Positions 1-64,000 of a DNA stretch of 64,000 nucleotides are shown piece by piece. Both the position numbers and the translations under genes were made by a program. The notes beneath the pieces were generated by a model. That model did no database searches. It saw only the letters and a program-made list of their open reading frames with translations, and had not been told where the DNA came from. This stretch comes from Owenia fusiformis. Lineage: Eukaryota; Annelida; Polychaeta; Sabellida; Oweniidae. The DNA lies in contig CAIIXF020000003.1 in the NCBI GenBank assembly GCA_903813345.2, forward strand, positions 4,797,815 through 4,861,814, given 5' to 3'. Position 1 is the first letter of the stretch. Every line of letters starts with the position of its first letter.

Positions 1-2299
1 CAAAATTCACTTTTTTCTTTTTGGAGATCCATCATTAACCCAATTAGAAATGGATAATCTATTTTCACTGGTTGCGAATTATCTCATTGAAAACACAACC
101 AGAATCTAAATATTTTCCTGCCTATGACCTGTTTCCATTTTTCAACATACTACCCCTCCCCCAGGATATCAGCAGCCCTCCTATCTTTTGTTTCATTGCA
201 AGGCATTCTACCATTTACAGGTGACATCCAGGTTAAAATGAATATTGTACTTTATTGTTTAATTATATAAGGGGACATCTAATGCTTACAGCGCTTTGCC
301 CCTTGTAATTGTATCTAAATGACTTGTGCTTACAATAAATATGAAAGATGATAAAAAAAAAATATATATATACTTTGGATAAGATTTACAATCTCTAGAT
401 CTTAGTCAATGGCATGTTGCACCTCAGCCTTTAATTGGCGATATTCGCGACTATTAATTTTCGTGATTTTTACACAATCGCGAAAAGCACGAAACTAAAT
501 TGCACGCGAAAAATATCGGGAGTACAGTACATTGAAACCATACACTCATATATTTCATAAGAATTTGCAATCAAGCCTAACAAATCTATTGGCAAAATAT
601 TAGAAGGCCAGCAAATGTACACATGCTAAAGTGATGAAACTTTAATGAATTTTAATTTTGCCTATACTGAGATGTGTTAAACTCTATTTGGGTTAGATTT
701 ATTGCTACACCCTCTACTTACAGCCTTAACATGCCTCCTATCGGCTATCACCCGCTTCAAAATCCTAACAGGTTCCTTTATATCTTCCTTTATCTTCTGT
801 TTAAGAAAAGCTGTTAGCTATCAGCTGTATTTTTGTCAATCAAGATTTCTCTTCATCTGTGAATTACCCAGCGAGAAACCAAAATGGCAATTTTGATGGA
901 AAGACACAAAGTACCAGTCAAAATCTCTGAAGATTTCCGGGCAAACAATGGCAGCTCTCCCAGTTAGGTTTTAGACTGTCTTCTCATATTTTGTCAATTT
1001 TATTCAATTTCAAGTATTGTTTAGAGTTGTGCGTTCAACATATTCGAGAAGTCAATAGCTATAATAAATTTGCAGATTTTGCTCGCATATATGTAAGCTT
1101 TTCTCTTTTGACGGATACTTTGTGTCTTTCCTTGAAATCATGACAGGTGTAACTGATCTACTGAAATCAACTTCAAGTGCTTACTACTATCTCCCAATGT
1201 GATCAGTGCTTTTTGTTGAGAAAATATGTAAGTTATTAGCCACTTCTTTGCCGATCAGGATTTAAATTCTCTTTATCTGTCATGTACCTAGCAAGATTCA
1301 GAGATTTTGACTTGTACGTCATGTCTTTCTGTCAAAACTTCCATTTTTGGTTTCTTGGTAAAGAGTATCTTCTCAATGTATAATGAGAATTTGCTGTTCG
1401 GCACAGAAGCACCTTTTAATTTTTTTCGATTTTCGCAAGGAGGACACTAACACAATTTTGAAGCGGTTGATAGCGGGCTCTAAATGCTGTTCTAACAGAT
1501 CAGTCACAGCCTCTGAAAGAGCTAGATCTAAGGCTCTAGCTTTAGGCTAGTCTAAGTCCTATAGATCTAGTAGTCTAGGCCTAGAATCATAGCCCAGGCA
1601 TAGGCCCGTAAAAATGTAAAGAAATAAAGCTTACAGCATGTTCTATAAGTGAATTTGACTCAATGTTATACATGTTCCGGGCCTATGCCTAGTATAGTCC
1701 CGCAGGACGATGAAGATAGAAAAAGTTGAAAATTCGATTTCGATTCAATTTGATTTTCTGCCATTATAAATGAAATACTGTACTTACCAACATGTTTCTC
1801 GGATATATATGTTGTTCTAACTTTATCTTCGCCGAAGATCGATGTTTATTTATATATAACAATCGAATAATCGACATAATTCAAACTCATCACTACGACA
1901 CCCGGGCTCCATTTAATTCAACACGCACTTAAGACGGGCCCCTTGGACCAAGCCTAGCTAAAATATATCACTGGAGTTTTTCGTAATAGGTAGTTTCTGA
2001 TCGATTTTTTGTCAAATCAAAAAAATAAATTACTCGGCAATAGGTTATTAAGATGAAATTGGCGAGAGGTGTACACTGACAAAGAGTGGTTGAAATAACT
2101 CCATAAACGCCAAAGATCTAGGAAAAAACCATAGGTTCTGGGCCGATATAAAGATGGCAGCACCAACAGAATCCAGTATTATCTTATTTATAAATAAACT
2201 AAGATCGACCACCATGCCATCTTTATTTAAAAATTATTCCTATCGGCCTTTGCCTATGGAAAAAACCGATGAAAATCTCCCCTAAAAAGGACCCCTTCG
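1..2299. other. Downstream flank with no gene seen
   Basis: No coding signal was found. AATAAA-type sequence followed by an A-run at about 335-363 looks like the 3' end of an old retrotransposed copy. Around 425-520 there are several TTCGCGA-like palindromic words that look like repeat debris. At 1525-1600 the words CTAG, TCTAGG and GGCCTA recur in a local low-complexity patch. Confidence 0.4.
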
Positions 2300-2307
2300 A
2301 AAATGGC

Positions 2308-2403
2308 ATTCTCCATTTAAGGGCAAAAAGGCGGAGTTATAAGCGGACTGACACTTTCCTTAAATGGAGAAGTCTCGATGGATCTCGCTTAAACTCCGCC
2401 CCT
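2308..2403. repeat. Imperfect inverted repeat, MITE-like
   Basis: CTCCATTTAAGG is answered by CCTTAAATGGAG, and GGCGGAGTTATAAGC by GCTTAAACTCCGCC about 60 bases later. The two pairs interleave rather than nest, so this is a rearranged or double hairpin. No target duplication was identified. Confidence 0.4.
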
Positions 2404-3059
2404 TCTTCGTGAAAAATCACGTGAATTCCGGCTTTTGCTGGGGCATATCCGGGCATCTCGGCTTCGAACCCAATCAGAAGTTTCAATTTTGACTGGCACC
2501 GCATACATTATCTCAAGTCTCACCCAATATTTTTATGTATACGTTAATCAGTCTACACACTTGCCATCTATATTTAGATATACATTGTGATTACATTTCA
2601 TTGCATTGACTGGGATTTAGAATTTGACATGGGATTAAATATGTTGATTACATTGATTAGGAGATACAAAATGTCTTTAGAGCGAGCGAAGTGGTTAATA
2701 ATTAACATTTTTTGCATAATTTTAGAAAATAATTTTATATATATATTAAATTGGCGAACGTAATTTTTCATTGGTGAGTGTAAAAACACAAGTTACTTAG
2801 CAATTGGCGAGTAGTAGAAAAATCCTAAGACCCACACTGTATGGTAGGGTAATAGGAAATTGAATGATTTACAAATGTTTGAAATATCAGGGAGTTATTT
2901 CTTGAAATGACAAAGATATGAGAAAAATGCAGGGTTTCCATTTTTTGACCACCCTGTATGAAATAAACTAAGACCATTATGTCATCTATGATTGTTTTAA
3001 TTTCTTTGACAATGCCAAATGAAAATATAATGCAATGGAAAGTCACTAGAATTTACGTT

Positions 3060-3565
3060 TTGTATTTTCAACTGTTGCTCTTTGTGTTCTACCTATCTTT
3101 GTGTTCTATCTTTAATGATGTTTTGACATAGTATCTAGGTGGGATACCTAGGTAAAGCTACAGTTTACACAATAAGGGTGATCATGGAACTATTGTTCAG
3201 AACACATTTAACAAGGTTCATTTTATCATATGATATATTATTTGTAGGGGTTATTTTATGATTTGTGCTTTCAGTATGTTGCCCTTTGCGTCCCATCTTA
3301 ATGGTATTTTAATATACCCTCTAGGTTGAATGCCTACTGTATACCAACTGAGGTGATCATGGTACTATTGTTTAGAACACATTTATTAAGGTTCATTTTT
3401 TCAAAAGATATATTAAGTTTATAGTTTTTTTATTATATGTGTTTTCAATATGTTGCCCTTTGTGTTCTACCATAACGATGTTCATATATATCGATTGGGG
3501 AATGGTCAACATACTTAAAATGATCATGAATGAAGACTAACATACCCTAAAATGATATTTAGAAT
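3060..3565. repeat. Divergent tandem repeat, about 170 bp x 3
   Basis: Three copies of a unit begin near 3065, 3268 and 3428. Each has a version of TGTTGCCCTTTGYGTYCYA, followed by AATGRTRTT and a CTAGGT-type stretch. The copies are clearly diverged, so the array is old. It lies downstream of the last exon and could be in the 3' UTR or beyond it. Confidence 0.55.
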
Positions 3566-3679
3566 GATTTGTGTAGTCAAACTTAATTAAGTGCACTGAA
3601 TGACCTTAGTTTTAATCCAAATGACCTAATTTCATTTTTGATGTGTTCATGATTGATAAAAGTAACTATTTTCATATTA

Positions 3680-4322
3680 TTTTCAATGGAACCTTTGGGG
3701 CACCTTCAGGTACATTAGGTAACAGAATTCTTGAAATTGATCTATCAAACGGTTCACCTGAAAACACGTTACAGACAAGATTTTAGAACGGAAAAATCCA
3801 AAATGGCCAACAATAAAAAAGTGATTATGAGTTTTTGCTGATTTCTTTTTACAAAATTATCATCGCATATAACTGCAGCTACCAATAACACAGGCTTTTA
3901 CAACAAAGTACACCTAAAACTATTTATTAAACTACTAAATAGTTAAAGAATGAAAACTCAAAAACACCATTCAAAATGATACAAAGTATTATCGCGCGCT
4001 AACTTTTCTTAAGACATTCAAAATGGCTGCCATGAGTGAGCTAACGGGTCCAAAACCTTATCAAATGTAGAATGAAGTGAGCTGAACAAGATGTTTAAGT
4101 TTGCAGACAAGGATTTTAGCATTTGACTTCAAAATGGCTGACAGGAAGTAGGTATCGAGTTAAAATTTTTTCATCCACATCTGTATGCACTCATAAGTTA
4201 TCTTTGAAAATTTGAAGGTGATATCTGTAGCGGTTTTGGAGAAAATTGCCAGATGTACGGACGGACGGACAGACAGTTGGGCCGACAATATGGCCCCACA
4301 CTATGTGGTGGGGACATAAAAA
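3680..4322 (+). mobile_element. Family A Helentron-like element, 3' portion
   Basis: The core shares long stretches with 27150-28770 (GACAAGATTTTAGRACGG, ATCCAAAATGG, GATGTTTAAGTTTG-like words). It ends in a short (GGAC)n run at 4258-4275, then GCCGACAATATGG and the hairpin CCCCACACTATGTGGTGGGG, then ACATAAA. It stops about 35 bases short of the host stop codon, so the host 3' UTR contains it in antisense. Confidence 0.7.
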
Positions 4323-4356
4323 CCCTAAGCAGAGAGACATTAAGCCCCAGAGAACA

Positions 4357-4502
4357 TCAGAACACCTGAGTGAACCTACTTGAAGAGTGCTGCTTTACAT
4401 TGTTGGTACGCATATCAGATCCATTATGGGTCTTAATATGTGCTTGTAAGTTACGCTGAAGGGCAAATTCTTTGTTGCAGTGAGGGCATGAGTGCTTTGG
4501 AG
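4357..4502 (-). CDS. ZNF521/ZNF423: ZNF423/521-like gene, terminal coding exon
   Basis: The acceptor TATTTCAG ends at 4503. The first two bases CT complete the phase-1 codon left by the giant exon (G+CT = Ala). The translation APKHSCPHCNKEFALQRNLQ continues to A-H-I-K-T-H, a final canonical C2H2 finger. A hydrophilic tail of about 23 residues rich in Ser, Asn and Arg follows, ending in TGA at 4359-4357. The intron between this exon and 7827 is 3.3 kb. The short tail after the last finger fits a C-terminus. I infer this is the normal end, though alternative last exons cannot be excluded. The 3' UTR runs towards lower coordinates and meets the reverse complement of a family A element about 40 bases after the stop. 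Confidence 0.87.
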
Positions 4503-4541
4503 CTGAAATACATAAACATCACAGGTAGGGATCAAATACTG

Positions 4542-4678
4542 TTTTCAGTACAGGTTACCGCCCCTTCGAGTAGAAATAACGCACATTGGAGTAGAAATCA
4601 TATACAGCACTCCTGTACATGATTTCTACTCGAAGGTGCGTTATTTCTACTCGAAGGGGCGGTAACCTGTACTGAAAA
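4542..4678. mobile_element. Near-perfect palindromic MITE beside the last splice acceptor
   Basis: The left arm TTTTCAGTACAGGTTACCGC... is mirrored by the right arm ...GCGGTAACCTGTACTGAAAA. Each arm contains two direct copies of a word like CGAGTAGAAAT or AGTAGAAAT. The whole 137-bp unit can fold into one long hairpin. On the transcribed strand it lies 40-175 nt upstream of the terminal exon acceptor, overlapping where a branch site would be expected. Confidence 0.75.
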
Positions 4679-4723
4679 ATGTGATATAAACAAAATGTGT
4701 GATTTGATCCTTCCCCACTAGTA

Positions 4724-6906
4724 GTATCCAAAGCCCCACTATGATTTCAAAGTCGCGAGCAAGTTCCTGCTGAAATCGCGAGGAATAAAAAAGTGAAGGG
4801 TTGTCTTTTGTTTACTTGAATTGTATGATGTACAAAACGTTTTCTTTTTAATTTTCAGCAATTATTACATTGTATTGAGACTAAAAAGGCAACTGATGGA
4901 AAAAAGTATCACGAGCGGTCGTTCTGTGGTTCTTTATTTGACAGTTGAAGAGAGAAAAGTATCATCTTGAATCTTTATCTATATATTTCTATATGTTATA
5001 GGTGAAGAACGACGTTGTCCTGTGGTTGAAATAATGGTAGTGATTTGAAATAAAAATGTACTTCCTTTTTTCACTTCCTAAAGCTTTACAGAACACTTTA
5101 TATTTCAATTTTATCATATCTCTCAAGGCCCAGCTTTTAGCGGAGCAAAAAAAGCAAAGACCCCGCTGAAATCATGAGGAGGCCCCGCTGAAAACATGAG
5201 CAAGTGTCTCTCAAAAAAGGAATGAATCCTGATTATACCGTGAAAATCTCCCACTATCGAACCCAGCTTGATCCACTATTTTACCCAGTTTCATGAATAC
5301 ATCATTTGTTGATACAATTCTCAAAAACAGCAAATACTGTATTGATATAGTACATATTATGATACGTTGTAATGGAAAAATGTGATGAGAATTAGATCGG
5401 ATGAAATGTTAAAAGTTTAACCTCATTTTCATAATTACGATGTGAACATAAATGTTGTTGATTTTACGCATCAAATCTAATCAATTCAACTGTTTGAAAA
5501 GTAAGTGGAATTCCATCATACATGTATATGAGTACAAGTCGATATTTAGTAAGATTCATGCGTAAGCTAAAACGATTAAGTCAGAAAAATGTTCAGTTAT
5601 ACTATTCGAATAAATGCACACATGAATGAACGGTCAGACGAATGTACTCACGTACACACGAATGGTCGTTTGAACGCACAAACCGACGGGTAGACAAACA
5701 CGTGCAAAAACGACAAGACGAACGCACGCATGAACAGACGGTCGAAAGAACGCACGCACGGACGAAAGGACGTTCAGATAGACGCACTCATGAATGAATG
5801 GACAGTCGGACGAAAACAAGCAGGAACGGACGATCTAACGAACGCATGCACGCACGAACGAACGGTCGAAAGAAAGCACGAACGAACGGCCAGTAGAACA
5901 AATGCACGAACGAACGGAGGGTCGGATGAACGCACACTCGAACGATCGCACGAATGGACGATTTGACTATCGCACGAACGAACGAACGAACAAACGGTCA
6001 GACGAACGCATGCCTGAGCTAACGAATTTCGAACAAGCGCACCAACGAACGAACGGAAGGTCGAAGAAACGCACACACGAACGTACGATCCGACGAATGC
6101 ACGCACGAACGAACGAACGGTCAGACGAACGCACGTAAGAATGGACGGTCAGAAGAACAAACAAGCCAATGAAATATATGTGTCCTCAGAAATTCCTTGG
6201 AACATAGAATTATATAGAATTTACATTTAACTGTACAAATGTACAAAGTCTGTTTACACATTTAAGAATTTTATTTTATGACGACGCTGACAGATGGATC
6301 AAACTGCCTGAAGTTGCAGAAGAAATAGTTGCGATGTTGCCATTGTAATGTTATTATGGTATTAATACGTTATTGGCACGTTCTTGTACGTTCATATAAA
6401 GAAATTCAATATCTTCATGGAATAATAATGTAGCTTTCCTCGCGATCGAAGCGGGACCTCCTCATGTTTTCAGCGGGACCTCCTCATGTTTTCAGCGGGG
6501 CCACTGAAACACCTTTAATGATGTATTTCGACCCGCATGGCAGACATAATTGCACAGTTACTTATCAATACAGACCATATTGATCCAATATGTATTATGG
6601 AGTATGTGAATCGTATTTATTGCCTTTATTTTAACGATAAAAGTAATATATGAACAGTAAATTATGCAAGCATGCATATTGACGCCCCTCTTTTCAATGC
6701 CAGTGAAGAAGAATAATTTTTTATGTCATCGTTTGTCAAATGTATCTGTTTTTAAAGTATTGCTGGAGTATGGAAGAACAGTTATAAGTATTTTCACCCT
6801 TTTGGTCCATTTTCCAAAGTGATGCAAATAAACAGGACTATGCTCGCGATTTCAGCGGGAACTTGCTCGCGACTTTGAAATCATAGCGGGGCTTTGGATA
6901 CTACCC
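4724..6906. mobile_element. 2.2-kb TIR element carrying a simple-sequence block
   Basis: The left end GTAGTATCCAAAGCCCC, continuing ...CTATGATTTCAAAGTCGCG to about 4787, is the reverse complement of 6838-6903, giving a TIR of about 62 bp with few mismatches. A second internal inverted pair built on CCCCGCTGAAAACATGAG sits at about 5170-5205 and 6450-6500. No transposase is visible, so it is a non-autonomous DNA element. The superfamily is unknown and no clear target duplication was seen. Confidence 0.65.
5605..6165. repeat. Degenerate GAACG/ACGA simple-sequence block
   Basis: About 560 bp is made almost only of GAAC, GAACG, GCACG, GGTCAGACGAACG and similar words in irregular order. It is poor in T on the plus strand. 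It keeps several frames open on both strands for over 60 codons (Arg/Thr/Glu-rich on plus, Ser/Val/Arg-rich on minus). That is a composition effect, not coding. Confidence 0.8.
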
Positions 6907-7192
6907 GTGCTTCTCTGTGAACATTAAAAATACAAAGAATTAAACTAGCTAAAAAGTGCTATGAAAAGATCTACAAATTGAGTGAAATACATTTCAGAAC
7001 AAACATCCTACTAGACCAATATTAGAGCATTAAATGCATTCACACATAACAAGGTATGCATTGCCACTTTTATCAAAACATAGTATCAGTATGTATTTTT
7101 GTGATATTTTACTATTTACTGTATCTAGCATGTACATAGAAAACATCAACAACTTTACATTGCTCTGCTATTTTTCCAATTAAAGCCATTAG

Positions 7193-7682
7193 TTAGTGAG
7201 AGAGCACCGAAAAATGTACCGCCTTCTGAACAAATTGAAAAGATTACTTGTTTCTTATGTATTTTTATGTGATACTTCAGAAAATTTTTGTCTGACGCGC
7301 CGTATCCGGGGCGAAAGTTGTCAAAATAGGGTATTTGACCCTAAAAAGGAAAATTACAGGGGGTACAGGTTTTACCAAAATTAAGGATTTTCTCAGCAAA
7401 AATTGTGGTTTCCATGGCAACCATGAGTGACAGATCATTGAAACTTACAGACTACCTCAGAATGATCTAATATCAACTCTCAATAAAATATTATGATGAT
7501 TGAAGACCAACTGAATGAATTATTCAATGAAGGTAATGTACCCCCTGTAATTTTCCCCATTTTGACAACTTTCGCCCCGGATACGGCGCGTCAGAAAAGA
7601 GTTTTCTGAAGTATCACATAAGAAACAAGTAATTTCAATTTGTTCAGAGACCGGTACATTTTTCGGTGCCATCTCACTACCT
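7193..7682. mobile_element. Foldback/MITE with about 150-bp terminal inverted repeats
   Basis: Left arm: TTAGTTAGTGAGAGAGCACC, then ...AAAAATGTACCG and CGCGCCGTATCCGGGGCGAA. Right arm: TTCGCCCCGGATACGGCGCG, then ...GGTACATTTTTCGGTGCC and CTCACTACCTAA. The arms match over about 150 bp, with a spacer of about 170 bp holding no ORF of note. It lies in the last visible intron, about 145 bases downstream of the giant exon's donor. Confidence 0.75.
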
Positions 7683-7826
7683 AAATGTAATAGTCTAAAA
7701 ACCTGGCGAGAGCCCCGAGTGGTGCAAATATATAGAAGTTCATAGTAAATAAATAGCAGTATAAATAACATGAATATAATAAAGTATTGAAATTATATAG
7801 ACACAGTAATGCAATTTTTGACTTAC

Positions 7827-10752
7827 CCAATTCATGTTTGTTCATATGCTCAGTGAGGCTTGCAGAGGAGGGGAACTCATCAGGGCACTCTGTACATCTG
7901 TGCATGTTTAACTTATGAGAGACATACACCAGCTCAGATGCATCCCTAACATGATCTGAGTGGATCTTATAATGCTCCTGCAGTTCAGGCATACTTGGAA
8001 ATGATTCAGCACAGTGTGTGCACTTCATGCTCAAGTCTTGTCTCTCGTGGGTCCGCTGGTGATTTGTCATATCATTAAGGGTTGTAAATAAACGAAAACA
8101 TTCTGGACACTGGAATTGTTCACAAACACCCATAGCATGAGTAAACATGTGATTTTGAAGTTCAGCTGAGAAGAAGAATTTCTGATGACATTGTGTGCAA
8201 GAGAACTTTCTGGCACTGATGCTGTGTTCTAGGACATGTAGCTGTATAGCAGATGCCTTGAGAAATGTCTTATTGCAGATATAGCATGTCATTTCACCTC
8301 CCTGGAATGTGTGCTCCACCAGATGGCACTGCAACTTGGCAGGTGAATCAAAGGCACTGTTACAAATCTCACACTTGTGGAGGTTTCCCTCTTGAATCAT
8401 ATGGACAGCAACATGTGCCTGGATCTCCAGCTCAGTTGTGAAGGACTGCTGGCATTTGATACACTGGAAGTTTTTCTTGTGTGTCAATACATGTGCCTCT
8501 AACTGCAGTTGAGTCTCAAACTTCAAACTACACTGGTTGCAATTGTATCGTTTTGGAGGTTCACCATGGTAACAAGGCTTACATACATAGTATGATCGCC
8601 CACTAGTGTTGAGTTTAGAAACTAAGTTTTCCTTTGAGTCAAAACTGCTAAGACATACGCAGCATGTGTAGAAGCTGGATGGACTCTGGAAGTGATGTTT
8701 GGCATGCATCTGGACTTCTAACATAGAGGCAAGAGTTTGGCGACACACAATACACTGCGTCTGGCCTCCAGTGATTCCATGAAGTTGAGTATGGTTGTAG
8801 AAAATTTCCTCATTCTTGAGATTTACTTTACAAATGACACACATGTTCCCCTGGACCACCTTACAATGTGTGAGTTTATGTTCCGCTAGAATACTAGAGC
8901 TAGGAAATACTTCGTCACAAATATTACATTTCTGATTGCTTGGCAATGCATGGACTTTCATGTGCTTCTCTAATTCTCCTTTAGTCTTGAAGGATTGTTG
9001 ACAATAAACACATACTTGACTGAACTTATCTGGGAGCCCCAATATAGGAAGCTGAGGGGAAACCAAAGACGGGGTTGTTAAATTTTGTGGTACATGTAGC
9101 TGGGATCTTAAAATTGGTGATTTGGGATTTGATTGGGTTTCTGACATAACGGAAGGAGTTGGCATTTCATTGGCTTCAGCTGGGATGTGCCACACTTTAT
9201 CAAATGTTAATTTATGTTCCATGTTTCTATGATTCGTTAATGCAACCATGTCTGGAAATTTAATGTCACATATTTCACATTTACACATAGGGCTGAAATT
9301 TGGTGACACAGTTTTCTCTTTCTTAACGGTGTACCCTTCTTTAGATTGCAATTCTGTTTGCTTGGATTGGCAGGATTTAGGACTGTAGTCGATTATCTCT
9401 ATTTCATCTTCCTTTTCAATCTTTACTTTCAAGGGCTTAATCTCCTCTGGATTATGATTGGTCTGAATATGTTTATCGAGAAGGTATTCCACATGGAATG
9501 CTTCATCACATAAATGACATGGAAATTGTTTTTTATGGGTTGTCAGGTGGCACTGTAGTTCAACTTCACCTGTGAAACTCTCCTTACAAAAGAGACATCT
9601 ATATGGCTTAGAGATTCCAAGATGGTGGACCTTCACATGTAGCTGCCATTCCATCTCTGATCGGAATATTGACATACAGGTTGTACATTTATAAAGTTTA
9701 CATTCATTGCTATGCTTAATTGCAAAGTGGACCTGTACATTAACCTTTGAGTCAAAGATTTCCTTACAAAGGGAACAGCGATACAGATGATGTGCATGGA
9801 TGTCCATCAAATGTTTCTGAAGCTCATCTGGCTTTGTGAACAATTTAAGGCAGCTTGTACAACCATATTCTGTAGTCAAGGACAGGAAGTGGACTAAGAT
9901 GTGTGATTCCAGTTGCTCCTCAGTTGGAAATGGGGCATCACAATATGAACACAATAAGTTTGGTCCATCTATCATAGTCATCCCCTGATGCGACTTCATG
10001 TGCACTTCATAGGACTTTGTGTCAAGGAAAGTTGCATTGCAATGATCACATGTTAAGTTTGATGCTTTCGAATGTCTTAAAAGTCGTTCAATTTTGCTCT
10101 GTTTTGGAATGACATTATATGCCCCATCCACCTGGACTTTATCACCTTCTCTAGGTGATTTCATACTGAGGTTCATCCCATGGCTACTCTGTATGTGCTC
10201 ATTGAGGGCCACAGCACTAGTGAAGGCCATAGCACAGTGTGAACAAAACACATATTCACTACTTTTTGTTGACTTCATCTCAGCCATCAATTGTGCATGT
10301 CCTATCTCTTTATGCTGCTGCAATTCCTCTATTCTGCTGAAGTCCTGGCCACAGAATTCACAAGGGAACTTAATATTAAGTTCAGGCTCCTCACCATGTG
10401 CTTGCTGCAGATGGTCATTTAGGTTATAAATCGTCTTGAAGGTGGCATTACAAATATGACACACATGAGTTATCATTGGTTTCCCTGCATGCATTGTTCG
10501 CATGTGAATTTCTAGAACCTCTAACGTTGGGTATGTTTTTGTACAATATGGACATGTTTGTTTGTAGGATGTACTCAGATCTATTGCAGCATCTGACGTC
10601 ATTCTGCTGCTTTGTGACTGGCTAGAAAAGCTAGCCAATGAGGGTCCAGAATGAGAGTCATGGTGTTGTAGATGCTGGTATGATTCTTCCTCATTTTCAA
10701 AGGATTGAAAACAGACAGGACAAGTCTTGAACTTCTCTCTAGCTGCATGAAC
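7827..10752 (-). CDS. ZNF521/ZNF423: ZNF423/521-like gene, giant zinc-finger exon
   Basis: This is a 2926-nt uninterrupted exon (975 codons plus one base). It starts at GTTCATGCAGC after CTTCAG (10753-10754) and ends TTGG|GTAAGT at 7827/7826. It encodes about 25 fingers. They include C-P-Y-C near exon residue 67, a block of fingers at about 238-435, the family-typical segment EVFPSSSILAEHKLTHCKVV near 615-632, and an atypical C-x2-C...C-x2-C unit near 697-728 where the usual His pair is absent. That unit resembles the degenerate finger of vertebrate ZNF423/521 as I remember it. Two finger-free linkers lie at about 435-490, with a SUMO-consensus-like V-K-I-E, and 514-580, which is Ser/Pro-rich. 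No stops or frameshifts occur. One very large exon holding most fingers is also the vertebrate gene plan. The start of the exon is overlapped by a minisatellite (see 10747-11085). Confidence 0.93.
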
Positions 10753-11085
10753 CTGAAGTTAAAGGGTACACTTTACAAAACCTAATGAACCTAAATTAAA
10801 GGGTACACTTTACAAAAGAAAATGAACCTGAAGTTAAAGGGTACACTTTACAAAAGAAAATGAACCTGAAGTTAAAGGGTGCACTTTACAAAACCTAATG
10901 AACTAAAGTTAAAGGGTACACTTTACAAAAGAAAATGAACGTGAAGTTAAAGGGTACACTTTACAAAAGAAAATGAACCTCAAGTTAAAGGGTGCACTTT
11001 ACAAAACCTAATGAACCTAAAGTTAAAGGGTACACTTTACATAAGAAAAAGAACCTAAAGTTAAAGGGTGCACTTTACAGAACCT
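10747..11085 (-). repeat. 38-bp minisatellite that contains the exon's 3' splice site
   Basis: Nine units start at 10747, 10785, 10822, 10860, 10898, 10935, 10973, 11011 and 11049 (period 37-38). Read on the gene strand, a unit is a pyrimidine-rich stretch CCCTTTAACTTCAG followed by GTTCAT. That is the real acceptor plus the first six bases of the giant exon. Eight of nine units keep an AG at the acceptor position (CAG in three, TAG in four, GAG in one); the unit at 10935 has CAC. The true exon uses the most downstream unit. Confidence 0.88.
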
Positions 11086-12385
11086 ATCAAGAAAACAGCA
11101 ACTCCATGGAGTAGTGAATTCCACCGAACAAAACACGTCTTCTTGAGCAGAGCTCATTTTTTCTATAGGTATGGAATGAACATATAACATTTTGAGCCAA
11201 ATTCATCCCCTGGTATTTGAGTTATCAAAGATTATGTTTTTTTTTACAAAAATGGCAACCATTTTGAAATTCAGCTGCCATCTCAGAAATTTCTTCTCAA
11301 GCAGAGCTCCTTTGACCCAAGCAACAGCATATAAAATCTGAACCAAATCAGTCTACTGATATTTAGGTTATTAAAAATTACATTTTAATGATAAATGGTA
11401 GCTATGCATAGCTATGTATGTTTGTCCCTAGGCATCAACATATAAAATGTAAACCATATCCATCAATTAGCATTTGAGTTAACAAAGATTACATTTCTTT
11501 TTAACAAAAATTGGCAGCCATTTTGAAATTCAGCCGCTATTTTAAAAATCTTTCTCAAACAGAGCTACTGTGTCCCTAGGCATCAGCATATAAAATTTAA
11601 AAAAATCCATTTACTGCTATCTGAGTTATCAAAGCTTACATTTTTTAAACGAAAAATAGCCGCCTTTTGTTATTTAGCAGCCATTTTAAAGCTTTGCTTC
11701 AAGGTACCTTCTTTGTCTCTAAGCATCAGCATATAAAATTTGAACCAAATCCTTCAACTAGTATTTGAGTTATCAAAGATTACGTTAAGAAAAATGACTG
11801 TGATTTTAGCAGCCATTTTGAAAATCTCTTCACGGTAGCTCCATTGTTCTGAGGCATTAGCATATAGAATTTGAACCAAATCCGTTCACTGGTATTTGAG
11901 TAATAAAAGATTAATGTTTTTTACGACAAATGGCCGCCATTTTGAAATTCAGCCCCTATCTTGAAAATTCTTTCTTGAAAAATCTACTTTTGATTCTAGG
12001 CATCATCATATAAAATTTGAACCAAATCCATTCACTGGTATTTGAGTTATCAAAAATTACGTTTTTTAGGAAAAATCTTGATATTTTAAAAAACTCTTCT
12101 ACAGCATAGCTCCTTTGTCCTTAGGCATCAGCATATACAATTTGAACCAAATCTGTCAACTAGTATTCAAGTTGTCAAAGATTACATTTTTTACGAAAAA
12201 GAGTGGCCATTTTAAATTAAGAGGCCATATTGAAAATTCCTTCTCGAGCACAGAGGTTTTATCGCCATAAGTCTATAAAATTTGAATCAAATCTGTCAAC
12301 AGGTATTTGAGTTATCGCCCAGACAAGCGGATGGACGGACGGCTTTGCTATATCCCCCTCGAACTGTGTTCAGTGGGATAATAAA
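11086..12385 (+). mobile_element. Family E Helentron-like element, near complete
   Basis: Head: AAAACAGCAACTCCATGGAG with ...ATTCCACCGAAC near 11130. The core has about seven units of roughly 140 bp, each with GCATCAGCATATAAAATTTG, ACTGGTATTTGAGTTATC and a GCCATTTTGAAATTCAGC-like block. A short RGAC run at 12313-12342 follows, then the tail TATATCCCCCTCGAAC...GTTCAGTGGGATAA. The tail arm GTTCAGTGGGAT pairs with the head word apart from two differences. Confidence 0.72.
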
Positions 12386-12797
12386 TAGTACCGTGGGTAC
12401 TGGGCTCACAAAAGTGAATTTCCCCAGACAAAAATGGCGACCATTTTGAAAATAGGCGAGCTTTTGAACCAGGAGTCATATGGGAGTTTTCTGTATTGAT
12501 GTTGAACGAAAATAACTTAAAACGGGAATCCTATAGACACAGGTTTTAGAGCAAATGGCCCAGAAGTGAATTTCGCGAGACAAAAATGGTGGCCATTTTG
12601 AAAATAGGCAAGCTTTTGGACCAGGAGTCATAGTTTTTTTTCTTTATTGATATTGAACAAAAATCAATCCTTTTGGCAGAGGTTTTAAACAGGCCAATTC
12701 TTGACAGACGGACTGACAGACAGACAGACAAACAGACAGACGGACAGACAGATGGACAAGTGAGTGATTGCAATAGCATACCATGTGAGCTAAAAAG
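12386..12797 (+). mobile_element. Family F Helentron-like element
   Basis: Head region GTGGGTACTGGGCTCAC near 12391. The core has two copies of a unit with GTGAATTTCSCSAGACAAAA and CCATTTTGAAAATAGGC. A clean RGAC array (GACAGACAGAC, GACGGAC) runs at 12702-12755, and the tail ACCATGTGAGCTAAAAA ends at 12797. CTCAC in the head pairs with GTGAG in the tail. Confidence 0.6.
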
Positions 12798-12850
12798 CAG
12801 CCATCTGAAAATTTCTTCTTGAGCAAGAGGAGGGAAAGCCCCAGAGCTTT

Positions 12851-13044
12851 AGAGATGACAGACATAATTACATCTCTTGCTTACCACCTTCGTTTGTTCA
12901 AATTTTCACAGGCTTATTTCCAAATACTACACTTCGATCTGATGTTTAGAGATGACAGACATAATTACATCTCTTGCTTACCACCTTCGTTTGTTCAAAT
13001 TTTCACAGGCTTATTTCCAAATACTACACTTCGATCTGATGTTT
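12851..13044. repeat. Perfect 97-bp tandem duplication
   Basis: 12851-12947 and 12948-13044 read the same base for base, from AGAGATGACAGACATAATTA to TTCGATCTGATGTTT. This indicates a very recent duplication or an assembly effect. The flanking sequence is unique. Confidence 0.85.
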
Positions 13045-14042
13045 TAATTGATGTAGGCATATTCCATACACCTATCTTTATCTTGATGCCAAATAAGAAG
13101 CTATGATATTGGTTAATACGGCAGAAATGAAGTGTATTTCGAAAATTTGGAAGCCACCATTTACACGAGGGTAAAGTCTACCCGTGTACATACAACCTAC
13201 CGCCGAGCAAGACACGCATATACCGCCTATCAAATGTTTGGTTAACTACATCACATAGGAAAATGGACAATAAAGTTAATATTGGACCTCTATCAATTCC
13301 CTTGGATGGTTAGAATCGTTACTAAGATGTTCTAGCAGGCGGAATTGGCCTAGAATTATAGTTGAAATACATTTGTTATGTCCAAATTAAGAGATAAGTT
13401 AACGTATAATGGTTTTCGATTTGTTTTTCTCATTCATACTCGCTTTAATTGATAATGAGCCATACATAAGACATATTTGGGCCGGTAAATGTATGTCATA
13501 TGTATAATATATTAAGTGTCAAAATATTAGGTCAAAATAGCACTTTTGAACAGCAAAATCTTCACATAAACTTTGTCCTAAAAGATCCGATGTTATCGGA
13601 CATCGGACCCGATGTGATCGACGAGTAATATTATAAAGATCTAAAAATATCTTGAGTAAATGATCTCAGAATCCGAACATTACTTGAGTAAAATCTGTTG
13701 AGATCCGATTATATCGTCGAGTCTATGACATGCTGATGATGAAATAGTGTTAGTGTTACTTTTGGGAGTTTTTGAACCTTGATTTAATTGCCTTTATTAG
13801 AAGGGTTACTCGTTGTTAATAGTATTGTAAGATTTTGACCTAGACTGACACAACAGAAATTAGGCTATCAACATTGGAGGATAGGAAAAGCGCGGAATTG
13901 CGTTTATATCAATTATGAATATGATCTTTCTTTTTTTTTTTATATGTGATTTATTTCATAGTAAAATAGAATTATTACATACACATGTTGTGGCTTTGCA
14001 ATGAAGCATTATAAGCCACAATTAAATAATAACAAGATTTAA
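13045..14042. other. Intron sequence with no feature recognised
   Basis: AT-rich sequence without coding signal. At 13580-13720 the words GATCCGAT and ATCGGACATCGGACC recur, perhaps a repeat remnant. A T-run lies at 13930-13942. Confidence 0.3.
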
Positions 14043-15103
14043 ACCAGAACAACGGCAACGCCAAAGCGTAGCGAATCCCATCGAACAGAAATGGCTGGCA
14101 TTTTTACAAACGAATAGCAAATATCATAAAACAGCACACCAGAAAGGCCACCATTTTCAAACTGGTTGCTCACTAGCCAAGTTGTCATCAGAAGAAATAA
14201 TATGCTTTTAAGTAGCCACCTCTAAAATTTTTGAAAAATCACACACGTACTTGTAAAATAACACACATAAGAACAACGGCAACGCCAAAGCGTAGCGAAT
14301 CCCATCGAACATTTTTCAAAATGGGCACCTTCTACCAAAAGTGTCATTAGACAGTGTGCCATGCTTATAATATTCACATACCAATATGAACGAAATCGCT
14401 CTACTACTTTTCCAGTTATAGTAAAATACGTTAAAATGGTGGCTATTTTGAAAAATGGCCGCCTTCTACCAAAAGTCTCATTAGACAGTGTGCCATGCTT
14501 GTAGTATTTACATACCAAATATGAACAAAATCGCTCCACTACTTTTCGAGTTATAGTAAAAAACCTTTAAAATGGCGGCCATTTTGAAAAATGGCCGCCT
14601 TCTACCAAAAGTGTCATTAGACAGTGTGCCATGCTTATAGTATTCACATACCAAATATGAACAAAATCGCTCCACTACTTTTCGAGTTACAGCAAAAATC
14701 GTAAAATGACGAGTAAAGGCCGCCATTTTTCAAGATGGCTGCCATGTGCTTTTTTAATATCTACATTTCTAGCTTTATTAATGTCCTATATAATTTTTTT
14801 ACATTTAAAACATATTGCTATTACAGTTTTACATATTGCACCTAAATTACTGTAAAATCGGCACTAAAATGGCCGCCATTTTTAAATGAGCGGCCATTTT
14901 GAAAATCGGCTTTCGAGCAGAACTTCTACCCCCATAGGGTATATGTGTACAAAATATGAATAAAATCGGGCCAACGGTATTTGAGTTATTGCCCGGACGG
15001 ACGGACGGTCGGACGGACGTACGTACAGACGTACGTACGTACGGACGGACGGACGGACGGAGGCGTTCCCTATATCCCTCCGAACTTCGTTCGATGGGAT
15101 AAA
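14043..15103 (+). mobile_element. Family B Helentron-like element
   Basis: Head CAACGGCAACGCCAAAGCGT, then AGCGAATCCCATCGAAC, occurs twice (near 14050 and 14275). Core units of about 135 bp contain CCTTCTACCAAAAGTGTCAT, GACAGTGTGCCATGCTTATA and TTTTCGAGTTATAGTAAAAT. The (GGAC)n array is at 14995-15062. The tail CCCTATATCCCTCCGAAC TTC GTTCGATGGGATAA ends at 15103. The final arm GTTCGATGGGAT is the exact complement of the head word ATCCCATCGAAC. Confidence 0.8.
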
Positions 15104-16226
15104 AATGCAGTGTGGCAAATAAGAGGTCGCCAAACGCCAAAAACAGGGAGTGAAAAAAATTTGGCGATAGAAGTTGCGATCTATCTCGACAATTTTGGCG
15201 TTGGATGTTAGATCAATTAAACTTTACAGTTTTTATCCCCGACATTCTTGAAAAATGAAGTTTCATAGTTGATCCTATTCCCATTCACAAAGCTTTTTAT
15301 TCTACCTAAAACATGATCAGAATAGAAGAACATAAAGCCACCTACCTTTAATAGAGAAGAACAATTTGAAGTAAAATAGCCAGATAATCATCAGTATTTA
15401 GAAAAAACACTGAAAAATCATCTAAATTTTGCCGTGAGTAGGCAGGAAGTTAGCCTACTCAGAGGTAACAATTTTGGTATTGTATTTGTATTGATCGCAC
15501 TGCCATCTTTATAACTTATGAAAAACTGTTGAGTCAAAATTCATTTATAACAACCAGATACCTGTCTAGAACTCCTTGCACATTTGATTCCTTTATTTAT
15601 TTATCCTCATTAGACTAAAAAAAGTTCATGATGTTCATTTTAAAGAGGTTTAATTCAAAAGATGCTACATTTTCAAAATATTGATCTCTCCAAACTCTGA
15701 AATAAAAGCTTCTTTGATGATACATACTCTAGCAGTATAGCCTAATACAGTAAAAACTGTCTTAGTGAACACCTCTCTCTAGTGAACACCTGTCCCTAGT
15801 GGACACCCTTCCTACGCACATAGTCCACTGACTTTGTATAAATTACCCTCTCTCTAGTGAACACCTACTGTCCTACAGCGATCGTTTTTTCGTGGCAAAA
15901 AATGTTCACTATACACAAGTTTTACTGTAACACAATTTTCTTTATCTATATTGTTAGTACATACAACTCTAGTATAGACAGTTGATCAGCTCTGTCTAAT
16001 TTACCCTCAAAAAATTATGAGTAAGATTTTTCCAACCTACCTACCTGCCCCTACCTGCCTACCCCAAATCTGAAATTTCATTGATCAGGAAACAGACATG
16101 TGTGGCCTTTCCACTTATTTTAAGCAGTTTAATTTACCATTCGCAATTCATGCACAGTTTAAGATGAGGGCAAAAATGCCGACTAGACAAAATTATGGCC
16201 AGACGAAAAATGTTTTGGCGAGAGTG
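15104..16226. other. Intron sequence, minor short repeats only
   Basis: No coding signal. Words of the type TCTAGTGAACACCT recur four times at 15765-15870, a short degenerate array. The rest is unremarkable AT-rich sequence. Confidence 0.3.
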
Positions 16227-16346
16227 TTTCAAATGCTCCACTACTTTTCGAGTTATAGTAAAATATGTTAAAATGGCGGCCATTTTTCAAAATGGCCACT
16301 GTCTACCAAAAGTGTCATTAGAAATAGACAGTGTGCCATGCTTATA

Positions 16347-16377
<31 letters not shown>

Positions 16378-17673
16378 GGTACAAATAAATACATATTCTA
16401 AAAACCACCAGCCGATGTCGGCTTATGAGACACTGGACTTTAAAGGTCAATAATAACAGTGTTTAAATAGATATGACATTCAACAATAAAACTACAATTC
16501 ATCTACAAGTACGTTAATGCATAGATTGATAAATATTAATAATTCCATCTATAAGTGATGATAAATGATTTACATCTTGTGAGATAATGACTAGATTCTT
16601 GACTACAAAATGGTGTGGAGGTTAGGCCCTCACTGCAATAAATACAATACATAGGAATAATATGGCAAATTATTATACTGCAGTCAACCGTTCCAGGTCA
16701 AATTGCCTTTTCATGAACATTTTGTATAACAGAGCAGCCTACTGTCTCTGAATTGATCTTGAATGCATTAGGCTTATAAATAAAAGTAACTCATTGTCAG
16801 TGTTTGTTCTTATATGTGGTGTTAAAATATCAGTTACAGTTCTATAAAAATGTGTTCTCAAGTTGGAATAATGTTTACATTGGACAGCAAAATGAATTTC
16901 ATCTTCAACAAAGTTACCATCACATAATTTACATGTACGATCATTTAGTGCTGTATTTGACCAACGACCTGTCTCAATGTGAAGTATTCACATACCAAAT
17001 ATGAACAAAATCACTCTACTACTTTTCGAGTTATAGTAAAATACATTAAAATGGCGGCCATTTTTCAAATTTTCAAAATGGCCGCCTTCTACCAAAAGTG
17101 TCATAGGACAGTGTGCCATACTTATAGTATTCACATACCAAATATGAACATAATCGCTCCACTACTTTTCGAGTTATAGTAAAATATGTTAAAATGGCGG
17201 CCATTTTTCAAAATGCCCGCCTTCTACCAAAAGTGTCATTAGACAGTGTGCAATGCTTATAGTATTCACATACCAAATATGAACAAAATCGCTCCACTAT
17301 TTTTTGTGTTATAGCAAAAATCGTAAAATGACGAGTAAAGGCCGCCATTTTTCAAGATGGCTGCCATGTGCTTCTTTAATATCTACATTTGTAGCATTAT
17401 TAATGTCCTTTATAATTTTTTTACATTTAAAACATATTGCTATTACAGTTTTACATATTACACCTAAATTACTGTAAAATCGGCACTAAAATGGCCGCCA
17501 TTTTTAAATGAGCGGCCATTTTGAAAATCGGCTTTCGAGCAGAACTTCTACCCCCATAGGGTATATGTGTACAAAATATGAACAAAATCGGGCCAACGGT
17601 ATTTGAGTTATTGCCCGGACGGACGGACGGAGGCGTTCCCTATATCCCTCCGAACTTCGTTCGATGGGATAAA
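16227..17673 (+). mobile_element. Family B element, split by a LINE end
   Basis: This copy lacks the head. It carries core units at about 16230-16350 and 16981-17340, the GGCTTTCGAGCAGAACTTCT segment, a short GGAC array at 17616-17630, and the complete tail ending GTTCGATGGGATAA at 17673. The core is interrupted at 16350-16980 by a minus-strand retrotransposon fragment. Confidence 0.75.
16350..16981 (-). mobile_element. 5'-truncated LINE 3' end inside family B
   Basis: A T-run at 16350-16377 on the plus strand is a poly(A) tail read in reverse. The 5' end of the fragment, next to 16980, encodes DRTCKLCDGNFVEDEIHFAV, then Q-C. This is the C-terminal C-x2-C-x8-H-x4-C knuckle of CR1/L1-type LINE proteins. 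A stop and a 3' UTR of about 450 bp follow. AGTAT flanks both sides of the insert (CTTATAGTAT left, AGTATTCACATACC right), consistent with a short target duplication judged against uninterrupted family B copies. Confidence 0.72.
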
Positions 17674-17893
17674 AAGAAAGTATGACAATGGATTTGCAAT
17701 AGACAAAAGAATTATTGTGTTCAAAATTATAAAGTTGGTGGTGGAAGAAATACTTACACGCTTGCACACCTTTGAATAAAAGCTGAGGTGAGCTTTAAAA
17801 TTTCAATATTAACTTCTTTTGGCAGACAACTGTCTCCATACAAAAACAATGATAATTTGTCTTGCTGGTTTTTAAATGCTGGGTAATTAAAAT

Positions 17894-20800
17894 TTAGAAG
17901 AGTAAGTGCATCCTCTTAATCTTTAAGATATTGTGATCTAAGGTTACAAGAGAACATGACATGAATGGATGTTTCATTGCTATACCCACATTTGCATGTA
18001 GGGGATTATATACATTAGTAAATTTGTGGGTGTAAAAATGGGACCGGAAGATAAGATCACAGTGCACCTTGTTCAGAGAAATTTCTTGGCTCCTTGTCAA
18101 GGAGATCTCAGAGGAATTAATAATGATATAAGTAGTCATTAATTTTTTCTTTACATTCGATTTAAAAATATTTAGATTTGGTGATTCTTTAATTTCGGGT
18201 GGGAGAGACTCCCAGTCAATGATGGATTTAAATATGCATGATCTATTTGAAAATGTTGAGGTTTTGATTGGAATTTGGTAGTCACAACTTCTTCGTGTTA
18301 TTGATGGAAGATTTCTACGATATTGATTAAAAATGCTCAAAACGTAGGATGGAAGTTTATTGTTGTAAGCTCGGTACATTAGGAAAAGTCTATGCATTTG
18401 TCTTCTATCAGATAGCTTTGGCCAATTTAAGCAGTTAAGGACTTTTGTTGAAGATGTTCCATGTAGTACACCTGAGCAAATGCAGGCTGCTTTGTAGTAT
18501 AATTGATCAATGGATTTTAATTTACTTATATTTGCACAACCATAAAGAATATCGCAATAGTCGAAAATTGGAAGTATGAAAGATTTGAAGATTAATTCCA
18601 GGTGTTTTCCATTTAATTTGTTGCTTAGAGATTTAAGTGGGTTTAATAGTTTATCAATCCTCTTGGTGAGCTCTGTGATGTGTTGGTCAAAAGTTTGGTG
18701 TTTGTCTAGTATGAGGCCTAAATGTTTATGATGATCAACTCGAGGTAGAACATCATTACCAATTTTGAGGTCAGGAACGTTATATTCACATTTCCTTGGG
18801 TTTGAGAAAATTATGTCTTTGCTTTTAGAGGCCTTAAAGTTCATTTTCCATGTCTGGGACCATTGGAAAATTGAATTAAGATCAGATTGTAAAATTTTGT
18901 TACTTTCAATGAGATTTGATTTGGAATATGGTTGGTATAGAGATGTGTCATCTGCATAAATATAGCATTTGCTTGATAAGGTTTCAGGGAGATCATTTAT
19001 ATATATCAGGAAAAGTAGTGGTCCAAGAATAGAGCCTTGTGGAACGCCAGCATTTATATAATCCTCATCGCTCAAAACAGACTCTTGACCATCAAGGATA
19101 ACTTTTGCTTGTCTTTTAAAGAGATATGATGCTAAAAGTGATAGAATACTTGGGCCAATTCCATAAGATTCAAGTTTTTTTAGTAGCAAAGAATGAGGTA
19201 AGGTGTCAAACGCAGCTGAAATGTCTAAATAAACCCCCCTTACATTTCCCCCAGATTCTATTTCATTTGTTATAAAATCAATAATGCTTAATAATTGAGC
19301 ATGAGTGCTGTGCCCTGGCAGAAACCCACTTTGAAGATCGTAAAATAGGTCATTTGATAGTAGATGGTCAAATAATCGTTTGAAAATGATACGCTCAGCT
19401 ATTTTTGAAATACAACAAAGGAGCGTGATTGGACGGAAATTTTGAATATTAGATTTATCACCCTTTTTATGAACAGGTAAAATATGTCCAATTTTCCATT
19501 TTTGAGGAAAGGCTTGAAGAATAAACATTTTGTTGAACAGTTTAGATAAAATGGGAGAGAGGGCTGGTGCTGCCATTTTTAACATTCTATTACTTATCAT
19601 GTCAGGGCCGGTTGCTTTATTTATGTTTAATGAAAGTAGTATTTCAAAAATCTCGGATTCATGGGTCGAAAGTATGTCAATTTGATTTGGAGTTCTGAGA
19701 TTCAAAGAAATATTTCCAACTTCTCCATCTAAATGAGTTCTTTATGAAGTGTTCCAAAAATAAGTTTGCCTTTTCATTGCCTCTGGAAATACAATTTCCA
19801 TTGTGGTCAAACAAAAACGGTATTTTTGAATTTTTAGATCTTCCCAAAAGTTTTGATATGATGGACCAATAAGACATGCTTCCATGTTTATACGAATTGA
19901 GCTTGTGCCACAAATTTGAATCATGAATTTGCTTAGCTTCCTCTATGGCATTGTCAACTATTCTGCATTGTTCATTGTATTTTTGAAGGTAGGTCAAGTT
20001 ATGGGTTTTCCTAAATTTATAATGTAACTTATTTCTTTTATTTATCAGGGTTTTAATTTTGTCATTAAACCAAGGTTTGTCAGTGGATTTGAATTTAATT
20101 ACTGAGTTTGGGATCAGGTCAGAGAAAGTTTTCAAAAGGTTATCGCTAAGCTGTTCCACAAGGTTATCAATATCATTTACCGATTCTATTAACTGTTCCA
20201 AATTTGCTTCGCGTATTGTACTTGTATTGTATTGTACTTTTTAGTAATGTAATATCTGTTTTGGAATAGTACCAAATCCGTCTTGAGTATGGCGCCTCTT
20301 TCAAAGTAGTAAAACAACAGTCAGTAGATAAAGTACTATGATCTGTGTATCCAATTGGAGGTTTAACTGTTGTATTGCTTATTTGATCGGGGTTGTTTGT
20401 AAATAAAAGATCAATACATGACCTACTTAAATTTGTAACTCGTGTCGGCTTCTATCTATAAGTTGAAAAAGACCTAACGACTCTGAATAATCATATAATA
20501 TTTTACCTGCTGAGTTTTCATTATTTAATGCCCACCAGCTTTTACACCTGGCATTAAAATCACCTTTTATCAACATTAAGTCTATTTTAGAGTGAAGCAA
20601 TTTACTACATGAATGGAAAATCTACTAAAAAAATCCTGAGTCTCAGCTTTGTTTTGAGATGGTGAACGATAGTATGTGCCAAAAAGAATTGATTTAAAAT
20701 TGATTTTAACTTCCACCCAGATAGAATCACCAAAGTCATTCATGCAGTCATGCCTAATTTTAAAAGGAATATCTTCATGGATATAAACTAATAAACCACG

Positions 20801-20980
20801 ATTTTTATTTAAATAGACTGGTGCATGGAATCCATCAATAGAATAGTTATGTGAAATTTCTTCACTTGAAAGGTTTCCAACTTCACACAAACCAATAATT
20901 TTACTATTGTTAATATGTATATGATCTTTTAAAGCACTAAATCTGCTATTATCATTTGCTTGATCATGATCTTTCTTCAT
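17894..20980 (-). mobile_element. CR1/Jockey-type LINE, ORF2 region
   Basis: Endonuclease N-terminal part at 20980-20582 (NNSKIIGLCEVGNLSSEEIS, GLLVYIHED). The endonuclease end near 20450-20380 reads TNLSRSCIDLLFTNNP, then GYTDHSTL. Linker at 20201-19677. Reverse transcriptase at 19705-17894 is a single open frame of over 600 codons with FRPITLLCCISKIAERII, VYLDISAAFDTLPHS, GVPQGSILGPLLFLIYINDL and YADDTSLY. The element is broken: there are frame breaks near 20455, between endonuclease and linker, and near 19700. Another lies near 18000, where the C-terminal knuckle C-K-C...H...C is in the next frame. No ORF1 or poly(A) was seen. The long intact RT suggests moderate age. Confidence 0.88.
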
Positions 20981-21461
20981 TTTAGGAGCCGTTGTACTGA
21001 TATTTTAGTCAAACTTGAGAGCGAATGAATTGCATTTAAATCAATTATTATCCATATTTATGGATAAAAATGAATATATGCCACGTTCCTAATCTCTATT
21101 GGTCAATCTTTTTTCATTTTAGTAGCCTTTCTACTGATATCTTATTCTATTCAATATTGAGATCGAATGAGCATAACAGGTAAACTTTGCACATTTTAGA
21201 CCAATCAAAATATATATTTTAACTATTTTTATATATAATAACTATTTTTCATATGTTTACCGTCTTGGTAGATACAAAATAACACGTACCAAACTCATTG
21301 GATTATGAGCATAGTCAGATAGAAGTGGTGATATCATCAACAATGAAAATTGAAAGCATGAATTCAATGTTTTAAAGAACTTCGCGGGACACAGACATTG
21401 ACGTAAAGTGCTGCGGGAATTATATCATATTAACAGGAATATTTGTGATATACTTCATGTT
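20981..21461. other. Sequence beyond the LINE 5' side
   Basis: Two diverged copies of a unit of about 130 bp (TTTCATTTTAGTAGCC..., TACTGATAT, GAGATCGAATGA) begin near 20970 and 21110. They may be the LINE promoter or 5' UTR repeats on the minus strand. No protein signal. Confidence 0.35.
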
Positions 21462-21576
21462 CAAAGTTGTTGATTTTCTTTCTCAGAGATATTTATTTAT
21501 TCTATTTTTTTTTATCAAAAAAAAATAAAATATAAAAATAAATAAATATCTCTGAGAAAGAAAATCAACAACTTTG
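21462..21576. repeat. 115-bp near-perfect palindrome
   Basis: CAAAGTTGTTGATTTTCTTT...CAGAGATATTTATTTAT is mirrored by ATAAATAAATATCTCTG...AAAGAAAATCAACAACTTTG around an AT-only centre (T-run then A-run). A single hairpin of about 50 bp per arm can form. It is probably a foldback MITE. No target duplication was found. Confidence 0.75.
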
Positions 21577-22796
21577 TACATTACTACCAGAGAGATGAAC
21601 ATTCATAGAAATACTTCATGTTATTATATGATCATTCGAAAGCTTACTCACTACCTCATCGGGGTTTTACTCACGGTATAATCGGAATACTCAGGCGGTA
21701 GCATTGGGTCCTATTGAATCGTACTGATGGTATAATCATTTTCAACTTCCACCGGTGATTTCAATGATATGCAACGTATGGCAGTGAAACAAATGTAATA
21801 TACGAGGGGTGATCAATAAGTAATAGACGCTTTTTTACACAGATGCTTTTTATGGACCAATCCCTTCGATTTTCTGACCAGTGATACATCATTCAATTAT
21901 CTATCAACTCTGAAGATTTGAAAACAAAACATGTAATATATTTTGATATATCTTTATTTCCGTGAAGGATGTGTAGGTACCCCGGGACCGACATGACGTC
22001 AAACATTCTGAAGCTACAGTATTTTAGCTTGTTTAACATGCAATGCAGTTGAATGTAGGCTGAACAAAACAAACCATTATGGTCATGAATTACCTTATTT
22101 TGTTATGCCATAGTTGATTTTGAATATTTTATCATCACTATGTGGTATTCATGCCACATTCATTCAACAGGGCCCTCTACATGGGTTCCATCAAGTGCTA
22201 CATGTACACAATTCCTCATCCTCTTAACTCAAGATTGTGAGACAAGGCTGAATCCATTTTCTGACATGGTAGCAAGATGCAGTTGCACACTGACAGGTTG
22301 TTTTATTTCATCAATGGCAATAAACCTGCGTCCTTTCTCTATAGAAATAAGTAGTATAGAAATGAATAAGTCACATGTGAGCAGGTCTGGACAATATGGT
22401 GCATTGGCCAAGGGCTCAATTTTGAGGTCCAGGGATATTGTTTTCTAAACATTTTGAGATCTGTGGGCAGGTGCATTGTCCATATGGAGTAGGGTGTTCC
22501 TTTCTCTCACCATCCCTTTCTTCCACAATGCTTTCTCAAATTGACCTGCAAACCCCTTCCATTCAACACTCTGACATCACAATACTTTCTGTTTATGTGT
22601 TACCAGTCAGCGAAAAAGTTCAAACAACACAACACTTGTTGCATATAAAAAGTTCAAATCTAACTGAAATTTGCCAAACTGGCTAAAAAGTGAATATGTG
22701 ACGTAAATGTCGGTCCCGGGGTAGCTGTACCTCCATCACGGAAATAAGGATATATCAACATATATTATATATTTTGTCTTCAAATCTTCAGGATTG

Positions 22797-23795
22797 TCAA
22801 TCAATACGGTGGCGGTGGCGGTAGGCATATATTTTTGTGAGTCATCATGACTCAGGTAGTTTCAAAAAAGTGAGTCACAAGAAAAAAAGTTGAGTCAAAG
22901 CTATAAAAGTGTTTTTCTTGAGTAAAAATGCTTACAAAATGTAGAAACCACATACAAAATCTATTTTTTGATTTTGGGCATTACCTTTTATTGTACTCTT
23001 ATAGCACATTAACAACTAACAATTAATTAATTAGGCAATTGCAAGAAAAATGTCACTATTAATCATCTGATTATCTGGTCCAGCGAGTCATGGGTGTGAA
23101 TGGAGTGGGAGAGGAGTTTCTCCCTGTGTGGAGTTACACAAATTGACCCAATCAGCCTGGGGAATTACACTTTGCGATGGTCCTTCATTGCCACAAACCG
23201 TCGGGGAGGTGGCATGCCTCGTAAGACTTGACCTTTGGAAATCAGTACTTCCCCTGAGTGAGGCAAATACATCTGACTTGTTTGCTCTCGTGCACACAGA
23301 GCACCTCATACCAGTCACCGCTGCTGGGGCAGCATCTGGTGGCACTGTTGTTACCCATCTGAAAACCTCCACCCATTTAGCGAGAAACTGCCTCACTACA
23401 GGCATTTTATTGAATTTTATTTTATTTGAATTTTATTTGACGTTTTCAAAAGCTTCCCGCCACAAACATGGCAACTTCTGGGAGATACACTCACGCCACC
23501 TATAGAACTGAATAAAAATCTTGAATCCCGGGAATCTATCTTGAAAAGCTGTTTCATTTGTTGCGTAGGAAGGAGGCTCGATTGCGCTGAACGAAATGTT
23601 AGATTTCCAGAATTAGCAAAATTATAAATTTGATCAATCACGTTTTTTCACATATAGGGATCAATTTAACCAAGTACCAAGCGGGGATTTGGCATGTGAA
23701 ACAAACGTGCATCAGAAAGACTCGGTAGACAATGAATATTTGTGTCAGAGTTGCAAAAATGTGAGTAAAAAACGTAAAAAATTGCGTTAACCTCT
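22797..23795. mobile_element. About 1-kb insertion in the mariner right TIR
   Basis: It separates two pieces of the right TIR that are contiguous in the left TIR (CTGAAGATTTG next to TTGATAGATAATTG on the opposite strand). It holds a GGTGGCGGTGGCGG start, AT-rich ends and a GC-richer middle with an intact ORF at 23405-23088. No terminal repeats or duplication were clear, so the insertion mechanism is unknown. Confidence 0.6.
23088..23405 (-). pseudogene. ORF with TTF/BED-like zinc-finger start, likely gene or transposon fragment
   Basis: A 105-codon ATG-initiated frame. WVEVFRWV is followed by GMRCSVCTRANKSDVFASLR and FQRSSLTRHATS. The order W-x2-F-W...M-x-C-x2-C...F...L-x2-H is the layout of TTF-type zinc fingers in ZMYM and hAT-related proteins. 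The last part (after about residue 75) is not recognisable. Base composition is richer in G+C than its surroundings. It could be an exon of a captured host gene, the N-terminus of a hAT-like transposase, or chance. No downstream domain was found. Confidence 0.4.
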
Positions 23796-23902
23796 GATTG
23801 ATAGATAATTGAATGACGTATCACTGGTAGGAAAATCAAAGGGATTGGTCTATAAAAAGTATCTGTGTAAAAAAGCATCCATTACTTATTGATCACCCCT
23901 CG

Positions 23903-24300
23903 TATTTGCACCTATTGTATCTTTGAATCAAATGGAGTAAATACAGCCATGGTTCTTACTTATTTAAGATGTAAAACATCATTCTAATGTTTAGAAGTTG
24001 AATTTAGCGATTTGATAGTAAATATTGCATTAAGTACTCATTATTCTCTAAACATGAGTGCCTGGAACAACAATTATATCGGTTACAAACAATTCTGTGT
24101 TTTATCTATTTCTCAGATTGAGAAATTCAATATAAAACAGGAGTTTATTAACTTATCCCCTACATTTTCAGACCCAATCAGAGATGTACAGTATGTCATC
24201 TCAATACAGGTTTACATTTAAGCGCTTGTCATCTTTGAACTCTAATGTTAATACCCCTCTGTTCTTGAGCAGAGCTCCTTTATCTCAAGGCATCAGTAAA
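23903..24300. other. Short unremarkable intron stretch
   Basis: AT-rich with no coding signal. A fragment GAGCAGAGCTCCTTTATCTC at 24269-24288 is the family E/C core word just ahead of the family C head. Confidence 0.35.
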
Positions 24301-25092
24301 CTAGATAACGGCAACTCCGCGGAGTAGCAAATCCCAACGAACAAAATATCAATTACCGAATTCCAATCAATAATACTCATTACTTTGGTTGAAAATGAAA
24401 AAATTAGATTTTAGAATTGCGAATTCCTGCAAAGCAGCCATTTTGAATTTTCTGAGGTACAAATCTGAAAAATAATACCATAATTGTGATCTACTCCAAA
24501 ATTCCTTCAATTTGAGTATAATATAGCCATACTTTGAAGGGATCGAAAAATTATTGCGAAATCGTACATTAGACGGCCATTTTGAATTTTACGAGGCTCG
24601 AATCAGAAAAAAGATACAATATTTGCAATCTACTCTTAATTGCCTTTCATTTGAGTATAATAAAGCTATACTTCAGAAAGATCTAAAAATAAGCGAAAAT
24701 TTCTGTTTTCCTGTCCCCCCATACATGGCCCCTGGGGGTCGGGATGAAAAACACAGAATATATGTGAGATAGATAAATGTTGTGAATACACTACCAAAAT
24801 TTCAAACAATAATATTAATTACTTTGGTTTAGAATGAAAAATTTATGATTTTTGCGAAAAAGTCCCGTCATTTTTAAAGCGGCGGCCATCTTGAAAAAAA
24901 TTTTTTTGGCGTAAAACTATTCACCAATATACATCTTTCCACTAAATATGAAGAAAATCTGTCAACTAGTATTTGAGTTATCTTCCGAACAGACGGACGG
25001 ACTGACTGACAGACGGACGGACTGACTGACGGACAGACGGACGGACGGAGGGCTTCACTATATCCCTAACGAACTTCGTTCGTTGGGATAAT
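24296..25092 (+). mobile_element. Family C Helentron-like element, complete and compact
   Basis: Head AAACTAGATAACGGCAACTC then ...AGCAAATCCCAACGAAC at 24298-24343. The core has two units with AGGCTCGAATCAGAAAAA-like words. The RGAC array (GACGGACGGACTGACTGACA) is at 24990-25048. The tail CTATATCCCTAACGAAC TTC GTTCGTTGGGATAA ends at 25092. Head ATCCCAACGAAC and tail GTTCGTTGGGAT are exact complements, where family B has TCGAAC/GTTCGA. This is the best copy for studying the family. Confidence 0.8.
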
Positions 25093-25544
25093 AAAATTTG
25101 AACCAAATCCTTCCACTCACTGGTATTTTTTAAAAATGAAAAATGGAGGCTATTTTGAAATTCAGCTGCCATCTTGAAAATTACCTCTCAAGAAGAGCTT
25201 ATTTGTCCCTAGGCATCAGCATATAAAAGAATCTAGTGCACTCTTCATTATGATTTCCCCATAACAAAAATTCATCTGCTTTTTCAAAATGAATATACTG
25301 CTTTTATAATAACATTTATGTGTACACTAGTATCTTGTTGACCTATATTCAGCACTGTATTGATGAATGGGCCACTTATTAGGGCCAATATTCAATCATA
25401 AAGATGCCAAACCAGAAGTCTTTGTGTCTGTCAAAATCCATTTGCATCCTACACATCCCTACATCTTATCCAAATATGTTATTAATTAATAAAATAAAAC
25501 AAAGACACAAATGTGTAGAAAATGTCCCCACCAATGGGTGGTCC

Positions 25545-27148
25545 CAGACTTGCCAACCTCCCGTTTTTTTACGGGAATCTCCCGTAAATTTTTTGTTTTT
25601 CCGTAAAAAATACCAAACTCCCGTACCGTTTTCTCCCGTAAAAACTCCCGTAAACTCCCGTACCGTATTTCTACTAAAATCTCCCGTAATTTTTTTTAAA
25701 AATATGGCCGTAAAATCTCCCGTATTTTTGCTGAAATCTCCCGTATTCTGGAGTAACTCCCATAAAATCTCCCGTATGCTTGGTATAACTCCCGTAAAAT
25801 CTCCCGTTTTCTGGTATAACTCCCGTAAAATCTCCCGTATTCTTGGTATAACTCCCGTAAAATCTCAGTTTTTTGCTGTCGAAATCTACCGTATTTAAAA
25901 GGAATTTGACAAATTTGTGACCTTGATTATTGCAGGCGCGCTTCTTTCTTTTACTCCAAGAAGGTTGGCTCCCATGGTTCACTATCGATACTTTCATAAA
26001 TAACTTAAAAGTACTTCATTCCCATGATTCAAATTGCTTTTCTGCGATCAGTTCGGTATAAGTTTGCACAGCAAATGTCTGCAAACGGGGGCCAGTTCAT
26101 ATTCTGTCATACTTCTGTCGGGAGAATACATTTTGTTTTTATATGGCGCTAAACAAAATATTCCCGCAATATAAGGCGCATTATGGGTAGGGACTGCTGT
26201 GAAATAATGAACGTAAGTGACATCTATCTTAGATTATAAGTTCTAATTAATTTATTAACTGCGCATGCATCATAATAATTTCAAATGCTCATAAATCTCC
26301 CGTTTTTTCAAAATGTAAAGTAAAAACTCCCGTTTTTTCAGAAATCTACCGTAAAAACTTACGTTTTTTCAAAATTTACCGTAAAAACACCCGTTTTTTC
26401 AGAAACCTACCGAAAGAACTCCCATTTTTTTCCGAAATCTACCGTTAAAAACTCCCGTTCTTTCAAAATCTACCTTAAAAACTCCTGTTTTTTCAAAATC
26501 TAAAGTAAAAACTCCCGTTTTTTCAAAATCTACCGTAAAAACTCCAGTTTTTCCGAAATCTACCGTAAAAGCTCCCGTTTTTTCAGAAATCTACCGTAAA
26601 AACTCCCGTTTTTAAAAAATCTACCGCAAAAACTCCCGTTTTTTCAAAACCTACCATAAAAACTCCAGTTTTTTCAGAAATCTACCGTAAAAACTCCTGT
26701 TTTTTCAGAAATCTACTGTAAAAACTCCCCGTTTTTTTTAAATCTACCGCAAATACTCCCGTTTTTTCAAAACCTACCGTAAAACTCCCTTTTTTCAGAA
26801 CCTAGCGCAAAAACTCCCGTTATTTCTGAAATCTTCCGTAAAAAAGTCACGTTTTTTTAAATTTACTGAGAAAAATACCTTTTTTAAAAAATCTCCCGTA
26901 AAAACTCCCGTTTTTTCAAAATCTCCCGTAAAAACTCCAGTTTTTTTCAAAATTTACCGCAAAAACTCCCGTTTTTTTTAAATCTCCCGTAAAAACTACA
27001 GTTTTTTTCAAAAATCTCCCGTAAAAACTCCCACTTTTTTTCAAAAAACTCCCGCAAAAACTACCGGATTTTGAAAAAAACTCCCGTAAAAGTACCGCAA
27101 TTTTTTTTAAATCTCCCGTAAATTTTTCATTTTAGGTTGGCAAGTCTG
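25545..27148. mobile_element. TIR-bounded element filled with a CCGTAAAAACTCCCG minisatellite
   Basis: The ends CAGACTTGCCAACCT (25545-25559) and AGGTTGGCAAGTCTG (27134-27148) are perfect 15-bp inverted repeats. The interior is about 35-bp variants of CTACCGTAAAAACTCCCG then TTTTTTCARAAAT, in two blocks (25560-25890 and 26285-27130). They are separated by about 400 bp of unrelated sequence. There is no transposase. The CAG-initial TIR would suit hAT, but no 8-bp target duplication is visible. Confidence 0.8.
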
Positions 27149-28770
27149 TGATCCTGTCAAATGGTTATCCTGAAAATGAGTAGACAAGACTTTACCGACA
27201 CAATTTGAGGACGGGAAATCCAAATGGCTACCTTAAATTTTAACAGAATGCCATAAAATTACTCAGTTCTAGATTGTCATACTATGAACCACCCCAGAAA
27301 ATTTGAAATTGATCTGTCAAACAGTTAACCAGAAAACGGGTAAACAAGACTTTACAGACAAGATTTAAGGATGGAAAATCCAAAATGGCTGCCTTGAAAT
27401 TTACCCATAATGTCAAAAAACTAATCAGTTCTAGATTTTCATACTAAGAATCATCCCTGAAAATTTAAAATTGATCTACCAAACGGTTCACCCGAAAACG
27501 CGTAGACAAGACTTTACTGACAAGATTTTAGAACGGAAAATCCAAAATGGCTGCCTTGACATTTACCCAAAATGCCAAAAAACTAATCAGATCTAAATTT
27601 TAATACTAAGAATCATCCCTGAAAATTTGAAATTGATCCACCAAACGGTTCACCTGAAATGCGTAGACAAGATTTCACTGACAAGATTTTAGGACGGAAA
27701 ATCCAAAATGGCTGCCTTGACATTTACCCAGAATGCCAAAAAACTAATCAGATCTAGATTTTCATACTAAAAATCATCCCTGAAAATTTGAAATTGATCT
27801 ACCAAACGGTTCACCTGAAATGCGTAGACAAGACTTCACTGACAAGATTTTAGGACAGAAAATCCAAAATGGCTGCCTTGACATTTACCCAGAATGCCAA
27901 AAAACTAATCAGATCTAGATTTTCATACTAAAAATCATCCCTGAAAATTTGAAATTGATCTATCAAACGGTTCACCTGAAAACTTGTAGACAAGACTTTA
28001 CTGACAAGATTTTAGGACGGAAAATCCAAAATGGCCACCTTGACATTTACCCAGAATGCCAAAAAACTAATCAGATCTAGATTATTGTACTAAGAATCAT
28101 CCCTGAAAATTTAAAATTGATCTACCAAACGGTTCACCTGAAAACGTGTAGACAAGACTTTACAAACAAGATTTTAGGACGAAAAAATGCAAAATGGCAG
28201 ACAATAAAAAAGTGATAATGAGTTTTTGCTGATTTCTTTTTACAAAATTATCACATATAACTACCATTAACAATAACATAGGCTTTTACAACAAAGTACA
28301 CCTGAAAGTATTTATAAAGCTACAAAATAGTTAAAGTATGAAAACTCAAAAACACCATTCAATATGATACAAAGTATTATCGCACGCTAACTTTTCTTAA
28401 GACATTAAAAATGGCTGCCATGACTGAGCTAACAGGTCCAAAACCTAATCAGATGTAGAATGAAGTGAGCTGAACAAGATGTTAAAGTTTGAAAAGCAAC
28501 TGTGAAGCCGTTTTCCTTAAAGTTTGTGGACAAGGATTTTAGCATTTTACTTCAAAATGGCCGACAGGAAGTAGGTATCGAGTTAAAAAATTTTCATCCA
28601 CATCTGTATGCACTCATAAGTTATCCCTGAAAATTTGAACATTTGGTGATATCTGTAGTGGTTTTGGAGAAAACTGCCAGACGTACAGACAGACAGACAG
28701 ACAAACAGACGGATGGACGCGCCTAGGCCGACAATATGGCCCCACACTATGTGGTGGGGACATAACAACA
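27149..28770 (+). mobile_element. Family A Helentron-like element
   Basis: About seven core units of roughly 161 bp start near 27185 and recur to about 28154, with AGACAAGACTTTACTGACAA, ATCCAAAATGGCTGCC and TGAAAATTTGAAATTGATC. A unique 3' body shared with 3780-4250 follows. The RGAC array is at 28687-28718, then GCCGACAATATGG and the hairpin CCCCACACTATGTGGTGGGG, ending ACATAA near 28767. The head is not obvious because the TIR-minisatellite abuts it on the left. Confidence 0.75.
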
Positions 28771-28905
28771 GTATAACCTTTGGATTTACAAAGTTGTATG
28801 GCTTCCTATTTGCACATCTGATGTGATATACCATTTGTGTCATATTGTGAAACTAGACAACAGCAACGCCAAAGCGGAGCAAATCCCATCGAATTGCCAT
28901 GGCTG

Positions 28906-29623
28906 TAGAGGTGTAACTCCCGAGTCCGTAACTCGAGTACAGCTCATCAGAGCTGCCTATACATTGCCTCGAGTTGTCCTCTAGAAACTCGCAGTCTATT
29001 TCAACTCGCGAGCTAGCTATTACTCGAGTTTTGCCTATCTTGCAAACTTTTCAAACGAATTCGGGTCCCAGAGGTCGTGCAACATTACTTCATTAGGAGA
29101 ATAAATATACCAATGATCGCCGTATTTAGCGCCCGTCACCTTAAAAAACACTCTCAAAGCTTTACATAAAAAGATGATCTATAATTAAATTAAGATCATA
29201 AGTCATAACTTTAGATCGATATCCAGCAGTCTTTAGTAAAAATAATGAAGATAATCCGGGAAAACCATTCATTAATTTGAGGGGCCCTTCTGGGTTTTCT
29301 AAAATATTGTTTGGTTAGATTCTTGGTTCATTTTAGCGATCTCTAGTCCTTACCGTATGCGGCGACGTCTATACCAGATCGTTTTTGATTGGAATATGAG
29401 ATAACTGCAATGAATACCACACTTTCTTATGGCCCCAACGTGTTAAACAGCTTTTAGATTTGACTAAACCAGAGAAACTTGCTGCTAGAAGTTACAGTAA
29501 TTTTGTGTACCCGGGTTTACAATATGTACTGGACGAAATGAATTAACTCAAGTTTTACTCAATTTTTGGAAATATTTGGCAAGTTGAACTCGAGTTCGAT
29601 TTTTCTGGCAAGTTACACCTCTA
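28906..29623. mobile_element. hAT-type non-autonomous element with exact 8-bp target duplication
   Basis: The TIRs TAGAGGTGTAACT and AGTTACACCTCTA are flanked by CATGGCTG on both sides (28898-28905 and 29624-29631). The 8-bp duplication and the TAGAGGTGTAAC-type terminus are standard for hAT. Subterminal ACTCGAGT-like words recur near both ends. It is 718 bp with no transposase. Confidence 0.9.
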
Positions 29624-30210
29624 CATGGCTGGCATTTTTACAAAGAAAGTATGTAGCAAAAATTGCAGCCATTTTTCAAAATGGCCACCTTCTACCAAAA
29701 GTGTCATTAGACAGTGTACCATACCAAATATGAACAGAATCACTCCACTACTTTTCGAGTTATAGTAAAATACATTAAAATGGTGGCCATTTTTCAAAAT
29801 TGCCGTCTTCTACCAAAAGTGTCATTAGACAGTGTGCTATGCTTATAGTATTTACATACCAAATATGATCAAAATCGCTCCACTCCTTTTTTGAGTTACA
29901 GCAAAAATCGTAAAATAATGAGTAAAGGCCGCCATTTTTCATCCGGGTTAAAATTAAATAAACAGAAATCAGAAGCAATATGGTTAGGCAATAAAAAAAT
30001 TTGTGTTGAAAAACCAGTAAACATCAAATGGAATATTTTCCCTAATAATAAGATTAAAATATTAGGCATAACATTTTGCACAACCAATAAGGTGGTTGAA
30101 TTAGATGAGATTATTGACTGTAAATTCAAGAAATGTGAAGAAATAATGAAAAGATGGGCAGGTAGATGTTTAACCATGTTTGGTAAAATTACTCTCGTAA
30201 AATCACCAAT

Positions 30211-32058
30211 GCTCTCACAATTTGGATACATTACGCAAAGTTTTATTTTGTCAGATAAGATTATTAAACGGATAAATTGTTTGTTTTTTAAATATATCTG
30301 GTCAGGTAACAAAAGTGTGTATAAAGAAGAAGATGTAAAAGGTGTAGTAGAATGTATTAAAAGAAATATATTGATACAAGGCAATGCAAAGGGAGGTCTA
30401 AATATGATAGATGTGAAACATTTTCAAGATGCTTTTGCAATTAAATGGATTTAACTTCTACTTGATAGAAACAAAGCAAACTGGAAAAACTACCAACCTA
30501 TCTTATTGACAAAAGTAAAGATTTTCTATTTTACTGTCTAATGTTGAATTTAATCAGGTAAAAGGACCAGATAGAATTAAGTCCTCATTTTGGACAGATG
30601 TGTTGAAAACATGGATAATGTACAATTCAGTTAAAAGTAGTCCATATATATCAAATAACAAAGACTTGTTATACAAGAACAATCCTATATATTTTGATAA
30701 CTGGCATCAAAAAGGTGTATATAAAACAAATGATGTATGTAATGTAAAGAATGAACTATTAAGCTATGATCAAGTTGGGCAAAAAGTAGGTTTTAATGGC
30801 CAGACTTTAATACAATTTACTCAAAGGAGTTTTTAACAAGTTTGACAGAATTAAGGTTGAGGCATTAAATGAAGGACCCACAGTCCTATGCTCACACATT
30901 TTGGAACCTTCAGAGGAATTTATATCCTGACTTTCAAACAAAAATATTGATTTGGATTTGTAGTCTCGAACTTTGAGAAACTTTGATAGTATAGTTGTGT
31001 GACCTAGTTTGATGACCTTTGACCTTGAACATTTTACTTATTCAGAGCTCAGTAAGGTCTTTTGTGATTAAGCTGACCAAAATTTACATCCAAAAATCAA
31101 TTTGAAAAATCAACTTTTTTGACCTTTCGATGTAAATTGCTCTCACAATTTGGATACATTACGCAAAGTTTTATTTTGTCAGATAAGATTATTAAACGGA
31201 TAAATTGTTTGTTTTTTAAATATATCTGGTCAGGTAACAAAAGTGTGTATAAAGAAGAAGATGTAAAAGGTGTAGTAGAATGTATTAAAAGAAATATATT
31301 GATACAAGGCAATGCAAAGGGAGGTCTAAATATGATAGATGTGAAACATTTTCAAGATGCTTTTGCAATTAAATGGATTTAACTTCTACTTGATAGAAAC
31401 AAAGCAAACTGGAAAAACTACCAACCTATCTTATTGACAAAAGTAAAGATTTTCTATTTTACTGTCTAATGTTGAATTTAATCAGGTAAAAGGACCAGAT
31501 AGAATTAAGTCCTCATTTTGGACAGATGTGTTGAAAACATGGATAATGTACAATTCAGTTAAAAGTAGTCCATATATATCAAATAACAAAGACTTGTTAT
31601 ACAAGAACAATCCTATATATTTTGATAACTGGCATCAAAAAGGTGTATATAAAACAAATGATGTATGTAATGTAAAGAATGAACTATTAAGCTATGATCA
31701 AGTTGGGCAAAAAGTAGGTTTTAATGGCCAGACTTTAATACAATTTACTCAAAGGAGTTTTTAACAAGTTTGACAGAATTAAGGTTGAGGCATTAAATGA
31801 AGGACCCACAGTCCTATGCTCACACATTTTGGAACCTTCAGAGGAATTTATATCCTGACTTTCAAACAAAAATATTGATTTGGATTTGTAGTCTCGAACT
31901 TTGAGAAACTTTGATAGTATAGTTGTGTGACCTAGTTTGATGACCTTTGACCTTGAACATTTTACTTATTCAGAGCTCAGTAAGGTCTTTTGTGATTAAG
32001 CTGACCAAAATTTACATCCAAAAATCAATTTGAAAAATCAACTTTTTTGACCTTTCGA
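30211..32058 (+). repeat. 928-bp near-perfect tandem duplication spanning LINE and family D
   Basis: 30211-31130 and 31139-32058 match wherever I compared them, including two identical 78-codon open frames at 30600 and 31528. The unit begins at GCTCTCACAATTTGG and ends at TTTTTTGACCTTTCGA. The eight bases TGTAAATT join the copies. With the preceding GA they equal the reverse complement of AATTTACATC at 31081-31090, about 40 bases before the junction. The unit spans the LINE/family D boundary, so it post-dates that insertion. Confidence 0.9.
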
Positions 32059-32717
32059 AGGTCACGGAAGGTCAAGTAAAGGTCAAATCCTAAAACTAAT
32101 GTCAGATTTGGACTCCTGGCAACTTGTAGATGATTTTCAAAAAAAAATTTGGTGAAATTGAAGCAAGTTGAAAAATAACTTATTTTTACTGTTTTTTGAC
32201 GTCAAATATCTCAAAAACGGTAAAAATTTGATGCTGACATATATTGAGAAATATGTAGGGAATGCTTAAATCTATTAATGATGTAATGTATCGCAGGAAA
32301 TGATCAAGTATAAGGCAAACTTTAAGAATCTTGTCAATCACAAAACCTGCCATTGACTTTATACATGAGAAAGTTTTTTTCAAATTTTATAGAGTAAACA
32401 CCAAAAACTGTAATTCTAAGAGCTTTGAAATCTTCAGAGGACATAAGTTGCATATACACCAACTACTAAAAGTTATTTGAAAGTTCTACTTCAACAAAGT
32501 GTCTAGTATTTACAGAAAATTTGACTTTTGACGTCAAAATTCACAATTTCTCGGAAACCGGGCGAACTTGGGAAATGGCGATGATAGGTCAAATAGACAT
32601 TATGGATATGCATAAAATGAATGTGGATATGACTCAATCCGAATAGCAGTTTTAATTTGGACGGACCAACGGACGGACGGACGGATGCCTGGTCAATCCC
32701 ATAAGCTCACTGTGTGA
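30866..32717 (+). mobile_element. Family D Helentron-like element in the LINE
   Basis: Head AAGGACCCACAGTCC (a small hairpin) then TATGCTCACACA. Core with TGACCTTTGACCTTGAACAT, GACTTTATACATGAGAAAG and ATTTCTCGGAAACCGGGCGA. The GGAC array is at 32668-32684. Tail GGTCAATCCCATAAGCTCAC TGT GTGAGCC then AAAAA. The head word GCTCACACA pairs with TGTGTGAGC of the tail. The first part of the element is present twice because of the 928-bp duplication. Confidence 0.8.
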
Positions 32718-33520
32718 GCCAAAAACAGTGAAAGCAAAATATATTTTAATTGTATTCCTGTACAGAAAATCAATGTGCAATCAATAAGAAAGGGGTTTTT
32801 AAAAAACAGTTAAACAGAATCCAAATCAGAAGAGTATTGGTCTGAGCAGTTTGCTCAAACGGATTTCTCAGATTTTTACAAGATTTTGTTTAAATGTGAC
32901 ATTAGTAATAATGTTAAAGAATTTATAATTAAATGTTTTAATGGAGCCATATGGACAGAAAAAAAATTACAAAAAATTCAGAAGTCAAATGGAATTTGTA
33001 AAATATGCAATGTTGAAGTAGAAAGTCATAAACACTTATTTGTCAATTGTACGAATGCAAAGGAATATGTAAATACTCAAAATTTAAAGTTTTCTGAACA
33101 AGAAATTTTATTTTATAGCAATGAGGGAGATTTTGAGAGCAAATGCCATAGAAACCAGCTAGTGTTTAAACACAAGTTTGAAATTTGGAAAATTAGAAAT
33201 AGTAAAATTTATAACGAATAATCTCTGTATTCCTGTATAAGTACCAATGTAACCATTGTATATTATGTAAAAATTGTTTAAATGTTTCAATGTTAATAAA
33301 TTAATTTAAAAAAAAAAGATGGCTGCCAAGTGCTTAGTGGCCATTTTGAAAATCAGCTTTCGAGCAGAACTTCTACCTCCATAGGGTATATGTGTACAAA
33401 ATATGAACAAAATCGGGCCAACGGTATTTGAGTTATTGCCTGGACAGACGGACGGATGGACGGACAGATGGACGGAGGGAGGCGTTCCCTATATCCCATG
33501 ATCTTTGTTCGATGGGATAA

Positions 33521-34466
33521 TTATTTAATTTGCAATTGATTCAGGTCATAGTGTATTTTAGGTATTTTTGTGAAAATCAATAGAAACCAATGGCCTCAGT
33601 TGGAATCTGATGATACCCACATGTTAAGTCAATGGAGCACATTCAATGTCAAGTCAATACACTCTTGCTGAACTTAATGACCTCAATCTCATCCTATGTG
33701 GGTCCAAATGCTGAACTATTTTCCAAAGTATACTGTGACATTGTATTCTTCATGTCACACATAAAATGATTCATTTTGTTCATGGGGAAATCATAATGGA
33801 GAATATACTAGATCCTTTAAACAAAATCAGTCAACTGGTATTTGAGTTATTAAAGATTGTGTCTTTTTTACCAAAAATGTAGGCCATTTTGAATTTCAGT
33901 GGCCAACTTGAAAATGTCTCCTGAGCAGAGCTCATTTGTCTCAAGGCATCAGCATATAAAATTTCAACCAAATCCCTAAACTGGTATTTGAGTTATCAAA
34001 GCTTAGGTAATTTACAAAAGATGGTGGCCATTTTGAAATTCAGCTGCCATTTCGAAAGGACCACTGAAGGTATCCTAACGGAGTTCAGACGGTCATATGT
34101 TGAATTTGGGCTATTTTCTAAGGATTTGAACATGTGCATATGTTAGGTCAATCCTTGACTCCAGCACAAGCACTCATAGAGATGATAAAATAATGCAAAC
34201 TCCTTAGTTTCTTAATCGCCAAATCATGAAAAAATGCAAAGGGGACAGTTAAGTCAATATCTCGGTAATACTATACGTATAAGTTGGTTTCAAGATATAT
34301 CTAAGGTATGTAAATGTAAGATGTCATGTAAGCAATTATAATGAGACATCGCTGATTGTCTGGGAAACACATAGCTTTAACCAAAATACACTAAAATGGT
34401 AATGTGGGTACATATAATATAAACACATTTACTTAGATGTTTATTAGATTATTTTATTAAACATAC
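33521..34466 (+). repeat. Intron flank with family E core fragment
   Basis: 33820-34050 has family E core words (CAACTGGTATTTGAGTTAT, GAGCAGAGCTCATTTGTC, GCATCAGCATATAAAATTT) without head or tail. The remaining sequence to the exon donor at 34466 is AT-rich and featureless. Confidence 0.5.
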
Positions 34467-34797
34467 CCTGGAAATGTGGAAATCCAAGTTGTCTTTGCCT
34501 ATGCAGAGTTCTGGGCAGTAGACACATTGGTATGTCTTTGCTTTTCCTGATTCTTTATGGTGACTCGGGGAATGGGCATGTAGCTCCTGGGGATTCTTGA
34601 ATCTTTCTGAACATACTGGACAGTGGAATTCACCTCCCGACATTGGTGGAGAAACATCAGCAGCTTTGGTGTGTTTCTTGTGGGAAAGCATGTGTGATGT
34701 TAATGCAGCTGCTGTGGTATAACCACGACTACACACAACACACTGATATGGCTTGCCATTGTCATGAGTTTTCATATGAATCTTGAGGTGGTCAGAC
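34467..34797 (-). CDS. ZNF521/ZNF423: ZNF423/521-like gene, second visible exon
   Basis: This 331-nt exon completes the finger begun at 60622 ([12 protein letters not shown]) and adds fingers beginning C-V-V-C, C-P-V-C and C-V-Y-C. The acceptor is TTTGTAG|G at 34800-34797 and the donor is AGG|GTATGT at 34466. The donor leaves phase 0, and the last finger (C-x2-C-x12-H-x3) receives its final His from the first two codons (GTT CAT, Val-His) of the next exon. This gives a perfect C-x2-C-x12-H-x4-H finger. The completion of a zinc site across the splice junction is strong evidence for the join. The open frame runs beyond the donor only into intron sequence. The following intron is about 23.7 kb and is packed with transposons. 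Confidence 0.9.
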
Positions 34798-35258
34798 CTA
34801 CAAATAAAACTACTTATTATTTCTCTGTAGTGATAATCAGCATGTGATTGGTCAGTCATGTACATGTGACCAAAAATACCACAAGATATTCCATTCATGT
34901 GTAAGTCATCGATATGAAAGGTGTATTTTTAGAAAAATAAATAAATAAAACTAAAAACATATTACTATGACTTCAAAAATTAACGTAATTAACACGAGGT
35001 GGAATGTCACAAATGGCATATCCTCGTCTCATTTATATTACACCAAGTACATGAATATTGGCTTAAGGTAGTATTTCACAGTGTATCAGCTTTTTTCTAC
35101 AATTCAGATTCTCTTCAAAAAATTTTGGTAAAAGATTTACTGATGTATAACAAAATATGTGAACATCAGAAAGATTGACCATTTAGTTATTTCTAAAAAA
35201 AATGTTTTAATTTAAAACTGCTCTCAATGGGAAATTATTTTTTATTTTTTTTTAAACT
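34798..35258. other. Intron sequence upstream of the second exon
   Basis: Contains the acceptor TTTATTTGTAG just before the exon. The frame stays open a little into the intron by chance. No repeat or coding feature recognised. Confidence 0.4.
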
Positions 35259-36486
35259 AGAAATCAGCTCCATGGAGTAGCAAATCCAAAAGAACACTAT
35301 ATAAATCATGAATCTGTACAGTCACTTGTAATATTTACCATCTACTCTTCCTTCAATAAACACTTGAGAGAGATCATTGTAGTATAATGTAACCATACTG
35401 AACAAATATTTCACTCTATTGAGGTGAATACCTGTACATCTTTCACAAGTGATATTCCACGAAGCCCGAAGGGCAAGTGGAATATCACCTTATGAAAGTG
35501 CTACAGGTATTCACCGAAAAAAGAGTGAAATATTTGTTTTATTATATCACTGTCTAGCTAAACATCCCTAATATTATTAAGTCATAGGTTAACATTGAAA
35601 TACATTTAATCTACTCGGTTCGTCTGCCATTTTGACTTACACTGAACTAAATTATTTACACTGAACGAAGACAAATTCTTTGAAAATTCCCGGGAGCGTG
35701 GGATATCGCTAGATATCTCACGGTTGTCTTATCTGATTAGCATTGCCATTGAATATCGCCAGATATCCCACGACATGTGACCCGGTTTTGACCAATCATA
35801 CTGTCGCTAGCTAGATAGTGATATAATAATTAAAGATATCTCAATTAAGTAATGGCAAATACCTGCTCTAGGCAGCCATTTCGAATTTTCTGAGGAACAA
35901 ATCAGGAAAATGATACCATATTTGTGATCTACTCTAAATTTCCTTCAATTTGAGTATAATATAGCCATACTTCTAAAAGATCAGAAAATTATTGCGAAAT
36001 CCCACAGTAGGCGGCCATTTTGAATTTAACGAGGCCCGAATCAGAAAAACGATACAGTATTTGCAATCTACTCTAAATTGCCTTTCATTTGAGCATAATA
36101 AAGCTATACTTCAAAAACATCTCCAAATTAACACAAATTTCTATTTTCTCAACCATTCACAGCTCCTGGGGGTCAGGGTGAAAAACATGGAATATATGTG
36201 AAATAGATATATTTTGTGAATATACCACCAACATTTCAAACAATAATATTTATTACCTTGGTTTCAAATGAAAAACATAAGATTTTTGCGAAAAAATTTC
36301 CGCCATTTCTAAAGCGGCAGCTATCTTGAAAAAAAAATAAAACTATTCACCAATATACATTTTTCAACCAAATATGGAGAAAATCTGTCAACTAGTATTC
36401 GAGTTATCTTCTGAACGGACTGACGGAGTGACAGAAGAACTGACGGATGGACAGAGTGCTTCAGTATATCCCTACCGAACTTATGT
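35259..36486 (+). mobile_element. Family C-like element with a MITE inserted
   Basis: Head AAACTAGAAATCAGCTCCAT then AGCAAATCCAAAAGAAC near 35261-35296. Core words AGGCCCGAATCAGAAAAA and AAATTGCCTTTCATTTGAG match family C at 24580-24655. A degenerate RGAC run lies at 36413-36455. The tail TATATCCCTACCGAAC is cut at about 36486 before the second hairpin arm. A palindromic MITE complex occupies 35403-35840. Confidence 0.65.
35403..35840. mobile_element. Palindromic MITE pair
   Basis: The first part (35403-35548) is a long hairpin: AACAAATATTTCACTCT, GGTGAATACCTGTA and GTGATATTCCAC are mirrored after the centre GAAGCCCGAAGGGC. The second part (35552-35838) has TIRs ATTATATCACTGTCTAGCTA and TAGCTAGATAGTGATATAAT, with internal ATATCGCTAGATATC and ATATCGCCAGATATC words. 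They may be one composite element or two side by side. Confidence 0.65.
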
Positions 36487-36620
36487 TCACAAAAATGCCA
36501 CAATTCAGATTTTCTTTTAAAAAATTGGGATCATTCTTTGGGACAACAAATGTATTTATACAAATATTTGAGAAAATTCCATCCGGATCTTGAGAAAAAA
36601 AAAAGTTATTCCATTGTATA

Positions 36621-37313
36621 TAACTAGACAACAGCAACACCAAAGCGTAGCAATTCCCATCGAACAGCCATGGCTGGCATTTTTACAAACAAAGTATATA
36701 GCAAAAATGGCAGCCATTTTTTAAAACAACCACCTTCTACCACAAGTGTCATTAGACAGTGTGCCACGCTTATAGCATTCACATACCAAATATGAACATA
36801 ATCGCTCCACTACTTTTCGAGTTATAGTAAAATAGGATAAAATGGTGGCCATTTAGAAAAATGGCCGCCTTCTACCAGAAGTGTCATAAGACAGTGTGCC
36901 ATGATTTTAGTATTCACATACCAAATATGAACAAAATCGCTCCGCTACTTTTCGAGTTAAAGTAAAATACATTAAAATGGCGGCCATTCTGCCAAAAGTG
37001 TCATTAGACGGTGTGCCATGCTTATAGTATTCACATACGAAATATGAACAAAATCGCTCCACTACTTTTCGAGTTACAGCAAAAATCGTAAAATAGCGAG
37101 TAAAGGCCGCCATTTTTCAAGAGGGCTGCCAGGTGCTTCTTTAAGATCTACATTTCTAGCTTTATTAATGTCATATTTGCTATTACAGTTTTACATATTG
37201 TACCTTTACTGTAAAATCAGCACTAAAATGGCCGAGATTTTTGAATGAGCGGCCATTTTGAAAATCGGCTTTCTAGCAGAACTTCTACCCTCATAGGGTA
37301 TATGTTTACAAAA
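36621..37313 (+). mobile_element. Family B element lacking its 3' tail
   Basis: Head AACTAGACAACAGCAACACC then AGCAATTCCCATCGAAC. Four core units run to about 37130, then the GGCTTTCTAGCAGAACTTCT segment, ending abruptly after TTACAAAATATGAACA near 37320. The microsatellite and hairpin are missing. Confidence 0.72.
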
Positions 37314-38483
37314 TATGAACACTTATAAGCCGAGCATGATTCCCCTGAGCCACTCGTGATAGCAATGAATGAATTTTTTGGTGTATATATAATATTGCTT
37401 CTCGTCCGCTGAGAGCTTACACGAGAGCAAGATTTAGGTTGCGTGAACTGACTGTGCAATAGTCATTGAAGGACTACCTTAAGTCATTCACTTACATTCC
37501 TAAAACAAGTGGATGTGCCGTGTAACTAATAATAGCATATCCCTGGTAGAAAGGTAAATTACAAACTTGTAGGGAGGCGTTTGACAGGTTTTACTGTATG
37601 CTGTACTATAGCTGCTTAGTATTTTCGGGAAAAAAAAGATTTATTTTAAACTTGCTAGCTAACATGAATATTTCAATTTCAGGGTATTTACAGATGTTGC
37701 CTTCTAATTTCAAAATGGCTGATCTTTATATTAAACAAATTTATTCAATTTAAAACACAATATTTTATTCACCCTAATGTATGCACCTATGAACTATAAT
37801 ATAGCCAGACAAAGTTATTGTAGAAGGCATAAATGTATTTCTCGCTTATGTAATGACAACATCCTATCAAAACCATACCATTTAGATCTATACAAGCAAA
37901 ACTGGAATATATTTATTACTGAGAGGTCACTTGGGCGCATGGTACAACTTCATACTGATTTTTATCACACAACATGGGCATATAGAGCTACACATTATGG
38001 CCCCCTGGTGCATAGCTTGCTAATTCCTCTGCATAATGCTACCCATGGGTTTTAAAGGGGCAAACTTTTTCTATGAGACTAGGAAAAATTTCATTCCTAA
38101 TCCCTGATGACTGCTATTTTTTATCTCGCTAAATTGAGTGCTAAAATTTCTAATTATCCTTCGTATTCCTTCGTTGCTCATCAGCGTTCAGCATCCTACG
38201 GGATAGATCAGTTAAAGTTGACGAATGAGCTGCCTCGACTCATGGGAAATATATATGAATCCAAGCGAAAAATCTGGCCACTAAAAATCAACATTGGCAA
38301 CATGTTGAGTCTTTATTCTTAGCTTATTTAAATAGACCATGCAATCATAAAGTTGTTTCTCCAAGTCATGTGAATTCCTCTTCAAAGCTTGAACCATATT
38401 GGGCCCAAAAGATAGGGGAGGGTTATCTCTTTACCTTGCAAAAATTCTTTGTTAACTAAAACCATATATAAAACAGATTATTC
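37314..38483. other. Unclassified sequence with weak open frames
   Basis: Two ATG frames on the plus strand, 37777-38055 (92 codons) and 38107-38322 (71 codons), have protein-like composition (for example LDLYKQNWNIFITERSLGR). They match nothing I recognise. They may be remnants of one transposon protein or chance. No splice or terminal signals were seen. Confidence 0.3.
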
Positions 38484-39557
38484 CTCAGTATACAAGGTGG
38501 TCCAAAAAAAATGGGACACTCGTATTTCAAAAATAAATGGCACTCTTGTGAGATCTATTTGAGAATGAGCTCATATCAGGATGGTCTAAAACAACATAAT
38601 TGGATAACGCAATGTCAACATCTGCGACTACCACGTACTGGGAAAGCCTACAGAATTAGTTTACCATGAACCCCTTACATCTACTCAGTCCCTTATTAAG
38701 GATAGACTTGTTGAGAAGTGGAAATCATTGTCTCAACAGAATATCAATGATGTTTTTGACCAGTTTAGGCCAAAATTGAAGGCTATAATTGATCAAAATG
38801 GTGGACATATTGAATGACTGTTTGTGTAAATAAAGTTGACAAAAAAATTGTTTTTTGCAACTTTTGGAAAACCCGTTTTGAAACTTAAATGACGTCATTT
38901 ATATAACAGACGCTGGTTGACAGACATTATAGATTTTAACTTATGATATACAAAATTAAATATAAGTATATTCCCTATCCACTGGTATATAATACATGTA
39001 TGACATGTTTCAGGGCTGTCAACTTGGGACCACCTAATATGAGTGACTTACAAATGTTGGACACCGAAGTCCAAATCTGAACACTTTTGTCCAAATTTTG
39101 AACACCTTTGGCCAACTTTTAAACACCTTTGGCCAAAGTTTGAGCACCTTTGCTAAACTTTTATAACCTCAAATTTTTCGCGCTCGCTACGCTCGCGATG
39201 TCGTCAACGGGGGGGGGGGGGGGGGGGGGGGGGAGGTACGAAAATTTCCAATGAACATGCGTGACATATACGGGATTCGCGTGACAAATCCGAACAAATT
39301 GCGTTCGTTTTTTTCCGACGTTCGTATTTTTACCGTATCATAAACATATTTTGAAAAATTTTTTACAGAAACATATTTGCGTGACAATTACCAGGTAAAA
39401 TGCGTATTTGCGTGACTTTTTGTGTCACGCAAAAAAAACTGGCGTGACTTCAAATTCTTCAGCAAATGCGTGACAAATACGCAAATTGCGGGACAGTTGA
39501 CAGGCCTGATGTTTTCATCAAGAAAATCAATATTAATTTTTGAAATATGAGTGTCCC
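38484..39557 (+). mobile_element. Tc1/mariner-type remnant with a nested hAT-like MITE
   Basis: The left end ACAAGGTGGTCCAAAAAA, then GGGACACTCGTATTTCAAAA, is answered at 39535-39557 by TTTTTGAAATATGAGTGTCC. A frame at about 38612-38816 encodes ICDYHVLGKP, then TQSLIKDRLVEKWKSLSQQN and FRPKLKAIIDQNGGHIE-stop. I read this as the C-terminus of a mariner-family transposase (cf. the CDYWLWG and QNGGHIE words of relatives). The catalytic core is missing. The outer right TIR is cut off by a family A tail. Confidence 0.65.
39011..39508. mobile_element. hAT-like MITE nested in the mariner remnant
   Basis: The ends CAGGGCTGTCAACTTGGGAC and GTCCCGCAATTTG...AGTTGACAGGCCTG pair over about 14 bp (CAGGSCTGTCAACT). 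ATGTTT flanks both sides (39005-39010 and 39509-39514). The interior has ACACCTTTGGCCAA repeats, a 25-base G run at 39209-39233, and GCGTGACAA-type repeats to 39480. No ORF. Confidence 0.6.
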
Positions 39558-39657
39558 ACGAGTACGTATGGATGGACGGACGGACAGACAGACAAATGGA
39601 CAGACGGACGCGCCTAGGCCGACAATAGGGCCCCACACTATGTGGTGGGGACATAAA
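39558..39657 (+). mobile_element. Family A tail fragment
   Basis: RGAC array (GGACGGACGGACAGACAGAC) at 39571-39608, then GCCGACAATAGGGC, the hairpin CCCCACACTATGTGGTGGGG and ACATAAA. No core is present on the left. Confidence 0.75.
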
Positions 39658-40020
39658 AAAGTTGCATTTTTGGTGAAAATTAGTTCAACATTTATGAAAA
39701 AGAATGTTGATTGGCCCATTGCCCCTTCAATATCACTTAGGTCTGATTAACTAAATAAATTATCATTATATATACTTTTCTTGAAGATAATGAATGGATC
39801 TAAAAGATACACCCATGTTAATGATCAGAAAATATTCATAATTCAAGTAAGAATCGTTTGAAATTGTTTGCGATAACCTACATGCTCCTTTCCTTGAGCT
39901 CTATCATTAAACATAGCTGGTTCTGATGATTTGTTCTTTAATAGAGAGATCTGTATTCATAACTGTTTGTCTCTACAAAGGAGAGGACCTGGATTTGATT
40001 CAAGTTAAGGATTCAAAATA
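39658..40020. other. Featureless intron sequence
   Basis: AT-rich, with no repeat family, terminal repeat or coding signal recognised. Confidence 0.4.
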
Positions 40021-42139
40021 TTAATAAAGGACCCACGGTCCTGTGCTCACACAGTGTAGAACCTTCAGAGAAATGTATATCCTGATTTTCAAACAAAATT
40101 AGAGATTTTGATTTGTAGTCACAAACTTTGAGAAACTTAGATAGCACAGTTTGTGACCTAGATTGAGGACCTTTGACCTTGAACATTTTATTTATTCAGA
40201 GCTCAGTAGGTCTTTTGTGATTAAGGTACCCAAAATTTACATCCAAAAAAAGTTGATTTTTCAAATTGATTATTTAGTTACTCAGCACTCAGTTTCTCAA
40301 GTCAGATTTGCCTATCAGTTTCAGTTAGTCAATTAAATTGACTTTTTGACGTCAAAATCGGCAATTTCTCGGAAACCGGGCGAACTTTAGAAATGGCGAT
40401 GATAGGTCAAACAGGCATTATGGATATGCATAAAATGAATGTGAATATGACTCAATAGGAATAGCAGTCACTGCGTCAAATGTGAAATTCCAAGCAATTT
40501 CTAGACGTGCAAAGATAGTCTAGGAACTCCGCGTATCTAGAGATTCCAAGACGTGTCAAGAGGTGCAAAGACCTCGCGTGTAAAGAGCGTGTCAAGAGTT
40601 TTGATATCTCTTTGCACAGCCTTATCAAAACAAACAGTATAATTAGACCGGCCACATGTTGTTATGCCCTATAGTCGCGCTTAATTATACTTTACTAGGA
40701 TTGGAATATAACAATCATTTTAATTTCGTGTTAATAATAATTTGTGTTTTTTAAATCATTATCAAAATAAAATTAATTTAAAAGTATGCGTGTGCGTGTA
40801 AGTATAGGCAATAGCTTAGTCGAAATGAGTAGATGTGTGCAGATAGAGATCGCCTAGTATGTATTTTGCTAAATCTGACATTTTTACAGGATCATGTTAA
40901 AGATCAAATGAAAACAAGAAATGTGTTTTTCTTAGGTTTATCTACCCTGATTTCGAGTGATTTTAACTTGGACGCATATTCCTAGATATTAAAACAGTTT
41001 GAATAATTAACAAAGTCCACTTTGAACCGTGTCAATTAAATTGTCAAATATGTAGATAGCACATGCAGGCCCGAATACAGGGGGGATAGATTGGTTCTAG
41101 CGAGCCCCCCCCCCCCCCTCCGTGACCAAAATTGCATTTTTTACCCCATACTGAGCACCTTTTAAATTATTTTGCTCATTTTTGAACTAACATTGCCAAA
41201 AGTAAACTCCCCCTGGAATTTCTTAAAAAAGTAACCCACCCCTTGGCAAATCCTGGCTATGGGTCTGAAACGCCTGAAACATGCTCTGATATAATGAAGC
41301 ATATTCTGTGATCTGAGCATATCAGATGGGAAGAGTTATGAATGTCAATAAGTGTGATTGTTATCATGTAATCATCTACCTTAATGTCAATACATAAGAT
41401 AATGTAGTAAGGCATTGTACATGTATTTAACAACAGGCACATCCTTCTTCAAAGGACTTCATTTATACTTGTAAAATACCCTTCCAGCGAGGATGCAACA
41501 GGCACAGTTACACAAGTTTTATGACCCCAATTAGATGAAATATGAGCTGGGATGAAAGATCTCAAAAATCAAGGGCTGGGAAGATTTGAGATGTCATGGT
41601 TTACTATCATGACGCTGAAACATGTGTCGCTTATTGTCACCTGTATTGATCATGATGGGGCGACGGCAGTGCCCCGAGTCTTTTTGATCTGTTTAATCTT
41701 ATTAGTTACTATTTAAAATTGAATAATTTAGGACCCCGGAAGCAAAACAACTCTTTGTTATGAAAGGAATACACCACCCGGACAGAATCCCTCATGTATA
41801 TGGAATTTTTTCTGCATCTTTATTCGATTTTCACACTTTTGTATTTGATTACAACCATTCGATATTCCACTCTATTAAAATAATTCGAAACACGTACTAA
41901 ATTTGTTTGTTTTTACACATTTATATTTGATTTATGTACCTTTATATGCGGTAAATGCACTTGTATATGCGGTTTTTGTTATTCAGTGTTTGGTAAAATA
42001 TCGCATATTGAAGTCCATGTACACACACGAACAAAGACGGTTGACAAATATATTTAGAACACGCATCAAATACAAATACACTTTAGAACCAAACAATGTT
42101 CATTTACCGAACAATCATAGAGTACAAAATAGCACGGAC

Positions 42140-42600
42140 ATATAGTGACTTACCCCACATAATTAATGACATGTACTTTCGCATAAAATTATATGGGGTA
42201 AGTCACGTTACTTACCCCACATAAATGACACATGCTGCATGTGGCATAAAACCATTCGGTAAATCATGTGACCAGTGACGTAGAAATTATTTCAAAATGG
42301 ATGAAACAAGCGAGGAAAAAGAATTTGAATACGATTCATATTCACAATTCAGAGAGGAAATTAAGAAGTTATTAGATCATTACAACAGGCATGATTCTAC
42401 AAGCGATCCTTTCTTAATAGAAGATCCGTTTTCGCGATTGGAGAATCACACCAGAGCTCTTTGAATATATAGATGGCGCAAGTCACATGGTCGAAGTCAC
42501 GTGACTTACCCCACATCAAAACAGTGAACATTGGTTTATATAAAAGCATTCGGTAAGTCACGTGACTTACCCCACAAATTAATATGTTTACCACAAATGA
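42140..42600. repeat. Cluster of ACTTACCCCACA motifs around a small ORF
   Basis: GTGACTTACCCCACA occurs near 42148, 42500 and 42560, and its complement TGGGGTAAGTCACG with ACTTACCCCACA at 42194-42222. Two sites form the palindrome GTCACGTGACTTACCCCACA around CACGTG. The spacing suggests ends of a small nested element of about 450 bp. The superfamily is unknown. Confidence 0.45.
42297..42464 (+). CDS. 55-codon acidic ORF, function unknown
   Basis: AAAATGG gives a good start context. The product begins MDETSEEKEFEYDSYSQF and continues REEIKKLLDHYNRHDS to a TGA after ENHTRAL. It is strongly charged (Glu/Asp-rich, then Lys-rich helix-like). It sits between the CACGTG/TTACCCCACA motifs, inside the CACTA-like element. 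No family recognised. It could be a first exon of an old transposon gene, a captured exon, or chance. Confidence 0.3.
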   Translation: MDETSEEKEFEYDSYSQFREEIKKLLDHYNRHDSTSDPFLIEDPFSRLENHTRAL

Positions 42601-43208
42601 ATATGTTTACCCAATACGAATGGTACTTGGCATAGCACATATTTAAAATACTTATCAAATTTATATTTGATCGGGTCGAATACAGTTTTGAAGCATTTTA
42701 CATATTTGTTGTGTAAGACAGTCAATTATATGTGGGATAGTAGGTACCATTTGTTGTAACTGGTTTTGTTAATGTTCGGTTTAACTTACTCCGTGGGGTA
42801 AAAACCGAAGATATTAATGTTACGAATATTGATGCAATAAATACACTATACATGTAAACCATCTATAAATACCTTTGAAATCAATTTGATTTTCGATCTA
42901 CATCTGAATCTCAGATGGAGAGTACTCTTTGACAAGATCAACATTTAAAAGTGTAGGAAAGTTTTGATAAAGATGTTTAATAGCTAATTATTCAGACATA
43001 TTGTTCTTTCATGTTGACGATCATCGAACATAATTGCAATCAACTTCCATGATATTTGCAATTTTGAATTTTGAATTATTTTGAATGCAAATGTACTCAA
43101 GTACTATATCCTGAGTTCTGCCCGGATCCCCGAAAACGTTTAAAATCAAACTCGATTATTTAGCTAGACTTCAAAATAAGAGATTCAATAGAAACATGAA
43201 ATCCATAT

Positions 43209-43285
43209 CACTGTATAAATTGTGGAATTTCTAGTAATTTTTAGACGTGCTTAGCCGGTCTAGAAACTCTGCGTATCTAGAGATA
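43209..43285 (+). repeat. Internal copy of the CACTA-like left end
   Basis: CACTGTATAAATTGTGGAAT, TTTTTAGACGTGC and TCTAGAAACTCTGCGTATCT follow the order of the outer left end (40469-40550) at reduced similarity. This suggests a second, older related element nested inside or used to build the composite. Confidence 0.55.
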
Positions 43286-43668
43286 GAGGAGGGGAGAGAG
43301 GGCTAATTTTATAGCTGAAATTAAAAATAGCTTATGATCTATAAATATAATATATGGTTGTTCTTATAATGAACAACTATTGGTTTAATATCTGATATGT
43401 GGACGGATATTTCTTGATTTGGTTTAAAAAGAAACTGAATGTAGGGTTGCAAAAATGAGGGAGACAAAGACGTTCGAAGGGTGGGGGTAAAATTTAATTA
43501 AAATCAAGCTGAGACAGAATGAGAATAAACATATCTGTTAGTTGCTCATGTAAACGAAAACAAATTAGAGGGTTCATTAGCACCGCAGACCAGATTTGCA
43601 AAATTGGGGGAGTCCATTTTCCCAGGATTTCAAACAATACTATATCTAAATTGTTGCCCCTCATATGC

Positions 43669-43803
43669 CTGGGTCATATTTGCTCCGATTCATCGGCCGG
43701 GGGCCGGCCGATTGAGTGTTTTTTCAAACATGAAAACAATTTTAAACAAAATACTCAATCGGCCGGAGTCCGGACGATGAATTTGAGCAAATGTGAACCA
43801 GAC
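43669..43803. mobile_element. GC-rich palindromic MITE of about 135 bp
   Basis: The left arm CTGGGTCATATTTGCTC, ...GATTCATCGGCCGG and GGCCGGCCGATTGAGT is mirrored by ACTCAATCGGCCGGAGTCCG, ...GATGAATTTGAGCAAATGTG and AACCAG. Arms are about 50 bp and the loop about 35 bp, A/T-rich. The GGCCGG arms stand out in an AT-rich setting. Confidence 0.75.
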
Positions 43804-45289
43804 ATTGCAAATTCCTTCAAAATTGAACTAGAAGTTTCAAATGAAAGCCATTCAAAGCTCCTTTCTTCTTCCTTCTCTATTGGTTAAGCAGGGGGGGGAG
43901 TGCGATCATTCACGAATCGCACCCCCCCCCCCCCTGGTTACGCCTATGTGTTAAAACTTTACACAATATCAATATTTAAAACTGTATCTTGTAAGTGGCT
44001 TATTAAGCATCAGATCAATCACTAAGAACCCCTCTTATCTGCCGTTTGCGTTTGGAAGGATAAAGACAAAGGGGACGCGGCTACATGTATATCGCGATAA
44101 CGTGAAATCTTTATGACATATCCCTTCACCAGGGCCTACACCAATATTCTTAACACCACGTATTAAAGGATGCATGCATTAAGGGGTAGACATCATTCAA
44201 AAGACATAAACATGACCGGGTCGGTCAGGGGAAGGTTTGCATACGATGCAATTTGTACATGCAAGCTCATTTTTCACATATAAATTAATAAAGTCGATTC
44301 CTTGGGAATACGTTATTTGGTTTATAAGCGTAACGAGGAGAAGCGGTGGGTTCGCACCCTCTCCTACAAGCAATAAAAGGTACCATAAGGTAGAGGAAGA
44401 AAAGAGCATTAAATTGATTTTTTGTTTGAAGCTTCTAGCTCAGGTTTGAAGGAAGTTGCATCATTTTCGTAAAAATTCAAAACAAATATTTTTTGCCTCA
44501 TTTATGTCACGATCGCACCCCCCCCCCCCCCGACTGAAAACCTAAAATATTTTGGTGATTGCATCACCCCTCCACCCGACTGAAAGCTGGCTGCGGCCCT
44601 GGGGTTTTATCGAAAACTATATCGTCAACTTTTTATCATTATGCGGAAAGTGCAATATGAAATCTTAAATGGTAAATATGTTGCATTTATGGAGGGAATT
44701 CCACTGTAAACTATAATGTGAATGTTTGATATGAATACTTCCATACAACCATCAATATCCATTCTTTTGAAATAAGATGTTACAACAAAGGGAATATTGA
44801 AAACTACAGTGGTAAGAGCATCTTTCTGACTGCTAATTATGTGTATCAACATTTTGATTGCACCTCAGCTGGAGATTAAATTTTATAATAATTTGATCAA
44901 AGGGATTGTAATTTTCCCCAATTCGCTTACCTATGTTACAATCTGTATACTTGTTATATTGTGAGCGGTATGTGTTGATAAACCAAAAAGATATGTTTTT
45001 TGGATATCAACATTTAGAAAAAAGATACCATTCTATATGTTTATCTTAGTGTTTAGCATAGGTAAGAATGGGGGATGGGCTGGCGGGGGTCCGTCTTTGA
45101 ATAATTCCAAGGGTTCATATATTATCACAATTTTGCTACAAAATCACTTGGAAAGTGCATGATTTGAACGATTATTTGGCCAAGGCGTCCGCTATTAACA
45201 TGAGTATGAATTTTATAAAAAAAATTACTTGAATCAAAATCGAAGAATTCCTTGCCCCGTGTGTTCACCATTCACCCCGGGGGTTCACA

Positions 45290-45650
45290 CTCGGCTCAGG
45301 TGGGGTACCTTTTTTACATTTGGTATGTCAAGCCAATGGACCCACATTTTAAGACAGATTTTTCCATTTTCTGGTATAAGAATCGGTGTGGAAAATATGT
45401 TACCCCTCAATTGTGGTACGGCATTGGTCCCGGGGCATTGGTCTAGTTGTTACACATATCCTTCATTTGAGGTTGTTTATGACCATTTTACTCAAAGATC
45501 TGCCTTCTTCTCGGGGCATTCGATATTTCGAATGGCCTTGGTCTTATATTCTGGATATTTGGTACCCGGGGGTATGGCATTGGTTCTATATTTGGATGTT
45601 TGACATGGCATTGGTCTTGTGTTTGGACATTTGATATGGCTTTTTGGGGT
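45290..45650. repeat. GGCATTGGTC low-complexity repeat
   Basis: Words like ATGGCATTGGTCTTGTRTTTGGA and GGTACCCGGGG recur five or six times with variation. Several overlapping frames stay open because of it. It is a degenerate minisatellite inside the CACTA-like element. Confidence 0.5.
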
Positions 45651-48021
45651 TTATTTTAGTTTGTATGAGAACACATTTAATGCCACCCCCCCCCCCAAAT
45701 TACAAATCTACATCTATTCTCTCTATCCCAAAGGTGGATCGGAAGCATGAAAAACAGATGCAGACTCGGGACAGTTGCAAGGGGGGCTATAATGGAGAAA
45801 TTCGTTTTGATTTTGAGTCTAACTGAAATATTTTGTCACAAATATTAATTAAATACGCAAATAGCCTGTTTTATTAAATGAGACTAGGGCAAAAAATCTA
45901 TTCATTAAATCTAAAGCCTAGACGATATCTTCTGTAATCAAGGTGGTTTTGGTACACTTCCGCAATTATAAAAACAAAAACATAGACTAAGTTATTAATC
46001 TTTTGTTATCATATCAGATTAAGTCAGTTTTGTCTCCGATTGTTATGCAGGTGTGTGTATCGACTCCAGTGAACAACATTAAGTGAATCAATCCTTGAAA
46101 TTCCCAAATTCATTCCAAATTCTGGCCGTTAACCCCCCCCCCTCCCCCATGTCTCTTAATTACATTTATTTTACAAATGATATATAAATTATAGATTAAA
46201 ATATTTCATTTTCGAATTGCACAAAGGGCAACATGTGAAGATAAAACCGCGATCCTAAAGCTACTTGCGAAACAAAGTGGTTTATGGTCCCCAATATCAT
46301 TATTATATTAATACCAATACAAGGTACCTCTATGAATATCATAAATTCACTCCTTTTTAATATCAATAGTCAAACAAATTAAGTAGTATGCTACAGTTGG
46401 TTATCAATCGGAGTTCACGACCTATTGATTACTCTTTAATACGAAATTTAACCATTTTAGAATGGGTAACTCACACCCCCCCCCCCCCCGTCCATGTCCA
46501 TGTCCATGAAGTGCGTAGACTGACATAATAGTGTCATTTATTAATTAAACATCACTGATTTATGTTGAGACATTCAGTGCGATTATTTCATTTCTTTGTT
46601 CAAAGTTAAAGCACCAATTAAATACATATTTTTATCACACAAAAGGGGCAGAATACTTGACCTTGTATCAATTTATATCCCGATAATTCTTTACAAGGGA
46701 ATGTTTCTTATTAAAACATAAGCAGCGCCTAGGCGTCGATGGGGGGGGGGGGGTCAATCCGGTGTTCTCAGGCTATGTACAGCCAAGTATCCTGTTTATG
46801 TAAAAACCCTACGTTCCCGAATCACAATCAGACAATTAATTAGTATATTTGCTGTGTCTAGCAATTGATCATAGAATTAGATGTTGCGAAAACTATGGGA
46901 ACTTGTACCTGTCTGTTTATGGATAGGCTGGGAAAGAACAGCAGAGAGAATGGTACATTCGATTGAATATGCTTGTTTTGCCCAATTGTGTATTAAAATG
47001 CCCCTCATTTATCATATATTACAAGTTAAGTCGGCGATAATTTGTATTGACTTAACTTGAAACAAATTACTCCGAAATCCAAATACTCATCGAAAAGTAA
47101 GGTTATCTTTATATTAAGCTAATACAAAATAAATATATAAATAGGCCTGATGTATCAGTGTTTTCAAAGTTTATTGCACGTTTTATCCTTGAAACGCCTT
47201 TCTTTTTCTTATCATGATATGTATTTCCTTCAGTTAGGATCAATGCGTCGATTAGCATTGCCTGTAACTGATTTATATTTTCAAAAGGCGCCATGAAATT
47301 GCCAAAATGTTTAAATAAGTCAATGTGTCAGCGTACATACAAAATAGTCTGTTTAATATTTGCTACATGTACTTGTTCCAAACAGTCTGCGAAAGAATGA
47401 TTAAAAATATATCAATTAAAAGTATCAGAGAAAATACTTGCAATCGTTAAAATACTGTATGTATTGCTATTGGTAATTAGGTTAGTTGTTTACACATAAT
47501 TATGTTGTTCAGTGTGCCAAGAGCGTGTCAAGAGATTCCATTAATTGTCACAGGGCGTGTAAAGACTTTTTGACATGGTCTTTACACGTCTTTGCACTGC
47601 GTGTGCCAAGAAGTGCAAAGAGGTGTAAAGAGTTGAATTCATCGCGTGTCAAGAGGTGTAAATAATTGGCACGTCTAGAAACCCGGCGTGTAAAGACCAG
47701 TTTCTAGACGTGTCAAGAGTTGGAATCCCATATTTCACGCAGTGAGTTTTAATTTGTGCAGAAAATGATGATTGACTTTATACATGAGAAACTTCCCTGA
47801 AAATGACCTACTTTTCATCCGACTTTTTGTCAAATTTTATAGAGTAAACACCAAAAACTGTCATTTCAAGAGCTTTGAAATCTTCAAGAGAACATGAGTT
47901 GCATAAAATGAATGTGGATACGACTCAATCCGAATAGTAGTTTTAATTTGTGCGGCCAATGTTGACGGACGGACCAACGGAAGGACGGACACCTGGTCGA
48001 TCCCATCTGTGTGAGCCAAAA

Positions 48022-48333
48022 AAGACGGAAATTACGATAACAATTAGCCACAAGTATCATCCTAATATGTGTACATACTCAGAGGAATGTAGCAACATAT
48101 ACTCTATAGAAATTGCTCAAAAATGAAAAAAGTTAAATCATGAAGAGTAGAGTTAGTATGAAATCATTCAATTTCTATCAATGCCTGGAATTTCATCATA
48201 GTAACATGGAATTTTAGCCAGCATGCAAGTTGTTAAACCCAGAAAAAAATCACAAAAGAACACAAATTGTTTTTTACAGCCCATAAAAATGATGGTGAAT
48301 GTGCTGGCTCTTTTGCAAAAAGTATGTATACCT
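48022..48333. other. Short unannotated stretch between family D and foldback
   Basis: No repeat terminus, coding or RNA signal seen. Confidence 0.4.
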
Positions 48334-50254
48334 AGGGACCCAGCCTGAATATTTTTGTTTTTGAATATTGGAGAGTATTACGCGAGATTTTTTCATTTTC
48401 TTGTTGGAAAATATATTTATTTTATGATGTGGGGTGATATCTAGAGTTTGAGGCTTGCGAAAATAAGATATCCTCATCTTTATACCCCCCACCCTATAAT
48501 TTCAGGGGGGTCAGAAGAAAATAAACTTTAATTCATAACTTTGGAAGTAAATGAGATACAAACTTAATTTTTTCACCATAATTTATAGAATAACATCAGT
48601 AATGCAGAAAAAAATATAGCAAACGAAAATAAGCTAATTTGCATAATTTAACCCTTAAACCGCCATAAAAACTATTAAATAACTGAATGATAATAAACAA
48701 CTTTTACTGTAATTGCCTTCATATGAAGTTATAACTTTTGAAATAATTCCTAAAAATGCATCTATATATGTATATTAGATGTGCAAAATATTAAAAGTGT
48801 ATCTTACATAACGACTGTGAAAAATATTTTCCCCTTACCCTAAAATTGAAGGGAGGGGGTCAAAAGAAAATAAACTTTAATTCATAACTTTGGAAGTATA
48901 TAAGATACAAACTTAATTTTTTCACCAAAATTTACAAAATAATATCAGTAATGGAGAAAAAAATATTTTGAACAAAAATCAGCTAATTTGCATAATTTAA
49001 CCCTTAAACCGCCATAAAAACTATTAAATGACAAAATGATAATATACGACATTTACTGTAATTACCTTCATATGAAGTTATAACTGATGAAATAATTCCT
49101 AAAAATGCATCTATATATGTATAATAGATGTGAAAAATATTAAAAGTGCATCTTATATATAGATTGTGAAAAAATTTCTCCCCCTACCCAGATATTTCAG
49201 GGGGGGTCAACTGAAAATGGACTTTAATTTATAACTTTGGAAGTATATGAGGTATAAAGCTATTTGTTCACCAAAATTTATGTAATAACATCAGTAACTA
49301 AGAAAAAACATTTTTGATATGCAAATAAGCTAATTTGCATAATTTAACCCTTATACAGTCATAAAAACCGTTAAATGACAAAACGATAAAATACGACATT
49401 TATTTTAATCGACCTCTCATGAATTTATAACTTATGAAATAATTCATATAGTTGCATTTATATATGTATAACAGATGTGCAAAATATTAAAAGTGTATCT
49501 TACATAACGACTGTTAAAAAAATTCTCCCCCTACCCAGATATTTGAGGGGGGGGGTCAAAATGAAAATGGACTTTAATTCATAACTTTGGAAGTATATGA
49601 GGTACAAACTTAATTTTTCACCAATATTTATGTTATATCATCAGTAATTCAGAAAAAATATTTTGTGATATGCAAATAAGCTAATTTGCATAATTTAACC
49701 CTTATAAAGTAATAAAAACCGTTAAATGACGAAGTGATAAAATATGGCATTTACTTTAATTGACTTCTTATGAAGTTATAACTTCGAGAAAAAATTTACA
49801 ACAGATATGCACAATATAAAGAGGTTATTTTATATAATGAGTGTGAAAAGAATCTTACACCCTACCTTAATTATTTTGAGGGCTTGGGGGGTTAAAGAAA
49901 ATAATAGACTTTAACTCATAACTTTGAAATAATTTAAGAAAGAGCTTATATTTCTTCGCTGAAAATTGAGAAATCACATCAATAATGAAACGAATATTAC
50001 ATGGGGACAATACTATATTTCAACTAATTTGCATAATTTAAGCTTCAAACAGTCATGAGAATCATTATAAGGCAAAGTGGTTCTATACTGAAATTGACTT
50101 CACATGAAGTAAGGACTTTGACAATATATCCTTTCTTAATACTAGCATTTAAATGGAAAAATGATATCAAAAATTATGAAGCTATTTTTCCCTAATATTT
50201 CAATGCCCATGGAGATTTTCATAGATATAATACTAGAGGCAAATCAAACTTCAC

Positions 50255-50620
50255 CCTTCCTAAAGCAAAACTGAAAATTATGGCAAAAAACAATAGCCTT
50301 TAGTGGTTACTCCATATGGAACAATCTCCCAGAAGAAATAAAAAAGTCAAATTCCATTTCTTTTTTTAAATCAAAACTGAAGAAGCATATTCTCTTAGCT
50401 TATTAATCATTAGTTGACTATATCATTTCTTGTTTCTTCAGTAAGAAGGGTAGGCTCTCAAGGGAGGTATATGGGCCAACCTGGGGGCTGCTCCAAACTA
50501 CCTAAGATCTAAAATAATAATTCTGACCATACCAACCTTGGGGAAGGTAAAATAATGACTAATATTTTATAAGAATCACACTTTTAACAATTATTTGCGT
50601 CAATGCGGTAGCCTGGTATC
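50255..50620 (+). mobile_element. LINE 3'-end fragment inside the foldback
   Basis: A frame at about 50298-50403 reads FSGYSIWNNLPEEIKKSNSI, then SFFKSKLKKHILLAY-stop. This is the usual C-terminal motif of CR1/Jockey-type reverse transcriptase ORFs (W-N-x-L-P-x-E-I...F-K-x-x-L-K). About 150 bp of possible 3' UTR follows. Truncated on the 5' side. Confidence 0.6.
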
Positions 50621-50889
50621 TTTAAATAATAATTAATGAAGCTACACATTCATAAAATTTCCCCATGGCATATGGCACCTTCTTGGCTTCAAATGAAACG
50701 AGCATCATGGATCCCCCATACCTTTATTTATTTTAATCTAACTTTTGTGATTACATTACGGTTTGATTCGTTGACAACATAATGATATACTTCATGATTT
50801 AACTACTATATGTACGGGTATTTAAGCATCACCTGTGGTGCCACCTAATATGTGTACACATAATGATTAAATGTATGAATAAATTGAGT

Positions 50890-51315
50890 TTAATTGAACT
50901 TGCAATGTTTCAGAATAACCCTTAAAAAGGTAACCATAACAATTCTAAAGTTTATTGAACCATATTCAGAGTCACTGTGGGGACTGGTGTCATATTCTAG
51001 GTTGTAGGTACCTGATGCAGTGAAAATGTCATCATATATGTTTGGGTTAATCCACTTATTCCCATCCACACTCACTTTCCTTTGAGCCGCATGAACATGC
51101 AGCAAAACATTCTGTACCTGCAGTGGCACATGAGCAAGTGGTTTAACATATTGCTTTGTCCTTGTATCGTTTGCATGTCGTTGACTTTGAGATTTTTGTT
51201 ATATCAAGTTTCGGTTTTTTGGTCATTTTAATGGTCTCAAGAGTAATATGAACCACTTGACATCCAAATCCATTCCCTGGCTCTGGAATCTCAAAAAGTG
51301 GTTTGTCAGCATTCA
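50890..51315 (-). other. Minus-strand coding-like tract, product unknown
   Basis: Two adjoining open stretches in different frames. The upstream one (about 51315-51150) reads NADKPLFEIPEPGNGFGCQV and VHITLETIKMTKKPK. The downstream one (about 51150-50890) includes VDGNKWINPNIYDDIFTASG. Codon-like regularity and balanced composition suggest real former coding sequence. I do not recognise the family, and it may be a remnant of the foldback's own gene or a captured exon. Confidence 0.3.
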
Positions 51316-51434
51316 TTGAAATGTATAATTGTTATAAACCATAGTTAGTGGTAATGCTCTAATATCGTTTTGGATGCTGCAAACAAGTGTAATACATCCA
51401 ATGATAGTTTGTATTTATATTGAAATATAAACAA

Positions 51435-51795
51435 AAATAACGCAACTCCCCTAGATCAGAGATCGTGCCCATGTGGACAGTCAATGGAGACAGAAACTCA
51501 CTTTAAAGTAGAATGTCATATGTTTGAAAATGAACGATTAAGTCTGTTTGCCTAAATGACTGATATCCATAGTGACTTTTACATGTATACAAGTCTAGGA
51601 AAATATTGTATAATAATGAATGAAAAAAACTGTTCAAAGGACACTTGGAAAATGTATGATAAATATGTTAGTCAAAAGGCGTGAAATAGTTACATGCGAT
51701 GGTCTCTAATAGGAATTGTTTTAATTCATGTATGTATCTTAATGTAACATCTTTAGTGTGTTAGACTTTAATTAATAAATTTATTTCTACTACTA
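51435..51795 (+). mobile_element. Second LINE 3'-end fragment inside the foldback
   Basis: A frame near 51455-51555 reads RSCPCGQSMETETHFKVECH, a C-terminal C-x-C...H...C knuckle of LINE ORF2 proteins, then stops. A trailing AT-rich 3' UTR ends in AATAAATTTATTTC near 51785. No long poly(A) is left. Confidence 0.55.
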
Positions 51796-53145
51796 GTATA
51801 ATATTGTTTCCAAGTAATATTTGTTTCATTCTTGATGTGATTTCTCAATATTCTGGCGAAGAAATACATGTATAAGCTCTTTCTTATACGATTTCAAAGT
51901 TATGAATCAAAGTTTATTATTTTCTTTTAACTTCCCCCAACCCTAAAATATTAGGGTAGGGTGTGAGATTTTTTCACACTCATTATATACAATACCCTTT
52001 TTATATTGTGCATACCAGTTGTAAATGTATTTCTAGGAATTATTTCACAAGTTATAACTTCATAGAAGTCAATTAAAGTAAATTTCGTATTTCATCACTT
52101 TGTCATTTAACGTTTTTTATGACTGTATAAGGGTTAAATTATGCAAATTAGCTTATTTTCATATCAAGATATTTCTTTCGAATTACTGACGTTATAACAT
52201 AAATTTTGGTGAAAGAATTAAGTTTGTACCTCATATACTTCCAAAGTTTCCATTTCCATTTGACCCCCCTCAAATATCTGGGTAGGGAGACAATTTTTTT
52301 CAGCGTCGTTATGTAAGATACACTTTTAATATTTTGCACATCTGTTATACATATATAGATGCATTTTTAGGAATTACTTTATTTGTTAAAACTTCATGAG
52401 AGGTCAATTAGAGTAAATGTCGTATTTTATCGCATCGTCATTTAACAGTTTTTATGACTGTATAAGGGTTAAATTATGCAAATTAGCTTATTTGCGTATC
52501 AAAAATATTTTTTCTGAATTACTTATGTTATTACATAAACTTTGGTGAAAAAATTAAGTTTGTACCTCATATACTTTTAAAATTATGAATTAAAGTCCAT
52601 TTTTATTTGACCCCCTCCCCTCAAAAATCTGGATAGGGGGAGAATTTTTTTCACAGTCTTTATGTAAGATACACTTCTAATATTTTGCACATTTATTATA
52701 CATATATAGATGCATTTTTAGGAATTATTTCATAAGTTATAACTTCATATGAAGGCAATGACAGTAAATGTGATATAACATCATTTCGTCATTTACTAGT
52801 TTTTATGGCAGTTTAAGGGTTAAATTATGCAAATTAGCTTTTTTCATTCAAAATTTTTTTTTCTTCATTACTGATGTTATTTCATAAATTTTGGTGAAAA
52901 AATTAAGTTTGTATCTCATATACTTCCAAAGTTATGAATTAAAGTCTATTTTCTTCTGACCCCCCTAAAATTATAGGGCGGGGGGTATAAAGATGAAGAT
53001 ATCTTATTTTCGCAAGTCTCAAACTCTAGATATCACCCCACATCATAAAATTAACTTATTTTCCAACAAGAACTGAAAAAATCTCGCGTAATACTTTTCA
53101 ATATCCATTTTCACTTTCTAGCTGTTTCTCAGAACTTGGGTCCCT

Positions 53146-54869
53146 GAGTAGTAGTTTATTTGAGTTAAAGGTACAATTTCTTCAACTGGTAAGACATAAT
53201 TATAATCATAAAGATGTTTAACATATTTATTGTCTTTCTGGTCTTCAGGTACTTTGGGATTTGACTAGTGTAAGTGGTCAATTGTGCCAACCTCTACCCA
53301 GCTGCTTTTGAAAGGGCTGTAGTCAACATAAATCATATACACAATTGTCAAATTTTAGAGGAAACGTGTGAAAGAGAAATTCTAAACATTAGGATTGCAG
53401 GCTGGCTTTAATTCAATGGCTGACTCAACCTCTAACATTTATAGTCTCTTGTGTTCAAGCTAACATCACAGCTCTCCTCTGGGATTGAAAGTTATTAAAA
53501 ATCTCCCAATTTAATAGGAATCTATTCCCAAGTTTAATCAGTATAGCATTGGCTTCAGCTATTACCCAATTCACGTGGGGTTTCTAGTTCTACTTTGAAC
53601 ATTCTAGAGAAGGCTTTCACAAGAATGTAAGCTGTCCCATAATTCATTAGTCTATCACATGACATTGCCTGACCAATCTGATTTGAACATATGATAGTAG
53701 CAACACTTTTCATAAATAATTGTCGACAAGACCTTCTTCACACTATTTTCACAAGGGACATGATCTCTCTTTTATATGCAACTCAGGGCATTCACATTAA
53801 GAGCATGAAATAAAGAAAAATACTTTTGTTTAGCAGCATTTATGACATTTGAATTTTAGATGGATTTTTGATCCCTCGGGTGGGCTTTAATTATGCTTTA
53901 TGCTCCCTAGGGGCTATTCATTACGCATCTATACTTTCTAGGCTCATCTATATAACACCCTTGTCAGCCATTTTGATTCCCTGGATGTACTGTTGAAGCA
54001 TTTTCATTAACTTGTAATTATGGTAATGACTTCTGATACCACAAATTATTAATCTACCCACACTTCAAAATCTCTAGTCATATTTATTCTTATTTCTTTA
54101 AATTGATTGTAAGACAGGATTTCTTTGAATTTCAAATTAATCAACTGTTAATATTTAAGAAAAACTACATCATCAACTGCTTCATTAGCCTTACATACTT
54201 AAATTTAACATCATAGAATTTGTTATGTGTGATGGAAGCCATTATGAACAATGTCACAAATTCCTGCATGAATGATGTCATCCCAAGTGGCATACCCTCA
54301 GACCTATGAATACACACAAATTACCCCATTAACCTATCAATATCCCAAAGCTGTTATCTCCAAAAAGCCACCAGTGAAAAATCACTAGAAATCACCAACA
54401 GCTCTTTCCTCTGACATCTCACCTAATTTAGAACCTAATTTCTTCAAAATTTATCAAGAATTTTTAAAATACATTAGGGACATTGCAATCACGTCAACAG
54501 GACGCTATCTTGGTACAACACGACAGAAAATTAACGAAATGATGAGATTGGAAAGTCAATCTTGGCCTCTGTGATGAATGAGAATGGAATGTGTCCCCCG
54601 GTGATGATATTTCACCCATGTCATACTCCCATACAGATGTAACTATCTCGAGCAAGACATTGTTATACAGAATTATCAACTTATTCATCATGAAATTAAA
54701 TCTGTTAAGTCTCTATTGAGGGATGAATGTTTCTCATTGAACCAGTAGATAATTGAACTATTTGTGGCTTCATTTTTTCTACAATGATGTTAAGGGCTAA
54801 TATTTGTCTTACTGAACAACTTAGAATACTTTAGTTAATCTGATTGAACCACTAAAAATACTTGAGTTA
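53146..54869. other. 1.7 kb of intron with no recognised feature
   Basis: Moderately AT-rich sequence without tandem, inverted or family repeats that I could find, and without coding signal. It is one of the few stretches that may be ancestral intron. Confidence 0.35.
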
Positions 54870-55150
54870 TAATGGCCATTGACTTTATACATGAGAAAGT
54901 TCCCTGAAAATGAGTCTTACATTTGTCAAAGTGTCTATACTGATATTTAAAGAAAATTTGACTTTTATACACCAAAATCAACAATTTATCGGAAACCAAG
55001 CGCACTTGGTTAATGGCGATGACTGGTCAAATAGTATGGTATACATAAAATAAAATTAATTTTGATATGACTTAATATGAATAGAAGTTTTAATTTTCAA
55101 TCACAAAAGCTGACTTTATACAAAAGATAAGTTCCCCAAGTCCTACTTTT
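54870..55150 (+). mobile_element. Family D core fragment
   Basis: GGCCATTGACTTTATACATG, then ACAATTTATCGGAAACCAAG and GAATAGAAGTTTTAATTTTC, then the start of a second unit (GCTGACTTTATAC). No head or tail. Divergence is greater than in the copy at 56183-57140. Confidence 0.65.
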
Positions 55151-55172
55151 TGTCAAATGTTGTAGTGTAAAC

Positions 55173-55876
55173 TAGGGGTGGGACGGATAACCGAAATACC
55201 GAAAAACCGCGGTTCATAGCCTTCGGATCGGTTTTCGGATCACGGCCCTACTTTCGGATCAGCTTTTCGGATCGTTTTCGGATTAATATTTCATTGGTCA
55301 AAATTCAATAAAACAGTAAAAAACACTGTTTTACAGCAACATTTTTGATATTCCTAGTCCCTACCTTGTCTGTCTGTTGCTAGCTCACTCGTTTACTAGA
55401 TTCGTTTCGTATCCGCGTATTCGTATCCCTCGGTAATCAATCATGTGGTCCCTGGTACTATATTCTTAAGTCGTGTATTCTAAATAATATGTATTGTTCA
55501 TGAAATACTATAACATAAAATTCCATCTATAAAATATTGTTATAACGTGGCATAATTGATACAAAGATTTGCGCAAATTTATATTTGCGCAAGTTCGTTA
55601 TAGGGTATTATTTTGTGCGCACCCACAATACATTCAAATATGGCGTCTGGATCTCAAAAGATATGAAGATTATTGCAGCCCCCACAAAGCTAAAATCAGC
55701 TGTTTGGACGTACTTTGGGTTCGCAGAAGTCGATGGGAAGTTGCTCACTGATAAAACAATTTGTGAAGTCAGAGACAAAGCAGCTAATCATGTCAATCAA
55801 TACAAATCCTTAAAATGAATGAACCGAACCGAAAAACCCGAACCGACGGCTGATGATCCGAAAAACCGAACCGAGC
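55173..55876 (+). mobile_element. hAT element remnant keeping a BED finger start
   Basis: Left end TAGGGGTGGGACGGATAACC, followed by repeated CCGAAA, AACCGAAC and TTTTCGGAT words, mirrored by CCGAACCGAAAAACCCGAAC near 55822-55875. Frame 55585-55818 includes KLKSAVWTYFGFAEVDGKLL, then TDKTIC, the first half of a BED zinc finger as in ZBED/hAT transposases (V-W-x-Y-F...D...C). The rest of the transposase is deleted. The right terminus is cut by the foldback at 55881. Confidence 0.72.
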
Positions 55877-55880
55877 AGGG

Positions 55881-57610
55881 GCAGGAACGTTATTGCAAGC
55901 ATTTTTAGACAGGTCTTACTTAAGTTCTAATAATTATTTGACCACAAAAACAAATGTGTTTGTTTGGCCAATATGTTACCTTCAATAAGGGGCTATAAAA
56001 TGAAAATAAAGTCGATCAGATTATCTCTTAAGCTGTCATTAATCCATCCTTCATCACCAGTTTTCCAAAACCAAAAATGCAGCATTTTATTCCAATTTTT
56101 ACGACTAAATTGAAATGTACTATAAGTCAAGATTTACCTCTGAAAAGGAAAAAAGAGTCTCATTGGGATTTAAAGAAAAAATGAAGGACCCACGGTCCTA
56201 TGCTCACACAGTTTGGAACCTTCAGAGGAATTTATATCCTGACTTTCAAACAAAAATATTATTTGGATTTGTAGTCTCGAACTTTGAGAAACTTAGATAG
56301 CATAGTTATGTGACCTAGTTTGATGACCCTTGACCTTGAAAATTTTACTTATTCAGAGCTCAGTAAGGTATTTTGTGATTAAGCTGACCAAAATTTACAT
56401 CCAAAAATCAATTTGAAAAATCAACTTTTTTGACCTTTCGAAGGTCACTGAAGGTCAAATCCTAAAACTAATGTCAGATTTGAACTCCTGGCAACTTGTA
56501 GATGATTTTCAAAAAAAAATTTGGTCAAATTGAAGCAAGTTGAAAAATAACTTATTTTTACTGTTTTTTGACGTCAAATATTTCAAAAACGGTAAAAATT
56601 TGATGCTGACATATATTGAGAAATATGTAGGGAATGCTTAAATCTATTAATGATGTAATTTATTGCAGGAAATGATCAAGTATAAGGCAAACTTTAAGAA
56701 TCTTGTCAATCACAAAACCTGCCATTGACTTTATACATGAGAAAGTTTCCTGAAAATGACTAAGTCCTACTTTTTTCAAATTTTATAGAGTAAACACCAA
56801 AAACCGTAATTCCAAAAGCTTTGAGATCTTCAGAGGACATAAGTTGCATATACACCAACTACTAAAAGTTATTTGAAAGTTCTTCAACAAAGTGTCTAGT
56901 ATTCACAGAAAAGTTGACTTTTTGACGTCAAAATCCGCAATTTCTCGGAAACCGGGCGAACTTGGGAAATGGCGATGATAGGTCAAATAGGAATTATGGA
57001 TCTGCATAAAATGAATGTGGAAATGACTCAATCCGAATAGCAGTTTTAATTTGTGCAGCCAATGTTGACGGACGGACGGACGGACCAACGGACGGACGGA
57101 CGCCTGGTCAATCCCATAGGCTCACTGTGTGAGCCAAAAATAACAAAATAACATGGATTATGAGATATAATGTATGATAACAAATGGATTTCTTTTTGGA
57201 GATCAATTATGTAATGTTTTTGTACATTAACCATATCAAAAAATGTTGCTTTTGGGCCAGATATTTGACCTAAAATTTCCATTGTTTTTCAGATTATTCT
57301 AATTCCAATACAAGGAGACTCACTTTTCCTTTTCAGAGCTAACAATGACTTTTAGTTCATTTCAATTTAGTCTTAAAAATTGGAACAAAATGCTGCATTT
57401 TTAGTGAAAATTGGCTCATAATTGGGGAAAACTGGTGATGAAGGGTATACTAATGACAGCTTAAGAAATAATCCGATCGACTTTATTTTCATTCTATTGC
57501 AACTTATTGAAGATAACATATTGGCCAAACAAACACATTTGCTTTTGTGGTCAAATAATTATTAGAACTTAAATAACAGCTGTTTAAAAAGGCTTGCAAT
57601 AACGTACCTG
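55881..57610. mobile_element. Foldback element with about 230-bp arms, split by family D
   Basis: Arms 55881-56118 and 57353-57610 are inverted copies: AACGTTATTGCAAGC with GCTTGCAATAACGT, AATAATTATTTGACCACAAA with TTTGTGGTCAAATAATTATT, and AAAATGCAGCATTTT with AAAATGCTGCATTTTT. The family D copy at 56183-57140 lies between the arms. No ORF. Confidence 0.75.
56183..57140 (+). mobile_element. Family D Helentron-like element, complete
   Basis: Head AAGGACCCACGGTCC then TATGCTCACACAG. One core with TGACCTTGAAAATTTTACTT, GAAATATGTAGGGAATGCTT and TCTCGGAAACCGGGCGAACT. The GGAC array is at 57067-57100. Tail GCCTGGTCAATCCCAT, then the perfect hairpin GGCTCAC TGT GTGAGCC, then AAAAA. Head GCTCACACAG and tail CTGTGTGAGC are exact complements. 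Best full-length family D reference in the window. Confidence 0.82.
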
Positions 57611-58108
57611 CCTTTTTGAGAGTACTTTCACAACAGTGCTGTAAACGTGACACATTTTGTAATTCGATGCATCCTCCCGATAAATATCTATCGTTGGGTG
57701 CTTCCCAATTATCATACTAAACTTATATTATCTCAAAATAGTCCATAATGAATGGATATGTTCAAGTTCAAGAATTTTGATTGGTATTTTATCAAGATAG
57801 TTTCTGCGCAATTTCTTGATTCGAAGGGCTCTGTTGGGGATTTCCTCTTTCACTGTCAATATTGGTTAGTTAAATTCTTGCAAAATCATTGCTTTATTTT
57901 AGAAATCTTTACCGTAATTTCTCGAATAACAATACATATCATTATTGTAAAAATATGCTGTTATTTGTTGTGATGTTGCAAATAAGGCGTTCTTGGCAAG
58001 AAAAATTGCCATGCATGAAATTCGTTCATATATGAGCGCTTATTAGAATAATCTGAAGGATGTTTTTTTCAATTTTCTAAGCACCCTAGCTGCTAATTAT
58101 AGAGAATA
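57611..58108. other. Unannotated intron sequence
   Basis: AT-rich with no recognisable repeat family or coding signal. Confidence 0.35.
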
Positions 58109-58219
58109 CAGTAATACGAATAGCAGTTAATTTGTGTGGCCAATTTTGACAGATGGATGGACCAACGAACGGGTGGATGCCTAGTCAATCCCATTGGCTC
58201 ACTGTGTTAGCCAAAAATA
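58109..58219 (+). mobile_element. Family D tail fragment
   Basis: ATACGAATAGCAGTTAATTT, a weak RGAC run (GACAGATGGATGGACC), then GTCAATCCCATTGGCTCACT and GTGTTAGCCAAAAA. The hairpin carries one mismatch, so this copy is older. Confidence 0.65.
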
Positions 58220-58605
58220 GACTGATCCAGTAGAGCCTCCATATTGTTTTTATACAGGAAGCCTCATGTAACCAGTCTTTAAAAAATACCTGTGGTCTTA
58301 AATAATTTTGACAAGCTCATCTTTTTTTGAACGAAATGTACATGCACACCTGTTTCTGTTGAACCAGACTCCTTATAGTCTACCAGTAAAATGCCATTTT
58401 TGGTGACAACCTCGCAATGCTCATTATATGAACTTTTTGCATTTTCTGTTTATTAATCATTGAACAACTTTTGGTGGCCATTTTGGTTTAACCAGCAATT
58501 TTTTATTATTCTTCATCAGATTAGACCATAAAATGACCATTTAAATGAAGATTTAATGTTTAATTATTGGCAAAGAGAAGACGAAGTTGTTGCTGAACTA
58601 GAAAA

Positions 58606-60220
58606 ACAGCAACTCCATAAAGTAACAATATTCTATCAAATCAATCATCATTTTACACATAGCATTACAGAAATAAGTTTCAGGACTTGAAGGACTGCCT
58701 CTTTTCTTAGCCATTTTGAATTCAGACACCATCTTCCTCCTTGAGAAGAGTCCTATGTCCCCTATAAGGCATCAGCATTTGAATCAAATATGTCAACTGT
58801 TAGGTGAGTTAAAGATTACATTTTTATTTTTATTACATTCTAATATGGCTATAGGACTCTGCTAAAGAAGGACTTTTCAAAATAGTCACTGGATTCAAAA
58901 TGGCTGTCACTTTTCAACCTGTCAAGACAGATTTTGTTCAAATTTCATATGCTGATGCCTAGGGAAATAGGACTCTGGTCAAGAAGAAATTTCAAGAAAT
59001 GTACTGAATTCAAAATGGCTGCCATTTTCCAGGAAAAATATTTTTATAATGAAATTGATGAGTGATTTGATAGAATAATAAAGGACTATTCTCAGTTTGG
59101 AGAATAAAGTTAATCACTCTGATTGAGCGTTACCCCTGCTTCGAACAAATTTGATTTTTACATAATATAGATTTGAATGTCTTCTTTTTTTACATTGTAA
59201 TGCCCTTAGGACAAAGGACTCTGTTTGAGAAGGAATTTTCAAGATGGCAGCTGAATTCAAAATAAGTACCATGTTTTGTAAAAAATGTAGTCTTTGAATA
59301 CTTAAATATCAGTCAATTTTATTTAATTTTTTTTTCATTTATTTATTGATTTCTCAATTCAACCCTTATTTATAGGGTATAAGAGTACAAAAGACAAACT
59401 TAACTAATACAGTAACAAACATTAAAATAACATTTATATACAGGTAAGAACATTTTTTTGCCCAGCCTCGATTAAAAATTTACAAAGTTTTATGAGTATA
59501 TTTTTGTTTGAATTCATTAATTTCTCAAACTTCTGTGTGTTTGGTATTGTGGTACAACATTTAGGAAGGTATCTTTTTCTAATATAACTTAAAGCTTTGC
59601 ATTCTAAAATGACATGAAATTCATCACCTATTCCTTTACCACATAAATCACAAAACTTATTTTCCCTAGGAATATTTTTATAACGTCCTCTTTCAACTGG
59701 AAGTTTATTATTACACAATCTGTACATAATTAGAACTTTTCTATATTTATCTGGCATACAGTCTAAATACTGTTCAAATGAAAATTCTGTTTTAAATATT
59801 TTATGGTTGTAACTTTTACTACTGACTTTCATGTCACTATTCCACTTTTGTAAAAACTGATCTTGCATCCTTAGTTTTACTTTTTTGATAAACTCTGCAT
59901 AACTAACTGACTTTGGATTTATGCAAACATCTGACATGCCAAGATTGTTTAATGTCTTTTTCACATAAGTAAACCAATTTGAGGAAAATACATTTCTGTC
60001 ATACATATTTTTACACAATTTGTACATTTTTTCACTCATCTTTAAACTGTCAGAGCTACTTGTTGCTAATTTATACCAAAAATCCTTTCAAATTTTAATT
60101 GCTGATGCCAACAGGGCATACGACATAAAATCTGGTATTTGAGATGACATCTTTTGCAAAAATGGTGGCCATTTTGATTCAGCAGCTATCTTGAATATTT
60201 CTTCTTTTAACATTTGAGAC
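58606..60220 (+). mobile_element. Family E/C-like element with a LINE end inserted
   Basis: Head AACTAGAAAAACAGCAACTC near 58598. Core units contain GCATCAGCATTTGAATCAAA and CAAAATGGCTGYCATTTT; some sense words appear inverted here, for example GATTTTGTTCAAATTTCATA, then GCTGATGCCTAGG near 58940. No RGAC array or tail. 59328-60070 is a LINE insertion. Confidence 0.5.
59328..60070 (-). mobile_element. 5'-truncated LINE end, one long open frame
   Basis: A 201-codon frame (60039-59434) includes KVLIMYRLCNNKLPVERGRY, ENKFCDLCGKGIGDEFHVIL, then E-C. The C-x2-C-x8-H-x4-C knuckle is the C-terminal hallmark of CR1/L1-type LINE ORF2. It is followed by a short 3' UTR and, on the plus strand, a T-run at 59329-59337, the reversed poly(A). 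The frame is unbroken, so this copy is fairly young. Confidence 0.78.
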
Positions 60221-60621
60221 TGTAGCATACCTAAATCTGGACAAAATTGTCATAAAAGTAAAAATGCAATAATACAGCACCTAGAAATGACCCTTGAGAA
60301 ACAACATTATTATTGTGTATAGGTTATAATTTGGTTGTTCCAGGTGTATTACCTTGTACCAAAGATTGAAGAAACTGATCAATGTAAGTGTATTATGTTT
60401 TGTTTTTTATTTATTGTTTTGTTCAGATATATTTTTGGAACTTATTTAAATTCATATTGTTTAAGATATTTGCATGATAATTCCTCAGGAGAGTTTTGCA
60501 TGTGGAAATCATGTATTTAAACAAAATATGCAAAAAGTTCATATTATGAAGATTGCGAGGCATATTGCCTTTACCGTTAGACTACTACCCTATATTGAAG
60601 TTAATTGAAGTTAAGGTTTAC
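60221..60621. other. Intron flank of the first visible exon
   Basis: Holds the donor GTAAAC at 60621-60616. Otherwise AT-rich with no recognised feature. Confidence 0.45.
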
Positions 60622-60761
60622 CTAGAGAAAGCAGAGGGGCAGTGGGTACACTTGTATTTCTTGTCTCCTGTGTGTAACTTGATGTGTCTATCTCTACTAC
60701 GTTTGTGTTTGAAGTATCTGTTACAGTAGTCACACTGGAAAGGCATCTGGTCACCATGTAT
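60622..60761 (-). CDS. ZNF521/ZNF423: ZNF423/521-like gene, first visible coding exon
   Basis: This 140-nt internal exon encodes one complete C2H2 finger and the start of the next. The diagnostic string is [19 protein letters not shown], followed by [10 protein letters not shown] recognise it as the signature of the N-terminal finger cluster of vertebrate ZNF423/ZNF521. On the minus strand the exon is preceded by TAG at 60764-60762 and followed by GTAAAC from 60621. It opens in phase 0 and ends with AG, the first two bases of an Arg codon that the exon at 34797 completes (AG+G, then [11 protein letters not shown]). The intron to that exon is about 25.8 kb. Upstream exons are not in the window. 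Family function (known): a DNA-binding nuclear regulator that partners EBF and SMAD proteins. A 60-bp minisatellite starts about 80 bp upstream of the acceptor. Confidence 0.9.
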
Positions 60762-60834
60762 CTACACAAACCAAATACAAGACATCAGTGAGAATGTTAC
60801 ATACAATATACAAGGCTGGCAGTTTTATCTTATC

Positions 60835-63565
60835 ATCTACCTTGAGTGACAGGACTATCACAGTTGCTAACTTTAGTAACATGACCATACCTTCACCTAT
60901 CTTAAGTGACAAGACTAGAACTTCCACTGCCTTGCCTGAAAGGACTATCCCAGTAGCTATATCAAGTGACAGGACTATTCCCTTTGCATACCTTGAGTAA
61001 CAGAACTATCTTAGTAGCTACCTTGAATGACATGATTATTACAGCAGCTTAAAATGACATGACTATTCCTTCACCTACCTAGAGTGACTGGACTATTCCA
61101 ATAGCTACCTCAGTGACAGGACTATCCCTCCACCTACCTTGAGTGACTGGACTATTCCAATAGCTACCTCAGTGACAGGACTATTCCTTCACATACCTTG
61201 AGTGACTGGAATATTCCAATAGCTACCTCAGTGACAGGACTATCCCTTCACCTACCTTGAGTGACTGGACTATTCCAATAGCTACCTCAGTGACAGGACT
61301 ATCCCTCCACCTACCTTGAGTGACTGGACTATTCCAATAGCTACTTCAGTGACAGGACTATTCCTTCACATACCTTGAGTGACTGGACTATTCCAATAGA
61401 TACCTCAGTGACAGGACTATTCCTTCACCTACCTAGAGTGACTGGACTATTCCAATAGCTACCTCAGTGACAGGACTATCCCTCACCTACCTTGAGTGAC
61501 TGGACTATTCCAATTTGAATAGCTACCTCAGTGACAGGACTATCTCTTCACCTACCTTGAGTGACTGGACTATTCCAATAGCTACCTCAGTGACAGGACT
61601 ATTCCTTCACCTGCCTAGAGTGACTGGAATATTCCAAATAGCTACCTCAGTGACAGGACTATCCCTCACCTACCTTGAGTGACTGGACTATTCCAATAGC
61701 TACCTCAGTGACAGGACTATTTTTTCACCTACCTTGAATGACTGGACTATTCCAATAGCAACCTCAGTGACAGGACTATTCCTTCACCTACCTTGAGTGA
61801 CTGGACTATTCTAATAGCTACCTCAGTGACAGGACTATTCCTTCACCTACCTAGAGTGACTGGACTATTCCAATAGCTACCTCAGTGACAGGACTATTCC
61901 TTCACATACCTAGAGTGACTGGACTATTCCAATAGCTACCTCAGTGACAGGACTATCCCTCACCTACCTAGAGTGACTGGACTATTCCAATAGCTACCTC
62001 AGTGACAGGACTATTCCTTCACCTACCTTGAGTGACTGGACTATTCCAATAGCAACCTCAGTGACAGGACTATTCCTTCACATACCTTGTGTGACTGGAC
62101 TATTCCAATAGCAACCTCAGTGACAGGACTATCCCTTCACCTACCTTGAGTGACTGGACTATTCCAATATCTACCTCAGTGACAGGACTATCCCTTCACC
62201 TACCTAGAGTGACTGGACTATTCCAATAGCTACCTCAGTGACAGTACTATTCCTTCACATACCTTGAGTGACTGGACTATTCCAATAGCAACCTCAGTGA
62301 CAGGACTATCCCTTCACCTACCTTGAGTGACTGGACTATTCCAATAGCTGCCTCAGTGACAGGACTATCCCTTCACCTACCTAGAGTGACTAGAATATTC
62401 CAATAGCTACCTCAGTGACAGGACTATCCCTTCACCAACCTTGAGTGACTGGACTATTCCAATAGCTACCTCAGTGACAGGACCATCCCTTCACCTACCT
62501 AGAGTGACTGGACTATTCCAATAGCTACCTCAGTGACAGGACTATTCCTTCACATACCTAGAGTGACTGGACTATTCCAATAAGTACCTCAGTGACAGGA
62601 CTATCCCTCACCTACCTAGAGTGACTGGACTATTCCAATAGCTACCTCAGTGACAGGACTATCCCTTCACCTACCTAGAGTGACTGGACTATTCCAATAG
62701 CTACCTCAGTGACAGTACTATTCCTTCACATACCTTGAGTGACTGGACTATTCCAATAGCAACCTCAGTGACAGGACTATCCCTTCACCTACCTTGAGTG
62801 ACTGGACTATTCAAATAGCTACCTCAGTGACAGGACTATCCCTTCACCTACCTAGAGTGACTGGAATATTCCAATAGCTACCTCAGTGACAGGACTATCC
62901 CTTCACCTACCTTGAGTGACTGGACTATTCCAATAGCTACCTCAGTGACAGGACTATTCCTCCACCTACCTAGAGTGACTGGACTATTCCAATAGCTACC
63001 TCAGTGACAGGACTATCCCTCACCTACCTTGAGTGACTGGACTATTCCAATAGCTACCTCAGTAACAGGACTATTCCTTCACATACCTTGAGTGACTGGA
63101 CTATTCCAATAGCTACCTCAGTGACAGGACTATTCCTTCACATACCTTGAGTGACTGGACTATTCTAATAGCTACCTCAGTGACAGGACTATTCCTTCAC
63201 CTACCTTGAGTGACTGGACTATTCCAATAGCTACCTCAGTGACAGGACTATCCCTTCACCTTCCTTGAGTGACTGGACTATTCCAATAGCTACCTCAGTG
63301 ACAGGACTATCCCTTCACCTACCTTGAGTGACTGGACTATTCCAATAGCTACCTCAGTGACAGGACTATCAATTCACCTACCTTGAGTGTCTGGACTATT
63401 CCAATAGCTACCTCTTTGACAGGACTATCCCTTCACCTACCTGGAGTGTCATGACAATTCCAAAAGCTACCTTTAATGATAGGATTACAACATCAACTAC
63501 CTTGAGTGACAGGACTTTTCCATTAGCTACCTCAGTCACAGGACTATTCCGACACCTACCTTGAG
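60835..63565. repeat. 59/60-bp minisatellite, about 45 units, with 30-bp sub-units
   Basis: The unit CTTGAGTGACTGGACTATTC then CAATAGCTAC, followed by CTCAGTGACAGGACTATCCC then TTCACCTAC, is a dimer of two related halves sharing AGTGACWGGACTATYCC. Units near both edges (60835-61080 and 63400-63565) are diverged and closer to single 30-bp monomers. The middle is highly uniform. On the gene strand each unit contains AAG|GTAGGT and GAG|GTAGCT, which resemble 5' splice sites. It lies in the intron just upstream of the 60761 acceptor. Confidence 0.9.
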
Positions 63566-64000
63566 TGACATAACTATTCCATGAACATATTCTTCTTTCA
63601 TTGAACCGATATAATCCAAAACAATGCAATGTTTCAAATCCTTGAGATTTTTGGTCAGATGAAAATGAAAAAAATGAAAAACCATTTTCTCTTGATGATT
63701 AATTATTCACTCCAAAGTAGAAATTACTAGAGATGGTCCAGCCCAGGTCGTTTAACCACGGTTATTTTCCCCATGGAAATAGTCTTTTCAATCAGTGTAA
63801 TATTGATTTGGATCTATATACGCAAATAATTACAGCCCTATTTACTATAATTGGGGAACCAACTCTCACCAGAATTATATTTTTAAGCTGTCTATGACCC
63901 ATAAGATTAAAAAACACGAGACAAACAGATGTCATCTAGAAAAGTTCTTAATCAGAGCTCTTTTGTCCCTAGGTAGCTGTATATAAAATTTGAACCAAAA
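63566..64000. other. Intron end of window, family E fragment at the edge
   Basis: 63570-63900 has nothing recognisable. 63940-64000 has family E core words (AATCAGAGCTCTTTTGTCCC, GTATATAAAATTTGAACCAA), so an element probably continues beyond the window. Confidence 0.45.

Follow-up and report, generated by a model that had tools for sequence, protein, structure and literature searches.

A splice acceptor carried in a mirage-type minisatellite at an intron-exon boundary of an annelid zinc-finger gene

Within the window, a stretch of 64,000 nucleotides from the annelid Owenia fusiformis, a very long exon of a zinc-finger gene begins at the edge of a minisatellite whose repeat unit contains a 3' splice site. 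The locus raises the question of whether the copied acceptors compete with the acceptor of the exon, assist it, or are by-products of the way in which the array grew. A first-pass annotation had placed the array and proposed that its copies act as decoys that lower or tune productive splicing. The features are collected in Table 1.

The acceptor of the exon had to be located before its copies could be judged. Joined in phase 0, positions 34467 and 10752 give a reading (with VHAAREKFKTCPVC) in which GTTCAT, coding for V-H, completes a CX2CX12HX4H finger. Because this join restores a C2H2 finger, the acceptor was fixed at 10753, and by sequence the terminal array copy is the authentic boundary. 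The first-pass annotation had thus called the acceptor correctly, and it was right that the array ends just after the codon of a zinc-binding His. On its other side, the exon joins in frame to the predicted last coding exon. Pfam finds C2H2 finger models and related ones on the gene, and the best match among PDB sequences is ZNF568; the gene looks like an invertebrate relative of ZNF423/ZNF521. The large intron also holds a reverse transcriptase ORF (PF00078, E 6.5e-32; window 17894-19741).

Table 1. Features of the zinc-finger gene and its array, in window positions; a slash marks a splice boundary
Feature	Position	Strand	Remarks
Zinc-finger exon, 2,926 nt	7827..10752	-	ORF matches Pfam zf-C2H2 (E 2.7e-54); donor GAATTGG/GTAAGT
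Upstream coding exon	34467..34797	-	TTTGTAG/GTCTGAC ... CCAGG/GTATGT; 5' limit predicted by reading
Intron, 23,714 nt, array at its 3' end	10753..34466	-	
Downstream coding exon to stop codon, predicted	4357..4502	-	TATTTCAG/CT...HSCPHCNKEFALQRNLQAHIKTH...QVF-stop
Acceptor AG taken as functional	10753..10754	-	First exon base 10752; phase-0 join to 34467 restores C2H2 finger
Mirage-type minisatellite	10747..11085	-	Unit holds the acceptor with the intron tail before it and the first six bases of the exon
Decoy AG (G at 10828)	10828..10829	-	Same sequence as real acceptor, -20 to +6
Nearest decoy AG (G at 10791)	10791..10792	-	Tract shortened by one base; third codon is an in-frame TAG
Distal-edge AG	11084..11085	-	TTGCTGTTTTCTTGATAG/GTTCTG; outscores real site in both matrices; third codon is an in-frame stop
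Best-placed branch-point-like A	10786	-	TTCAT, -34; presumably from exon-derived GTTCAT of neighbouring unit

The array is made of about nine units of 37-38 bp. TRF reported it at 10747-11079 with a period of 38, 8.8 copies and 88% matches, in agreement with its earlier placement, and a period of 113, equal to three units, outscored the period of 38. When split on the minus strand, it yields eight full units (six of 38 bp and two of 37 bp) and a terminal piece of 30 nt entering the exon. The unit reads TGTAAAGTG(Y)ACCCTTTAACTT(N)AG/GTTCAT and is followed by a variable joint (TAGGTTT or TTTCTTT). The AG is kept at the acceptor position in 8 of the 9 units, the unit near 10941 carrying AC, and GTTCAT or a close variant follows in 8 of 9, so that both the boundary and a splice signal lie inside the unit. 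The composition given by the first-pass annotation (acceptor, tract and six exon bases, joined to the exon exactly at the sixth base) was recovered in the units, as was its count of eight AGs, which includes the real exon-attached site beside seven decoys. Variation among columns is greatest at the base preceding the AG (T 4, C 4, G 1). A 29-base core pattern, allowing up to 3 mismatches, matched 8 times in the window and never in any of 100 shuffles; being ungapped, the pattern misses the ninth unit (decoy 10791), which carries a deletion. Differences between units averaged 2.0 bases at a lag of three units, compared to 4.3-5.0 at lags 1, 2, 4 and 5. The lag-3 differences are 1, 1, 1 and 2 inside the array versus 5 for the distal edge unit, a pattern of inner homogenisation with a divergent edge, and the lag-3 similarity is a mark of recent block-wise turnover. 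Other tandem repeats are present in the window: two 97-bp units in tandem, matching at 100%, within the same intron (12848-13044), adjoining arrays of a 30-bp unit (~26 copies, with CTCCCGT) and a 162-bp unit (6.4 copies) at 26293-28198, and a 59-bp array of ~43 copies with 92% matches at 61055-63581.

The acceptor might have been brought in by a dispersed repeat or a transposon. The whole assembly (498,259,871 bases in 525 contigs) was searched with the 29-base core at up to 3 mismatches, and all of the 8 hits fell in this array; the reversed control pattern gave 0 hits in the whole assembly. A DNA search with the whole array, which leaves simple repeats and highly frequent words aside, returned one match. 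An origin from a dispersed or transposon-borne acceptor was rejected at this level of mismatch, the unit being found at this locus only. A unit that covers the boundary and has no match at other loci is most likely of local origin, copied from the boundary, and did not import the acceptor. At the distal edge, TTGATAGGTTCTGTAAAG has the look of the single-copy stretch of intron with which duplication started; judging from the joint GTTCAT/TAGG, the breakpoint may lie at a shared AT.

The zinc-finger array is a real structure, and of a type that is already known. Amphioxus mirages are minisatellites spanning an intron-exon boundary; in the accessible parts of the papers they are described in Adh3 and the globin genes BflGb6 and BflGb9 (PMC3087553), with TnC and PGBD5 as further cases (PMC3902484). 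Units are 10-72 bp in Adh3 and 150-160 bp in BflGb6, where they comprise the 3' end of an intron and the 5' part of the exon, whilst BflGb9 has its array at the other boundary (PMC3087553). The likeness extends to tandem copies across the boundary, to splice signals kept in many repeats and to concerted evolution with distinct edge units (PMC3087553, PMC3902484). The amphioxus cases differ in being from cephalochordates and in that haplotype and somatic length variation and RT-PCR are reported for them, whereas the Owenia array belongs to an annelid, has units of 37-38 bp with six exon bases only, and is known here from its sequence. A tandem duplication that crosses an intron-exon boundary is also described, in the text available, for a potato RdRp gene; there, the duplication became a new intron, whereas the zinc-finger copies lie in an old intron and the sign of a new intron is absent (PMC4974935).

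We favour, with a probability of roughly three in four, a mirage-type minisatellite in which repeated tandem duplication crossing the boundary was tolerated as the exon-attached copy stays functional. A short duplication would have taken in the last ~32 intron bases and six exon bases, and the array would have grown by slippage or unequal exchange, lately in three-unit blocks. The 3'-most acceptor (10753) would stay functional and serve most or all mRNA. The upstream copies would be by-products, mostly acceptor-like, whose occasional use would lead to an early stop and mRNA decay. Such an array may persist because each such duplication leaves one copy attached to an intact exon. The anatomy, the phase, the uniqueness of the unit (up to 3 mismatches), the three-unit higher order and a second gene built alike all support this reading.

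Two known systems bear on how such a gene would be spliced. According to the accessible text on amphioxus, Adh3 data and globin RT-PCR suggest to the authors that regular splicing is unimpeded (PMC3087553). The second is the human ABCA7 intron-18 VNTR, a 25-bp array of ~12-427 units with a splice site in the unit at the exon edge (PMC5954066). The portion of that study available gives retention of one unit as 2 +/- 1% in the tissues quantified, independent of length in cell lines, and skipping of the next exon as length-dependent (PMC5954066). As in the zinc-finger gene, use of a neighbouring unit gives a premature stop (PMC5954066); unlike it, the ABCA7 array is a donor-side mirror image of an array lying at the acceptor. 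Judged by the amphioxus mirages and ABCA7, the zinc-finger gene is therefore likely to be spliced correctly for the most part, decoys being used at trace level, and normal splicing is probably left intact.

Use of an upstream copy would indeed have consequences. Read in the phase of exon 34467, decoys 11055, 11017, 10979, 10866, 10828 and 10791 meet a stop at codon 3 or 6, and decoy 10903, in which one G is missing, at codon 23, so that an in-frame stop lies behind all seven AG-bearing decoys. The two cases translated in the first-pass annotation (10785 and 10822, positions that correspond to exon-like base six in decoys 10791 and 10828) do both stop. As a coding exon exists downstream, these stops are candidates for nonsense-mediated decay.

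The strength of the acceptors was scored with two matrices derived from the myosin exons of this genome, a first one keeping 15 of 31 junctions (from 76 of 92 matches) and a second one, from a looser alignment, keeping 18 of 30 (from 58 of 92 matches). The real site lies in the mid-range of left-one-out acceptors, above 10 of 15 with the first matrix and 8 of 18 with the second; the matrix is rough, as the acceptor of the KIF4-like gene described below scores -1.3 in it and 161 of the 3,438 minus-strand AGs of the window equal or exceed the real site. Decoy 10866, which differs from the real acceptor by one base between -20 and +6, scores similarly, decoy 10791 scores low (-0.3), and the distal-edge AG reaches 8.1 compared to 7.2 for the real site (6.4 compared to 5.3 with the second matrix). 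Strength alone fails to single out 10753, because 10828 ties with it and 11084 outscores it. These same features, a 26-base identity between 10828 and the real acceptor and the higher score of 11084, count against copies that are by-products, as does the AG closest upstream of the real site past -12, whose G lies at -19. Correct acceptor choice would have to rest on the branch site, the exon context or the order of the sites. Masking of the intervening AGs by a hairpin was rejected: the two unit types fold at -2.0 and -3.8 kcal/mol, no better than base shuffles (189/200 and 61/200 of them were at least as stable).

An array maintained by selection, in which upstream acceptors compete with 10753 and set the amount of productive mRNA, would draw on seven decoys that each carry an in-frame stop, on two of them that score like the real site, on the distal-edge AG that scores above it, and on the coding exon that makes the stops premature. 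Its AGs were compared to a neutral expectation. With a minor-state rate of 0.066 per cell outside the AG columns, 7.85 of 9 AGs are expected without selection and 8 of 9 were observed, in a crude test on nine related units that ignores their shared descent. AG retention matches this simple neutral expectation and gives no sign that selection maintains the decoys. The variable base before the AG and the weakness of decoy 10791 likewise lend no support to the earlier proposal that the array lowers or tunes productive splicing, and in the accessible text amphioxus mirages are reported without disturbance of splicing (PMC3087553, PMC3902484). Tuning by decoys is possible but unsupported by these sequence comparisons, and we consider a selected decoy array unlikely.

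The copies may instead assist the real site. Two branch-like motifs lie within its reach, TTCAT (-34) and TTAAT (-44), and both fall inside the array; the A at 10786, in the former, is a candidate branch site. Repeated branch sites and pyrimidine tracts would then offer extra landing places for U2 snRNP and U2AF, with the exon selecting the last AG, an arrangement that would suit a 23.7-kb intron followed by a very long exon. Set against this, yTnAy is a weak motif that arises by chance, and at 11084 the intron, still in single copy there, already resembles an acceptor, so that we regard a helper role as improbable.

Lang and Spritz, and Reed and Maniatis, reportedly built constructs with tandem or competing 3' splice sites. 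Those constructs resemble the array in placing acceptors in series after one donor and differ in being engineered; the near-identical natural acceptors behind one donor amount to a living-gene version of constructs engineered to test 3' site choice. In the competing sites of Reed and Maniatis the upstream one was favoured across an intron, as told in the accessible text of PMC9225289, and such a preference would predict decoy use. For exon definition, the same source gives a proximity rule acting across the exon (PMC9225289).

The second gene came from a kinesin search of the genome, which gave 18 matches at ~159-bp spacing on contig C2 (C2:23266200-23269900). The gene is KIF4-like (best PDB match KIF4, E 1.4e-42), and its array has 17.9 copies of a 159-bp unit with 97% matches. 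Each unit combines the end of the intron with the acceptor CCATAG and 127 nt from the start of the exon, and the last copy runs into the exon. The longest word shared with the zinc-finger array is 5 bases, no longer than in shuffles; the two arrays are independent cases with unrelated units. A second independent locus of the same build also speaks against the possibility that the zinc-finger array is an assembly artefact or reflects collapsed haplotypes. A draft amphioxus mirage was reported, in the text available, to be aberrantly assembled (PMC3087553), but the array here is 339 bp with private variants in its units and a three-unit order, and we find an artefact scarcely credible.

The KIF4-like array bears on a further alternative, that short isoforms are made on purpose, ending ...HISRVHFLL-stop after decoys such as 10828 and ...KIKNKPVAL-stop in the KIF4-like gene. 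All 18 of its acceptors are intact, and the KIKNKPVAL-stop was present in each of the four upstream copies read through (of 17). Changes among the copies were 8 synonymous and 2 non-synonymous, compared to an expected synonymous share of 22-27% (P 0.0001-0.0008); without the changes private to the functional copy the numbers are 6 and 2 (P 0.002-0.007), and with a linked pair merged 5 and 2 (P 0.007-0.019). Variation mostly at synonymous sites is unexpected of inert copies and counts against the mirage reading, and mainly synonymous change is what translation of upstream copies, if it occurs, would produce. The pattern would be no different, though, if turnover drew on the functional copy of the exon, and we favour this over translation of some copies; the events are few, the changes are shared among copies and hence not independent, and in the zinc-finger gene the stops fall ~2.9 kb upstream of a later junction. 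Purposeful short isoforms seem very improbable to us. We also hold it to be quite unlikely that upstream copies are usefully spliced and translated as domain-terminating isoforms, with mirages forming a recurrent spiralian class whose arrays offer 9 and 18 acceptors.

No earlier report of mirages in annelids was found in searches of one open-licence library, where the mirage papers found concern lancelets or lancelet data, and the accessible part of an earthworm paper on intronic minisatellites contains no copied splice sites (PMC12783039). Mirages may extend beyond lancelets to spiralians, and the two arrays suggest that boundary-spanning minisatellites are spread wider than cephalochordates. 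The presence of both, with 9 and 18 copies, in a single genome allows acceptor choice to be read from ordinary RNA-seq.

Exon arrays were further surveyed with six Pfam profiles, the matches being judged by eye: PF00063 (92 matches), PF00225 (144), PF00270 (52), PF00005 (25), PF00069 (144) and PF00071 (153; judged among the matches listed). The survey scored part of the first-look candidates (124 of 876 for PF00069, for example) and is blind to arrays with few exon bases, such as the zinc-finger one; among the scored, listed matches of these families, a regular tandem exon array was present in PF00225 only. The PF00063 matches included a cluster of exons at irregular spacing, and those of PF00069 an exon pair resembling ordinary alternatives. 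A muscle myosin heavy chain-like gene (C9:37985700-37994700) carries 12 copies of one motor-domain exon and variants, apparently alternative. At C10:2256200-2258200, two diverged kinase exon copies (LYMYQLLRSLAYIH... and LYMYQLFRSLSYIH...), presumably GSK3-like, lie 178 bp apart and are likely mutually exclusive.
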